Shown: piece after piece, positions 1 to 64,000 of the stretch | Position numbering within the stretch: the first letter of the stretch is position 1 | How the letters are laid out: each line of letters starts with the position of its first letter | Assembly (NCBI GenBank): GCA_946807835.1 | Contig: OX327684.1 | Coordinates: 14,346,501 to 14,410,500, forward strand | Length of the DNA stretch: 64,000 nucleotides | Reading direction: 5' to 3' | Source: Ailanthus altissimus | Lineage: Eukaryota; Streptophyta; Magnoliopsida; Sapindales; Simaroubaceae | Translations under genes and position numbers: made by a program | The notes under the pieces: model-generated | The model's input: the letters and a program-made list of their open reading frames with translations, nothing else | Told to the model about the DNA's origin: nothing | Database searches by the model: none

Positions 1-386
1 TGTAACACATGTCACAAGCCCAATAAGTACACTTTGCTTGTGGTGCGCACGATAACGCACACCACAAGCCCAACAAGCACACTAGGCTTGTGGTGCATAT
101 AGTAGCGCGCCACAAGCCCAACAAGTACATTTTGGTGTGCACTTTAACGCACACCACAAATTACTTTGTTTGTGTACGTATTTTTTTATTTTATAAATTA
201 ATAAAATAAATAAATAATTTAAAAAAATTAATTAAAAAATTTTACAAAAAATTAAATATTTAATTAAAAAAATAAATAAGGGCAAAATGAAAAAAATATT
301 ATATCCTTAGTTATTAAAATATAAAAATTTTGACTGATTAAGAAAAATTTGTAACCTCAAAAAGAGGTGAACAGTGACAATTTCCC
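1..386. mobile_element. Right end of a MULE-like element (cut by window start)
   Basis: The sequence ends at TTTCCC (381-386). Read inward on the minus strand it starts GGGAAATTGTCACTGTTCACC, which resembles plant Mutator-like termini. Immediately to the right begins DNA related to the flank of the second small-protein gene near 35293, so 386 behaves like an insertion boundary. The interior holds AT-rich DNA and short repeats. No transposase is present in the visible part. The other end and target duplication lie outside the window, so the family assignment is inference. Confidence 0.4.
10..168. repeat. Three imperfect ~50-bp tandem units with internal dyads
   Basis: CACAAGCCCAACAAG-type phrases recur at about 12, 70 and 112, each followed by a TTGTGGTG-type or GTGTGC phrase and a CGCACAC box. 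Each unit carries its own inverted match (CACAAGCC with GGCTTGTG). The array is GC-richer than its surroundings and lies inside the probable terminal region of the element ending at 386, as subterminal repeats of DNA transposons do. Confidence 0.55.
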
Positions 387-526
387 AAAATTAAATAAAA
401 ATCACGGCTGTCTGATGCATTACTTTGATGTCTACTTAAGCCTATGTTAGAAAATTTCATCTCGTTATTAGAATTTTAAGCCATGTTCACTGTGTAAAGG
501 CTATAGTGACCAATCAAGAAAATGCT

Positions 527-533
527 TATAAAT
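527..533 (+). promoter_or_regulatory. TATA box of small-protein gene, copy 1
   Basis: TATAAAT lies 168 bases before the ATG at 695. The context TTATAAATGAACCCCAC is repeated before the paralogue near 35425, and flanking stretches (for example CTGTCTGATGCATT at about 408 and 35306) are also shared. Conservation between diverged copies supports a real core promoter. Confidence 0.6.
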
Positions 534-694
534 GAACCCCACTAGTCACTTATCTTACTCAAATCTTCTTCTTCTTGTTCCTTTCAGTCACTCTGAAAGT
601 TCCCCTTTTCAGTTATTTCTTTTGTTAGAAACAGATTTCTGCTGCTAAAACAAAGCCTTTTTGAGTATTAGTCACTATTGTTCAATTCAAAATA

Positions 695-913
695 ATGGAA
701 AATGAAGGTGCCAATTCTCCCACAAGGCAAGGAACCAGAGTTCCTCCAAGGAGAGGTCAAATTAAAGCCAAGATATTAGCAGGGTTAGCAAAGAAAGTAA
801 AGAATGCAGTAATGGTAACTGGGCAGGGGAAGAAGAAAGGAGAAGGTGGAACCTATTCATCAACTACAGCACCTCAAAGTGCTTACACTTCTGAAGGGCA
901 TTCAGATTCTTGA
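695..913 (+). CDS. Small basic plant protein, 72 aa (copy 1)
   Basis: A 72-residue open frame with a paralogue of exactly the same length at 35616-35834. The two align end to end without gaps. The core PPRRGQI(K/R)AKI and GLAKKVKNAVM is nearly unchanged, followed by a Lys/Gly-rich GKKKGE stretch and an invariant tail SAYTSEGHSDS, while the residues between differ. That pattern suggests selection on protein sequence. No signal peptide, membrane segment or catalytic motif is visible. The middle is strongly basic and the tail acidic and Ser-rich, which would fit a nuclear or nucleic-acid-binding peptide, but that is a guess. A TATA box lies 168 bases upstream. I do not recognise an established family name. 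Confidence 0.65.
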   Translation: MENEGANSPTRQGTRVPPRRGQIKAKILAGLAKKVKNAVMVTGQGKKKGEGGTYSSTTAPQSAYTSEGHSDS

Positions 914-1739
914 TCCCCAGATGGAAGACTCGCCAATATCAAACTCTTCTCATTTTCCTTTTTTGATACTGCTCTTCTCATTTTCCTTTAATTAAGCTTT
1001 GTTGAGTTTCTCTTCTTCCTCTTCCATTTGGGGTTTGCGAAGAAGAGAAGAGCAGTATAAAAAAAGCAGTCTTAAAAAGTTTTTGTTATTATAGGCTTAG
1101 TGTTCAACATCTTTTAGATGCTTGTTGGAATTTACATGTTGAAGTAAAGACATAATGGGGGGAATAGCCAGTTTCTTCTTTGTAGACATCATGAAGAGGA
1201 GATTGAAGATTGTCACATAGGCTTAAAGTTACATTGTCGTCAGATTCCTATTATTTTTCTCTGTGAAATATTGATTTTCATTCTCAATTTCTTTTCTTCA
1301 TGTTTTAGAAGATGGGGTCCATTTTATGTTCATGATTAGAAGTGTTGAAACCTATCTCTTTCTTTCAATGTGATTATATGTTCTTTTGGCATTAAAGGAG
1401 CAAATAAATTGTTATTCGATTCTTAATTTTATTATTATTATTTCCATAGTTTTATTAGTTATTTTTCCTTATTCTGTCTCTTGTTAGTGTACGTGCTGTC
1501 TAGCATTTTATAGATTATAGAATCATAAGTATCAATGAACCTGTGCTCCAGTACTCCTATTTGAATATGCTCCTTTTGATTGTCAGTGGGAAGAATTAGC
1601 ATCAGTAAAGATCATGCCAGATAAATCTACCCTCCATTCTCAAATCTGTGGGAAATGTTCTGTGTGTATATGGGAGGAAACCAATATGTAATGTGGATTC
1701 ATATCAGTCAGTTTATCTTGGGATTTCCACCCCCCCCCA

Positions 1740-1770
<31 letters not shown>

Positions 1771-3139
1771 AAAATGGTATAAAGCTCATAAGAAAAAAGA
1801 GGTGGGGATGATCCATTTACTGTGAGGTTCTTTCAAGTGATCTTTGATGAGATGATACAATTCTAAGTTTGAAAAATATGTTATTGATCTAATCAACTGT
1901 TTATAGATTCTAATAGAATGGCACTTGCTATTGATGACTTTTGTTGCCGTATCTATTGATTTTGTAATTTACTATCACTACTTTTTGTGATTGCCTATGA
2001 TTTTTTTTTCTTTGCATGCCAACTTTTAAGATTCCATGCTAGCCAGTGACATGGATTCTGTTTATCTAGAAAGAAAGAGAAAAAAGATACATCCTGTTTT
2101 AATATCCATAACAGTGACTTTGATAGAAAAAGTAAATATTGAATGATCATTATAATTGTTAAAATGCTTGTAAGTTTTGGAGAAAAGTGATGCTATAAAA
2201 AGCCCTTTTAAGTAGGGCCCTGTGTCTTAACCGGTGCAATCGTTACCTGTCTCATAGCATAGGGCTCTGTGTCTTCAGCAAACCTAAACTATAATTAATT
2301 TCTGCTGTTCTTTTTTTTTTTTTTCTTTTTCTTTTAAGTGTACTCCAAAGACAAATGTATCCATAAACAATGCGCATATGATATGCTTTTATGTTATGAT
2401 AAGATAAGTATGATGTAGGTGATTATTTCTTAATGGGAAAAAAAAATTAAAAATAATAACTCTCAATTTCCAATACTGGGTTTCTTTCTTATCTTGAGCA
2501 TATCCATGTATTATATCTCCATGTTTCTCTTTGTTTGCCAAATTCTTATTGTTTGATCCTGAAGATTTTGCTCAAAAGCATTTTTGTAGACTTAAAAAAC
2601 AGAAAGGATTATTAGATTAGTTTAAGGAAAAATAGGTTCTGTCTGCATACAGGAATTTGTTTTAAAATCTGCAAGTAGGTAATCCTGCGTGTGCTTCTAA
2701 TGCCCATTTTCTTGCTCATCTCAATTGTATATGCATTAAATATGCTGATAAATAAATAGATAAAATAAAAAGAAGCCAAAGGAATATGGAACCTAATGAT
2801 TGCACATGTGGGTATAAAACTATTCTTATATCTGCACTCCTCCAATTGATTGTTGAATTAAAATATTTTCAAGTATATCATTACCATATAATGAATTGCC
2901 AAAATCTAACTCTATAACTTCCAGGTGGACAATCCCAATAGAAATGACAATGTGTAGTTTAAAGTTAAGAGGCCTGATTAATGCCAATGTGTGAGTATCA
3001 AATGACTTTTTCGTCTCAGTGACAATGTTTTTTACACTATCGATGATCTGTAAATCCATGGTCAATTTCATTGTTCCTTCACAATTATCTCCTTAAAATT
3101 CCTTATTTGCTATTTGCAAGCTCCCAAGTCATATATACT
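914..3139. other. 3' flank of copy 1 and intergenic DNA
   Basis: The first 550 bases resemble the 3' flank of copy 2 (35835-36400). Shared phrases include an ATAGCCAG stretch, a GAGATTGAA stretch and a TCTTTCAATGTG stretch. The rest is AT-rich with a poly-C tract. Short open frames here show no recognisable coding signal. Confidence 0.5.
1730..1766. repeat. Poly-C tract, 37 bases with one A
   Basis: C9, A, C27 in otherwise AT-rich DNA about 0.8 kb downstream of the small-protein gene. Such a run can form a G-quadruplex on the minus strand and an i-motif on the plus strand. Its exact length may be affected by sequencing error. Confidence 0.9.
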
Positions 3140-3430
3140 AAATTCTTTAGTATTCTCATCTCAACAATTTGTTCAAGACATAGCTATTAATTGATATTTG
3201 AAAGCCATGGAACCAACTCCAATCCCACAAGAACCTCTTTCTTTGATGCTGAATTTTCTAATAGAAAATATAAAAAAAAGTAAAAATTTCTACTAACACA
3301 TAACCCATCAAATGGAGAAAGAATAAAATTTCCAAAAAAAAAGAAAAAAGAATTTGATTTTGACCAATTCTCCATATCCTGCATGGTCTAAGCTAAGATT
3401 TGATTCTGTTGCATGCTTATCCAAAAATAA
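3140..3430. repeat. Duplicated anchor block, copy 1
   Basis: Related to 59410-59710 in the same orientation. Shared phrases include AATATTTGAAAGC-like, AATCCCA(C/T)AAGAACCTC, GAAAGAAT, and TTTGATTT(T/G)GAC(C/T)AAT followed by CTCCATATC. Divergence is similar in kind to that between the two small-protein gene flanks, so it marks the far side of the same segmental duplication. Confidence 0.65.
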
Positions 3431-3507
3431 AATAAAAATGTCACATATCATCCCAAGTTTTAATGCCTCAATAGTCGATATAGTTAATTATCCAAATATT
3501 TACAGAG

Positions 3508-4895
3508 TTTTGATGGGAAATGATCCTTTCCTCCTTAGCTAATTTTTACTTATTCTTTTATAGTTTCAAACAGTATCAAAATCTTTCTACTATTATCACT
3601 ATTTTATTAATTTTATTTTATTTATGAATTGACAATATTATTTTTGATAATATATAATTTGATAATTTTGCTCCGAAATAAATTAGAAAAAAAAATAAAA
3701 CTTGAAGAGAATTGAATCATTAACCTCAAAAATAAAATCACCCATTTACACCATTAAACTAAACTAAAGCTTAATAAGATGAATCGTTAATTCTAAATTA
3801 AATAAATTTTGGTACTCAAAAATCATAAATAATAATAAGTGTAAAATATTTTAAATATCATTTAATGAAAAAAAGCTTACAAAAATGAATTTTTTCTTTT
3901 TAGAAATTCATTATAAATATCTTTTCATTCTCTAATTATTTTAAATTAATTGAAAAGAAATAAAAAAGTATTGATAATTATGTTAATTAAAAATAATAGT
4001 TTTCTAACAAAACTCAAAACTTATTTTTATATGTAGCCATCAATTATCATTTAAAAATAATTTTCTAATATAACATAATTTTTTTTATTAACAACTCATT
4101 TGAGAGCACAGAAGAATTTGGTATTATTTGTTGTAGGTTTTTTTATAAATTTTTTATGAGTTGAATATAATTCTCAATATTTATTGTTTATAATTTTTTT
4201 TTTGTGAATTCTCATAAGTTATAATTTAAATTTTGAACTCTTCGTAAAAATTTATTTTATATTTAATATTAAATAATACACATACACGTATGAGCTAGAA
4301 AATAATTTTATTTTAGTATGTATTATATTTTAGATTTTTTTTTATTATTTTAGATTAATTTTAAGAAATTTTAAAATAATTTATTTTTATAATAAGTTCT
4401 AAAATTATAATCTTTTAAGTCTTTTGTGACAAACGTGTACATACTAAAGTAAATTTATAATTTATTAAAATATTTTACACTTATTATTGTTTATAATTTT
4501 TTAGTACCAAAATTTATTTAATTTAGAGTTAACAATTCATTTATTTGATTTATAGGGTATATATATATATATATAGTCATCATAATATATTATGTAAACT
4601 TTAGTTTAGTCTAGCGGTGAAAATGGATAGTTTTATCTTTAAAATTAAGAGGCCTTTTAAGTTTTTTATTTATTTATTTAAGGATAAAATTATTAAATTA
4701 TATATTATTAAAGATAAAATTATTAATTTATAAAAAAAATTAAAATTAACAAAATAATGATAATAGAATAGTAATGAAATAATGAACAATAATAACAGTA
4801 AGAAATTTTGATACTTTTTAAAATTATAAAAAAATAAATAGAGATTAGTTAAAATTTTATGGGGGAATCGATTCGTTTTCCCAATTTTGACCAAG
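3508..4895. mobile_element. Large inverted-repeat (foldback/MITE-like) element
   Basis: The left arm (about 3508-3862) is the reverse complement of the right arm (about 4458-4895). Matching phrases include TAAATTAAATAAATTTTGGTA, TAAGTGTAAAATATTTTA, ATATATAATTT and AGACTAAACTAAAG-like. The arms are roughly 350-430 bases with indels, and one TA microsatellite occurs only in the right arm. About 600 bases of AT-rich DNA separate them, with no coding potential seen. This is a non-autonomous DNA element or an inverted pair of copies. Ends are approximate and no target duplication was identified. Confidence 0.6.
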
Positions 4896-5214
4896 AGAAA
4901 TTAACTAATTTGATTTATCATTTGTGGATTCCAAATTATATCTGTGTTAAATGGCAGCTGAGCAACATCATTTTTTTTTTCTTACGTATATATCGATCTT
5001 TACATCATCATTGCTTATATCATCAACATGTCCTATGCGTCACACTTCATCTGCATCTGCATGCCATGTAGTTTTAGTCTCTACAGCAGATGACGATCTG
5101 CTAATACTTAAAAGCTTATATCTTATTTCAAGTCAAATTTCAAAATATAAACGTGGTAGATAACGCTCTGTACCATTTGACTTCAATGCGATTTGAATGA
5201 TTATGATTGTGCAT
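4543..5214. repeat. Direct repeat, copy 1
   Basis: Repeated at 5856-6638 with a constant offset of 1339 bases across 4670-5200. Small differences are concentrated in the AT-rich first third, and the part from about 4850 to 5200 looks identical. Copy 1 lacks 85 bases that copy 2 keeps (6540-6624). The first 350 bases are also the right arm of the inverted-repeat element. The open frames inside are the same in both copies but look non-coding. Confidence 0.85.
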
Positions 5215-5855
5215 GAATCGGGGTGATTCGAATTTTTGATCTCAATTAGAGGAGTGCATTTATAGAAAAGTACTTTATCATTTTGACAAACCTCCGTGTG
5301 TATATGAACACGATCCATTAATTTAGCATAATTGAAAATGATACAGTTCTAATAAGATCTCACGTATGATTGGACATGACACAATCTACGTAGACCCAAA
5401 TTTTACCATCTCTCCCCACAAGTCAAATTCAAATTTGTTCTGAAATTTTTTTTTATTTAAAAAGCCACATTTCTCTGGGGATAGGCCATGCTCTACCATT
5501 ACATGTTGGAGTTTTTTGAGCACGTAAACAATAACCCCCCATCATTTAAAGCACGGGATCCAACTGAAAAAAGTACTTGAGTTGACTGGGGGATAGGAGA
5601 AATACACCTAAAGTTTAAATGCGATCAAGGTAACGAAATGTCTTCACCGGATTCATCAGCTACAAGTCAATGATGAACTTGTTCACTTGGAGGCCAGACC
5701 CCGAGAGCTCATATAAATGAAGAGCACATACCTTGTGTTGTGTTGTGTGCTTTTTAATTAACATTCATCTATAATCTTAGTATCTACCCAACACACCCAA
5801 AAAAAGAAAAGAAATATTGTGCTTGAACCGACATACACTATGAATCAAAAGAAAT
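5215..5855 (+). promoter_or_regulatory. Orphan promoter-like segment between direct repeats
   Basis: Single-copy spacer with features of a plant promoter. ATATAAAT (about 5713) is followed by a CA-rich leader and an ATG at about 5840, but the frame runs straight into the second repeat copy and no gene follows. CACGTA/ACGTA elements occur upstream. It may be the 5' end of a gene broken by the duplication. This is inference from composition. Confidence 0.25.
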
Positions 5856-5869
5856 ATTTGATTTATAGA

Positions 5870-5915
<46 letters not shown>

Positions 5916-6638
5916 ATCATAATATGTTATGTAAACTTTAGTTTAGTCTAATGGTAAAAATGGATAGTTTTATCTTTAAAATTAAGAGGCCCTTCAAGTT
6001 TTTTTTTTTCATTTATTTAAGGATAAAATTATTAAATTATATATTATTAAAGATAAAATTATTAATTTATAAAAAAAATTAAAATTAACGAAATAATGAT
6101 AATAGAATAGTAATGAAATAATAAATAGTGATAATAGTAAGAGATTTTGATACTTTTTAAAATTATAAAAAAATAAATAGAGATTAGTTAAAATTTTATG
6201 GGGGAATCGATTCGTTTTCCCAATTTTGACCAAGAGAAATTAACTAATTTGATTTATCATTTGTGGATTCCAAATTATATCTGTGTTAAATGGCAGCTGA
6301 GCAACATCATTTTTTTTTTCTTACGTATATATCGATCTTTACATCATCATTGCTTATATCATCAACATGTCCTATGCGTCACACTTCATCTGCATCTGCA
6401 TGCCATGTAGTTTTAGTCTCTACAGCAGATGACGATCTGCTAATACTTAAAAGCTTATATCTTATTTCAAGTCAAATTTCAAAATATAAACGTGGTAGAT
6501 AACGCTCTGTACCATTTGACTTCAATGCGATTTGAATGAATTAAATGGACTGCTTTTATGAGAGAATGCTTGAACCTCAAGTTTGAGCAATTATTTTTTA
6601 TCTAAATTATCTACCGAGTTTAGATTATGATTGTGCAT
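5856..6638. repeat. Direct repeat, copy 2
   Basis: Second copy of 4543-5214. It carries a longer TA microsatellite (about 5870-5911) and an 85-base segment (6540-6624) missing from copy 1, after which the shared phrase TTATGATTGTGCAT resumes (6625-6638). Copy 2 therefore represents the undeleted form. Confidence 0.85.
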
Positions 6639-7761
6639 TGGTCTGTAAAATTTATACGCTCAATGCTCTAGGTATAGCCACGTCTAGCTTTGTTTGATAA
6701 TAACATAACAACTGAAAATATTAAAAAAAAAAAAATTATCTAATGTTGTGCATTATGCAAATTAATATATTATTTGATTGAAATTATTCAACATTAAAAT
6801 ATAACAAAAAAAAGAATGAATTGTTACAAATTATCATTCTATAGATGTAATCAATCTTATATTGTTAATTGTTAATCGTATCGATAGCCTTTTTTTTTTC
6901 TTAATGAAATGGATCCGATAGTCTTGAAACTTCAGTTTTGGTGATAGAAGCAAAAAAATAAAGAAGAATTCATCCCACACTATGTTGTAATAGCAACACA
7001 AAACAAGCCCACGGCCATGGGATGCTTTGTATTTATCAATGAAGTTAAAACTTATCTTATGAATTTATTTGGTTTTTTAACTGACATTTTGCTGTTGGAA
7101 ACTCAAAATTTACTGATACTTAACTTAAGTTAGGTCTATTATAACATGATTAAATTTTTTTTTGACTTAAAATGGATTCAATCAATTCTCAAATATTTAA
7201 ATAGAATTAATATTCATCTATAGTATAATTAATTTAGAGGAGTTCATTACAAGGCTCATAATTTTGATTTAATAATCTCTTTTATGTATGAAGAGTCCTA
7301 ATTCCTTAAGAAAAAAATTGATGATTATGTGTATACGGGCTCTATAAAACAGATTAAATTTCACTATAGAATCAAAATTTAATCTAGTAAGAAATCTAAT
7401 AAAAAAGTGATAATTTATTTTAAATATAAAATTAATATAAAAATTAAAAACAAACTTATGGGATGGAGATAAATAGATTCATTTATCCATGATCAGATTA
7501 TATTTGTTAGATATACTATTGTTAATACGACGTGGATGTTGAATATAAAAATTGAAAAAATAATAAAAATACATATAAAGGTAAAAACAAAAAAGATATA
7601 ATTAGATTTATTTATTTAATTAATATATATTAAATAAAAATAAATTTAATTAAACAAATAAAAATTTAGAAATACTTACTTAATATAAATATTTAAAAAT
7701 AATATAAAATAAAAAGAAATATTGGGAAAAGAAAAAACAAATAGAAAGAAATCTTAAATTT
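6639..7761. other. AT-rich intergenic DNA
   Basis: No open frame of note, no repeat with a second copy in the window and no recognisable domain was seen. The stretch ends at the approximate left edge of the Gypsy element. Confidence 0.5.
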
Positions 7762-7796
7762 ATCAGTACAAGTCGAGCACATCTAAACTTTTAAAT

Positions 7797-8481
7797 TGTT
7801 AAAGTGGAAGTACACAAACAAATAATATAATGCAGAATAAGTAATTAAGAAACTAAAGAAAAAAAAGATAGAAGAAGAACATACATAATTTACGCGGTTC
7901 AGCAACTTGCCTACGTCCACAACGGATCAAGATCACTCACTTCTTTTATTGAATCATAAAGTACTCACAAAGTATGCATTTTACAAGAAAGACTCACAAA
8001 GAAACACCCTCTCTTGCAACCTAGGAATTTTCTCTCACTAAAAATCATAAAGTATGTTTAATCAGAAAGATCTCACTAAGATTTCTTAGGTTATCACTAA
8101 GATTTTGTGTCTACTCACTAAGATGTGTTTACAAGCCAATAGAGAGCTTTTATATAGACTTTAGAACTACTTAGGTTTACCTTAAATGTGTGAGAGTCGT
8201 ATTAGGGAGTCTTGAAATTATTGGGAGACGAAACAAGTTGCAACAATTCGGGAAACTCTTTCCGCGTCTGGGCGCTGCGACACTAGTCACTTGGCACCGC
8301 GGTGCTTAAGTTCTATTCTAGGCCTTGTAGCGCCCAGGACCTGGTCGCCATGGCGTTCACACTTGGGCACTGCCCCTTGTGTCTTTCGCCTCTTTTTGCA
8401 TTCGTCTTCGAACCTCAGGTACCCTACGCACTTGATTTTCTCTCTAAATTATATCCCGATAATTTTTAATCAATATTTTCA
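7797..8481 (-). repeat. Copia-1 3' LTR
   Basis: Partner of 13312-14048. They share GTGCAGAATAAGTAATTAAG-like, the ACG(C/T)GGTT / CTTGCCTACGTCCAC stretch, and a GC-rich segment (about 8262-8400) made of short near-palindromes such as CACCGCGGTG and GCCATGGC. A purine-rich tract lies just inside it on the minus strand (GAGGGAATTTG). Confidence 0.85.
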
Positions 8482-8489
8482 CAAATTCC

Positions 8490-9840
8490 CTCATTAATTC
8501 AAAATCATTCACAAAGTAACTCGATCTCTTATCTCCGCATCTTCAGTCACTCTCACAAATTAGTAACTTCGGTTAAGTCCTTGCATAGGATGAACTTAAC
8601 CAATGGTAATGGCTTAGTCAACATGTCAGTAGGATTTTCAGACGACGCTATTTTTATTAGACTAACTTCATCATTTTGGACAATTTCTCGAATGTAATGG
8701 AGCTACACATCAATGTGTTTCGATCTCTCGTGGAACACTTGATGCTTGCTTAGGTGTATGACACTCTGGCTGTCATTATTTACACCGGTGTTCACATCTT
8801 CATTAGCTAATACCTCCGCGCATATACCTTTCAACCACAAGGTCTCCTTAATAGCTTCACCAACAGTATGACACTCTGGCTGTCATTATATACACTGATG
8901 TTCACATCTTCATTAGCCAATACTTCTGCGCATATTCCTTTCATCCACACGGTCTCCTTAATAGCTTCACCAACAACCACATATTGTAGAACTGATCTCC
9001 AACATACACTACACCCAAACACTATGAATATGTAACCCGTCAACGATCTTCTCTTGTCTAGATCACCTGCATAATCTGAGTATACGTATCTTCTTACCAT
9101 TTCATTACTGTCCTCATCCCTTTTATATATTTACTTGTGATTCGACGTTCCTTTGAGATATCTCAAAATCTATTTCACTGTAAGCCAGTGATCCTTACCA
9201 AAATTTATCATGTATTTACTCACTACATTCACAGCTTGTGCTATGTCTAGTCTTGTACAAACTATTGCATACATGATGCTCCCTACAGTGCTTACATATG
9301 GTACTTTACTCAGACGACGCTATTTTTATTAGACTAACTTCATCATTTTGGACAATTTCTCAAATGTAATGGAGCTACACATCAATGTGTTTCGATCTCT
9401 CGTGGAACACTTGATGCTTGCTTAGGTGTATGACACTCTGGCTGTCACTATTTACACCGGTGTTCACATCTTCATTAGCTAATACCTCCGCGCATATACC
9501 TTTCAACCACAAGGTCTCCTTAATAGCTTCACCAACAGTATGACACTCTGGCTGTCATTATATACACTGATGTTCACATCTTCATTAGCCAATACCTCTG
9601 CGCATATTCCTTTCATCCACACGGTCTCCTTAATAGCTTCACCAACAACCACATATTGTAGAACTGATCTCCAACATACACTACACCCAAACACTATGAA
9701 TATGTAACCCGTCAACGATCTTCTCTTGTCTAGATCACCTGCATAATCTGAGTATACGTATCTTCTTACCATTTCATTACTGTCCTCATCCCTTTTATAT
9801 ATTTACTTGTGATTCGACGTTCCTTTGAGATATCTCAAAA
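8490..9840 (-). pseudogene. Copia-1 RNase H region, duplicated and broken
   Basis: Minus-strand phrases typical of copia RNase H are present: YSDYAGDLDKRRSLTGYIF, KETVWMKGI, and NDSQSVILL where the family has DNQSAI. The domain normally spans about 140 residues once; here parts appear up to four times because of the nested tandem duplications, so no functional domain can result. Confidence 0.8.
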
Positions 9841-9983
9841 TCTATTTCACTGTAAGCCAGTGATCCTTACCCAAATTTATCATGTATTTACTCACTACAT
9901 TCACAGCTTGTGCTATGTCTAGTCTTGTATAAACTATTGCATACATGATGCTCCCTACAGTGCTTACATATGGTACTTTACTC
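8640..9983 (-). repeat. Tandem 672-bp duplication within Copia-1 RNase H region
   Basis: 8640-9311 and 9312-9983 are near-identical head-to-tail copies. Each contains an 89-residue RNase H piece that is identical in sequence (8831-9100 and 9503-9772, minus strand). Each copy also holds a smaller ~110-bp tandem duplication (about 8760-8869 and 8870-8979) covering residues of the same domain, so one duplication is nested inside another. The 110-bp pair is more diverged and therefore older. Confidence 0.9.
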
Positions 9984-10762
9984 ATCTGCAGTTTCTCATC
10001 TTCGGATGTCGGTGACTGTGCTACTGAAAGTCTGAAATGCATGGCTAAAGGAGTAGAGACAGCCTTTGTGTTGAACATACCAAACTTCTCTAGAATTTTG
10101 AGTATATATCGCTGTTGAGACAAAAAGATGATATCTCTTATTTCCCTCACAATATCCATTCCCAATATTCTCTTCGCTGCTCCTAAATCCTTCATCTCAA
10201 ACTTGCCACTTAATTGCTTTTTGAGCTTCTGTATTTCTTTCATATTCTTACATGCAATCAACATATTATCGATGTGTAGAAGTAAATACATCATTCTACA
10301 ACTTATGTTCTTGAAGTACATGCATCCTTCATACTTGCTTCTACTAAAGCCACAAACCATTATAAACTCATCAAATATCTTATACCATTGTCTAGGTGAT
10401 TGCTTTAACCCATATAATGACTTATTTAGTAAACAAGTATAATTTTTTTTCCCGGGCTCTTCAAACCCTTGCGACTGTGCCGTGTATATCGTCTTTTCAA
10501 GCTCTCCATATAAAAAAGCTGTCTTTACATCTATCTACTCTAGATGTAGATCAAGATTTGCTCACATGGCTAACAAAATCATAATAATTGTGTGCTTGAC
10601 GATTGGAGAGAATATCTCGTAAAAGTCAACTTCCTCTTTCTGAGTAAAACCTTGTGCAACTAACCTAGCATTGAATCTCGTAGGCTTTATCTCCGGTATC
10701 TCCTCATTCACTTTATACACCCACTTGCACAAAACTAGTTTCTTTTGAGGTCTCTCCACCAA
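9842..10762 (-). pseudogene. Copia-1 reverse transcriptase, inactive
   Basis: Two minus-strand blocks, 10562-10762 (CKWVYKVNEE, FNARLVAQGFTQKE) and 9842-10360 (GAAKRILGMDIVRE, VPYVSTVGSIMYA), are recognisable copia reverse transcriptase separated by a stop-containing gap. The catalytic YVDD box reads HIDN in LLLHIDNMLIA, so the polymerase active site is lost in addition to the frame breaks. Confidence 0.85.
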
Positions 10763-10813
10763 CTTTCAAGTATTATTTTTTCTAAGAGAATTAATCTTTT
10801 CTTCCATAGCCTG

Positions 10814-12181
10814 CTACCATTCTTTCTTGTTTTCACTCTTCATAGCCTCACCATATGTTATAGGCTTTTCATACTCAAGAGTATAAGCAAAATTAAAAGT
10901 TTGAACAACTAGATCTACTTGTGCATACATGACTAGTGAGTTAATCGTTCTCTTTAGCCTGTCTCTAGCTAGTTGGTACTCTTTAAGTTCTATCTCAGGA
11001 GTCCTAGTCTGCCCTTGGGTGGACTTGGAGGAACTCGCCGGTGTTCTTGGTTCATCTTCAAGGATCTCTTTGTTAAAGTGCTGATCTGAGGGCATATCAG
11101 ATCTACTCTTAGGCTTAACTACAACTTCTATTGACTCGGGTGCTGAGTCTTCCTAGGACACAAGTTCTTCTTTCTCATCTTTTTAGGAGGCTTTTAGCAT
11201 GGTCATCTTGTCGAACGTCATAACACGATTTATGATACTTATTAGTGGTGTTAAGTCTTTACACCACACCTTGTATCCTTTCACTACTTTGGGATATCCA
11301 GTGAATACTCATTTGATAGATCTAGGTTCTAACTTTTCCTCCTTAATATGTTCAAACGCAGGGCAACCAAATATTCTGAGATGGTCATACTTAAGAGAAT
11401 TGCCAGACCATTTCTCTTCTAGCGTCTTGAAATCAATTACTGAGGAGGGAATTCTATTAATCAAGTAAGTTGTAGTCATTACAGCTTCTCCTCAAAATGC
11501 CTTGGACATATTTTCATTGGTAAGCATGCATCTATCCCTTTCAAGTAGGGTTCTATTCATCCTCTTAGCTACACCATTCTGCTGGGGCATTGATCTTACC
11601 GTTCTGTGCCTTGCAATCCCATGCTTGGCATAAAACCTATCAAACTCTCTATTTCAAAAATTGAGGCCATTGTCAGTTCTTAACTTTTTCACCATTTTCC
11701 CAGTATGATTCTCAACAAAAGCTTTCCAAGTCTTGAATGTATCAAACACTTGATTGTTAGTCTTCAACACATAGACCTACAGCTTCCTTGAATAGTCATC
11801 AATCAAACTGAAAAAATACCTGACACCACCATAAATAGCTGTCTGAGTTGGTTTCCAAAGATCTGAGTGTATGTAGTCAAGAGTCTTCTTAGTCTTGTGC
11901 TCTCTGGTACTAAACCTCACCCTATGTACTTTCCCAAGTATACAATGCTCACAAAACTCCAATGGCTAAAACCTATACTCACCAAATGCCTTTTGACTAA
12001 ATAATTCATTCAGGTTTCTCTCGCCTAGGTGTGCCAGTCTAAGATACCACAACTTGGTTTGCATATTCTTATCATCTATAGAGAATAATGCAGAACTACT
12101 CACAACTTCACCCTTAAGCACATAAACACTTTTGTGCTTCTCTTCTCTCATTACCACTATAGAACCCTTCAATACTCTCAA
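10814..12181 (-). pseudogene. Copia-1 integrase region
   Basis: From right to left: a GAG-pre-integrase segment (LWYLRLAHLGERNLNELF, 11966-12181), the zinc-binding and first core part (CEHCILGKVHRV, YIHSDLWKPTQ, YFFSLIDDYSRK, 11777-11962), then later core and linker pieces as far as 10814. Several in-frame stops divide it. Order and content match Tnt1-type copia polyproteins. Confidence 0.8.
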
Positions 12182-12369
12182 AACCCCTCTTTTGATCCTG
12201 ATTGAATACCTATTCTAGTTTAAGGTCCCTAGTGAGATCAAGTTCTTTTTTAGGTCAGGAACATACCTAACATCTGTCAACTCTCTCACTCGCCCATCAT
12301 GCAACCTAAGTTTAACACTACCAATTCTTATCATCTGACATGCAATATCATTACCCATTAACACCTTAC

Positions 12370-12610
12370 TACTACTAATAGGTTTAAAATTTATAAACCA
12401 ATACTTGTGCGGGCATATGTGAAAAGTACAACCAGAATCAAGAACCCATTGTTCAGCATTCTTACCATCAGTAGCGACGAGTGTCTCTGCACTGTCATAG
12501 CATCATTATATACAAGCACAATGTCTGCTTTCTTCTTGTCTTATGCTTTCTTCTCTAGACAATCCTTTATAAAGTGCTATTCTTTCTTGCAGCAATAGCA
12601 CTTTTTAGGA
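12370..12610 (-). pseudogene. Copia-1 zinc knuckle and aspartic protease
   Basis: Minus-strand translation gives a zinc knuckle with CYCCKKE..HFIKDC near 12560-12605 and then the protease active-site phrase VLDSGCTFHICPHK near 12400-12460, where DSG supplies the catalytic Asp. Spacing and order are those of copia gag-protease junctions. Stops interrupt the frame. Confidence 0.7.
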
Positions 12611-13280
12611 GTTCTGGACTTCGATATTGAGCCCTTTTTCTTCCATCTATATAAGGGCCTTCTTTTTACAGATAGACTTTCTGCGTTGCCTTCGATCTGC
12701 TTCCTAAATAACTTTGAGTTTAATGATGATTTCACATCGTCATCGTTAAACTCTCTTTGTCGTAGAGTAGCGTATCAACAAAGCTCTCATAGCTCTTAGA
12801 GAGTGAACTCAGTAGGATAATTACTCTATTTTCATCTTCTATCTTGATGTTGATAGACTCAAGATCAAGGATGATCTTATTGAAGACGTCTATATGATCT
12901 TTCATCAGCGTTTCCTCTGACATGGATAGTTGATACAACTTCTTATTTATATGTAATTTGTTGGCCAACAATTTTCGCATATAAAGGGAGTCAAGCTTCT
13001 TCTAAAGACCAATCGCCATCGTCTCACCTGCTACTTCTCTCAGTACTTCATCGCTCAATGATAGAACGATTGTGCCGTGAGCTCTTTCTTAAATGTCCCT
13101 TCTTTTTGCTTCAACTTTAAATGACTTTGGTGTTTTTTTTTCTTCACTAGATGAAGCTGCAGTCTTCTTTAATGTCGAGCCTAACCGTTAACTCACCAAT
13201 AACGCCTTAACCTTCATCTTCCACAGATTGAAGTCATTTTTCCTATTGAATTTCTCTACCTCATACTTGGGTGTGGCCAT
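12610..13280 (-). pseudogene. Copia-1 gag
   Basis: Starts with an ATG at 13280 (MATPKYEVEKFN), 17 bases inside the primer site. It runs through a UBN2-type capsid segment (LYQLSMSEETLMKDHIDVF, LSSLSKSYESFVDTLL at 12732-12980). At least two stops lie in the first half, so no gag protein can be made. Confidence 0.8.
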
Positions 13281-13296
13281 GTCTACTTAGAACTAA

Positions 13297-13308
13297 GCTT
13301 TGATACCA
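13297..13308 (-). other. Copia-1 primer binding site (initiator Met tRNA)
   Basis: Minus strand TGGTATCAAAGC, three bases inside the right-hand LTR (13312). It matches the 3' end of plant initiator tRNA-Met (TGGTATCAGAGC) except one base, and fixes the element orientation. Confidence 0.85.
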
Positions 13309-13311
13309 GTT

Positions 13312-14048
13312 TGTTAAAGCGGAAGCACACAAACAAGCAATATAATCCAAATAATATAGTGCAGAATAAGTAATTAAGAAACTAAAGAAAGAAAAGGTAT
13401 AAGAACAACACATAGAATTTACGTGGTTTGGAAACTTGCCTACGTCCACGGAGGATCAAGATCACTCACTTCTTTTATTAAATCACAAGGTACTCACAAA
13501 GTATACCTTTTACAAGAAAGACTTACAAAAAGATACCCTCTTGCAACCAAAGACTTTTTCTCTCACTAAGAATCACAAAGTATGTTTAATCACAAAGATC
13601 TCACTAAGATATCACTAAGATTTCTTAAGTTATCACTAAGATTTTGTGTCTACTTACTAAGATGTGTTTACAAGCCAATAAAGAGCTTTTATATAGGCTT
13701 TAGGATGACCTAGGTTTACTCTAAACGTGTGAGAGTCGTATTAGGGACTCTTGGAACCATTGAGAGACAAAACAAGTCACAACGATTCGGGAAACTCTTT
13801 CCGCGTTGGGCGCCATGACACTGGGGGGCTGCGTCTGGGCACTGCGGCATTGGTCACCTGGCGCCACGGGGCTCAGGTTCTGTTTTGGGTGTCGCGGCGC
13901 CCAGGACTTAGTCGCTGTAGCGCCCATACCTGGGCATCGCCCCTTGTGTTTTTTGCCTCCTTTTGTATTTGTCCTCGATCCTCGTGTACCCTATGCATTT
14001 AGCTTACTCTCTAAATTATATCTCGATGATTTTTAATCAATATTTTCA
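13312..14048 (-). repeat. Copia-1 5' LTR
   Basis: 737 bases against 685 for its partner. The main difference lies in the GC-rich phrase cluster (13800-13940), which has extra units here. TGTTAAAG and ATTTTCA mark its ends. Confidence 0.85.
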
Positions 14049-14458
14049 TAGTCATAATTTGAGTATATTGACATCAGAATTGCATATATGATATACCTAT
14101 TCAAAAATTTTGATAAACTCTACGATATGGGCTTATTTTTTGGTGATGAAACATTCGAACTATGCCTAACTTTTGTTATTTAAGCCTTCAAAATACATGG
14201 TTAAAGTTGTTTTTCTATTTTAGGCAATTTTTGAGATTTTTTTTTTGTCTTTTAGGAAAGTCAGATTTGAATTCCATTTTTTTAATTTTCATTAAGATCA
14301 TTTAATTATGTCATGTACCCTTTTTAATCATTTTAGGTTATCTTTGTTTAGCGTCCTTAAGGGCATTGAAAACCTTAATTTGTTATTCATTATTTTGATA
14401 ATTTAAAAAATTCTCTGGGAGAACTTTTTTTTTTCCTTCCCTTGTTTTTGTTTTGTCA
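14049..14458 (+). repeat. Gypsy 5' LTR, main part
   Basis: Aligns with the 3' LTR at about 30288-30650: AGTCATAA, ATGGGCTTAT/GTGGGCTCAT, GATTTGAATTC, TTTTCATTA(A/G)GAT and TGATAATTTAAAAAATTCTCT. It ends TTTTGTCA at 14458, just before the primer site. The last 35 bases or so are missing from the 3' LTR. High divergence between the two LTRs indicates an old insertion. Confidence 0.75.
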
Positions 14459-14461
14459 AAG

Positions 14462-14478
14462 TAGTATCACAGTAGTTT
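14462..14478 (+). other. Gypsy primer binding site (decayed tRNA-Met type)
   Basis: TAGTATCACAGTAGTTT differs at three positions from the TGGTATCAGAGCAGTTT type and lies three bases after the LTR end, which supports the LTR boundary. Confidence 0.6.
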
Positions 14479-14732
14479 AACACTTGACTCTCATGGTATG
14501 TGATGATCAAAATAACAAACAACGCATTGACGGTAATCAAAATTAAAGGCCATAACCAAGGAGGCAACTAAGGCAGCCATGCTATCTTTGGTTTAGCCAC
14601 TGAAGCATCGGGCTGATGATGTGGTGCAATGGTTGGTGCGACTAAAAACTAGTAGTGACAAGAATATTATATATGGCGGTGCAGGTATAGGTTAGCTTCT
14701 TCCCTATAATCCTATGTCAGGTATACAACAAC
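14479..14732 (+). pseudogene. Gypsy gag, 5' part
   Basis: Short degenerate stretch between primer site and solo LTR, continuing at 17458. Frames contain stops. Identified mainly by position and by its continuity across the TSD-flanked solo LTR, not by a strong domain match. Confidence 0.4.
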
Positions 14733-17452
14733 TGTAGTAACCAGTATCCATAACCGGTAAGAATATGTATATTTATATATATAAATATACGTATTTTATT
14801 TGTATGTGGGTGATCCTTGATTTATATATTGTTATTAGTAGTGTTTTTATAGGTTAAGGATATACTATTAGTATTGGGTTTATTTGCAAGACTTTGAAAT
14901 TATTTTAGGGACCAAATTGTTATACTTTGAAAGTTTTGGGGGTGAATTCGTAAATACCAAAAATTAGCCACTTAGTATAAAAATACACTTTTAAAACCCT
15001 AATTCTCTCATTTAGGTCGAGCTACCCCTTTTAAGAGAGATAAGAGAGAAATAGAGGAGAGAGAAAGAGAAGAAGAAGAAGAAGAAGAAGAAGAAGAAAT
15101 TGGAATTTTTGGATCTTAAGAGGTATATCACAATTATTTCTTAATTTATTGGTATTAATTATGTTAATTTCTTTAAGTTTTGATTTCTGGAAATATGTAT
15201 AATTGAGGATTTGATGTGTATTTCGTATGATAGTTTGAGAATTGATGATGATTTATAAGATAGTTTGATAAATCATGATGGATTGTAAAATTTCTGATTG
15301 ATAGTCTCTTGATCTAAGAATTTTATAAATTATTGTGAATCGATTCTGGTTTTGAATTTTGAGTATATAAAATTAGACATGTTTAGGATCATCTGAGACT
15401 TTGAATCAACTGAAAATCTCGGAAATTGAATTTGTAGTGAATTTACCAAAATGACCCTGGAATTCTAGAAATTTTCTGTGTAAACAGTATGATACAGTGG
15501 AAAATAATTTTTTACCTGCTGAATGATCTTTAAAAATTACGAATTTATGGAATATGATAATTTTATATGTGTAATATGATATACTCGGAATTGAGAATTT
15601 GGATCAATGTGGTTGAAGTGTTATGAATTTCTAAAGTGTATCAGCTCATTGTAGTATTTGATTAACAGATTTTTAAAGTTATGAAATAAAATAGTTTTAA
15701 AATACTTTTGGCAGTTATTTGGAAGCCAAATATTTATCATGGACTGAGATATGTGTCAAGAGTAATTATGCGATAGTTTTATAATTTTTGAGTTAGTATA
15801 TGATTTTATAAAATTAGGAGATTGAATACTGTTCAGTAAGTATCTTGATCCTATCAGTTAGTAGTTTGGATTCAATGGTGTGTATGGAATGGATTGTGTA
15901 GAAATTTTGATATAATATTCATATATAAAAAGGATATATGAGTCAAGGATGGTATATTCTGATTTTGGAGTAATTGGACATCATTTGATGTATTAAAAAA
16001 TTTTGTTAAGTGTAAGTGGTCAGAATGACAGGTTTTGAGAAACTAAATTTTTAGACCAATTTGATGTGATAAATGCATTGTGTATAATTTTGTAAGCTAT
16101 TTAAAGTATTTTGTGTGAATTGTGAGGCTTATGAAAGGATTAATCTCCATTGATAGGTTAAGGAGATTTAAGCCTTGTAGCTGAAAGTGTTAAGAGGTAA
16201 GTATACTAGACTTTTACTGAAATCACTATAAGTATAGTAATTGTCTATGTATGATTTTGTAAATGTGCTTAAAAATATATTTATGTTATGCCAAAGTGTA
16301 TTTGATATGAAATGTGAAAGACATATGTTTATGAATGTGAGCATTGACATTGAACATGGACATACATGTGTTTTTGAAAGCGAGCTTTCAAAATGAAATG
16401 TGTTTGACAAAGAAAGCTTTGAAGTGCAATATGTCCATGAGAAAGATTTTGTGTTTTGAGGATGCTTGAACTCACTGTTGACTTAGTAGGCATCTTATGT
16501 GATTTTTGGAGCCTTTATGTGTGGCCTTTCCTTCGGGATAGGTATATGTTATGTGTTCCGTATGTAGGGAGGATCCTATTGGTACCTAAAGGAAGAGTGA
16601 GTTATCACATTCGTGTGGTGGCGTATTGGTGCATGTGAGAGGACTCACCGATGATCAGGGTGAGGGTTTGGCTTTTACCTTCGGGCATGAGCATTATATA
16701 TGTGTTATTCAAGACCTCACTTGTACTATTCCTCTCATACGGTATGTCACCTACGAGTGACATTTGGCTCATTATGTGATATGTGATGTGTAAGTCCTAC
16801 TAAGTAGTAGTTGAGTGATGGTATTCCTGTAATATGTTTTGAAAGAATGTGTAAGCGCTTACATGATATGTGATTTGATAAGATTATGATTTTGATTGAT
16901 AACAACATATCATACATATGCATTGTGTACATATATGTATTTGTATTTGATATATGAAAAACTAGTATGCTTACTGAGTTTTATACTCATTATAGTTTAT
17001 GGTGATTTCAGGTAAATAAGGTACATGTGTGCTTAGCGGATTTGGCAAGGCTTCTGCTGTTCCTTGGGTTCCCTAAGTTGTTAGGTTGTTAAGTGTTTTA
17101 TTTGGGGACACGTGGGATAAAATATTTGATTTGTCCTTGTTGAATAAATACTTATGTATTATTTTATTGTGTGTGGTTGGATTTAGTTTAAGTTTCACCA
17201 AGTGTAGTAATGGATTGATTTTAAGTAAGAATTTGCAATGAATATATTCTGAGCTTCCGGTAACAAAGTTACTACTGGTGATGTAGTAGAGTGTTAATCT
17301 CTGAGAAAACTCTGCGTATCTCCGGTTTAGTAATTGTCCCAGTCATAATTCAATTGCTATAATTCTGAAAGAAATTAAAATGAATGTTTAAGTATTATTG
17401 AATGAATGTAAGTGATGTCGTGTGTCAGATCTGTTGGGTCTGGGGCGTGACA
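14733..17452 (+). mobile_element. Solo LTR, 2.7 kb, Gypsy-type, with perfect TSD
   Basis: Begins TGTAGTAACC and ends GGGGCGTGACA, flanked on both sides by ACAAC (14728-14732 and 17453-17457). No internal domain, primer site or second LTR is visible, so this is a solo LTR left after recombination between two LTRs. Length and the GGCGTGACA end resemble large Tekay/Del-type chromovirus LTRs. A (GAA)n run lies at about 15071-15100. It interrupts the gag region of the outer Gypsy element. Strand is inferred from that end. Confidence 0.8.
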
Positions 17453-17457
17453 ACAAC

Positions 17458-17850
17458 CAAATTTGGTTATTATATATCCTACTCCCGAGGAAGATGATGA
17501 TGTTGGAGAAAGAAATAGGAATACTAATTTTGGCGAAAATAATAATTGGAGCAAAAATTATAGTAATTTAGGGTTAATATGGAATTTCCTACTTTCAAGG
17601 GAAATATATACTTGGAAGACTTGTGAAAAATAAAATAAGACAAATAAAGAACAAAATCTTTCATATAAAGGGTAATGTGAAGGATAAGGTTTATAAGGCA
17701 ATAATAGATAGTAGTAATAGTAAGAATATAATGTCTAAAGCCTTGCTACGACATTTAGCGTTTAAAGACAAATAAGCATTCTACTCCTTACAAAATCAGA
17801 TGGATACAGAAAGAGATTGAAACATAAGTTAATGAGTTTCGCATATAGTA
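17458..17850 (+). pseudogene. Gypsy gag end and aspartic protease remnant
   Basis: Phrases of a retropepsin and its linker can be read: AIIDSSNSKNIMSKALLRHL (17695-17755; the catalytic DSG/DTG is DSS here) and KHSTPYKIRWIQKE, which matches the protease-to-RT linker of gypsy elements. The frame then stops and Copia-2 begins near 17850. Confidence 0.6.
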
Positions 17851-17949
17851 ATTGTTCATGTATATGGTATTATTCATATATAAGGTACTGTTCACGATGA
17901 AATAGTGAGAGCTAGTTCGAGTGAGAAGCAAATCGTAGTCAATCACTAT

Positions 17950-18700
17950 GACGGTAAAGTATGAGATAGAGAAGTTCAACGGGAATAATTTCTTGATGTG
18001 AAAGATGAGAATGATGACAATCTTAAGGAATGACCATTGTCTAGCGGTAATTTGTGATAGACCAACAAGTATCTGAGATATTGCCAACTTGCATCTGAGA
18101 TTAGCCGATAAAGTTTTATCAACCGTAGTAAAGAAAAAGATGGCAAAAGAGATATGAGATACTCTAACAACTTTGTACGAGGCAAAGTCTCTTCACAATA
18201 AGATCTTCTTAAAAAGAAACCCTACACCCTTCGGATGTCATAATCCATTACGGTAACTAATCATATCAACACTCTCAATACTTTATGTTCCTAACTTTCT
18301 TCATTGGGTTATACTATTGAGCAAAATGAACGTACCGAGATTTTACTCCAAAATCTTCTAGATTTATATGACTATCTAATCATCAACTTAACCAATAACC
18401 TTCTGAAGGACTATTTAGTTTTTAATGATGTTACAACCTCTGTTCTTGAAGAAGAAAGCAGGCTTAAAAGTAAGGAAGACAGATCAACTAGTTCGCAGCA
18501 AGCGTAGGCTTTACCGATGACTAGAAATAGATCAATTAAGCATGGCTTTAAAGGGAGTCATAGACAAGGAAGATTAAAGTCAATGAGTAAGAAGAATATC
18601 AAATGCTACAACTGTGGCAAGAAAATGCATTTCAAAAGTGAGTGTCGATATAAAAAAGGTATAAAGAAGACCATTGAGCTGCCAAAATCTTAGGGTTATG
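17950..18700 (+). pseudogene. Copia-2 gag
   Basis: Starts MTVKYEIEKFNGNNF (about 17950), a normal copia gag N-terminus. It continues with several stops and ends in a zinc knuckle CYNCGKKMHFKSEC near 18604-18650 (C-x2-C-x4-H-x4-C). The frame is broken. Confidence 0.75.
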
Positions 18701-18769
18701 TTACAAGTACTTATGATAATGTAACATCCTATACAGCGAGGTAATAATTATTTCCAAGGATAAAAAGAA

Positions 18770-20044
18770 GCTCATTGATGTTTGGATAACGGATTCGGGA
18801 GTAACATGGCATATGACCTCTCGTTAAGATTGGTTTCACAATTATAAATCCATCTTTAAAGGATCTGTGTACATGGGTGATGATCATGCCTTGGCGATTG
18901 CTGGTATTAGCACCATTAAGTTAAAGATATATGATAGAACGATTCGTACTATCCAAAAGGTACGACATATGAAAGACTTAAAGTAAAATCTATTGTCTTT
19001 AAGACAATTAGATAAGCTTGGATGCAAAACCCATATACAAAATAGGATCATGAAGATTGTCAGAGGCATACTCGTAGTAGTTAAGGTAGAAAAGATAGCT
19101 GCTAATTTATATATGCTTTTAGGGGAATATATTCAGAGGCAGAAGCATCTATTACATCAACTAGTTCTGCAGAAAAGATAACGATATTATGGCATCAAAG
19201 ACTTGGTCACATGTTAGAAAGATGTTTGAAAATTCTCTATGATCAGAAGTTACTTTCTGGACTTAAAAATATTTCTTTACCCTTTTGTGAGTTTTGTGTT
19301 ATAAATAAACAGTATAGATTAAAGTTTAGCACATCAACAACTAAGAGTAATAACATCTTAGACTTTATTTAATCTGATATTTGGAAAGCATCAGTCACAT
19401 CCTTGAAAGAAGCAAAATATTTTGTGTCATTCATTGATGACTTCTTCAGGAGATGTTAGATTTATCCAATCAGAAGAAAGACAGATGTGTTTCCTGTATT
19501 CAAAGTCTTCAAAGCATAGGTGGAATTTGAAACTTAGAAGAAGATCAAGTATTTAAAAACTGACAATAAAAAAGAATATACTGGCAAAGAATTTGATGCA
19601 TTATGCAAACAAGAAGGCATCAAAAGACAATTCACAACAGCATACATTCCTCAACAAAATAGAGTGGCAAAGCGAATGAATAGAACTATACTTGAAAGAA
19701 CTAGAGCTATATTAAAGACTACGAGTCTAGCCAAATCATTATGGCCAAAAGCAGTCAATACTGCCTGTTATGTAATCAGTCGGTATCCATCAATAGTGAT
19801 TCATTTGAAGACACCAATGGAGATGTGGATTGGTAAACCAGTTGATTATTCTAATTTACATACATTTAAAAGTCCTGTGTACGTGATGTACAATACCCAA
19901 GAAATCACAAAACTTGATTCAAAATCTAAAAAATGTATATTCTTGGGGTATGCTGATAGAGTAAAGGAGTATTGCCTGTGGGATCCCATTGCCCATCAGG
20001 TAGTTATCAGTAGAGATGTGATATTTACAGAAGATAAGCTATAA
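18770..20044 (+). pseudogene. Copia-2 protease and integrase
   Basis: The protease motif appears as WITDSGVTWHMTSR (about 18783). It is followed by GAG-pre-integrase (LWHQRLGHMLERCLKIL, about 19187), integrase with YFVSFIDDFFRR and a TDN box (about 19560), and an uninterrupted 126-residue tail at 19664-20044 (MNRTILERTRAIL, KKCIFLGYADRVKEY). At least three stops interrupt the whole. Family match is clear. Confidence 0.8.
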
Positions 20045-20329
20045 AAGAAAGAAAATGATGGCATAATAAAGGATAAAATATAAACTACCACAGTGTAAGT
20101 AAAGGAAGAGTCAAAAGAAGAAGAAATTTCTGAAGCAACACTACAGCACGATGAACAAGAACCAATTAAGCTAGAGGAGCCACCTGTTAAACGATCAAAT
20201 CGAGTGAGGTCAACACCAATTTGGCATTCAGATTATTATATAGAGGGTAATGTTGCATACTATCTTCTAATGGAGGAATGAGAGACATTGACTTTCCAAG
20301 AAGCAACGAACAGTTCAGATGCATCTTTG

Positions 20330-21830
20330 TGGATGATAGCAGTATAAGAAGAAATTGAATCTCTTCATAAGAATAGAACATGGAATCTTGTACCACTACC
20401 ATATAGAAGGAAGGTTATTGGCAACAAATAGGTCTACAAGATTAAGAGAAATAGTGATGATCAAGTGGAGCAGTATCGTACAAGATTAATGGTAAAAGAA
20501 TATACTTAGAAAGAAGGTATTGGTTTTAATGAGATCTTTTCACCAGTTGTTAGACTTAATATTGTTCAAATAGTTATTGCTATGTGTACTACATTTGATT
20601 TACATTTAGAACAATTAGATATAAAAATGACTTTTCTTCATAGTGACTTTGAAGAAGAAATTTATATGCTTAAATCAGAAGATTTTACAAAAGCAGAAAA
20701 AGAGAACTTGGTTTGCAAGTTAAACAAATCTCTGTACTGTTTCAAACAAGCATCGAGGTGTTGGTATAAGAGATTTGATTCCTTCATATTGAGTTTTGGA
20801 TACAACAGACTTAGTGTAAACCCTTGTGCATATTTTAAGATGTTTGGTGATAATGAGTTTATTATCTTGTTGTTGTATGTTGATGACATATTGGTAGCAA
20901 GCTCCAACAAAGATTAAGTAATAGAGTTAAATGCTTAAATGGCTAGGGAATTTGACATGAAGGACTTGAGACTAGCAAACAAGATTCTAAGGATGCAAAT
21001 TCACCGAGACAGAAGTAATAAGAAGATTTGACTTTCACAAAATAACTACTTGAAGAAGATCTTGCGACGCTTCAATATGCAAGATTATAAGCTAATTTCT
21101 ACCCCGCTTCTTATTAATTTCAAGTTATCCTCAAGTATGTGTCCAAGCAATGAAGTAGAGATGAAGGAGATATCTTGAGTACTGTATGCATCAGTAGTGG
21201 GAAGCTTAATGTTTACAATAATTTGTACAAGACCAGACATTACATAAGTAATAGGAGTGGTTAGTATATTCATGATCAATCTGGGTAAAGAACATTGGAG
21301 TACTATTAAGAGGATCTTGAGATATATTAAGGATACCTCAGATGCTGTATTATATTATGGAGGATCAGAATTCATTATAAGAGGATATGGTGATTCAGAT
21401 TTTGCAAGTGATCGTGATAAAAGAAAATCCACCATAAGTTATGTGTTTACAATTGCAAAAAGAGTTGTTAGTTGGGTCTCTAAACTTCAGACTATTGTGG
21501 TTCCATCAACAATAGAAGCTGAGTATATGGCAACTACACAAGCTTACAAAGAACCAATTTGGATAAAAAGATTCTTAGAGGAGCTCGAGCACAATTAAGA
21601 GAAGATTCCTTTGTATTGTGACAACCAGAGTGCCTTGCACATTGTAAGAAATCCAACTTTTTATTCCAGAATAAAGCATATAGGACTTTAGGATCACTTT
21701 GTTCGTGAAATGGTTGAAAATAGAAGGGTAGATATAAAGAAGATTCACACTAAAGAGTACCTAGCAGATGCATTAACTAAACCGATCAACATTGATAAGT
21801 TCATATGGTGTAGATCCTCATATGGCCTGG
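20330..21830 (+). pseudogene. Copia-2 reverse transcriptase and RNase H
   Basis: RT begins near 20350 (EEIESLHKNRTWNLV). The catalytic box LLYVDDILVAS is intact at about 20868-20900 inside an open 111-residue piece. RNase H follows at 21257-21598 (GYGDSDFASDRDKRKST, STIEAEYMATTQA) and then CDNQSALHI and the C-terminal phrase EYLADALTKPI near 21760. Stops at several sites (for example before IELN at about 20917) kill the frame although key residues survive. Confidence 0.85.
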
Positions 21831-21921
21831 CAGAAACCTAAGCAACATAGAGATGGAAAGTGTAGATGAAAGAATGTGGAGACGTGATTATTCTAATCAA
21901 GTCTCCAAGTGGGAGAAATAT

Positions 21922-22410
21922 TGATAGTTATTGGTAGATGGTATTGGTAGTTGTTGGTAGATGGAAGTTAAAAAGAAGAAATAAGTGAAGTAAAAGGTTG
22001 GTAGTAATTGACAATTAAAATGCTTTGACTCCCTATAAATAGAGGCACCTTTCCACCATTTTCATTATCCTTAAAAATTCCATAATCATCCCATAATCTA
22101 ATGATCTCTTGTATTTCAATTTAATCTCATATTCAAATTATTTAGTTTCTCTTTATTTGTTAAGAGAGAAAGGTGAGGTTGAGGTGTATCTCCTAATTTT
22201 AAGAAAGTGAAAATTGTTCTCTCTTTATAATTAGAGAAAGGTTGTAATCCCATTTTCAAAATGAAATTCTCCTATACTTACCCCATGATTTTTTTACCTC
22301 AATTAATTTGAGAGTTTTTTACGTAAAATTTGTGTTTCATTTATTTTCTTTTAGTTTCTTATCTCTACTTTAAATTAAGATACTGCTTAAACCTACAATT
22401 CTCCATAACA
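21922..22410 (+). repeat. Copia-2 3' LTR
   Basis: Begins TGATAGTTATTGG right after the purine tract and ends TCCATAACA at 22410, where Gypsy reverse transcriptase resumes. It contains a strong TATA context (CCTATAAATAGAGGC, about 22033-22047) and a following CT-rich leader, the normal U3/R layout. Confidence 0.8.
22034..22043 (+). promoter_or_regulatory. LTR TATA box of Copia-2
   Basis: CTATAAATAG matches the plant TATA consensus and sits about 110 bases into the LTR, upstream of the expected start of the retroelement RNA. In this orientation a transcript would read into the downstream Gypsy remnant, antisense to the LINE. Confidence 0.6.
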
Positions 22411-23639
22411 GTAGGTACTATCAAATTTGAGTCAAGCTTAGAGATAAGTGGATGATCGCCTTCAAAGCTAAGGAAAGCTTATATGAATGGTTAATGATGT
22501 TGTTTGGGTTGTCGAATGCACTAAGTATATTCATGCAATTAATAATTCAAGTATTAAAAACTTTTTTCTATAAGTTTGTTGTGTTTTACTTTGATGACAT
22601 ATTGATGTATAACCTTGATGAAGATACACATTTGCACCATCTAAGAGATGTATTACCACACTAAATAACAATAGGTTGTTTCTGAATTAAAAAGAAAAAT
22701 TGTAGTTTTATGCAAAATGGTCTAGTGTTTCTTGGATTTGTTATGAGGCGGTAGATGGAGTAAAAGTATATAAGTAAAGGTAAGAGCAAATAAAGGAATA
22801 GCCTACACCATAGACAATAAGTGATATTTGTTTTTATGGTCTGACGATGTTCTATCATCGATTTACTAGGAATTTTAGTGCCTTAGCAACACCAATTATT
22901 GATTGTATAAAGAAAGAACAATTTGAGTGTGGCAAATAACAAGAGCTTTGTGATGTTGAAGAAAACACTTTGTACTCCTACTGTTTTGGCTTTACCGAGT
23001 TATGAAAAGGCATTTGAAGTTGATTGTGATGCTTCTAGATTAGGATTTGGTGCGGTTTTAAAGCAAAAGGATAGAATATGGGATATTTCAGTGAGAAATT
23101 GAATGATGCAAGGCAAGATTAGTCTACATACAACCAAGAGTTTTATGCAGTTTTTTGTGCCTTAATGCAGTAAGAAAATTATTTGATTCATAGAGACTTT
23201 ATACTGCACAGTGATCATCGCACTAAAATACATAAACAACCAAAACCATTTGAATAAGATGCACACAAAGTGTGGCTTTTATGCAGAAATTTATGTTTGT
23301 CTTGAAACATAAGTCGAGGCAATATAATAAAGTGGCTGACCCTTTGAGTAGAAGGGTTCGCTTATTGGTTGTGTTACACAATGAGATTATCAAGTTCGAG
23401 AGTCTCTTTGCTATAGATGGGGATTTTTAGCGGGAGTAGTGTTATAGTCATTAGGATAAAATGACTTTCTTATTCATAATGGCTATTTATTTCGAAATTT
23501 TGTATTCCTTGTAGTTCAATGCGAGAACGTATTATTAGGGAACTGGATGGAGGTGGTCTTGTAGGGCATGTGAGACAAGACAAAACCATTGATTTAGTTT
23601 ATGAGAGGTATTTTTGGCCACAACTAAAGAAAGAAGTTT
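22411..23639 (+). pseudogene. Gypsy RT second half, RNase H, integrase start
   Basis: RT from YYQI (the GYHQI box) through KESLYEWLMMLFGLSNA and the catalytic FYFDDILMYN (YxDD type, about 22590). RNase H reads [21 protein letters not shown] (about 22996) and VADPLSRR (about 23335). The integrase zinc-finger region ends in KTIDLVYERYFWPQLKKEV at the LINE insertion. Frameshifts and stops are frequent. The sequence continues at 29281. Confidence 0.8.
23622..23639. repeat. LINE target-site duplication, left
   Basis: AACTAAAGAAAGAAGTTT, repeated exactly at 29281-29298. The 18 bp length is typical of target-primed reverse transcription, and it lies in the Gypsy integrase frame. Confidence 0.95.
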
Positions 23640-23755
23640 TTTTTTTTGGTAAGTAAAATTTTTTATATAAATGCTAAATTCTGCTGGTATTACAGAGAAA
23701 AGATTCAATAAAAGAGAGAAAGTAAAACAATACAATCCTAGACAGTTAACTACAT

Positions 23756-26700
23756 TTACCAACCGACTGCAATGTGGTCAATCCCTTGGCCATTTACAGC
23801 ACTTATACATCTAATCCAAATAACATCCTTAATCTTTTGGTAAACTTCGCTTGTAGAAGGAGTTTTCTGTTGGAAGACCTTCAAATTCCGTTCTCTCCAA
23901 ATAAAGTAGATTGTAGCGCAGAACGATACTCTTCTAATCTTACTGAGAGTGGATTTGCCTTTAGATTTCCTGCACATGAAGGAGATTACTCGTTGCCATC
24001 TGTTCGGGCATTGATTGAGTTGACACGCCCTTAGTACTTTGTGCCAAATTTCACTACAAAAGTTGCATTGGAAGAATAAGTGTGTGATTGTTTCCTTGTC
24101 ATTACCACAAAGGGGGCAATCATCTGATGGGATAACCCCCCATTTATTAAGTCTCTCTCTGGTAGATAATCTGTTCTTCAAAGCTAACCAAGTAACGAAG
24201 CTGTGTCTAGGTATATGTTGCGTTCCCCATATCAGTTTACTCCATCCCACCTTAGCCTCATTGTTCTTAAGATATCTCCAAGTACTCGCAATGGAAAACT
24301 TTGCATTGGGACTTGCGGTGAATGAAATTCTATCTTCTCTTTCCGAAATTGAAATATTTTTACGGAGATAGTCCCATACCTGAGAAGTGTACTCGTCCAA
24401 AGGGTCAGGAAGGTTCCAATGACCATGCTGCCATAGTTCATTAACCTTTGCACCCCGAGGAATATCCGCATCGGAGATTTGTATGTGGGGGAATTTATTA
24501 ACTATTGATTCTCCACCCAGCCATGGATCCCACCAAAATTGAAAGGACTTGCCGTTGCCCAATTCATAGGAGAACAATTGTTTTATCTGACTTCTCAATC
24601 CCAGCATCTTCCTCCAAGTCCAGCTACCATCCATTGGCTTTGTGATGCCCCAAAAACTTAGTCTCCGCAGTTTGTTATCAATTACCCATTTTGCCCACAA
24701 TGAGGCTTTCACAGCAACCAGCTCCCAGATGTGTTTAGTAACTGCCGCTGAATTCCACAAGCTTATAGATTTAATGCCAAGACCCCCCTCAGTTTTATCT
24801 TTGCATACCTCATTCCAGCCCACTAAACCTCTCTTCCCCTGCTGGTTACTTCCATGCCATAAGAAATTACGACATTTGCTTTCAATTTCTTTGGTGACCG
24901 ACTTAGGCAGGGTGAACATAGAACTCCAGTAGACATGCATGCTCATTATGACTGATTTTATTAATTGCAACCGCCCCGCATAGCTCAGATATTTCACAGT
25001 CCAGCTTGAGATTCTTGCAGAGATCCTATTAATGAGCTCCTGACAGTGGTCTTTCTTCAGTCCTCCAGAGATTAAGGGGATACCTAAGTATTTGATAGGC
25101 AAAACACCTTGCTGGAACTGAGTCACTTGAAGGATTGTCTCCTTGGTAGGTTGAGGCACATTCCCAAAGAAGATGAAGCTCTTACCAGCGTTTAGGTGCA
25201 ACCCTGAGACCATTGAGAAATCATCAAGTGCTTGTTTAAAGAAGCCCACGGACTTGACATCCCCATTAGAGAACAACAATAGGTCATCTGCGAACATCAA
25301 GTGGTTTAGTTTCAGCCTGTTACACCCTTTGTGATATATAAACTGGTTTTGAGGAATACAACTTAGGCTCCTACTGAGGTATTCCATGGCCATAACAAAA
25401 AGCAAAGGGGACATGGGATCCCCCTGCCTCAAACCTTTCTTCCCCGGGAAAAAGCCTTCTAGTCTGCCATTTACCATAACTGAGTACGTGCTTGTTCTGA
25501 CACACTTCATGATGATGTTGATAAAGTGATAAGGGAAATTCAGACCCATCAATACCTCTTCTAGGAAATCCCAAGATACTGAATCATAAGCTTTGCGGAG
25601 ATCTATTTTAAGAGCACACCTTGGGCTCCCACTGTTGCGATCATAACCCCTCACAAGCTCATGAGCTAGTAAGACATTATCTGATATCTTCCTATTAGGG
25701 ATAAATGCTGATTGACTAGGGCTGACCAAGTAGCTCACCACTCTCCTCAGTCTGCATGTTATAATTTTGGTAATACATTTGTAGAGGACGGTACAACATG
25801 CAATTGGTCTATAGTCCCCCAAGCTATGAGGATTATGAACCTTAGGCACAAGGGTAATGGCAGTGGCATTTATGGGGTTGTAGAACTGACCTGAGGAGAA
25901 GAGATGTTGCACAGCTGCAGTGACCTCCCTTCCTATTATGTGCCAGCATTTTTGAAAGAAGCAACTGTTATAGCCATCCGGTCCAGGGGCTTTATCACCA
26001 TTGATGCTGAAGATAGCACTTCTGACTTCTTGTTCTGTGACAGGGGCATTCAACATGTCTCTATCATCAACCTTCAATTTAGGGCCCGCGTCCATAATTC
26101 TTTTTTGTATGGACGTCCTATGGGAGGTAGGGGTACCCAACAAATCTTTGTAGTATCGGACAATGGCTTCTTTCACAACCGTGGGGTCTTCAACAATTTC
26201 TCCGTTTGGGTTTTCAATCGAAATGATTCTATTCCGAGCTCTTCTTTGCTTAACTGACTTATGAAAGTAGCTGGTGTTTGAATCCCCCATTTGAATCCAT
26301 CTGATTCTGGATTTTTGTCTGACAATGCTTTCTTCAGCATAAATAAGATTCCTTAAATGTTGGTAAATGCCCCTTTCCTCATCTTGAAGGGTTTGGTTGA
26401 AAGGGTCATAGATCAGACTACTCTGTAATGAGGCCAACATCAGTTTGTAATCTTCAATCTTTTGCTGGATGTCCGAGAAGAAGACCATATTAAGCTCTTT
26501 TAGCTTGGGCTTCAATAGCTTTAGTTTAAACCATACCTTGGCCATTGGGGGACCATGACAAACATGCTGCCACTCTCTCTCGACTGTGGGAAGAAAATCA
26601 CTGTGATTACACCAGGCGTTGAAGAACTTGAAAGGAACCTTCCCAATATATGAAGCTCTAGAAATGGAGACCACGAGAGGAGAGTGATCTGAAATGCCCG

Positions 26701-27358
26701 CTGGAAGAACTTCACACTCAGAAAACTCCAATGCATCCAGCCACTTTCCATTAACAAATGCCCAGTCAATTTTCCTCCAAATTCGTTGTCCACCTGTTTG
26801 ATTGTTACACCAAGTGTAGTGACAACCATGGTTCTTTAACTCGAATAACTCTAGTCTCGATATCCAGTTTTTGAACTGTTCTACCATGTTATCATTAACC
26901 CATTGACCGCCAATTCTGTCATTGTTGCTGAGTACATTGTTGAAGTCTCCTTGGATTAACCACGGTATAGTGTTGGGAGACAAATCCTCCATAAGGTCCT
27001 TCCACAGGTTCTCTCTCTCAATACTAGCAGAGGCACCATAAACCAGAGTCCAGTAAAACATCATACCATTAATAATCACTCTACTATGTATGAATTGTTG
27101 GTGTTTTTGTAAGATCGTGACATTGCATTTAGCCGGATTAAAGGCGATCCATATTCTTCCCATGTCTAGGCACTCAGAATTATTATCTAGTTTCCACTCT
27201 CGTAATGCCAACTTCTTCCAAATGGTATCTAGATTAGACAGTTTCACTTTTGTTTCTAACAATCCCAAAATACATAATCGACAAGATTTAATCAGAGCCC
27301 GTACCTCTGATTGTTTGCAGGGGTCATGGAGACCCCGAATGTTCCAGCTTGCGATCAT
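23756..27358 (-). CDS. LINE ORF2: endonuclease and reverse transcriptase, 1200 aa
   Basis: Residues 1 to about 225 form an APE-type endonuclease: ASWNIRGL at the start, LLETK (metal-binding Glu), WLIQGDFNNVL, RKIDWAFVN and SDHSPLVV (catalytic Asp/His). Reverse transcriptase follows at about 430-760, with DKAPGPDGYNSCFF, SAFIPNRKISDNVLLAHE, LKIDLRKAYDSVSWDFL, KGLRQGDPMSPLLF and the catalytic FADD at residues 689-692. The C-terminus has a zf-RVT domain with CPLCGNDKETITHLFFQC near residue 1081. There is no RNase H domain. The start is fixed by the conserved endonuclease N-terminus; its ATG overlaps the ORF1 stop as ATGA (27358-27355), suggesting coupled re-initiation. The protein nicks target DNA and copies the element RNA in place. 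No broken motif was noticed. Confidence 0.95.
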   Translation of the reverse strand: MIASWNIRGLHDPCKQSEVRALIKSCRLCILGLLETKVKLSNLDTIWKKLALREWKLDNNSECLDMGRIWIAFNPAKCNVTILQKHQQFIHSRVIINGMMFYWTLVYGASASIERENLWKDLMEDLSPNTIPWLIQGDFNNVLSNNDRIGGQWVNDNMVEQFKNWISRLELFELKNHGCHYTWCNNQTGGQRIWRKIDWAFVNGKWLDALEFSECEVLPAGISDHSPLVVSISRASYIGKVPFKFFNAWCNHSDFLPTVEREWQHVCHGPPMAKVWFKLKLLKPKLKELNMVFFSDIQQKIEDYKLMLASLQSSLIYDPFNQTLQDEERGIYQHLRNLIYAEESIVRQKSRIRWIQMGDSNTSYFHKSVKQRRARNRIISIENPNGEIVEDPTVVKEAIVRYYKDLLGTPTSHRTSIQKRIMDAGPKLKVDDRDMLNAPVTEQEVRSAIFSINGDKAPGPDGYNSCFFQKCWHIIGREVTAAVQHLFSSGQFYNPINATAITLVPKVHNPHSLGDYRPIACCTVLYKCITKIITCRLRRVVSYLVSPSQSAFIPNRKISDNVLLAHELVRGYDRNSGSPRCALKIDLRKAYDSVSWDFLEEVLMGLNFPYHFINIIMKCVRTSTYSVMVNGRLEGFFPGKKGLRQGDPMSPLLFVMAMEYLSRSLSCIPQNQFIYHKGCNRLKLNHLMFADDLLLFSNGDVKSVGFFKQALDDFSMVSGLHLNAGKSFIFFGNVPQPTKETILQVTQFQQGVLPIKYLGIPLISGGLKKDHCQELINRISARISSWTVKYLSYAGRLQLIKSVIMSMHVYWSSMFTLPKSVTKEIESKCRNFLWHGSNQQGKRGLVGWNEVCKDKTEGGLGIKSISLWNSAAVTKHIWELVAVKASLWAKWVIDNKLRRLSFWGITKPMDGSWTWRKMLGLRSQIKQLFSYELGNGKSFQFWWDPWLGGESIVNKFPHIQISDADIPRGAKVNELWQHGHWNLPDPLDEYTSQVWDYLRKNISISEREDRISFTASPNAKFSIASTWRYLKNNEAKVGWSKLIWGTQHIPRHSFVTWLALKNRLSTRERLNKWGVIPSDDCPLCGNDKETITHLFFQCNFCSEIWHKVLRACQLNQCPNRWQRVISFMCRKSKGKSTLSKIRRVSFCATIYFIWRERNLKVFQQKTPSTSEVYQKIKDVIWIRCISAVNGQGIDHIAVGW

Positions 27359-29187
27359 TGTCCCCTATGTGGGGATTTAGAGTTCCTTTTGGCACGTCGA
27401 CCCTTCCCTATAATTTCCACATCATGTGTCAGAGTAATAGTCTTCCTTAGGTTAAATCTGTCCATTACCTGGATCTCCTCTGTTCCCCCGGTTCCTGGCA
27501 TTTGTTTTGTTGCCTTATCTGTGTGGCCATACGCCTCATTTCCCTCTGGCGTCTGTATCTCCCCTTCTGTTTTACTTAGATTTAACTCTTTTGGTTCTGG
27601 CATCTCCGGGTGGCCAATAGGTACTTCAGCTTCTCTTTGATTATTCTGATCATTCCCTTTTGCTTTCCACACTTGTTTTATCCCTGTCAAGCAGTCTTTC
27701 CCATCATGACCAACCCGTTTACATTTAGAGCATACTGATGGCTTCCACTCATAAGTCACCTCCTGCCTAACCATATTACCCTCTTCGTCCTCTAATGTAA
27801 TCATGGAAGGGAAATCACCCTCCACATCCATATCCACCAGGACCCTCGCAAATGCCAGCCTTGTTCTGTTCAAAGTACATTGGTCGCTAAATTTAGGGGA
27901 TCCCAACGAGCTGGCGATACGACTCAACAGCGAGGGGCTCCAGAATTCCCACGGTAATCCTGGAAATTGCACCCAAATTGGTAAAGTTCTGATACTTGCC
28001 ACATCCATTACCATTCGGGGTTTCCAAGCTTTGAGTATCAAAGGGCGTTTATCAAAGGTCAGTGGACCATCCTCAAGAGCTTTTTGTTGCCCATATTCAT
28101 TCTCAAAGTTAAACAGAAACACCCCATCTTTGATGGAGTGAATCGAGATAAGGCCAAATTGCCTCCAACGGCGCGTTATAAAAGCTTGGAGAGGTTGAAA
28201 TTGGGGGCACAATCCATACACACACCCAATTAATGCATGCTGCCACCTTTTCTCTTCTTCTTTGAGTTCATTACTATTGAATTTCACAATTTTCTTACCA
28301 TTTGAGATTGTCGGGGGGACAAATTGTAGTTCACTGCCATGGCTTCGAGTACGGTTGTCAGCAAATAAAGATACCCAAGGCCTGTTAGATTGTACGCCCT
28401 TTCTGCCCTCGCAATCTGCCATTGTAGCACCCGCGGGTACTGTAGCACCCGCGGGTACTGTAGCACCCGCGGGTACTGTAGCAACAGCGGGTACTGTAGC
28501 AACAGCGGGTACTGTAGCAACCGCGCCCAATGTAGCAGCAGCAGCAGCGGACGTCGCCCCGTATCCCGCCCCACAAACAGCCGGCGCCGGACTCATGCCG
28601 ACAGCCAACACCGCGGGAGGCCCGTTGCTCCTGCGCATGGCCGCACTTTCTGGAGCCACCGGAGGAGCCCCGACGGACAGCCCAGACTCCGCGGAGGCAG
28701 GAACCATGGTGGCCAAGCCAGCCGGAGCGCGACCGCCATTCCCGAGCGCCGGTGCGGCCCTGGAAGAACCTCCATTCGTAGGGTGGCCAGGAGCCTTCGT
28801 TCCAGCAACCCGGGAGCCAGCAGAGCACAGCACAACCCCCTGTGCATGAACCTCGGCAGCCCCCGCAGGAGACCCGACGGTCCCGGCCGACGCACCTGCA
28901 GCAGCTCCACAGCGCAGAGGATCACCAGAACACCCCGAAGGCAACTCGGACAAGGCTGCCAGAGGTTCCCCACACCCGGAAGCAGCGTTCGGGGGAGCAG
29001 CCGCGTGGGACGCCGGCGGAGGATAGGCAGCAGAGGGAGGAGCAGCAGCAGTAGGAGGAACGGCTGCAGAAAGAGGATCGGCAGCAAGCTGGGCGCTACC
29101 ATCGTTTACTTGCTCGCTAGGCGAGCGATTCCGGGAACCGCGAGCGGACGGAGACGGCGGCATTTTGTTCGATTTTTTCTTCCTCAT
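27355..29187 (-). CDS. LINE ORF1: RNA-binding DUF4283/zinc-knuckle protein, 610 aa
   Basis: The N-terminal half (residues 1-270) is Ala/Pro/Gly-rich, low complexity and encoded by unusually GC-rich DNA. It includes six 6-residue repeats of the type ATVPA(V/G) at about 219-254. Residues 305-450 form a DUF4283 domain (RRM-like in plant LINEs), with WQHALIGCVYG, VFLFNFENEYGQQKALEDGP and LPIWVQFPGLPWEFWSP. A CCHC knuckle CSKCKRVGHDGKDC sits at residues 486-499. The Lys/Arg-rich tail ends in RAKRNSKSPHRGQ. By family this protein binds element RNA in a ribonucleoprotein. The ATG at 29187 lies 93 bases inside the 5' end. Its TGA overlaps the ORF2 ATG. Confidence 0.93.
   Translation of the reverse strand: MRKKKSNKMPPSPSARGSRNRSPSEQVNDGSAQLAADPLSAAVPPTAAAPPSAAYPPPASHAAAPPNAASGCGEPLAALSELPSGCSGDPLRCGAAAGASAGTVGSPAGAAEVHAQGVVLCSAGSRVAGTKAPGHPTNGGSSRAAPALGNGGRAPAGLATMVPASAESGLSVGAPPVAPESAAMRRSNGPPAVLAVGMSPAPAVCGAGYGATSAAAAATLGAVATVPAVATVPAVATVPAGATVPAGATVPAGATMADCEGRKGVQSNRPWVSLFADNRTRSHGSELQFVPPTISNGKKIVKFNSNELKEEEKRWQHALIGCVYGLCPQFQPLQAFITRRWRQFGLISIHSIKDGVFLFNFENEYGQQKALEDGPLTFDKRPLILKAWKPRMVMDVASIRTLPIWVQFPGLPWEFWSPSLLSRIASSLGSPKFSDQCTLNRTRLAFARVLVDMDVEGDFPSMITLEDEEGNMVRQEVTYEWKPSVCSKCKRVGHDGKDCLTGIKQVWKAKGNDQNNQREAEVPIGHPEMPEPKELNLSKTEGEIQTPEGNEAYGHTDKATKQMPGTGGTEEIQVMDRFNLRKTITLTHDVEIIGKGRRAKRNSKSPHRGQ
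28424..28531 (-). repeat. In-frame minisatellite, six 18-bp units, in LINE ORF1
   Basis: Three plus-strand units GTAGCACCCGCGGGTACT, two GTAGCAACAGCGGGTACT and one diverged unit. Each encodes six residues, so copy-number change keeps the frame. The unit contains ACCCGCGGGT, a perfect palindrome that could favour slippage. Confidence 0.95.
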
Positions 29188-29280
29188 GGATACGGCGTAA
29201 GTTAGTTCTGTGCGCCGAGAGAAAAAACCCTACTATGCCACGTCACCTTTTATTCATTAAACAGCGGTGTTTCTGTTTTT

Positions 29281-29298
29281 AACTAAAGAAAGAAGTTT
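29281..29298. repeat. LINE target-site duplication, right
   Basis: Exact copy of 23622-23639. Gypsy integrase continues directly after it. Confidence 0.95.
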
Positions 29299-30251
29299 GT
29301 AAACTAGTGGAGAGGTTCCGAATTTGTCAGAAAACCAAGGGTCGAACACAGAACAATGGGTTATATAAATTAGTACCAGTTCTAGAAGCATTTGTGATGA
29401 TTTTATTGATGGATTTTGTGTTAGGGTTGCCTCAAACTTAATGAGAGAAGTATTCTATATTTGTGGGGGTTGATAGGTTCTCTAAAATGGCTTACTTTAT
29501 ATGTGTAAGACTGCTGACGCAATTTATGTTACGAACTACTTTTTAGGGAGGTGGTACACTTACATGGAGTTCCTAAGTTCATTATCTCTGATAGATATGT
29601 GAAGTTTCTGACTTATTTTTTGCGCACATTGTGGAAAAAGTTTGGTGCGCAACTACAGTAACAGAGCTTTCCATTCTTAGACTAATGGGCAGACAAAGAT
29701 AATTAATCGAACCTTGGGTAATATGGAGGTGTTTATGTAGGGACGAGCCAAAACAATGACATGTAATCCTTCCACATGCGAGGTTTCCATACAACAACAA
29801 AAAGATTTGATTGACAGGGAAGACGTGATTTGAGGTTACATATGCTCAGCCACCTGGGCATGCTCTTGATTTGCTTGCTTTACTACCAGGAAAGAAAAAT
29901 AAGACTACTGAGATTTGGTGCAAAAAGTGCAACAAGTGTAGGTAAAGGTGTGCACTAACTTAGTGACAGCTAATGTAAAGTATAAGACAAAAACTAATAT
30001 AGTTTGTTGAGGAGGATCTAGTAATGTCATATCTGTGCAAGAATAGATTTCATGGGGTGTAGGCCAAGTTATTGAACATAAAGTGTGGTGAGGAAGATCA
30101 ACAAAAATGCCTTTGTGTTGTAGTTGTCGAGTCATTGGAACATCTCTAATACTTTTTTAATGTTGTTGATTTGTATGAGTTTCATGAAGATGAGCCATTG
30201 TACCATGCATCTAATTCGATAACGAGTTTATTTCCAAGTGGAGGGGACTGG
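29281..30251 (+). pseudogene. Gypsy integrase core and 3' region
   Basis: Continues the integrase interrupted by the LINE: CKLVERFRICQKTKGR, LLMDFVLGLP (about 29405), VDRFSKMAYFI (about 29462), [17 protein letters not shown] and NRTLGNM-like pieces near 29720. Stops and frameshifts are frequent. A purine tract GGAGGGGACTGG precedes the LTR at 30252. The last 400 bases have no clear domain. Confidence 0.75.
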
Positions 30252-30650
30252 TGTAGGATAAGCCGTATGCACTCAAACTTCCAGAAGTCATAACTTGGGC
30301 ATATGATGTTAGAATCACACGTGATATTTCAATTCGAATCTTTCAATGAGTTTTACTATGTGGGCTCATTTCTGAAGCGACGAGGCATCTAGAAAATGCC
30401 AAAATTTTATTGTTTACACCTTCAAATCTGCGCTCAAAGCCGTTTTTATATTTTTAATTTTTTTTTGAAGAATTTTATTATAATCCAAGTAAGCTGGATT
30501 TGAATTCTGTTTTTTTTTCCTTTATTTTCATTAGGATTATTTAATCATGTCAAATGCTCATTTTAGATTAACTTTGTTTATGGTGTTTAAAGATATTGAA
30601 AATCTTAAATTATCATTTATTATTATGATAATTTAAAAAATTCTCTTTCA
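30252..30650 (+). repeat. Gypsy 3' LTR, 3' end deleted
   Basis: Begins TGTAGGATAAGCCG after the purine tract. It matches 7762-7796 (first 35 bases) and 14049-14420, then ends at about TTCTCTTTCA, lacking the last ~35 bases seen in the 5' LTR. Confidence 0.7.
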
Positions 30651-32684
30651 AAATAAATTAAAAGCTGAGCGCAAATCGATTCGATTTGATTTTGTTCAGA
30701 ACTGAACCGAACCTATTATATTTAGTTCTCACATAAGAAAACTGAATATATTCTATTTTTTTCTTAATAATTAAACCTGATCAAATTTATTTCTTTGGGT
30801 CTAGTTTGATTTTTTTTTTTTAATTTAGGCACAAATTGGACCTCGTTTAAAAATGTAGATTTTATTTGGTGTATGTCTGAACATTTTGTCTTTGATTTGA
30901 CGTAAAACTTAAAATTAATCAAAAGTAGTTGACCTGCTCGTAATTCCATTTTAACACACTAATATATTTTTAATTTCTTTTATAAAAATTCCAATAATTT
31001 ATTCTTTATTATTATTATTATTGCAACAGGTTAGGTTACATGATATTACTAGATTTTGGGTTAGAAGACGGAAGAATTTTTTTATAAAAAAAAATAGTAA
31101 TTCAAGTTGGCAAAAAGTATAAAATTCAAATTAGCTGAAGTAACGAAAAATTGAAAATTCATGGTCCAGGTTGTTAGGCTTGGGAATCTTTGTAAAATCT
31201 ACTACCAGAAAAGGCCTAAAACCAGAAGCAAAACCTGGTTACCAAATTGTAAAAATTGTAAAACTTTTGTAAATTAAAATATAATTTTTACAGGGCAGAA
31301 TCCTGCGTATAATGCACAATTTTGCTGTCAAAATCAATGCTACCAAATTTGGCTAGCAGCAATGCATAAGAGAACATCAGCAACAGTTTTGCTGTCGAAA
31401 ACAATTTTGTAGTCACAAAGTCACGAATTGCATAAATATAATATATACCTTCAATTCGATGAGATGAGAGGCGAGCTGCTGGTTGCTGCTGTGAGTGAGA
31501 AAAGAGAACTACTGCAGACAGAGGAGATGGGAGGCGAGTTGCTGCTGTGAGAGAGAAGGGATGAGTTAAGAGCTGAGAGAGATGAGAATGCTACTATGCT
31601 GTGTTGAGAAAGATGGGATTGATGCTGCTGAGTGAGAGAGAGACGAGAGATGAATTGATTTCCCTTCAATTTGGTGCGTGCGAGCTTACTATAAATTTTT
31701 TTCCTCGCCAATTATATATCGCCAAGCTCGCCAAATACTTGATCAGATCCCATATGTTATAGAGACTGTATACTCCCTTAATGATTTATCTATGGATTGT
31801 TGAGATGGTCATCCATGATTATTTTATTTATGTCGAAGTGTTCGAAGTATTCTTTTAATTTTCACTCTTTGTCTTTGACAAAAACTGTTAAAATTATTCT
31901 TAAAATAAAAAAAAGTAATAATCTAAATTAAAAATAAGATAGTTTAATATTAATATTAATATAAAAATAGATAAAAAAAAATTTTGACAACGACATTAAA
32001 AATTAATATCATGCAAATTTTAAACTAATATATGCAAGTGTATTATAGCAACAAGTAATATAATGATATAAATCAGATATCATTCTCCCAGAAATTTTTA
32101 TACTCTAATCTTTTACTAAAAATAAATTTAATCATACTTAATTTTTATTCAAACAAAACTCAAATTTAATAATTTTATTAATGTAATTGAACTAAAATTA
32201 ACTAAAGTTAAATAACAAGAACAAAAGGTATGAAATTTACCAATAAAAGGAACCTATGATTAACGTTTATCTACTAATATTTCATTGAACTTATTATTTT
32301 TTTATATAATTCTTCAATAATGAATTATTGACTAGATCTCTGTTATTGTTATAAGCCTTTGTCAATAGTTAAATAATTGTATTTCATCGTAACAATTACT
32401 TATATGTCAATTGTAATTAGAATAGAATGAAAGTATTAAGAACATGTCTATTAATGCCATATATGTCATACATGTATATTTTTATCCTATATAAAATTCA
32501 TAGTAATATCTCTATGATCATATATTAAACTTATCTTAAGCTTTAACACATAAATTCTCTTATCAAGTTTATTATAATTTCTAATTCATTCAAAATAATG
32601 AACAAATATTAAGAAAGCATTAAGCTCGTGATAGAATGAATAATTCTATTTTACTGAGTTCATAATATAAGAAAAATATTAAAA
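30651..32684. other. AT-rich repeat-like DNA, no gene seen
   Basis: Contains a degenerate CGGTTCGGTT-type patch (30660-30730; GAACTGAACCGAACC), similar in style to 33280-33410. A GA-rich patch at 31450-31650 encodes on the minus strand only a Ser-rich low-complexity frame of 86 codons. Nothing here supports a gene. Confidence 0.5.
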
Positions 32685-33235
32685 TTCAACTACATATTGG
32701 GTTCAAAAGTTGAACCATAGATAAATAAGTTTAGCTCAAGATTTAAACAAGGTAGATGCTCTGATTCAACTACATATTGGATTCAAACTTTTGCTTGTTT
32801 TGATCTCCCTTAAAACTTATTTTTATTGTGCTTTGGATATTGACTTTTACAAAGATTTTTTTATAGGCTTTCATAATTCTAGAGGCTTGTTATCTAGAGT
32901 CTATGTCGAAGTAGGGAAAAAAAAGTAAGTTTCCTTTTAATCACATGAGCATCACGACATTGGCTTCTGGGCATTAAGACACTGAGACTTGAGAATTCCT
33001 TCTTTTGTTATGATGATTAAGCACTGCAACATTGAATTCTGGACATTGCAGCGTTAAGCTTTAATTTTCAATTTCTTCTGATTTTCACTTGATTCCCAAA
33101 ATCTTTATGCTTAATGGTTGAAAACTTATTTTTCATCAATAAACTCAATAAATAATTATATATTCATCAATTTAAAGCAAAACTTAAGTTTGAGAAAATA
33201 AAAATAATTACTCTTTATAAGTCCCCATCATGCCA
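32685..33235 (-). repeat. Possible Copia LTR remnant
   Basis: TGCTCTGATTCAAC (about 32758-32771) resembles a reverse-complement tRNA-Met primer site, and the DNA to its right contains phrases like CACTGCAACATTGAATTC and CATTGCAGCGTT, the same style as the phrase clusters in Copia-1 and Copia-3 LTRs. A short direct repeat (ATTCAACTACATATTGG) occurs at about 32685 and 32766. No partner LTR was found, so this is tentative. Confidence 0.3.
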
Positions 33236-35292
33236 TGTGGCCAAAATTTATTTTTTATGTAGTTAACTGATTTTTTTGTTCAATTTTCGATTTTAGAAAA
33301 ACCGAACCAAAATTGAACCGGTTATTTCGATTTTTTAACTTAGAGTAACTCCCGTTTTTTTCTTTCACAAAAATTGAATTAAATCGGTCAATTTAATTCG
33401 GTTCGGGCCGTCTTTTTTTTGTTCTTGGTCTTTTTGTCTACCCTTAAGTAACTCTTTGCTCCTTCCAAAGAAAGAGGAGATAGGGATATGATTCAATGTT
33501 GTCTCATAGAATTTATCTATCATTGTTGGTGATTACTTTGTTAAATAACTCACAAAATTAACAAAGTATTTTTATGGAACAAACAAGGATGTCTCACAGG
33601 TTTTTCAGCCCAAACCATGCTAACTAACCACATCAATCTCCTTGTAAATGTATTTCAACTACCCATTCTTTGCTTGACTTTGCCCATTTGATTCTATAAT
33701 TGCACATAAAGAAACCACAGAGTTTTGTAAATTTTGCTGCAAAATATAGATACATGGCCATGCTATAATTAAACTTTGTCCCTTGGTAAATTGGTTATCT
33801 GTACATTGTATTGAATATTGACGTGTGTGTGAGAGGTTACATCAGTTTCAAAGTCGTTGAAATTATAAGGCTACATCGACCATTGACTTCGTGAACTTCT
33901 GTGACTGTCTCGAAGGCAAAATCGTTTACTCTTAAGATAAATTAATCCCAGGACCAAAGCCAATTTCATTCCAAACTCTTTGTATGTCGGGAGAATGACT
34001 TTATCTTCTCATTTCTTTGATAAATTTATATGATTTATATACATTAATTGAAGTGGTCTACTTAGTCTCTTTTTCCCACTCAATAAGTTCATCCTGCAAA
34101 TACATGCATTCTCTCTCTTTGACCAATGGAATCTGCATTATTCAATATATGCGATAACTGATCTATTACATCATATAGGTGTCCCTTTCTTCATATTGGG
34201 GATTTCTACTGTGTGACTCATTAATTTTGTCATATTTCCTGATCAATGCTCTCTCAAAAAATCAGAACACGGATGCGTCCATCTTCAAGAAGCAAGGAAG
34301 GCTTCTGTAACAGAAATATGTTAACTTGTAAGCACATGGAGGCCAGGAACTCTAATTTTGCCTTCTAGTGCATTGATGTTCCAGTAACATATGGTTCCTT
34401 TCATTCACAGTTTTGCATCACATTGAAAAGTAGCTCCAAATGACTAATTTGAACCATTTGATGAGAGAAACATCCAAGGTCTCAGGTCTGGCGGCCGAAA
34501 AAGATATTTGGAGTGGTCAGATATCTGGTTTTGGCCTTGGCCCACTTTCTATATAATTGCCTGGAGGTTCCCAGAGCGTGCTTTTGTCACATGCCTTGAC
34601 TGGTCTTGGAATCCATCAAATTCTCAACTTCAGACTCCAATTGCTTCATCCTTTTACCACCCTTTTCACTTTCAATAGTTTGACAAGATAGTGATGGCAT
34701 CAAGAATTCATTCTAGTTAAAAGGCAAACTGACAGCAAGACGATTGGTAGAAATTTCATTGATCTTGCAGAAAAAGTTGAGACATTTTATCCATTCTTTC
34801 TTATATTGAATTGAAACCATTTGGTTCTGCACCAAGTGTATTCTGTATAAATGAGCCTCAACTTTTTCCAAAGAAGCAGGTGACCTTGGCTCTCTTTTAG
34901 CGTTTCCTTTTAACTCAACATCAATATTTACAAATTTTCTAAGTAATGTGTTTATTTTTATTCTTCTTTCTTCATTTCTTTCAGAAGCTGACTAGGACAC
35001 TGATGGGACACCCCTAAATTAATAAAATTATGCATAGGTATTTGTATTTATGCAAGTGCTTTGTACCGGGACAATTATATACATGTTATGGTATGAATGG
35101 AACTTGATTTATACTCCATGCACATTATCAACTCTTTAAAGTGATTATCTTCCTCACTTTTGACTAATGCTTTGCTCCTAATGTGAGAGCGTGAGACCAT
35201 ATAATATGACAATTGAACCAACTTCATAAAATGCCATTTACTTATAGGCCATTCAATAAGTATTATGTCATATGAAATCCCAAAAAGTTGAA
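33236..35292. other. Intergenic DNA upstream of small-protein gene copy 2
   Basis: 33280-33410 carries a CCGAACCAAAATTGAACCGG-type patch, a common plant AT-rich repeat style. From about 33480 the DNA is less AT-rich and looks single-copy, but no frame shows a recognisable protein. Similarity to copy 1 starts only at about 35293. Confidence 0.5.
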
Positions 35293-35424
35293 TAACAGAT
35301 ACAGCTGTCTGATGCATTCCTTGATGTCTACTTAATCAAGCCAAAGATTAAAAATTTCCATTTCTTTATTAGCATAAGCCTAGTTCACACTGTCTACAAC
35401 CTTTCGACCACTCTACAAAATTCT

Positions 35425-35431
35425 TATAAAT
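35425..35431 (+). promoter_or_regulatory. TATA box of small-protein gene, copy 2
   Basis: TATAAAT in the context CTTATAAATGAACCCCACC, 191 bases before the ATG at 35616 and matching the promoter of copy 1. Confidence 0.6.
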
Positions 35432-35615
35432 GAACCCCACCACCATTCACCTATCTTCCTTAAACTTCTTGGTCTTCTTAGTTCCTTTTCAGGTGATTTT
35501 GAAAGTTCCTTTTTTAGTTCTTTCCTCTGTGTTACAAATAGAGTACCCTGCTTCTAAAACTAAGCCCTGCCTTAGCATCAGGCAATCCTTTTTGTTTTTT
35601 TCTAATTCAAAAGCA

Positions 35616-35834
35616 ATGCGAAAGGAAGGTGCCAATTCCCCCAGAAGGGTAGAAAGTAGATTTCCTCCAAGGAGAGGTCAAATTAGAGCCAAGATATTTG
35701 CAGGGTTAGCAAAGAAAGTAAAGAATGCAGTAATGGCAACTGGACGAGGGAAGAAGAAAGGAGAAGTTGGAAACTCTTTATTAAACACACCAACTCAAAG
35801 TGCTTACACTTCTGAAGGGCATTCAGATTCTTGA
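35616..35834 (+). CDS. Small basic plant protein, 72 aa (copy 2)
   Basis: The start at 35616 is chosen because it aligns with the only start of copy 1 and gives the same 72-residue length. The open frame continues upstream to 35430, but that part has no match to protein in copy 1 and corresponds to its 5' UTR. Differences from copy 1 include Lys-to-Arg in GQIRAKIF, GRGKKKGEVG for GQGKKKGEGG, and NSLLNTPT for TYSSTTAP. The C-terminal SAYTSEGHSDS is unchanged. The gene keeps promoter and 3' flank but now lies about 0.6 kb from a Copia LTR, which may bring silencing. Confidence 0.65.
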   Translation: MRKEGANSPRRVESRFPPRRGQIRAKIFAGLAKKVKNAVMATGRGKKKGEVGNSLLNTPTQSAYTSEGHSDS

Positions 35835-36234
35835 CCCCCAGATGATACAGACTCACCAATATCATCTCATTTTCAACGATTTTCTTATAATGACTAGATC
35901 AAGCCTTGTATTGTATTGTTTTTATTCTAAAGAATATTTACATGTGGAAGTAGAACAATAGCCAGATTTTTGTTTGTAGAAATCAAGAAGAAGAGATTGA
36001 AAGGGTGATTAGATTCTTTAAGGAGATTGTCATATAGGTTTCTTTTCTTATATTTTTATTTAACGAATATATTCATCTTTGGTTGTCACTTTTCCTTTTC
36101 TCGAAATCTCGGAAGATTGGTTTGTATCGGGGTCAGGATGATTTAGAATTGTTGCAATTTTTTTTTTCTTTCAATGTGCTGTATTTTGTATAAAGCACTA
36201 ATGGTTATTATTATTATATATATAGAGAGAGAGC

Positions 36235-36296
36235 TGATCAGGTGGGTGACGGGCACTGTAAAAACAGTGTTAAACAGTGCCAGTCGCGCTTGATCA
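36235..36296. repeat. 62-bp near-perfect hairpin insertion
   Basis: TGATCA at both ends, with arms GTGACGGGCACTGT and ACAGTGCCAGTCGC pairing around an AAAAACAGTGTTAA loop. It is absent from the matching place downstream of copy 1, so it is probably a miniature insertion. Confidence 0.75.
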
Positions 36297-36406
36297 AATT
36301 TGTGTATATATATATTTGTGTGTAGTTTGGGCACCATAGAAACGAAAAATTTGTTATTCTAATTTTGAATTTTATTATGTCTTATTTTATTAAAGGTTGT
36401 TTCTTA

Positions 36407-37134
36407 TGTTGAAAATTTTAAGAGTATTTTAAAATAAATAAAATAAAGTGGAAGACAAAAAATTAAAAAGAGAATTAAGGAAAATACACAAACCGATGTA
36501 AGTATAGACTTGGCACTGCAATTTTAGGCACTCTGTTTCTAGTGCCATGGAACCAAAGTATAGGCACCGATGTAAGTATAGACTTGGCACTGCAATTTTA
36601 GGCACTCTGTTTCTAGTGCCATGGAACCAAAGTATAGGTGTCGTGGCACTAAAGGCTTTCCATGGCACTAAAGGCTTTCTATGGCACTAGAGGCAGAATG
36701 CTCAGCACCGCAGCTTTAATCCTCGGTACCGCAACGTTGATTGCTAGAAATGTGTTCTTTAAGAAAAGTCATGTCTTTCCAACATTTGTGACTCTTTAAA
36801 GGGGTTCGATGTCTCTCCAAAGAAAAACCACTTCTCCATAAATTGATGGCATTTTTCAAAATGAAACATATATAATTTCTTTGATCTTGAATTCCTTATT
36901 ACAATCTATATACTAAAACTCTAAAATCAAAATTATTTATTGTCTAAGAAAAGTTACACTTGAGAGCGCATTCTTGCAATTTTCATCTTATCATTGAATC
37001 TTGGAGATTACATTGCCATTCAACCTATTTGCATCAAGATTATAATCTTGTAGGGGCATAAATAATCTTAAGGATAATGCTTTACACGCCTTGACAAATG
37101 CTTTTTTCTTGTATCCTTAACAAAATTTCCAACA
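36407..37134 (+). repeat. Copia-3 5' LTR
   Basis: 728 bases. It contains a 74-bp tandem duplication not present in the 3' LTR and a series of GGCACTGC / GGCACTAAAGGC phrases. Confidence 0.85.
36493..36640. repeat. 74-bp tandem duplication inside Copia-3 5' LTR
   Basis: CCGATGTAAGTATAGACTTG starts at 36493 and again at 36567; the two units look identical. The 3' LTR has only one diverged unit (about 41534), so the duplication arose after insertion. Confidence 0.9.
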
Positions 37135-37189
37135 ATCTTAAGATTATTTATGGATAAGATGCTTCCTTGCTGGCCGTTGTCAAATCATT

Positions 37190-38424
37190 GTCAGAGGCAA
37201 CCAAGATTCTACTGTTTGATGAAAAATATTTTAAATGATGACAAGATCGATTGTTTGATACATTAGATGTGATGAACATAACAGAGTATTTCACACAACA
37301 ACCACAAAATTTAGATGTAAAATACTATACAAAGTTATTTTCAATATGGAATAAGGAAAATAAAGTATGCCGTAATAATGTTTTAAACACATTATATAAT
37401 AAATTATATGATTTGTATTCTACATATCAGATTTACATGAGATTTGGACACAATTAAAGAAAAAAAATACATTATAGAATATGCTTGTGCCAAAAAATAT
37501 ATTGGTGTAGACTTCATAGACTTTAAAATGTGTGAGAAAAAAGATGGTACTTTTTAAATTCATGAATTTTATCTATTAAATTAATGATTTTAAAAATGAT
37601 GACATTGTTCTCTCCGAGCCTTTTGTGGCTAGTTGCTTGGTTAAAAAGTTATCAAATTTTTAGAATAAATATAAGAAAGTAATAAGTACAAAAGGAAGCA
37701 TTTAAAGTTAGGTGATACAATTGTTTATATCAGAATTGAAGAAAAGAATTGCCAACGAGAGAATAGTGAGAAGGGCAAAGAAATGGTTTCTAAGGCCAAC
37801 TTGGTTGAAAATGATGTTGTTCTAAGTGAGAGGCATTCTAAATCCACAAACAAACAATATTTAAGAATTCAAAACTCTCATTCAAGAAGAAATATAATTT
37901 TTATATTTGTGGTAAGATTAGTCATTTTGCTAATTAGTGTAAGTACATGAAAGAAGATAAAAAGGAAAATAAGAAATCTCCAAAGACTAATTTGATTGAG
38001 GGAAATGAAGTAATTGCCGCTGTTATAATTTTCCAAGTGAACATAATTATAGTTGGCAACAAAGAATGGGTCATAGATTCTGGAGCCACTAGACTCATAT
38101 GTGGTGATAGAAATACTTCATGATTATGTTCAAGTAAGAGAAAGAGAAGAACAAGTTTATCTTAGTGATTCTCATTGTGCACTTATGGTGGGAAAAGAAA
38201 AAATTCTTCTTAAGTTAATTCTGGAAAACAATACTTGCATTGAACAATGTGTTCATATTTCTAATATTAGGAACGATCGTATTTCTGTATTTATGTTTAG
38301 TAAAATAAATATAAAAATCTCATTTGAAGGACACAAAATTATAATGACCAAGAATGAGTATTCATTGAAAGGGGATATTGGTCCAACATTTTATTCAAAC
38401 TTAATATATATAACACAATTATAA
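37190..38424 (+). pseudogene. Copia-3 gag and protease region
   Basis: Gag pieces start with FDTLDVMNITEYF and CRNNVLNTLYNKLYDLY (37251-37457). A zinc knuckle FYICGKISHFANxCKYMKED lies near 37895-37950, and the protease motif WVIDSGATR at about 38070. An open 107-residue piece (38101-38424) matches the region after the protease (MTKNEYSLKGD). Stops and a frameshift separate the parts. Confidence 0.7.
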
Positions 38425-38439
38425 AAATAAACGTACTTC

Positions 38440-39110
38440 TTCTACTTATATTTTTGACTCCTTTCGTATATGACATAATAGATTTGGTCACTTAAATTGT
38501 TTTTATTTGAAGAAAATGAGAGATATCAGTTTACTTTTAGTATGAACTTAGAAGAGGTTCATAAATATAATGTGGGTGTGGAAGCTAAGTTTATAAAGAA
38601 AAGTTGTATATCAATAACTTTAAAAGAAACCGAGTTACTTAGTTTGATATAACCTTTATAGATAATTTTTTAAGATATACAAAAGTATATCTATTGAAAA
38701 ATAAAGATAATTCATATGAAAAATTCTTAATCTATAAACAAAAAATTGAAAATCAACTTGGAAAGAAAATCAAAAGATTAAGAAACGATCTATTTAGAGA
38801 ATATGTGTCTAAAATATTTAATTCTTATTGTGAGGACAATGGGATTATACATGAAACTCACCTCTATATTTTTCTTAATAAAATGGGGTGGCTAAAAGGA
38901 AAAATTGAACTCTAAATGACATGATGAATTCTATGTTAATAAATTTTGGGGCACCTATGAACTTGTGGAGGGAAACAATACTTACTCTTACCACATACAA
39001 AACAGAATACCATACAAGAAAACTGATAAGATACCATATGAGTTATGGAGATGTTATGAGCCTAACATATTATATCTCACAATGTAAGGAGGTATCTTTT
39101 TAAAGTCTTA
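38440..39110 (+). pseudogene. Copia-3 integrase remnant
   Basis: Weak matches only: a HxxGHLN-like phrase near 38480, a degenerate core (YSREYVSKIFNSYC-like and GIIHE stretches at about 38805-38860), and LWRETILTLTTYKTEYHT near 38960, similar to the copia 'FWAEA...Y..NR' stretch. Catalytic residues cannot be assigned. Confidence 0.5.
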
Positions 39111-39543
39111 ATTTCTGATCCAAAAAAGAATAGAATGAGACCTAAAATAGTGATTGTATATTTATATGTTATACCCAGAATAGTACTACATATATATTTC
39201 ATTAGAAAATACCAATAAAATGTTTGATGCAAACAATATAAAGAATCTAAAGTGCAGAGTTCTTTGAGACAATTTTTCCTAAGAAAACACAAGTTGAAAA
39301 ATCATTGACTCATTTAGAATTACACAAAAGTCCTTCGGAAAGTTTTGAAAATGAACTAAGGAGAACTAAAAGAATAAGGAAAGCCACTAATTTTGGTAAT
39401 GATTTATATATTTTTTTTTATGAAAACGAACCTTCAAACTTTTGGAGAGGCTATGTTCTTTCATGATGCTTCTTTATAGAAAGAGGCTGTCAATGATGAA
39501 ATAAACTCAATCATACGTAATTCATGTATAGAAAATTATTGAC

Positions 39544-40890
39544 TTGCTTCTAGGAACCAAGCCTATAGGTTGTTTATGGATCTTTAAAAAAAGGTTGAGG
39601 GTTGATAGTTCAATTGAAAAATATAAGGTTAGATTGTTTGCCAAAAGGTTTACACAAAAGAAAATTTTAGATTACTTTGACACTTATGCTCCTATAACCA
39701 GAACAATATTCATTAGAGTTTTAATTATATTAGTTGTAATTTATGATTTGCACATACACCAAATAGATGTTAAAGCTACATTTTTAAATGGAGATATAGA
39801 AGATAAATTTTATATGGCACAATTGAAAGGTTGTGTAAAACTAGGTACGAAACATAAAGTGTGTAAACTTATGAAATCATTATATAGGTTGAAACAAGCA
39901 CCTACACAATGGCATAAGAAATTTGACAATACTCTGGTATCAAATGGTTGTATAATTACTAATTCAGATAAGTATGTCTACTTTAAAAGCTTTGATACTA
40001 AAAACTTTAGAATTATTTGTCTCTATGTAGATGACATGCTTATATTTAATTCTAGTATAAAAATGATAGATGAGACTAAGAGATTTCTATCTATTAAGTT
40101 TATAATGAGAGATATGAGAAAAGTAGGTGTAATACTTGGGATTAAGATAATGAGAACATGTAACAGTCTCACATTATCCCAAGAACACTGTGTGAAAACA
40201 TTCTTAAAGAAATTTAGGTACTTTGCTTGTAAACCAATGACAACACCCTATGATGCAAGTATTAATTTATTTAAGAATAATAAACATAGTGATAATCAGA
40301 TCTGTTATGTTCAAATAATTTGTAGTCTCATGTACTTGATGAACAATATTAGGCTTAATATAGCATATGCAATAGAGCGACAAAGTAGATATACTTAGAA
40401 TCCGAGCAAAGAGCACAGACACCTCGGATAGACTTGCAAAATATTTGATTACCTTGGGAGAAGGTGTTGTGTGTTGAAATTTCACTAAACAAATATGCAT
40501 AGCTCGATCTACTATGGAGTTAGAATTGATAGCTTTAAAAAACATTTGTTCCGGAGCTAAGTGGTTGAGAGCACTTATAATTGATCTTCTTATTAATACT
40601 CACCCTTCTAAGTCAAATTCAATCCATAATAATTGTCTAGCTATAATAACTAGAGAGAAAAGTAAAGTCTATAATGAAAAAAATAGATATATATGTCTAA
40701 GATATAATATAATTAAGCAATTGCTTGAATCTGGGTTAGTGCACCTAGATTTTATGAGGTCAAAGTTAAATTTGACCGATCCTTTGATAAATCCACTAAA
40801 TAGAAAGTTAGTAGCACAAACGTCGAGGGATATGAGACTTCTATCTATAACACAAAGCAAAAGTGATAGTAAACTCCACCTATTTGATTG
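39544..40890 (+). pseudogene. Copia-3 reverse transcriptase and RNase H
   Basis: An uninterrupted 284-codon stretch (39544-40398) covers most of RT: GCLWIFKKRLRVDSSIEKYK, HQIDVKATFLNGDIEDKFYM, KSLYRLKQAPTQWHKKFD and the intact catalytic ICLYVDDMLIF (about 40017-40050). RNase H follows in another frame, with MELELIALKNICSGAKWLR at 40514. The intact polymerase box is at odds with the strongly decayed gag and integrase. Confidence 0.85.
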
Positions 40891-41433
40891 AAGATCCCAT
40901 AAAGTAAGTTCACAGTGGTAAGAATAAGTCATTTGTTGTCTTACTGTACTAATAACTATATACATTAAGAGTTCTCCCTAAAACTAGGTAGTACTTTTGC
41001 AATGAAAAATGATGAGATTAATCTCTTAATGAACTCCGTAGCCAATTATTATATGGTGACGTATTATATTATAAAACATATTTGATGAAGTGTCGCCTAT
41101 GTGAGTATATAATTAGGTCGATTCATATGAGAGTAAGATAGACATCTCTAGAGCACTCATGAACCTAGAATGACACAGGGCCATAAAATGTGCCACACTA
41201 CTGGACAAACAAGTTATTAGAGAATTTAACGTTAATATTTAACTCTCTATTTTACACCCAGAAATTAAAGGTTTGTAGAAACTTTATTTCATCTAATTCC
41301 TGTAAAATATGATTAATTGTTCAATGATTTATTTATAACTTAGAAAAGTACATTCATATAAGTTAAATTCAACATTTGAATTTAAAGTTGATTTATTTAC
41401 TTTGGTTTGTTTATTTTAAAATATGTGAAGGAT

Positions 41434-42151
41434 TGTTGAAAATTTCAAGAATATTTTAAAATAAATAAAGTAAAATGAAAGACAAAAAAATAAAAGAGAC
41501 TTGGAAGAAGAATTAAGAAAAATACACAAATCAGCATTAAGTATGGGCTTGGCATCACGACGCTAAAAAATGGAAGTCGTGGTGCTAGAAATAAAGTGCC
41601 CAACACTGCAACACCAGAATATAGGCGTTGCAGCACTAGAGACAGAATGCCCAACGTCAAGGAGTCAATTTTTAGCGTTGCATCGTTGATTACTAAAAAG
41701 ATTGTTGCGGCATTGGAGACAAAATTTCTCCATGGTGTCAAGGCATTGATTGCTAAAAATGTGTTGTTTAAGAAAAGCCACCATGCTTTTCTAACATTTG
41801 TGACTCTTTGGAGAATTTGGTCTATCTTGAAAGAGAATCCTCCTCTCTATAAATTGATGGCATTTCTCAAAATGAAACATATACAAATTCCTTGATCTTG
41901 AATTTCTTATTACATTCTATATACTCGTATACTCTAAAATTAAAGTGATTACTTGTTGTCTAAAAAAAATTGCACTTGAACGTGCACTCTTACAACTTTC
42001 ATCTTATCATTGAATCCTAAAGATTATATTGCCATTTATTCCATTTGTATCAAAATTATAATCTGTTGAAGCAAAAATAATCTTAAAGATAAACACTTTA
42101 CACCTTTGACAAACACTTCTTTCTTGTATATCTCCAACGTATCTTCTAACA
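41434..42151 (+). repeat. Copia-3 3' LTR
   Basis: 718 bases, partner of 36407-37134. Carries phrases such as GGCATCACGACGCT, AACACTGCAACACC and GGCGTTGCAGCACT. Confidence 0.85.
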
Positions 42152-42368
42152 CCTTATTCTCTTTTTTCTGTTTTTTTTTTCTATTTGTGTTTGTGTTCAT
42201 AACTTTATATAGAGTTAGTACTATCAAAGAACCTTTATTGTTATATGTTAATGGTCAGTGACTCAGTGAATATGTAATTGATGATTGATAGTGAGAAAAA
42301 TTAGTTTCAAACATGACAATTCTAAAGAAATTGAATCGAATTAAAATATATCAGTTCAATTTTTTCTT

Positions 42369-42890
42369 AAATTGAATCAAATTGATTTGCAAATTAATTG
42401 ATTTGGTCTCAATTTTTGTAAAGCTTTTAATAATTTAAATTTTTTTTATTCAGTTTAGTTTAATTTGGCAATGAACCAAAAGAAAAAGAATTGAACTAAT
42501 TAGTTTTTTAAAAAATTCAAATCAAAATAAACTGATTATGTAACAAAATTAAAGTGAACCAAGGGTTTCAGTTATGCTCAAAATAATACAAAAAAAGTAG
42601 TGGAAGTTAATTATTAGTTTAATTAGACAATTTTTACAAAATAATACCCAAACTAATTGAACTAATAATTAACTTCCACTACTTTTTTTGTATTATTTTG
42701 AGCATAACTGAAACCCTTGGTTCACTTTAATTTTGTTACATAATCAGTTTATTTTGATTTGACTTTTTAAAAAACCTAATTAGTTCAATTCTTTTTCTTT
42801 TGGTTCATTGCCAAATTAAAATAAACTGAATAAATTTTTTTTAAAATTATTAAAAACTTGACAAAAATTGAGACCAAATCAATTCAATTT
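42369..42890. repeat. Long foldback repeat (~240-bp arms, ~25-base loop)
   Basis: Left arm about 42369-42630, right arm about 42652-42890. Long perfect stretches include GAACCAAGGGTTTCAGTTAT paired with ATAACTGAAACCCTTGGTTC, and AAGTAGTGGAAGTTAATTATTAG with its complement. Only scattered mismatches and small indels were noticed. It has no coding content. A transcript through it would fold into a very long double-stranded RNA. Part of the arm (AATTAACTTCCACTACTTT) occurs again alone near 43078. Confidence 0.92.
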
Positions 42891-44125
42891 AGTAACTTTG
42901 ATATATAAAACAAAGATTAAATTATTATAATGCTTTAACATTTTGAGAAGAAGCTGATGATTCATAGACAAAGCCCTTTATAGAAATCTGTTAAACTCAA
43001 CTGGTGTCGGTGTAGCCATTAGCAGACAATGAATGAGATACGTTTCTGTCCCTTCCAGCAACATATGTAAACTCTAATTAACTTCCACTACTTTCCTTTT
43101 TTATTTAGTATCAACATTTAAAAATTGGACGTGTCTGCTCGTATGTTATTATAAAAGAAAAAATAAGAATATAAATTATTATTTCAGAATCAAAAGCAAT
43201 CCCAAATCCCAAAACACAATCTTAATCAAAACCAATCTCAATTCCCAAACATCAACATGGAACTCATCTTTGCCAAAAAGTTTTCGTGTTTGATTTTAGT
43301 TTTATAATTGTTAGAGAAATCTCACTATTCAAATTTCGTAACTTTAAGTAATAATTTAATATTAGTATTAAACCTAGTGTTTTTCTGAGTAAAATATGAA
43401 TTCAGTTTAAAGATTATGTGATTTCTAAAAGAAATTATTTAGAATAAAAACTAAAACAAAAATTATTTGAAAGAAAGTGAGTACTTGCAATTGTGCATTC
43501 CAATGTTTTTATTATATTATTATTTTAGAAAAATTAGTTAATAAAAAACTAAATATTAATATTAAAAATAAATATTAATAACATATTCACGTAGTGTTTA
43601 AAAATGCTGTCTGTTTTATTTGCATTCTTATTGCCATTAGTTAGGATTTTCCTTAACTAATAAGTCCTTTTATTTGGTCATTTTTGACCCATTTTCTATG
43701 TTACCAGAAAGACTTTATTTTTTATTTTTATTTTATTAGTACGAGAATGAGCTGCCAGCCAGCTGTATTTTTCTGAAAACTAACAGTATCTGATAAAAGC
43801 CAGGCCATTTGTTTGCTAAATGCCTTTGTTTGATTATAATAGGAATTGCTGCACGTTTAACAGTTTGTCCTATTTTGGATCTCCATTGTGTTCACAATAT
43901 CACAATCATTAAAAATTGTGTGACAGTGAATTGGCTCGTATGCTCATCGATCCACCATGCCCCCAATAAAGATGCAAAAGAACCCACTCTGGACTTATCA
44001 ACCTCGTTCGCTTTTCTTCTTCTTTTTCACTTGCTGAAAATTTACTATATCTATCCCTCTTTTTCATACTCAATTGAGAGCAAGTGAATAAAGGGAAAGG
44101 AAGTGATCTCAGTACTCTCCCACCA
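42891..44125. other. Intergenic DNA between hairpin and CACTA element
   Basis: AT-rich. It becomes more promoter-like toward 44050 (CT-rich stretch and ACTATATC). No gene was recognised other than the short frame at 44126. Confidence 0.45.
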
Positions 44126-44248
44126 ATGGGAAGGAAGATTAAACATAAAATATTCGAGGACTTGATGGAAACTGTGGACAGTATAACAGGAGGGCAAGGT
44201 AACAAGACTCAAATTGGGGAGTCCTCAGGCTCGCCAAGCCGCCGATAG
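44126..44248 (+). CDS. Possible 40-aa small protein (uncertain)
   Basis: ATG in the context CCACCAATGGG, with a frame MGRKIKHKIFEDLMETVDS, then a Gly/Gln/Ser-rich tail and stop at 44246-44248. Base composition is higher in GC than the surroundings, and a pyrimidine-rich leader precedes it (about 43990-44070). No paralogue lies in the window and I do not recognise the family, so it may be an accidental frame or a first exon truncated by the CACTA insertion 35 bases downstream. Confidence 0.3.
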   Translation: MGRKIKHKIFEDLMETVDSITGGQGNKTQIGESSGSPSRR

Positions 44249-44304
44249 CTGGACACGCTTCTGATTGAGATAATAAGATTATCACAACAAGAGATATGGG
44301 TATT

Positions 44305-44340
44305 TGCGACTAGTTTTGCGATAGCGATTTTAGCCGTCGC
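44305..44340. repeat. CACTA subterminal repeats, left
   Basis: TTTGCGACTAG, TTTTGCGATAGCG and TTAGCCGTCGCAAAA in tandem and inverted order. They match the right-hand cluster. Confidence 0.8.
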
Positions 44341-44419
44341 AAAATTTATTTAATTAAATTTTCTTTTAAAAAAACTTAGAAAATAAAGTCTCCTTTCAGT
44401 TTTCTGTCGTCTCCTTTGA

Positions 44420-44719
44420 ATGCAAGTATTTCACCATTGCATGTTAATCCTAGACGCCACCATTTCCAAATCTCTCCATACTCTCTTCCACTCACTAATC
44501 CCTCGCTCTCTCCTTCTCTTCTTCGAATACTCCACTGACTTTCGATTCTCATTTTCCCTCACAGTATCTCTCTACTTCACTCCCATCCGCCACCTTTATC
44601 TGATCCCCATCTTCATCGTCCTCCTCCTCAACCTCGTCTTTATTTTATTTCTTCAATTTTTGGTTAGGATTTTTTCAATTTCATCATGAGTTAGTATATT
44701 AATTTTTTTAATTTTTGGT
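44420..44719 (+). other. C/T-rich segment of unknown origin in CACTA element
   Basis: An open stretch (44420-44689) of 89 codons, very hydrophobic with several Leu/Ile/Phe runs. Pyrimidine-rich composition resembles a plant 5' UTR as much as a coding exon. It directly precedes the COI1-like fragment and could be another captured piece or the COI1 gene's leader. Not identified. Confidence 0.3.
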
Positions 44720-45018
44720 TACGAGCTGGATGCGTTGACTCGCAAGAATATAACAATCGCTTTGTGCTACACGACGATGACCAGTGGCTACGACGTCATT
44801 TTAAGCACCTGGAATCGTTTAAGTTGAAGAGGAAGTCGAGGGCGGCTATGTTTAATCTAATACCAGAGGATTGGGGCAGTTATGTGACTATAGGTTGAAG
44901 AAATCGTGGCGTCTTTTAATTGTTTGAAGTCGCTTAATTTCAGGAGGATGATTGTGAGGGAGTTAGATTGGAGCTCTTGGCTAAGGTTAGAGAGAAGATG
45001 CTTCAGGTCTTCAGCACG
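44720..45018 (+). pseudogene. Captured COI1-like F-box receptor fragment
   Basis: Three overlapping reading frames give consecutive parts of the N-terminal region of the plant jasmonate receptor COI1: YELDALTRKNITIALCYTT (44720-44776), RRHFKHLESFKLKRKSRAA then MFNLIPEDWGSYVT (about 44787-44890), then VEEIVASFNCLKSL and NFRRMIVRE, and after another shift ELLAKVREKMLQVFS. In the family these residues run without gaps from the F-box end into the first leucine-rich repeats. At least three frameshifts and a stop make it non-coding. Both ends stop abruptly. The intact host gene is not in this window. Confidence 0.85.
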
Positions 45019-46018
45019 TGAGTCGCTTGCACAGTTGCTTTACTTTGCTCTATTTCATTAATTAAAAATGATGTAGATGTCTTGTCACTTTGTTCAAACG
45101 ATGTAGATGTCTTCTTTAAATCATTAATTAAAAAAATGAAAAAAAAAGAATTCTTATTTTTCAAATTAATTCAATGCTTTATTAGCTTTAGTTGATCATT
45201 GTCATCTGTGTTTATTTGTTAAAAGTAACTACTTTTTATCACAAAGAGTTGGTTTTTACTTTCTTATCTTTCTAAGAACTCTCCGGTGTAATACAGTCCT
45301 TCAATTAATTTATTTTTGTGCATATTTTGCTCACACCTAAAAAAACATTGCTGTTTTTTAGTCCAATTTTTTTTTTTTTGAAAAATTCTCATTAAAAAGC
45401 CGCTAATGAGGGCTGCATACTTTGATTTTGAAGTTTTGTTTTCTTTGTGTTCAATGTTTGAATTCTTTAACTTTAAACAAAAAAAAAATTTGTTTGAATT
45501 CTTAATTCTATTATTGAATATTGACCAACTTATTCAAAAAGGGTCTGAATTGTTTTTTAAATTTTTTTTGCTATTTTATGAATAGATTGCTCCCTTGGTG
45601 GAAGTATTAAACAGAGCATATTAATTTAATGTTTTGGTCACTTTTTTTGTTTAAAGAAATTTTTTCTTAATTTTGTGAACAAAAGCAAGTTGACTATTTT
45701 GTTGATAGTTTTGATTTAATGGAATGTTTAGTCATTTCTTCTATTAGTTGTCAATTGATAGCTTTGGGAATAATTACATGAGTCAATTTCCACACTAGGA
45801 ATTACTTTTATGTTTATCACTAGTTATCTTGATTCTTGGCTTGTGAAGACTCTTATTGAAAGCAATTGAACTGAGACTAAAGCCTGGGCATTCGATTTAG
45901 TTTCCTTAAGGCTAAAGTACTTCAAACTCTCATTTATTCATGGACGTTTTAGGTTTGTATTTTATAATATAGTATAATATTTTATTCTTTTTAAATTTCC
46001 CATGTTATGCATGTAGGT
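45019..46018. other. CACTA interior, unidentified AT-rich DNA
   Basis: Intron-like composition. A short repeat GATGTAGATGTCTT occurs twice (about 45072 and 45101). No domain recognised. Confidence 0.45.
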
Positions 46019-46274
46019 GGGTGGATCACAGGATAACAATCCATGTCTCTTTGGAGGAGCTTCTTATATTTAGGTAACTTTGAGAGAATTTAACCTCCCT
46101 CTTACTATTTTTTTATTTTTAATATATGTTGTTTTGAAGATGGTGTGAGAGTGAAAGATGCCAAGCAAATAAAGGAGAGGCCTCAAAATCAAAGAAAGGC
46201 TTTAACTAGCATCAATCAGAACATAATGGGAGCCACCCCTCCCCTTAGTGCAATCAACAAATAGGGATTTTCAG
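46019..46274 (+). pseudogene. Captured B2-type cyclin N-terminal fragment
   Basis: GGSQDNNPCLFGGAS (46022-46066) resembles the extreme N-terminus of plant CYCB2 proteins, with GTG where the ATG is expected. After an intervening AT-rich piece (46074-46140), QNQRKALTSINQNIMGA (46184-46234) and PLSAINK-stop-GFS match the conserved QNRRAL...INQNI(M/I)GA...NKRG segment. The fragment ends at TCAG followed by GTAATC, an exon edge with its donor GT. A stop replaces the Arg after NK. B2 cyclins control the G2/M step; here only the regulatory N-terminus is present, without the cyclin box. Confidence 0.65.
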
Positions 46275-46337
46275 GTAATCAATCCATTATCTTAATATGA
46301 AATATGAATATCTCTTAGTTTGTTAAATTCTAGTTTC

Positions 46338-46497
46338 AGCACTTTCAATCTTCGATTTATCATGTAATTGATCTAAATTTTACTACATTCAAGAAAATAA
46401 TTGATATATATATATATAGCACTTTCAATCTTCGATTTATCATGTAATTGATCTAAATTTTACTACATTCAAGAAAATAATTGATATATATATATAT
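46338..46497. repeat. 80-bp tandem duplication
   Basis: 46338-46417 and 46418-46497, both starting AGCACTTTCAATCTTCG and ending in a TA run. The copies look identical, so the event is recent. It lies in the likely intron after the captured cyclin exon. Confidence 0.92.
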
Positions 46498-47910
46498 ATA
46501 TATACACGCACACTACAAGTAATGAGAATTTAAAAGGCCCTTTTGAGTCTTAATGACAGAGGTGTTAGACTTAAGTAAATAAAATTAATTATTAACTCAT
46601 TTTGCTATTCTCTTTATATCAAAATTGTTAAACTTTTAATTTATATATATTTCATAATAGTTCAATAGGCGTGTTATCTAATAGCATTGTGTTTTTGTTT
46701 TTATTTGGGCTTGGTATAGTTATAACACAAAGTAAGGATTCTAGTCAATTCATTAATTTCGGAGTGTAGTATATTAAAGGTGAGTTAAGCCAAGTGATGA
46801 GGTAGATAAAATTTCATTGCTTGTTATATATATATATATATTAGTTTCAAAAGTTATTTTATGATCGATAAGTGTATGTTGGTCTCCATAGCTTAATACA
46901 ATCTTCAAACGTTAAAGAAGATTGTACTTAACTCTTCATAGGTGACACAAACAAGTAAATCAAAATGAATATCTCTGTGCAAAAAGGTAAATGAAAATTC
47001 TAAACTCATTAATGAGGCAGTTACTAAAAGGTCTCCTAAACTTGAAAATACCTAGATGGAGGAGAGCAAAGGAAAAATGCCTGAATGTATGCAGGTGAAA
47101 ATTAGTGGTTATCTAAAATTTGAGTTTCTTGTCAACCTTTAAGTTCATAAAGAATTCACATAAAGATTTCCTATTAGTTCAATCTGGTACTACACTACAA
47201 GAAAATGGGTTTATAATGTTTATGCACTGAAAATTCTGACATTTTAACTCGGTTTTGTTGCCTTTGATTATCTAATTTGTGGAACAGTTAGGAGCCATTG
47301 CGTGTCAACATTTGGGCTTTAAAGGGTAAGAGAATAATTTCTAAAAAGATGTGTTGAAAAAGGTCTAACGGGCGCTTAATGCAGGGAGGTAAGTGAGTTA
47401 TCTAAGACGAAGTGAAATAATATTGACTTCAAAAAAATAAAAAGTGAAATAATATTTCTTGCCTATATTTACTATTTACCTTATACACTCCACTCATATA
47501 CCTAACTACCTACTCATGACATTATGCATTAAATAATATTAAGTTTCATGGTTATTGATGGATTGTTATTGTAAGAGATAGTTTCACTTATTTTCCTTTC
47601 AAAGCTAAGTTTCTAACAAATTCCATTACATCTTGAGTTGATAAATTGTTTAGGATAATTTAAGGAGAACTTTTAATGAACTTTATATGAAATAAGATTT
47701 ATATTTATTTTAGGTAAACTTCTCCTTAATTAGCGGGAGAAAGATAATGACCATTTATTTATTTGTATTTATTTTAAGATTTGTACGAACTTTGACCATT
47801 TGCGATGTTATTAGGTTCTTCCGTTAGTTTATTCTGCTGTCAGTTCTGCACGTAACATCCATATCCATATTAATTATCTAATTTGAATTATTTATATCCA
47901 AAATGGTGTA
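46498..47910. other. CACTA interior, AT-rich DNA with stray CACTA-like ends
   Basis: CACTACAAGTAATGAG (46512) and CACTACAAGAAAATGGG (47193) look like CACTA left termini. The second is close to the consensus. No matching right ends were found inside, so these may be remains of nested elements or of the rearrangement that built this composite. No genes recognised apart from the listed fragments. Confidence 0.45.
47193..47209 (+). mobile_element. Isolated CACTA left terminus
   Basis: CACTACAAGAAAATGGG is a textbook CACTA end, better preserved than the outer left end at 44283. It may define a shorter element 47193-49085 that shares the right end and contains only the MADS fragment. Confidence 0.55.
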
Positions 47911-48002
47911 GGAAACTTCTGGGTGAAGACCTGGGTCCACTCAATACAAAAGAGCTTTAGCATTTACTTGAGACATTTTTCAAGCATATTAGGACAACTA
48001 AG
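47911..48002 (+). pseudogene. Captured SEPALLATA-like MADS K-box exon
   Basis: Preceded by an acceptor-like GTGTAG and followed by AAG|GTAACA. The 92 bases encode LLGEDLGPLNTKEL, a stop, then HLLETFFKHIRTTK. SEP/AGL2-type MADS proteins have LLGEDLGPL..KEL..LE..L...LK.IR(S/T)TK as one exon of about 100 bases, so both splice edges are where expected, with a small net deletion. The K-box mediates tetramer formation in floral MADS factors. The isolated exon cannot make a protein. Confidence 0.8.
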
Positions 48003-48960
48003 GTAACATAACACTTTATTACCGCACTCTTAATATTTTTCTTCAAAGTTTCTTATACATTTTGAAAGTTGCCAACATATTAAGAATTTTTCAATTCTTA
48101 AAAAGATGGGTCCTTTTAACTTATTAATGAGCTTATGCATAGAAGGATAATATTTCAGTTAGTTTGGCCTCTCTTACAATAAAATAAAGCAAGAGATTAA
48201 GGCATTAGATCTCTCTCCTACTAAATTTGAAGGAGGAATTATTTAATAAAAAAAAAGACCTATTTGCTTACCTTCTGTTTCCCCAAACAATCATAGGTTT
48301 GTTACTTGTTATTTGTTTTCTTTTCTTTTTGGCCTCTTAATGTTGGAGATTCCCTATCATTTTTTATTATTCTTTTCATTGCACTTATTTGATATCTTCC
48401 TCTGCAAAACCATTAGGTATCATTATGATTCAATTCTCCAATTTATAATTGTTTTATGTCTATTGTGTTGATTTTTAGACTTGACTCATTTTGCAAGTTC
48501 AGTTTGTAGTAATTAATGAAATACAAATTCAACAGGTGTTCCCAAGTTTATAGGATATGGAAACATGCTCGGTTTTCATCAAGTTTATGGGATATATAGG
48601 AATGACTAAAACCTTCACTTTGGGGATTTAAGATTGTGTACATAGGCATTTTAGAAGATGAAAGGATTTGGGATCTAATGTAATATTATAACATTTGAGT
48701 CATAGGTCAATTTATGTATGGTACATAAAGAGAATTTAAAAAAATATTTTAATATGATGATTGTTAGTAAAATTATTTTTACACATTTTCTTAATGTTAC
48801 TTTATTTGTAGGGTTTTTGTATGATAATATTATAATATAATTAATTTTAATTATTTAAATATTTTGCATAATTTATATATACAAAAAATATTAATTATTT
48901 TGATATTTTGGTAATTAGCTTATACAAAAAAGATTTTTTTTGAAATTATTTTTTTTCTTT
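48003..48960. other. CACTA interior, AT-rich DNA after the MADS exon
   Basis: The beginning may be the captured intron. No further exon of a MADS gene was recognised and no other coding signal seen. Confidence 0.4.
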
Positions 48961-48971
48961 GGTAAACTTTT

Positions 48972-49072
48972 TTGCGACGGCTAAATACTCGTTGTAAAAT
49001 TTTACGACGGTCGCATATGCGATGATTTTTTGCCATCGTAAAGCCGTCGCAAAAGCCTTTTGCGATGGCTAA
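48972..49072. repeat. CACTA subterminal repeats, right
   Basis: At least six TTTGCGACGG / TTTTACGACGG / CCGTCGCAAAA units in both orientations within 100 bases, ending just before the terminus. Confidence 0.85.
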
Positions 49073-49085
49073 TTTTTTTGTAGTG

Positions 49086-49818
49086 TATTTGAGAAGGAGA
49101 ATTTGCCTAGTTTACATTTTTGTAATGCTTTTACTTTGTTGTTCTTCAAGTTATTATAAAGAGATATGTATGCATTTCATGCAAATTCTTTGTTTCTTTA
49201 GCTTTTTTTTAAAAACATAATTTCTGTTTAAATCTTAGGTCTTTTAACATGATATCCATACATGTATATCGTAGCTTCATCTCCCTTTGTGTGCTAGTTC
49301 CTTTTTGTTTGATCTTCAAGATTTTTCTTAGTAAGAACTTTACTGAATTAGCTTTAAAAAAAAACAGCAAAGTGTGTTATGGTTAAAGAGTCTGAGAAAA
49401 CAATTTGCAGACATAACATCCGAAGTAGTAAAAGTGCAAACATTATCTAGTATGTTTCTCTTCTTCTAATATGATTCTCATGGACCCATATAAGCCTTTC
49501 ACTTCGAAGTCTTTTGGGTGATTTTCTCAGCTACCATGCACATCTTAGAAAAATGAATTGAAATAAACAAAAAAAAAAAGGCAAATGAAATATTTAAACC
49601 AGTGCCACCATAAAAATAGTTGCAGGAATATAGAATATTCAAAGGATTCCACATGTGGGTGAATACATAATAAAAGTAAAAAGCATTTATATATCTAATA
49701 TCTGCTCACTTGATTGTTAAATTTTCTTTAATTGCTTATAACATAAGTTCTTCGAGTAATTATGGGTGCTTTCAGTAACCAGATTATATTACTTCCAGAG
49801 TTTGCACTAAAATTTAAT
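49086..49818. other. Intergenic DNA between CACTA and MULE
   Basis: AT-rich, no repeat partner, no coding signal. Presumably a remnant of the duplicated segment that once lay between the small-protein gene and the anchor block. Confidence 0.45.
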
Positions 49819-50439
49819 GGGAAAGTTTTAGAAATGACCTCCATTTTTATGGTTTATTCTTTTTTCGCTACATATCCAATTTCTAATCTATTATAGCCAA
49901 AAGACAAATTTTAGAACACTTTTGTCTCTCAACTATATTTTCTCCACATTAGAATATTTCACCTCCAAAGAAACAAATACCCAAAGATTTGATCAAGTTG
50001 AAGGAAAAATCTTGGCAAATCGACGTCAAGTATTTAGTAAGTTTCTCAAATTAAAAATCTATTATGCAATATTTGGAGAGAATTAAATATTTTTGTTTTA
50101 TATGTATTTAAAATGAGTACATTAGTTAAAAACAAATGAAAATTGTACAAAATGGTATCAAATTAGTGTAAAATGAGTGAAAAAGCGAATGAGGTGCAAA
50201 ATTAGGGAGGCAGCTGGCGCAACAATTGTATATGGCACTTGGCACGATACCCATGGTATTTTTGCGCACTTTGGACAATTTTCCCAAATTTATTTATTTT
50301 TTCCATTCTAAGCACAATTTTGACAATTTTTCTTTTGTTATATGTATCATGACGCATGTTGTAATTGTTGTATGCTTTAGGAAGAAGGTAGGAGAGTTCC
50401 AATAACAGTGTTGAGAGATATATTAGATTATAAAATATT

Positions 50440-52640
50440 GATAGTTCAGTTCTGAAAAATGTAAAATATGGAAACACTGTTGAGAAAATTTTGTCATGTA
50501 ATTAGAGTTGATCAGATGCAGTATTAAGTGACTATTAGAATTGGTGTTCATGCAAAGTGGGTGAAGTTGAGACCAATTACACTTAAAAATGACGACGATG
50601 TAGAGTTTTAGTTGAGTCTCCATAAAAAAAGTTTGACACCTCTATGTGTAACAGTGCATGTTTAAGCTCTCGTTTGTGAAAATATGTAAAGGCGCCTATT
50701 GAAAAGTAACAAGCATGCCCTAATCACTTCATACCCGCCAACAGTAGCAACCAAGTGAATAGCATAGCCCCAAGAATACCAACAATTGTATTTCTAACAA
50801 ACCCTCCAAACAATTATCATTATTCTCCTCTAATATTTAACAAAGACCCAACTTACATATATTATGATAGTCAAATATATGAAGATGATAATGGTAATGA
50901 TGATGCTTAAGAAAATAATGATTATGAAACCGAAGCCGATGAATTGAATGACATACTGCAAGGCAAACCATATTATATTTCTAATACTTCTCTTTTTGAA
51001 TCGTATGATGCATATGATTTGCATGCAAAAGAAGATAGGGTTCTAGTAAAAAACCCATTTCAATTTTTTCCTTCGATACCACCATCAGACTTGAACATAT
51101 CAAATAAGGTATAGTGTATTGAAATTATAGATGTGTTTGTAGGAAAGTTATATGACAGCAAAGATAAAATTCATGAGGCTATAAACATATTAGCACTTAA
51201 GGGTAATTGAAATTTCAAAATTCATCGGTCCATCAAAGTCATTTTGAAGCTAAATACGATGATGAGAGATACAAATGGAGATTACGTACAATGTTGATGG
51301 AAGCGTAGAATGGTATTGAGTCAAGAGTCGTATTATTGGTAAAATAAAAAAAAAAATGAGTTTGCATAAGTTAGTAGAATTTATAGACCAAAAAATAATT
51401 TAAGCAGACATGATGAAGAATTTGGTATTGAGTTAAAGTATTCTACAGCTTGAAGATTCATTTAGATTGCTTCCTGTATATAATTATGTGCTGGAACAGC
51501 AGAAACTAGGTACAGTTAATCACTTGAAAATTGATAGCAATAATCACTTTAAGTATTTCTTTATGGTATTGGGACCCTACATAAGAGGTTTCTAGTTATT
51601 CCTTCAACCCATGATTACAATTGATAGAACATTTTTGAATAGTGCATATTTTGGTACAATATTTATGGTTGCATGTAAAGATGAAAACAATAATATTTTT
51701 TTATTGGCATAGGGATTGCTGACTTAGAAAATAACACTTCTTGGATATAGTTTATGGTTAAATTGCAAGGAGTAATTAGTGATAATCAAAATCTAATTTT
51801 TGTATTCAATTGACATGCTAATATTCAGAGGCTATTCAGGGTGTGTTTCTTAATGCCTATCATGGATTTTACATCTATCACTTGAAAGAAAATTTAGTAA
51901 TAAAATACAAGATACCACTAGAAAAGAAGAAAAAAATAGAGTTTCTTAGTTGCTTATTTTGTTGCAGCCAAGGCATATCACCTTTCTGACTTTCAATACC
52001 AAATGAGCAAGATGCGAGAGATGAGCCCTAATGTATCTAAGTATTTAGAGAAAGACATTGGTATGAGAGAATAGACTCGATCAGTTGGTGCATTCAAAAG
52101 ATGCGACATTATGACCACTAATATCGCAGAGAGCATTAATTTAGTTGTAAAAGGTGCAAGAGCTCTTCATGCGACCAACTTGGTTGAGTAGATATAGGAG
52201 ATAATGCAGTAGTAATTTTGTAAAAGATGAGAGGTAGTAAAAGGCATGACATCATTTTTGACGACTTCAGAAAATTACAAAGTGATGAAGCACAATGATA
52301 AAGATAGTCGAATAACGATTCACCTAGTGGGTAATTCAATATTTCTAGTGAAGGACAAAAGTAGAGATATAATTATAGACATCACTGCAAAGACATGTAG
52401 TTATAAAAAATTTGACTTTTGGCAACTACCTTGTCCCTATGCGATTGTCGTATGCAGACATGCGAGATTATAATATGAGGGTTTTGTTTGGCTTATCACA
52501 CGCTTGATGCTTAGTTTGTGCATATAGCAAGTCAGCACTTCCAGTTAGCTATTCGTCAAAATGGATAATTACAAATGAATTGAGAAATATTGACATCCAG
52601 CTTCTCATAGCATGTCAATAGACAGGTAGACGTAGAACGA
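50440..52640 (+). pseudogene. MURA-type Mutator transposase, broken
   Basis: From left to right: PITLKNDDDVEF near 50575 (N-terminal MULE segment); KIHEAINILALKGNxNFKIH near 51170 (MuDR DNA-binding domain); YNYVLEQQKLGTVNHLKIDS and GPYIRGF..LQPMITIDRTFLN near 51480-51640 (start of the DDE core, with the first Asp in TIDRTF); GVFLNAYHGFYIYHLKEN near 51840; TNIAESINLVVKGARALHA near 52120; and a SWIM zinc finger KTCSYKKFDFWQLPCPYAIVVCR inside the open stretch 52246-52473 (one of the Cys is Tyr). Many stops and frameshifts are present. The order and spacing are complete, so this was once a full transposase. Confidence 0.8.
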
Positions 52641-54438
52641 AATGAATTTTATCTCAAGGAGATGAATGATCAAAGAGTATTTGTAATCATTATAAATAAT
52701 ATGGACATAATCAAGAAACATAAGTCTGTATTACTTTACATAGCAATTGATATATGAGTTTTACTTTTGGTTTATGTTGTTTCAATGGAGTTGTATGTTT
52801 GTTTGTAAAACTTAAATTGATATTCAATCTCATTTCCTTTGGTTTACTTTAATTTTTTTTTGTTTGATTGTTAAATATAATTAATTATATTCATTTACTA
52901 AAATTTTGGCAGAATTTCTCTTATTTTATGGATATTACCAAATTTGTAGATCATTAATATTTTTATACAATTTGTATAGCTATACATCATCTATGTACGC
53001 ATCTACTAAATACAAAAATAACATACAATTATATAAAATAAATGTGTGTGTATATATATAACATTTTGCATATTTATACAAAATATTTGTACACATCCAT
53101 CAAATACAATGACAACTGACAAGAATAAAGCATAATTGTACATCTATACATCATTTCAAGGCATATGTTTATAAATCTATGACTATTTTTTTTCTCTAAA
53201 AAGAGTATTAGTATTAAGGTTGAAAGCAAATAATCAACCTAACATTAGGTATTCAATGAACATACAAGTGAATATATCACAGTCCCGACTTTAAGCTCTC
53301 TACTGAGGTACACCTTCTTAAACGTATGACCATGAACGGTGGTGTATCTTCATTTATTTCTTCCATAAACTCATAAAATTTATATTTGCGGAGATAAAAT
53401 GACATAAGAATACATAGAAGTGATAAAAACTTCTATCGGTTGGTCAGAATATACACTAATACAGGAATGGTAGAGTGTAATTCTCCTATAAAGTAAATTG
53501 ACCTCCGCCCCAAACTACTACTCCTGTTTATAATTTAAGGGGATATATACCTATACAAATAATTGTAGTTTTATTATGAACTAATTGTAGTCTAAATAGT
53601 AAAAAAAAATTATTCTTTTATATCTATTACCTTATCTATCTCAGTTTGCAATTTACTATCAAGTAAATCCTCTTTCACTCTTAGGCCATGTGATAACAAC
53701 AAGTCCTATTGGATACTATCTAGTGCAAGGGCATACTCTTGGTGCAAACATCTAATGAACTTTTAAAATCAAATATATAACATTAAATTAAAATAATTAT
53801 ATTAACAAATTTATAACTAATGTAAACAATAGTCAAGGAAAAGTTTTACAAAAATAAAATATGCATCTATAATTGTGTAATCCTATGAGTACACCTTTCT
53901 CATACTTATGCCGAGGTTGAGGACCAACTTTAGATACTTATTAATATGCTACAAAATCCCACATAATGTATATAAGTATTGATATTATTGATTTATAGTT
54001 TAAATAAAGATCAAATAAAATGTTCTTACAAAATAATCAAGCCAATTATGCAGGAGCTTATTAAACCATTTGAATCAACATCGGGCCTATGTAATGAAAC
54101 ACACTCTTGACCATCCTCAATCCAAGCCTGAATTTTTGCATATGTGGCCAAGTTTATTGGTCATACGCGCCTATGTTGGGTGTTGATTTATTAAGGGTGC
54201 ATGTATGTGGTATTATGTGTTTATCAACAAAATATACATATCTCATACATATATATGCACAACAAAAGTATAAATATTTACAGTAAATATAATTATTACA
54301 TATTAATCAAATTAATAACAAAATTGAGAATTAACCCTTGAAGCCTTTAAATCAAAATTGTTTGAAGTTCACCTAAAATGTAAACTTTGTCAATCTTAAT
54401 AATCAACAAGGGTGCATTGATTATCTAGAATGACAGCA

Positions 54439-56281
54439 TGTTAATGCAGCAAATTGTTTAACAAGTTAAACTTAAGTTTTTTTTCTTTGATTAACACTTA
54501 TTTTTGCTTAATTGGTTTTAAGCCTAATAAAAAGAAAACTTGATTTTAAATTCAACAATTGAATTCCAAATAATAAAACAATTTTTCTTTCTCTTTCTCT
54601 TTTATTTTTGATAGGCCAAACACTTAGCAAAAATAATCTTAACTTATAAAATTTTGTTTCATTTTGCAAATATATACAAATGAATTTTATTTTATTTTAA
54701 TTTCACCTAATTTGAATTTGCATTTAACTTAACCTAATCATAGTTAACATTTAATCGTAGTTAAATTACTTTAACTTAACCCTTAAGTTAAATAAATATT
54801 TAAAATCTAATCCTAGTTAACTAACTTAATCATGGTTAGGTTAACCTTTACTTAACCATAAGGTTAATTTAACTTAATCATATGGTTAATTTTTAACTAT
54901 AGTTAAGCTAAATTATTTATTTAACTATTAAATAAATAAATATTTAATTTAATTATTTAACAATTAAATAATCATTAAGTGAAATTACTTTTATGTCCAT
55001 ACTAAATTACCAAGTTAACATAAAGTGAGTCTCACTATTTAATCATATATTTTAATTAACTTAACTTTAGTAAATTCTTAGATTTTACTGTATTAAACTA
55101 TTCAATACGGTATACTACCCAAGTGCACAAAAAATACATTTTATATTAGGACTCCCTAGGTCCACGCTCAATTCGTCAAATGGAACTATTCTATAAGTCC
55201 GTGATTGATGCTCCTTGCACACGTCACGGATATTACAAATCAGCACGTTAGACCATATATGTTGAGGTTACTACATATTCGTATAATCCTTCCGTTATTA
55301 TATCATGGATGGGCGGGATATAGATCATCACTGTCAAATCTCCCTAAACTCATCTGTAAACGTATCTCTAGATTTGTATCTTAATAAATAATATACACAA
55401 ACACTTTTGATATATTGTTAAACCTTGTAATAAACTCTTTTTTCGGGTTTATTGCTTATGGTCATAAGACTTTGTAAGATATAATCTCGAAGCATCGGAT
55501 ATACAACCTACCTATGTAAGCTAGCGGATCCCGTATCTACGCATATCGAACTCCATAAGCATTGAACCATATATAGTGATAGGCAGTGGTCAAACCATGA
55601 AAGGTCTCAGATATACGTGGAACCAAAGTATAGTGGATCACCTACAAGCCCACCGTGGTGTTCAGGTTGAAGGACTAGGAATACTACTCAACTCTAGATA
55701 TCATTCATTTGACGGATTCATAGGATATCTATTGGGGTCCTTGTGAGTCTGTTCAGTATCCAGTCTTGACTGAATACTTATATGTCTATACGAGCTTCCA
55801 CTAAGCTCATGGTCAACTAAGAAAAATTATCTGTACAATATAGATATAGACATATACTAATCTATATAATAGTGATTCACCAATAGATCCGCATTGGTAA
55901 AAATGGATCAGGAACACTATGTTTGAGAACATACTTACATAATGACATTTCTTAGCACTTTTTGCAACTCTTTGCAACTATGTCATTACAAGTAGACTCT
56001 CAAGTCTTTGTCCCATTATAGACAGGGTTCTGATTCTTTAGATCTCGCTGACTCTTATAACCTGCTAACTCTTAACATTTATAACTCTCAACATTGCTAA
56101 CTCTTAGCACTGGTCTAAACTCCTTTAAACCAGATCTGAACTTCTTTCAAATCATACAATGTCTATAGTGTTACAAGCTTTAGTACCATTTAATAAAGGT
56201 TATTAGCGATTTTATAAATATTCATTGTATAAATATTACAAAATAAATATTCATACAAATAAGGAAGTACAAACCTTAACA
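54439..56281 (-). mobile_element. Probable solo LTR inside the Ulp1-like pseudogene
   Basis: Begins TGTTAATGCAGC and ends ACCTTAACA (TGTTAA...TTAACA ends). The 1.84 kb between has no coding signal, is less AT-rich than the surrounding DNA in its middle, and interrupts the minus-strand gene. Direct 5-bp flanks do not clearly match (CAGCA / GCCCA), so the boundaries and class are uncertain. Confidence 0.4.
54700..54930. repeat. Cluster of TTAACTTAA / AACCATAGTTAA phrases
   Basis: Over a dozen short, partly inverted units (GTTAA, CTTAACC, TCATAGTTAAC, TCATGGTTAGG, CCATAAGGTTAA). They form a local dyad-rich array near one end of the LTR-like insertion. Likely an internal LTR repeat; function unknown. 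Confidence 0.7.
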
Positions 56282-58109
56282 GCCCAAGCACGTCAACCAA
56301 TGCCTCTACTTATAATTCAACCTTTTCTTTTTTGAACTTCTTTTGAAAGGAATTGGTATAAAAAGTGTGTTTAACCCATGAGTTCTTGTACTGGTGACTA
56401 AACATGTTCGTCCCTTATGCAGTAACATCAGGTATAATTTATACACTTGTGGGCCTTTCAGTTATATGTTGTATGTTCAACTACCACTGATGCTGATACT
56501 CAGTCGCTCGAGTTTGTGCCTGAACGTCATTAGTCATACATTCTCTTTCTAAAACAAAACAACATCAATGAATATATTTAGTTGTTATAAATCTATCAAA
56601 TTAAATTTATGTATAAAACCTACCATGGTATGATATAAATCCTCAAACATCCTGAATAACTTGTGGTATTGCATCATGAGACTAATCTGATGCAAGATCT
56701 CTTCTTTGTCCGTGGACATCCTAGTCATCATTTCTTTTTTCATAATGTGTTTAGCTTAAACTGTACATAAGTAATTATAATCAATCTTCACAACATAATA
56801 CTCATCAAACTCAAATAGTAAATAATTGAAATTTTTAATTAAAAATGTACCTTTCCTTTAGAAATTGGCGGGGCTTTGAAAGGGTAGTCACGCTGAACAT
56901 CCATATCATCCTTTAGATCAGTAATTGGATGTTTGACTTCACAATATGGTCTAGATTGAGATCCCCTCTAAATATTCCTGATGGGATACATAACTCCACT
57001 ACTGTTCAACAATCCTCATTCTTCTTATGTTGTTCAAGCACCAACTTCTTATATGCCTCCAAACCTTACACAAAATTACAAAATTGTTAACCATTAACAT
57101 GAATATATATGTGTGAAAATGGTTATATAGTGTAAAAATATAATAAATCTTCATTTTTTTAAGAGAACCTTTTCAACGTCTTTGAACATTGGGTGCCCCT
57201 ACTATATCAATTCAAGATGAATGAAAATCGATCATCTTTCTTACACACAAATAATGATCCACATATTAAAATCACCTCATAGATCCAAACTTGAGATAAT
57301 AAAAAAATAACAATGTCACATCAATAAATAGTTGTTTAAATATTTTCTCCGCCTTTCAATGTAATAATGAATCGATAGAATTACTCACCAGTAATGCAAG
57401 AGATAAATCATATATGTTATATGCTTCCTTTTTCTGACTGCCTATTTTTTTATCTTCATTAATTTTTTTTACTATCGTTATGCTTAAGTTGTCGTAAAGC
57501 ATAACATGCGTAATTATGTCCCATAGGTAGACATTAAACTCATTCAAATTATCCATAAACCTAAGCATAAAATACTAGACTTCTCTAAACTTGTCCCGTA
57601 GCACTGACACTCTATGAAAAAAATAAAACAAACAAATTTTTACAGTATATGTGTCATCATCAACACTCAAATCTATCGTAGCGAACTACATATCTAAGTC
57701 CTTATAGGTCAAATCCCTTTTATTTCTAAAATTTTTAACCCACGGTCTATTTTTACGTTTTTTGTTCCACTCTTTGACTGAGGGATAATCTCTCATCTTC
57801 AACCCCGTAATCAAATAGAAATTTAAATAGAAGAATCTAATATGCTTTTAATATACCAAAAACCAAAATTCTTCATATGAGTTTTACGCATGCATTTGTA
57901 TTAATAATATCTTATACACTAATATACCGGAGAATGAGATATCATACACATCCAGAAAATGATCTCAATATGTAGTCCTAAATAATTCCTCCTGTCTATG
58001 CATCAACTTATGCCTAATGGCATTTATAGCCCATAACTTCGAATAAACAGTGGTCAAAAGTTTTTAAAACTAAAAATGATTTCGACAAGTTTTGCATCCT
58101 AAAAGAGAA

Positions 58110-58560
58110 ATAAATTCATTAATGCATGAGCAATTAATGAAATAAATTAAACCAATTAATAAAAAATAATTATTTTTATAACAAATTAAATAAAGCATTA
58201 AATATTAAGTTTAATTAATTAATTAAAATAACAGCAAAAATTAATAAAACAATATTCACAAAATAAATTAAACAATTAAATGTATTAATTTTTTATTAAT
58301 TAATAATATAATATTATTTAATTTATTAATTTATTAATTTATAAATAAGTAGCGAATTCATTATTTTAATTAAATTAATTGCAAACTAAAATATATTTAA
58401 ATAATTAAACAATTAAATTTGTTTATTTTTAAAAATAAACTCAAAAATAAATTATTAAGATAACAAATAAATAATTTTATTAATTAATAACATAATATTT
58501 ATTTATTTATTATTTTATAAGTAAATAAATAATATATAATTTAATTAAAAACTTAAAAGT
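58110..58560. other. Very AT-rich stretch in MULE
   Basis: Almost only A and T with TTAATTAATT and AATAAATTAAA phrases; resembles an intron or matrix-attachment-like DNA. No feature beyond composition. Confidence 0.5.
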
Positions 58561-58800
58561 ATTCGAAGCACCATATGGTAGCACGAGAGGAGCCACGTGG
58601 CCACTTTGCATTAAGTGCATGTGCGGAGGCCAAAATATAGCGATTTCTCCCATTTTTTGACCTTCCAAATCATTTTTCTACCCATTCTTAAAAAATAAAC
58701 ACATTTTTCATAATATTTATTCATTTTACATATTATTACATTATAAATTATTATTAACCAAAAAGATTCATGAACGATCCCAACTTGGGAAGTAAGGATC

Positions 58801-59052
58801 TTGGAGTTTAAGAAGCAGTTCAGCAACACGCAAAGAAGGGTTGGAGTGCCCGAACAACTCAAGACCAAGCAAAGGGATAATGAACCTGTCACAGAGTTCA
58901 TTGCAAGGTGGAGAGCCCCTACTTTTGTCTATCCCCAGAAGTTTACTCAGGAAGAACTCCTTAAGATGTGCATGAACAACTTTAGGCACGACTTGTCGTC
59001 AATACTCCTACCCCAAACCTTTAAGGGATTTGACGACTTGTGCACGTACTAA
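58801..59052 (+). CDS. Gag-like capsid fragment, 83 aa, inside MULE
   Basis: Open stretch with EFKKQFSNTQRR, RDNEPVTEFIARWR, KFTQEELLKMCMNNF and DLSSILLPQTFKGFDDL, a pattern typical of Ty3/gypsy gag (retrotransposon gag domain: FxxRWR ... L...F...L). No pol sequence follows and no LTR is nearby, so it is a fragment, either captured by the MULE or part of a lost insertion. Base composition is more GC-rich and the frame is better preserved than the rest of the MULE. Confidence 0.5.
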   Translation: MEFKKQFSNTQRRVGVPEQLKTKQRDNEPVTEFIARWRAPTFVYPQKFTQEELLKMCMNNFRHDLSSILLPQTFKGFDDLCTY

Positions 59053-59265
59053 GTATTAGCCATTTTTCAATGAAAATATAACGGTTGGTTTGAGAGAGTT
59101 TTTGTGTGTGTTTTGATGAGAAATACTAAATTTCGGGAGACATAGTCCAAGCCCGGTTGCAAAAGGGTCTAATATTGGGATTTGTATCTAAGAAAGATTA
59201 AAAAATTAAAATATATCTAAAAAGGAATTAACTTTAAATTTAGGGACCATTTCTGAAAATTTTCC

Positions 59266-60297
59266 AATTATCCCATGTTTGGACTTGCTAGCATTATTTT
59301 AAAAAAATAGTGTGTTGCCTGCCTCGAAACATACACCCCGTAAAGGCTAGTCTTCCATGTACTTTTTTTTGTCTGTTAATTTAATCTCAAAACATCTAAG
59401 TAGCTTGTTTATCTAGTATTACCAATCTCAAAATCCCTAACTGATTTGCTAAGATTTTAGCTTATTTAATATTTGAAAGCAACTGAGCCAATCCCATAAG
59501 AACCTCAGCTTCTCTCTCTCTTGGTGATATATTTTCTTTTTAAAAAATTAAAAAAAAAAATTGCATTCCACTTCTGCTAAACCATCAACGAAGAAAGAAT
59601 TAAAATTCCCATCAAAGAATTTGATTTGGACTAATCCTCCATATCTTGATTTGGCCAGACGGCTTTCTTTTTTCCCGTAACGTGGCCAGCTAGGATTTGA
59701 TTCTGATGTTTATCTTATTGTTGATGTTGTTGTGATGTATGCTTGTAGAAAAATAGTTCATATATAAATTTTAGAGGGGTCCATGCCAGACTTCCATCGT
59801 TTTTCTTTCAGTTCTTCTCCTTGCAACTGAAAGACAAAGGAAAAAGCATTTAAAAGAAAAAGAAAAACAATTTCTTTTGAGGCCTCAATGAATGGAATTA
59901 TCCAATACTTCACATCTTATAAGATTTGACCAAAGCAGAAATTTGATTTGTGGTTCCACTGAATTAAATAAATGGGAATCTGATACAGCTATTGCACGTG
60001 ATAATTAAATCACAAATGACTGTCAATCTCCTTCTTTGACTTGTCTTTGTTAACATCATTTACAATCATTTACAATCATCTTACATCATCTACAATTCAT
60101 GTCCTATATGTTACATAAGTGATAAACGACTCAATTTCAGAGGATAGGATGAAAGGATTCAACATATAGAGAAACATATTTATAAAATGGTAACAAGCCA
60201 AACCCTATAAGTTTTACGCACGCGAGAACAAAGTTAGCAGGAGTCATTTTGTGAATTGATTTAAACATCAGCTAATTGAGTGTATATATTTATGTAC
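59266..60297. other. Host DNA after MULE, including anchor block
   Basis: Contains the duplicated anchor (59410-59710), then single-copy DNA without recognisable genes up to the Athila-like LTR. Confidence 0.5.
59410..59710. repeat. Duplicated anchor block, copy 2
   Basis: Partner of 3140-3430, same orientation, diverged. Marks the far end of the segment duplicated together with the small-protein gene. Confidence 0.65.
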
Positions 60298-61624
60298 TGA
60301 TAAGTACATTTTATATATTATATTATATCTTTTATAATTTTGTATTTATTTATTTTGAGCATAAGTATTAAACTTTTTATGTATGTTAATACTATTTTAT
60401 AAGTTTAAAGTTAACAAATTATTTCATATGAGAATTTAAATAAAATAAAATAAAATATCAAATATATTACAATAAATTACTATAATTAATTACTACAGTG
60501 GCCGTAAATATTATTTTACTATAGTGACCACACTTAGGCGCCAATTGAGCTTCCTTGGCAAAATGTTTAGCGCCTAAACGTCGCCAACACCAAATCAACT
60601 TTGAAGTTTGTGCTCTAATATTTAAGCTTATTTTTGAAGTCTATCAAAATAAAATTAAAAGCATTACTTGTCGAAGAGGAGAGAACACGAAATTAGAGAG
60701 TGAAACAAATGATTTTTAGTGAGAAAGCACTTTAGAGCTTGGATTCTTGGAGAATTGGAAATTGAAGACCCAAAAAGACATTTTCAATTAATTTTCTCTT
60801 TCCTCTTTCTTATTTACTTTAATTTAGAGTTATATTTATAGTTTGTGTTACTTTAATCATAGTTACTCTTCTAAACTATTGGATTATTGTGATTTTGACT
60901 ATGATTGACTAAATTTCTTATTCTACAGCTTGATGTAACTCTACCATATATTATATTTAAATATTTTTAGTTGATTAATAACTATTTCTTGTGTTATTCA
61001 TTTGCCTATTGACTAATAACTATTTTTTATGTTATCCATTTGTATTTTTCTAGATTAAGGCTTCTAGTTTGATTAACATATTGACAAGATGATTTAGACT
61101 TGTAGGTTGTATACTTATAAAAGATTAACCCATTTGTTGGACTTGAAAAGTATAACTTTAGCTTTTATTGAATTGAGAGACTAATAAAACTTTGGTAATC
61201 AATTAAGGGATTTTGAATGCATGTCTAGATAGACAAGTTAGATAAATATATCAACTTGAATATATATGCATACGATCTCATTTGACACTTAGGAGAGATA
61301 ATGAGAATAATATTGAATACCTTGACTAGTGAATTTATAAGAGTAGTTGTTAATCACTAAAACATAAAGAACATAGGAAATATATAGTGAAACCAAGACC
61401 TTATAACCATTTATCATAGATTTCTTACCTCCTAAATTATTAAATTGTTAGTTTAAGCCTCTTTATTTTCATTAATCATCCTATAATTAAAACTTTACCT
61501 AGATAAAGTTAGGTTGTTAATATTATAATAGTAGGAATTAATTTAGAAGACCAATCCTTGCGGAAAAGACTTCTCATCACTTTATTACTTGCTCATGCAT
61601 TTACTGTTATATTTATGTGTATCA
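60298..61624 (+). repeat. 5' LTR of an Athila-type Gypsy element
   Basis: Starts TGATAAGTACATTTTATAT, a start style common in Athila LTRs, and ends GTATCA 18 bases before a decayed tRNA-Asp-type primer site. About 1.33 kb. The 3' LTR is beyond the window. Confidence 0.75.
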
Positions 61625-61642
61625 GTTTTACAAATAGATTTT

Positions 61643-61659
61643 TGGCATCGTTGCGGGGA
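61643..61659 (+). other. Athila-type primer binding site
   Basis: TGGCATCGTTGCGGGGA differs at a few bases from the TGGCGCCGTTGCCGGGGA site of Athila and related elements, complementary to tRNA-Asp. It sits 18 bases after the LTR end. Confidence 0.75.
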
Positions 61660-61799
61660 TTGTAAATTTGTAATTTTTTCTAATATTATGGATAAGCAGC
61701 TTAATTTTAATTTAGGCATTTGTTTTTCTTTTATTCTTATTGAGTTTTGGTTGTTGTGAGTGTTTTAAAAGTGTATGCAAAGAGCTTATAACTTAAAGC

Positions 61800-63500
61800 T
61801 ATTTCCTTTTGATTTAAAAATTGAACGCACTTTATAGAGGCTTAATAGAGAAAGGAGGAATCTAGCTCATGCTAGTGCTGACGATGACAACAACCATAGG
61901 CCTTGCAAGATTATTTCAAGCCTGTGGTTAATGATAACTACTCAGGGATTAGGCGTCAAGGAGTCAATGCGAACAATTTGGAGTTGAAGTTGGCCCTCAT
62001 TAGCATGGTGCAAGAGATTGTCATGTTCTTAGAGATATGAGACACCATCAAGATAAATGGAGTTTTGAAGGATGTCATTCGACTACGCTTGTTCCCTTTC
62101 CTTCTTAAGGATAAAGTGATGGGTTGGCTCAAATTCTTGCAACCAGAGAGTATTGCAACATGGGAATAGCTAGCACAAAAGCTCTTTACCAAGTTTTTTC
62201 CACCATCAAAGACTTCTTAACTCCGAGGTGAGATAGCTCAATTTTAGCAAATGGACTTCTAGCCACCCTATAAAGCTTGGGAGCAATTCAAAGACCTTAT
62301 TTAGAACTGACTTCAACATGCATACCAAGATTGGTTACAAATTTAACTTTTCTACAATGGAATAAATGGCCAAACTAGAACTATTGTAGATATGAAGACA
62401 AAGGGTACTTTATTGTCAAAATTGCAGAAAAAGCTCAAATCTTGTTAGAGAAGATGGCTTATGACAACTACCAATAGCTTAATGAGAGGTCTATTATAAA
62501 GAAGGCCAGCAGAATACACGAAGTTGGCCGCATAGTTACAATTTTAGCTTAAGTCTCGGCATTGACCAATCCAATTTCTACATTCAATGCTAGATGGGCC
62601 TTAACAAGCAAAGATCCGGCGAGGGTTACAAATGTATCCTACACCTGTAAAGGGAGTGAACCAGAATAAGTGCAATATGTTGACAACTGAAACTTCAACT
62701 ACTGGAGTAATAACTTACTCATTAGCATCTGAGATTTCTCAATCATGAGAATAGTAACATAAGAAATGCACTACAATCTTCTCCCGGGTTTAATCAACCG
62801 ATAATTGAGAAGAAACTCTTATTGGAAGACCTCTTGTGTACTTTTATTGTTAAGACAAGAGAAAATTTCAATAAAGATGAGGATTGACAACATCAAGACG
62901 CATTACACTATATTGAATGCCACATTGAAGTCACAAGAGGTATAAGTTGGCCAACTTGCTAATGCAGTTAATGACAAATCTTCCGGCAAGTTCTCAAGTG
63001 ACACATAGCCTAACCTAATGGAGCATTGCAAGGCTATCACTCTTAGGACTGGAAAGGAAGTGGAAGGTCTAAATTCAAAGGAGAGTGAAGGGGATAAGAA
63101 GGAAGTTGAACCAAAACCACAAAAAAGTGAATTTAAAGCCCAACTCCATTTCTTTTTCGGATAATCCTCTATTATTACTCATCCATTATTGTATCCTTAA
63201 CGGTTCCAAAAGAAGAAATTGAATGCTTAATTCTCTAACTTCCTTGAAGTCTTCAAGAAATTCACATAAATACCTATTTTATGGTTGCTTTGGAGTAAAT
63301 GTTGAACTATGTAAAATTCATGAAAGAAATTATGTCAAAGAAAAGAAAATTGGAGGAGTATGAGACGGTCAAGTTAACAGAGAAGTATAGTACAATTCTT
63401 CAATGGAAGTCACTTCAAAATTTAAAAGAGGTTTACCATCTTTTGCACTATTGGTGATTTTACTTTTGAGCAAGCCTTTTGTGATCTTAAAGAAAGCATC
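61800..63500 (+). pseudogene. Athila-type gag and protease start, decayed
   Basis: Frames broken by many stops give YSGIRRQGVNANNLELK (about 61940), DTIKINGVLKDVIRLRLFPF, KFFPPSKTS and QIGQLA-like segments, then CKAITLRTGKEVEGLNS (about 63028) and, after it, NFLEVFKKFT and CTIGDFTFEQAFCDLKESINL (about 63448-63505). The last corresponds to the protease region of Athila, where the family has CTIG...ALCDLGAS and the catalytic Asp is the one in CDL. Nothing translatable remains. Confidence 0.75.
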
Positions 63501-63505
63501 AATCT

Positions 63506-64000
63506 TATATGAAAAGACCTGCCCCGCAATATTCTAAAACTTTTGGGGCATATTTCAAATGCTATGTTGTGATCCTCATACACTTTTATTTCATAAAAAA
63601 TTCTGCAAAAATTTCAACAAACCTTTTCCTATTTTTCAAAAATTTATCTTTAAAATATATGATAAACACATAAATATATAACTTTAAATAGCGTTTCTCC
63701 TACTACTATGTCAACAAAATAAAGTGCATAAATTGATCTTAAATTAAAACATATAAAGTCTCAATGTAAAATTGCTTACCATAAAGTGCATTTCATAAAT
63801 AATAGTTAGATAATGAATAGAATAACCTATGATAACTCATGTACTCGCGTATAAGTATCTAAAATCTACCATCATATCTTTTCTTAGCTAAATATGATCA
63901 AACACATTTTGTATTTAAAACTATTGGAGTTGGTACTTGTTAGGGTCGGTGTTTACGTGCCATCCTTGAATGTACATATACTTGTGTATTTATACAAGTG
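63506..64000. other. Unassigned DNA replacing the expected Athila pol
   Basis: The match to Athila stops abruptly after SINL and the rest shows no gag-pol similarity. The plus strand starts with GACCTGCCCCGCAATATTC, which in reverse (GGGGCAGGTC) resembles the end of a Gypsy LTR, so another minus-strand LTR may begin here and leave the window. Confidence 0.35.

Follow-up and report, generated by a model that had tools for sequence, protein, structure and literature searches.

The window analysed here (the whole stretch of DNA studied, 64,000 nucleotides in length) contains an element of 4803 bp, at positions 44283-49085, which is delimited by the CACTA-type ends CACAACAAG and CACTACAAA and which carries, between these ends, host-gene coding DNA from the hormone receptor COI1, the cell-cycle gene cyclin B2 and a floral MADS-box gene (K-box). 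The features found at this locus are as follows.

44280..44282, no strand: target-site duplication TAT, left (read directly)
44283..44298, plus strand: left terminal repeat with the sequence CACAACAAGAGATATG, which has diverged from CACTACAAGAAAAT
44306..44344, no strand: left subterminal motifs GCGACTA, GCGATAG and CCGTCGCAAAA
44720..45009, plus strand: fragment of COI1, corresponding to residues 45 to about 142 of the Arabidopsis protein (PDB matches, Pfam PF18791, frameshift-aware alignment over 44720-44991)
46011..46073, plus strand: apparent start of cyclin B2, with the initiation codon and exon 1 (M*VGGSQDNNPCLFGGASYI*), followed by a donor GT at 46074 (donor-window rank, intron position in a pea isoform)
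46074..46139, plus strand: apparent cyclin B2 intron 1 remnant (GTAACT...GAAG), 66 bp
46140..46288, plus strand: cyclin B2 exon 2, 5' part, with one stop codon (protein alignment, profile)
46338..46497, no strand: 80 bp duplicated perfectly in tandem, downstream of the cyclin sequence
46511..46519, plus strand: CACTACAAG, a possible but weak second internal terminus
47193..47209, plus strand: exact CACTA terminus CACTACAAGAAAATGGG inside the element, for which no partner end was found
47912..48002, plus strand: MADS K-box exon 4, SEP type, 91 bp, with one stop (PDB, Pfam, alignment, flanking AG/GT)
48970..49068, no strand: right subterminal motifs TTTTGCGACGG, TTTTACGACGG, CCGTCGCAAAA and TTTTGCGATGG
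49070..49085, minus strand: right terminal repeat CACTACAAAAAAATTA
49086..49088, no strand: target-site duplication TAT, right (read directly)

Sites of the form CAC[TA]ACAA occur 12 times on the two strands of the window, and a GCGAY (or RTCGC) motif lies within 70 bases of only two of these 12. The two motif-bearing sites are 44283 (plus) and 49085 (minus), which form an inward-facing pair and each of which adjoins TAT. The preliminary description had recognized a CACTA element based on its termini, GCGACGG subterminal repeats and the TAT duplication, and the uniqueness of this motif-bearing pair among the 12 candidate ends confirms this identification. The match between the two ends is imperfect, with identity at 7 of the first 8 bases and 9 of the first 13, and the left end of the element has diverged and reads CACAA. 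Exact copies of TTTTGCGACGG are present three times in the window, all of them at the two element ends; if up to two mismatches are allowed, then 10 copies are found window-wide against 6.1 expected, an enrichment which is not significant, as 11 of 100 shuffles reach this number. Duplications of 3 bp at the target site are typical of CACTA elements, and the terminal inverted repeats, the subterminal motifs at both ends and the 3-bp duplication found here together place the element in this superfamily. Among the matches listed in a literature search for the subterminal motif, no paper was evidently about a CACTA family of this kind. A scan of viral contigs for related ends yielded three contigs but led no further, as none of them gave a blastn match to the window at E 1e-3; two of these contigs (L001 and L003) are identical at the matching stretch and the other (L002) has five bacterial-code open reading frames of at least 100 amino acids. 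With regard to the target site, the TAT duplication is 3 bp long and AT-rich, and a match of this kind can also occur by chance.

The COI1 fragment lacks the start of the F-box and shows four frame breaks, which were modelled as single-base losses. Arabidopsis COI1 in PDB is matched in two frames, with E values of 5.7e-6 and 4.3e-9, and in the frameshift-aware alignment to COI1 residues 45-136, 51 of the 88 aligned residues (58%) are identical. The score of this alignment is 219, compared to 26.5 +/- 4.1 (maximum 43) in 60 single-base shuffles.

The cyclin B2 piece appears to run from the start codon through exon 1 and intron 1 into exon 2, of which a part is present. When a full cyclin B2 was the query, 4183 of the 7990 candidate proteins scored had E <= 1e-20; the 120 plant proteins listed among these provided a profile of residues 17-70, which was searched against the six frames of the window. 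This profile finds 46133-46288 at E 5.5e-7, the next best match, aside from an overlapping-chunk repeat of the same segment, having an E value of about 1. The four best protein matches of the cyclin piece show 38-44% residue identity, and protein searches in which this piece was the query found nothing. Exon 1 ranks 3rd of 6126 donor-adjacent windows, the position of intron 1 agrees with a pea isoform pair, and exon 1, intron 1 and exon 2 follow each other in the right order. The identification of exon 1 is made because of this rank, its position and the intron site and not from an exon-1 profile (116 sequences), which did not list it at E <= 5 and had its best match elsewhere, at E 0.22. A further donor site, at TTTCAG/GTAATC in exon 2, was considered and not adopted, as the protein alignment continues for a few residues beyond it (GFSGNQSI versus GFSDKQEI). 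The next junction revealed by isoforms (cotton) lies near residue 94, about 37 residues beyond GFS, and an intron between GFS and this junction is possible.

For the MADS fragment, exon 4 is preceded by AG and followed by GT, and its 91 bp are 9 short of the usual 100. If the piece alone is used as the query, then SEPALLATA 3 in PDB is matched at E 2e-4 and the Pfam K-box at E 1.2e-4, the latter falling below Pfam's own cut-off; with the whole element frame as the query these values are 0.06 and 0.022, respectively. The frameshift-aware score of the piece is 78 versus 18.1 +/- 2.5 in 60 shuffles. Two alignments compete here, one in frame with three residues missing, and the other frameshifted with 20 of 31 residues identical. 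Because the in-frame alignment lacks three residues, a deletion of 9 bp is suggested. The residues LLGEDLGPL...KEL are presumably those of the SEP type rather than of AP1 or AG, with AGL6 being close.

All three fragments are on the plus strand, and frameshifts or stops are present in each of them. The claim made earlier that plus-strand pieces of COI1, cyclin B2 and a SEP-like MADS gene are present is thus borne out by protein or profile matches for all three. The same holds for the reported absence of a transposase, as a six-frame Pfam scan (E up to 10) finds no transposase family in the element; it is therefore not an autonomous CACTA element. The six-frame PDB and Pfam scans also found no gene or transposase on its minus strand. 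Excluding the ends, about 4.0 of the 4.8 kb are without an identified source.

The apparent retention of intron 1 between its two exons in the cyclin piece supports capture from genomic DNA rather than from mRNA, and the AG and GT around SEP exon 4 are in agreement with this. From these sequences, the inference is supported that the cyclin B2 and SEP pieces entered as genomic DNA, together with an intron and intron flanks; capture from genomic DNA had also been proposed previously. However, the accompanying statement that two of the fragments keep a donor GT is supported for SEP exon 4 and cyclin exon 1, but not at the point where the cyclin exon-2 piece stops. Cyclin exon 1, which carries the supported donor, is absent from the preliminary description, where the two fragments concerned are left unnamed.

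Based on the paired ends, the subterminal motifs, the target-site duplication and the three protein matches, all of which agree with the Pack-CACTA reading given before, the element is very probably a CACTA DNA transposon of the En/Spm type, 4803 bp long, non-autonomous and decayed, which captured genomic DNA from COI1, cyclin B2 and a SEP-type MADS gene. Under the general En/Spm transposase mechanism, a related autonomous element would have supplied the transposase that bound the ends and the subterminal GCGACGG repeats in trans, and insertion at the present site produced the TAT duplication seen in the sequence. The gene pieces are probably now broken passengers without coding function. For their assembly, a likely route would be one in which neighbouring CACTA insertions fuse and their outer ends are re-mobilised with the DNA between them, and the terminus at 47193 fits this route and may be a relic of such a fusion. 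More specifically, though this is put forward tentatively, a left unit from 44283 to about 47192, which holds the COI1 and cyclin B2 pieces, and a right unit at 47193-49085 with the SEP exon could have been neighbouring CACTA insertions that became one, with the join at 47193. In the model of Catoni et al. 2019, as outlined in PMC8903248 and PMC13317346, which deal with tandem insertion and with internal terminal repeats, two adjacent elements transpose as a single unit with the intervening DNA once their inner ends have been deleted or mutated, so that inner relics may be expected. In comparison to this outline, the element described here has one clear inner end, which is without the subterminal motif of the outer family. 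If the fusion reading is true, then a single sequence would show the stepwise growth of multi-gene Pack-CACTAs, and the inner terminus, if it is a fusion scar, would provide a test case for the tandem-insertion model of gene capture.

The 47193 terminus can also be interpreted differently. Since it lacks the GCGAY motifs present at the outer ends, it may be derived from another CACTA family, or it may be unrelated, and if several independent events (a smaller CACTA, separate insertions of gene fragments, a nested CACTA) had come to lie by chance between two CACTA-like ends, then an exact internal terminus, the additional CACTACAAG at 46511, the divergence of the outer ends and the lack of their subterminal motif at 47193 would all be accounted for. 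However, this composite origin is unlikely, as the motif and TAT are common to both outer ends, the motif is found at none of the other candidates among the 12, and between 46001 and 49200 the 47193 terminus has no partner apart from 49085, where CTA and TAT do not match. The interval 47193-49085 was also considered as the main unit and rejected, because the CTA before 47193 differs from the TAT after 49085 and the motifs differ as well.

It is less probable still that the pieces serve as cassette exons in read-through transcripts, in the manner of soybean Tgm-Express1, whose fragments are spliced into F3H transcripts according to PMC1947982. Splice-like sites do flank SEP exon 4 and, in the cyclin piece, exon 1 and the intron, but the reading frames are broken, and no Pfam domain above the cut-off was found within 3 kb to the right (six frames) or 2.2 kb to the left (three plus-strand frames), the sole weak match in the flanks being DUF7044 (E 0.046). 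The least probable suggestion is that transcribed fragments yield small RNAs tuning the COI1, CYCB2 and SEP genes. A precedent is offered by maize Helitrons, Pack-MULEs and Sireviruses, in which captured sequences are reported (PMC13317346) to serve as reservoirs of siRNAs that act on the donor genes. The suggestion is without anatomical support, because the inverted repeats found are short (the longest arms in 44000-49400 being 37 nt at 73%) and, of the 144 pairs of arms, the 25 listed include none that pairs the gene pieces. The fragments are also sense-strand, broken, short and diverged, with residue identities of 58% for COI1 and 38-44% for the four best cyclin matches, although cross-species protein identity is no sure guide to donor identity.

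The preferred reading, a real but degenerate Pack-CACTA, belongs to a class of element with earlier examples in soybean, maize and Arabidopsis. No paper combining CACTA, gene fragments, capture and COI1 was found in the literature collection searched, and the trio of COI1, cyclin B2 and SEP may well be undescribed, as claimed earlier; however, a CACTA element with multiple fragments is not new in itself, as is seen from Tgm-Express1. The known set is extended by an old CACTA element with introns and more than one donor, while knowledge of COI1, cyclin and SEP regulation is left unchanged. Pack-CACTA and other Pack-TYPE elements, for which a capture model with internal terminal repeats was proposed, are treated in PMC8903248, where copies are clustered and singletons dropped; compared to the elements described there, the left end is diverged here and the element still has an exact internal terminus. 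A close precedent is the soybean element Tgm-Express1 (Zabala and Vodkin, PMC1947982), a 5.7-kb CACTA with five gene fragments that include introns, which resembles the present element in its similar size and in carrying pieces, both exonic and intronic, of several genes unrelated to each other. Whereas Tgm-Express1, as described there, holds five fragments, is located within an intron of F3H and yields spliced transcripts, the element described here has three identified fragments, which are decayed. A piece of a cell-cycle gene is present in both, viz. CDC2 in the soybean element, as reported in the same source, and cyclin B2 here.

The element at positions 44283-49085, which the preliminary description had read as a CACTA element lacking transposase, has paired CACTA-type ends and carries pieces of three host genes, all on the plus strand.

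44283-49085, element of 4803 bp, with CACTA-type ends and TAT on both sides
44720-45009, plus strand, COI1 piece
46011-46288, plus strand, cyclin B2 piece
47193, inner CACTA-type terminus
47912-48002, plus strand, MADS K-box exon

Its left end (CACAACAAGAGATATG) and right end (CACTACAAAAAAATTA, read inward) match at 7 of their outermost 8 bases and at 9 of their outermost 13, and a TAT duplication flanks the element on the left and the right. Twelve CAC[TA]ACAA sites are present in the whole window and only two of them, viz. the element's outer ends, have the subterminal motif GCGAY/RTCGC within 70 bases inward. The exact sequence TTTTGCGACGG occurs three times in the window, in all three cases at the outer ends, but when up to two mismatches are allowed it shows no significant window-wide enrichment (10 copies vs 6.1 expected). 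The earlier reading is borne out by these features and by a Pfam scan of all six frames, where no match to a transposase was found. Excluding its ends and gene pieces, about 4.0 kb of the element remains, including a C/T-rich, UTR-like stretch (44400-44640) that separates the COI1 piece from the left end.

When all six frames of the element were compared with PDB in an unbiased manner (E <= 1), the plus frames matched COI1, TIR1 and SEP3, besides one weak unrelated protein (0.18), and the minus frames gave nothing but one weak unrelated match (0.58). For COI1, two frames of 44715-45030 match the Arabidopsis protein (E 5.7e-6 and 4.3e-9), with TIR1 well below it (18.6 vs 39.6 bits), and Pfam PF18791 passes its cut-off (37.6 bits; cut-off 33). 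In a frameshift-aware alignment to COI1 residues 45-136, where four frame breaks were each treated as a single-base loss, 51 of 88 aligned residues are identical and the score is 219, as against a mean of 26.5 and a maximum of 43 in 60 single-base shuffles. The COI1 fragment reported earlier is confirmed; the start of the F-box is missing from it, and GTGAGT at 45018, downstream of it, is a candidate exon edge.

The cyclin B2 fragment is likewise upheld. A cyclin B2 query gave 4183 proteins with E <= 1e-20 among 7990 scored, and 120 listed plant cyclin B2 proteins from these were used in tblastn against the window. At E <= 1, 49 of the 120 match somewhere in it; the cyclin locus accounts for 42 of these, with a best E of 7.7e-6, and the other 7 lie outside it and reach 0.062 at best. 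In six-frame searches of the window, a profile of residues 17-70 matches 46133-46288 (E 5.5e-7) and that of residues 1-70 the same locus (E 7.1e-7), the runner-up stretches having E of about 1. Upstream of this exon-2 match lies ATG-TAG-GTGGGTGGATCACAGGATAACAATCCA..., translated as M*VGGSQDNNPCLFGGASYI*, which resembles MGGSDENNPGVLRPANFQ of Nelumbo. This exon-1 candidate ranks third by mean score among 6126 equal-length donor-adjacent windows in the 64 kb (reference: exon-1 sequences from 81 of the 120 proteins), and is not among the matches listed when residues 1-22 alone serve as the profile. Two isoforms from pea are distinguished by a single residue directly behind ...FQ, as expected from an alternative acceptor, and intron 1 is therefore placed at the window's TAG|GTAACT. 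The GT after GFS is unsupported as the edge of exon 2, because the next junction revealed by isoforms (cotton) lies near residue 94; an intron may nevertheless lie in between.

The third piece (47912-48002) translates to KLLGEDLGPLNTKEL*HLLETFFKHIRTTK, and its assignment to SEP rather than AGL6 is our judgement. Searched alone, it matches SEPALLATA 3 in PDB (E 2e-4) and the Pfam K-box (E 1.2e-4; 22.6 bits, under the cut-off of 30), in keeping with the SEP-like fragment first proposed, but these matches weaken to 0.06 and 0.022, respectively, when the whole element frame is searched. The exon is 91 bp long, preceded by AG and followed by GT. In SEP3-like, AGL6 and FLC genes, the length of exon 4 is nearly always 100 bp (PMC4852290). 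From the PDB alignment, the 9-bp shortfall would represent three lost residues; however, the frameshift-aware alignment favours a frameshift over such a loss.

In line with the preliminary description, capture of these pieces from genomic DNA rather than from mRNA is supported by the retained intron sequence. As to the route, the terminus at 47193 is an exact CACTACAAGAAAATGGG. With up to three mismatches this sequence occurs twice in the window (0.26 expected), the second being 49085 with three mismatches, and at least two such matches arose in 3 of 100 shuffles. CACTACAAG alone has two copies in the window (46511 and 47193), both within the element (0.53 expected per window; two or more in 10 of 100 shuffles). 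In 46001-49200, no right end partnering 47193 was found besides 49085. In a published model, adjacent insertions move by their outer ends once internal terminal repeats are deleted or mutated (PMC8903248; PMC13317346). Although the inner terminus fits this model and is compatible with a fusion of neighbouring insertions, it lacks the outer subterminal motif, and its reading as the relic of such a fusion is therefore considered rather unlikely. The gene pieces were probably taken up through fusion; an autonomous relative would have moved the element in trans, and the element is probably inert now.

The suggested regulation of the parent genes finds no backing in the analysed sequence. CACTA elements carrying such gene pieces are of a kind already known; the trio of COI1, cyclin B2 and SEP may be new, since no report in the literature searched joins CACTA, gene fragments, capture and COI1.

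Within the element, a short exon-like stretch (47280-47330), EQLGAIACQHLGFKG, lies between AG and GTAAGA; it had no match in the Pfam scan and only a weak unrelated overlap in PDB (MarR-type, E 0.18). A perfect 80-bp tandem duplication (46338-46497), with an AT repeat at its end, stands in the otherwise decayed element and stems either from slippage in the recent past or from the assembly. Adjoining the CACTA element is a Copia-type element (36737-42129), with RVT_2 at 39532-40395 and candidate LTRs that are 81% identical. A LINE on the minus strand (23759-29229) has two long open frames. The longer (1202 aa) contains reverse transcriptase and zf-RVT domains, together with a match to an endonuclease that falls under the cut-off; the shorter (624 aa) contains DUF4283. 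Further, a 675-bp head-to-tail direct repeat of 99.3% identity (8638-9984) adjoins a Copia reverse transcriptase at 9845-10534.
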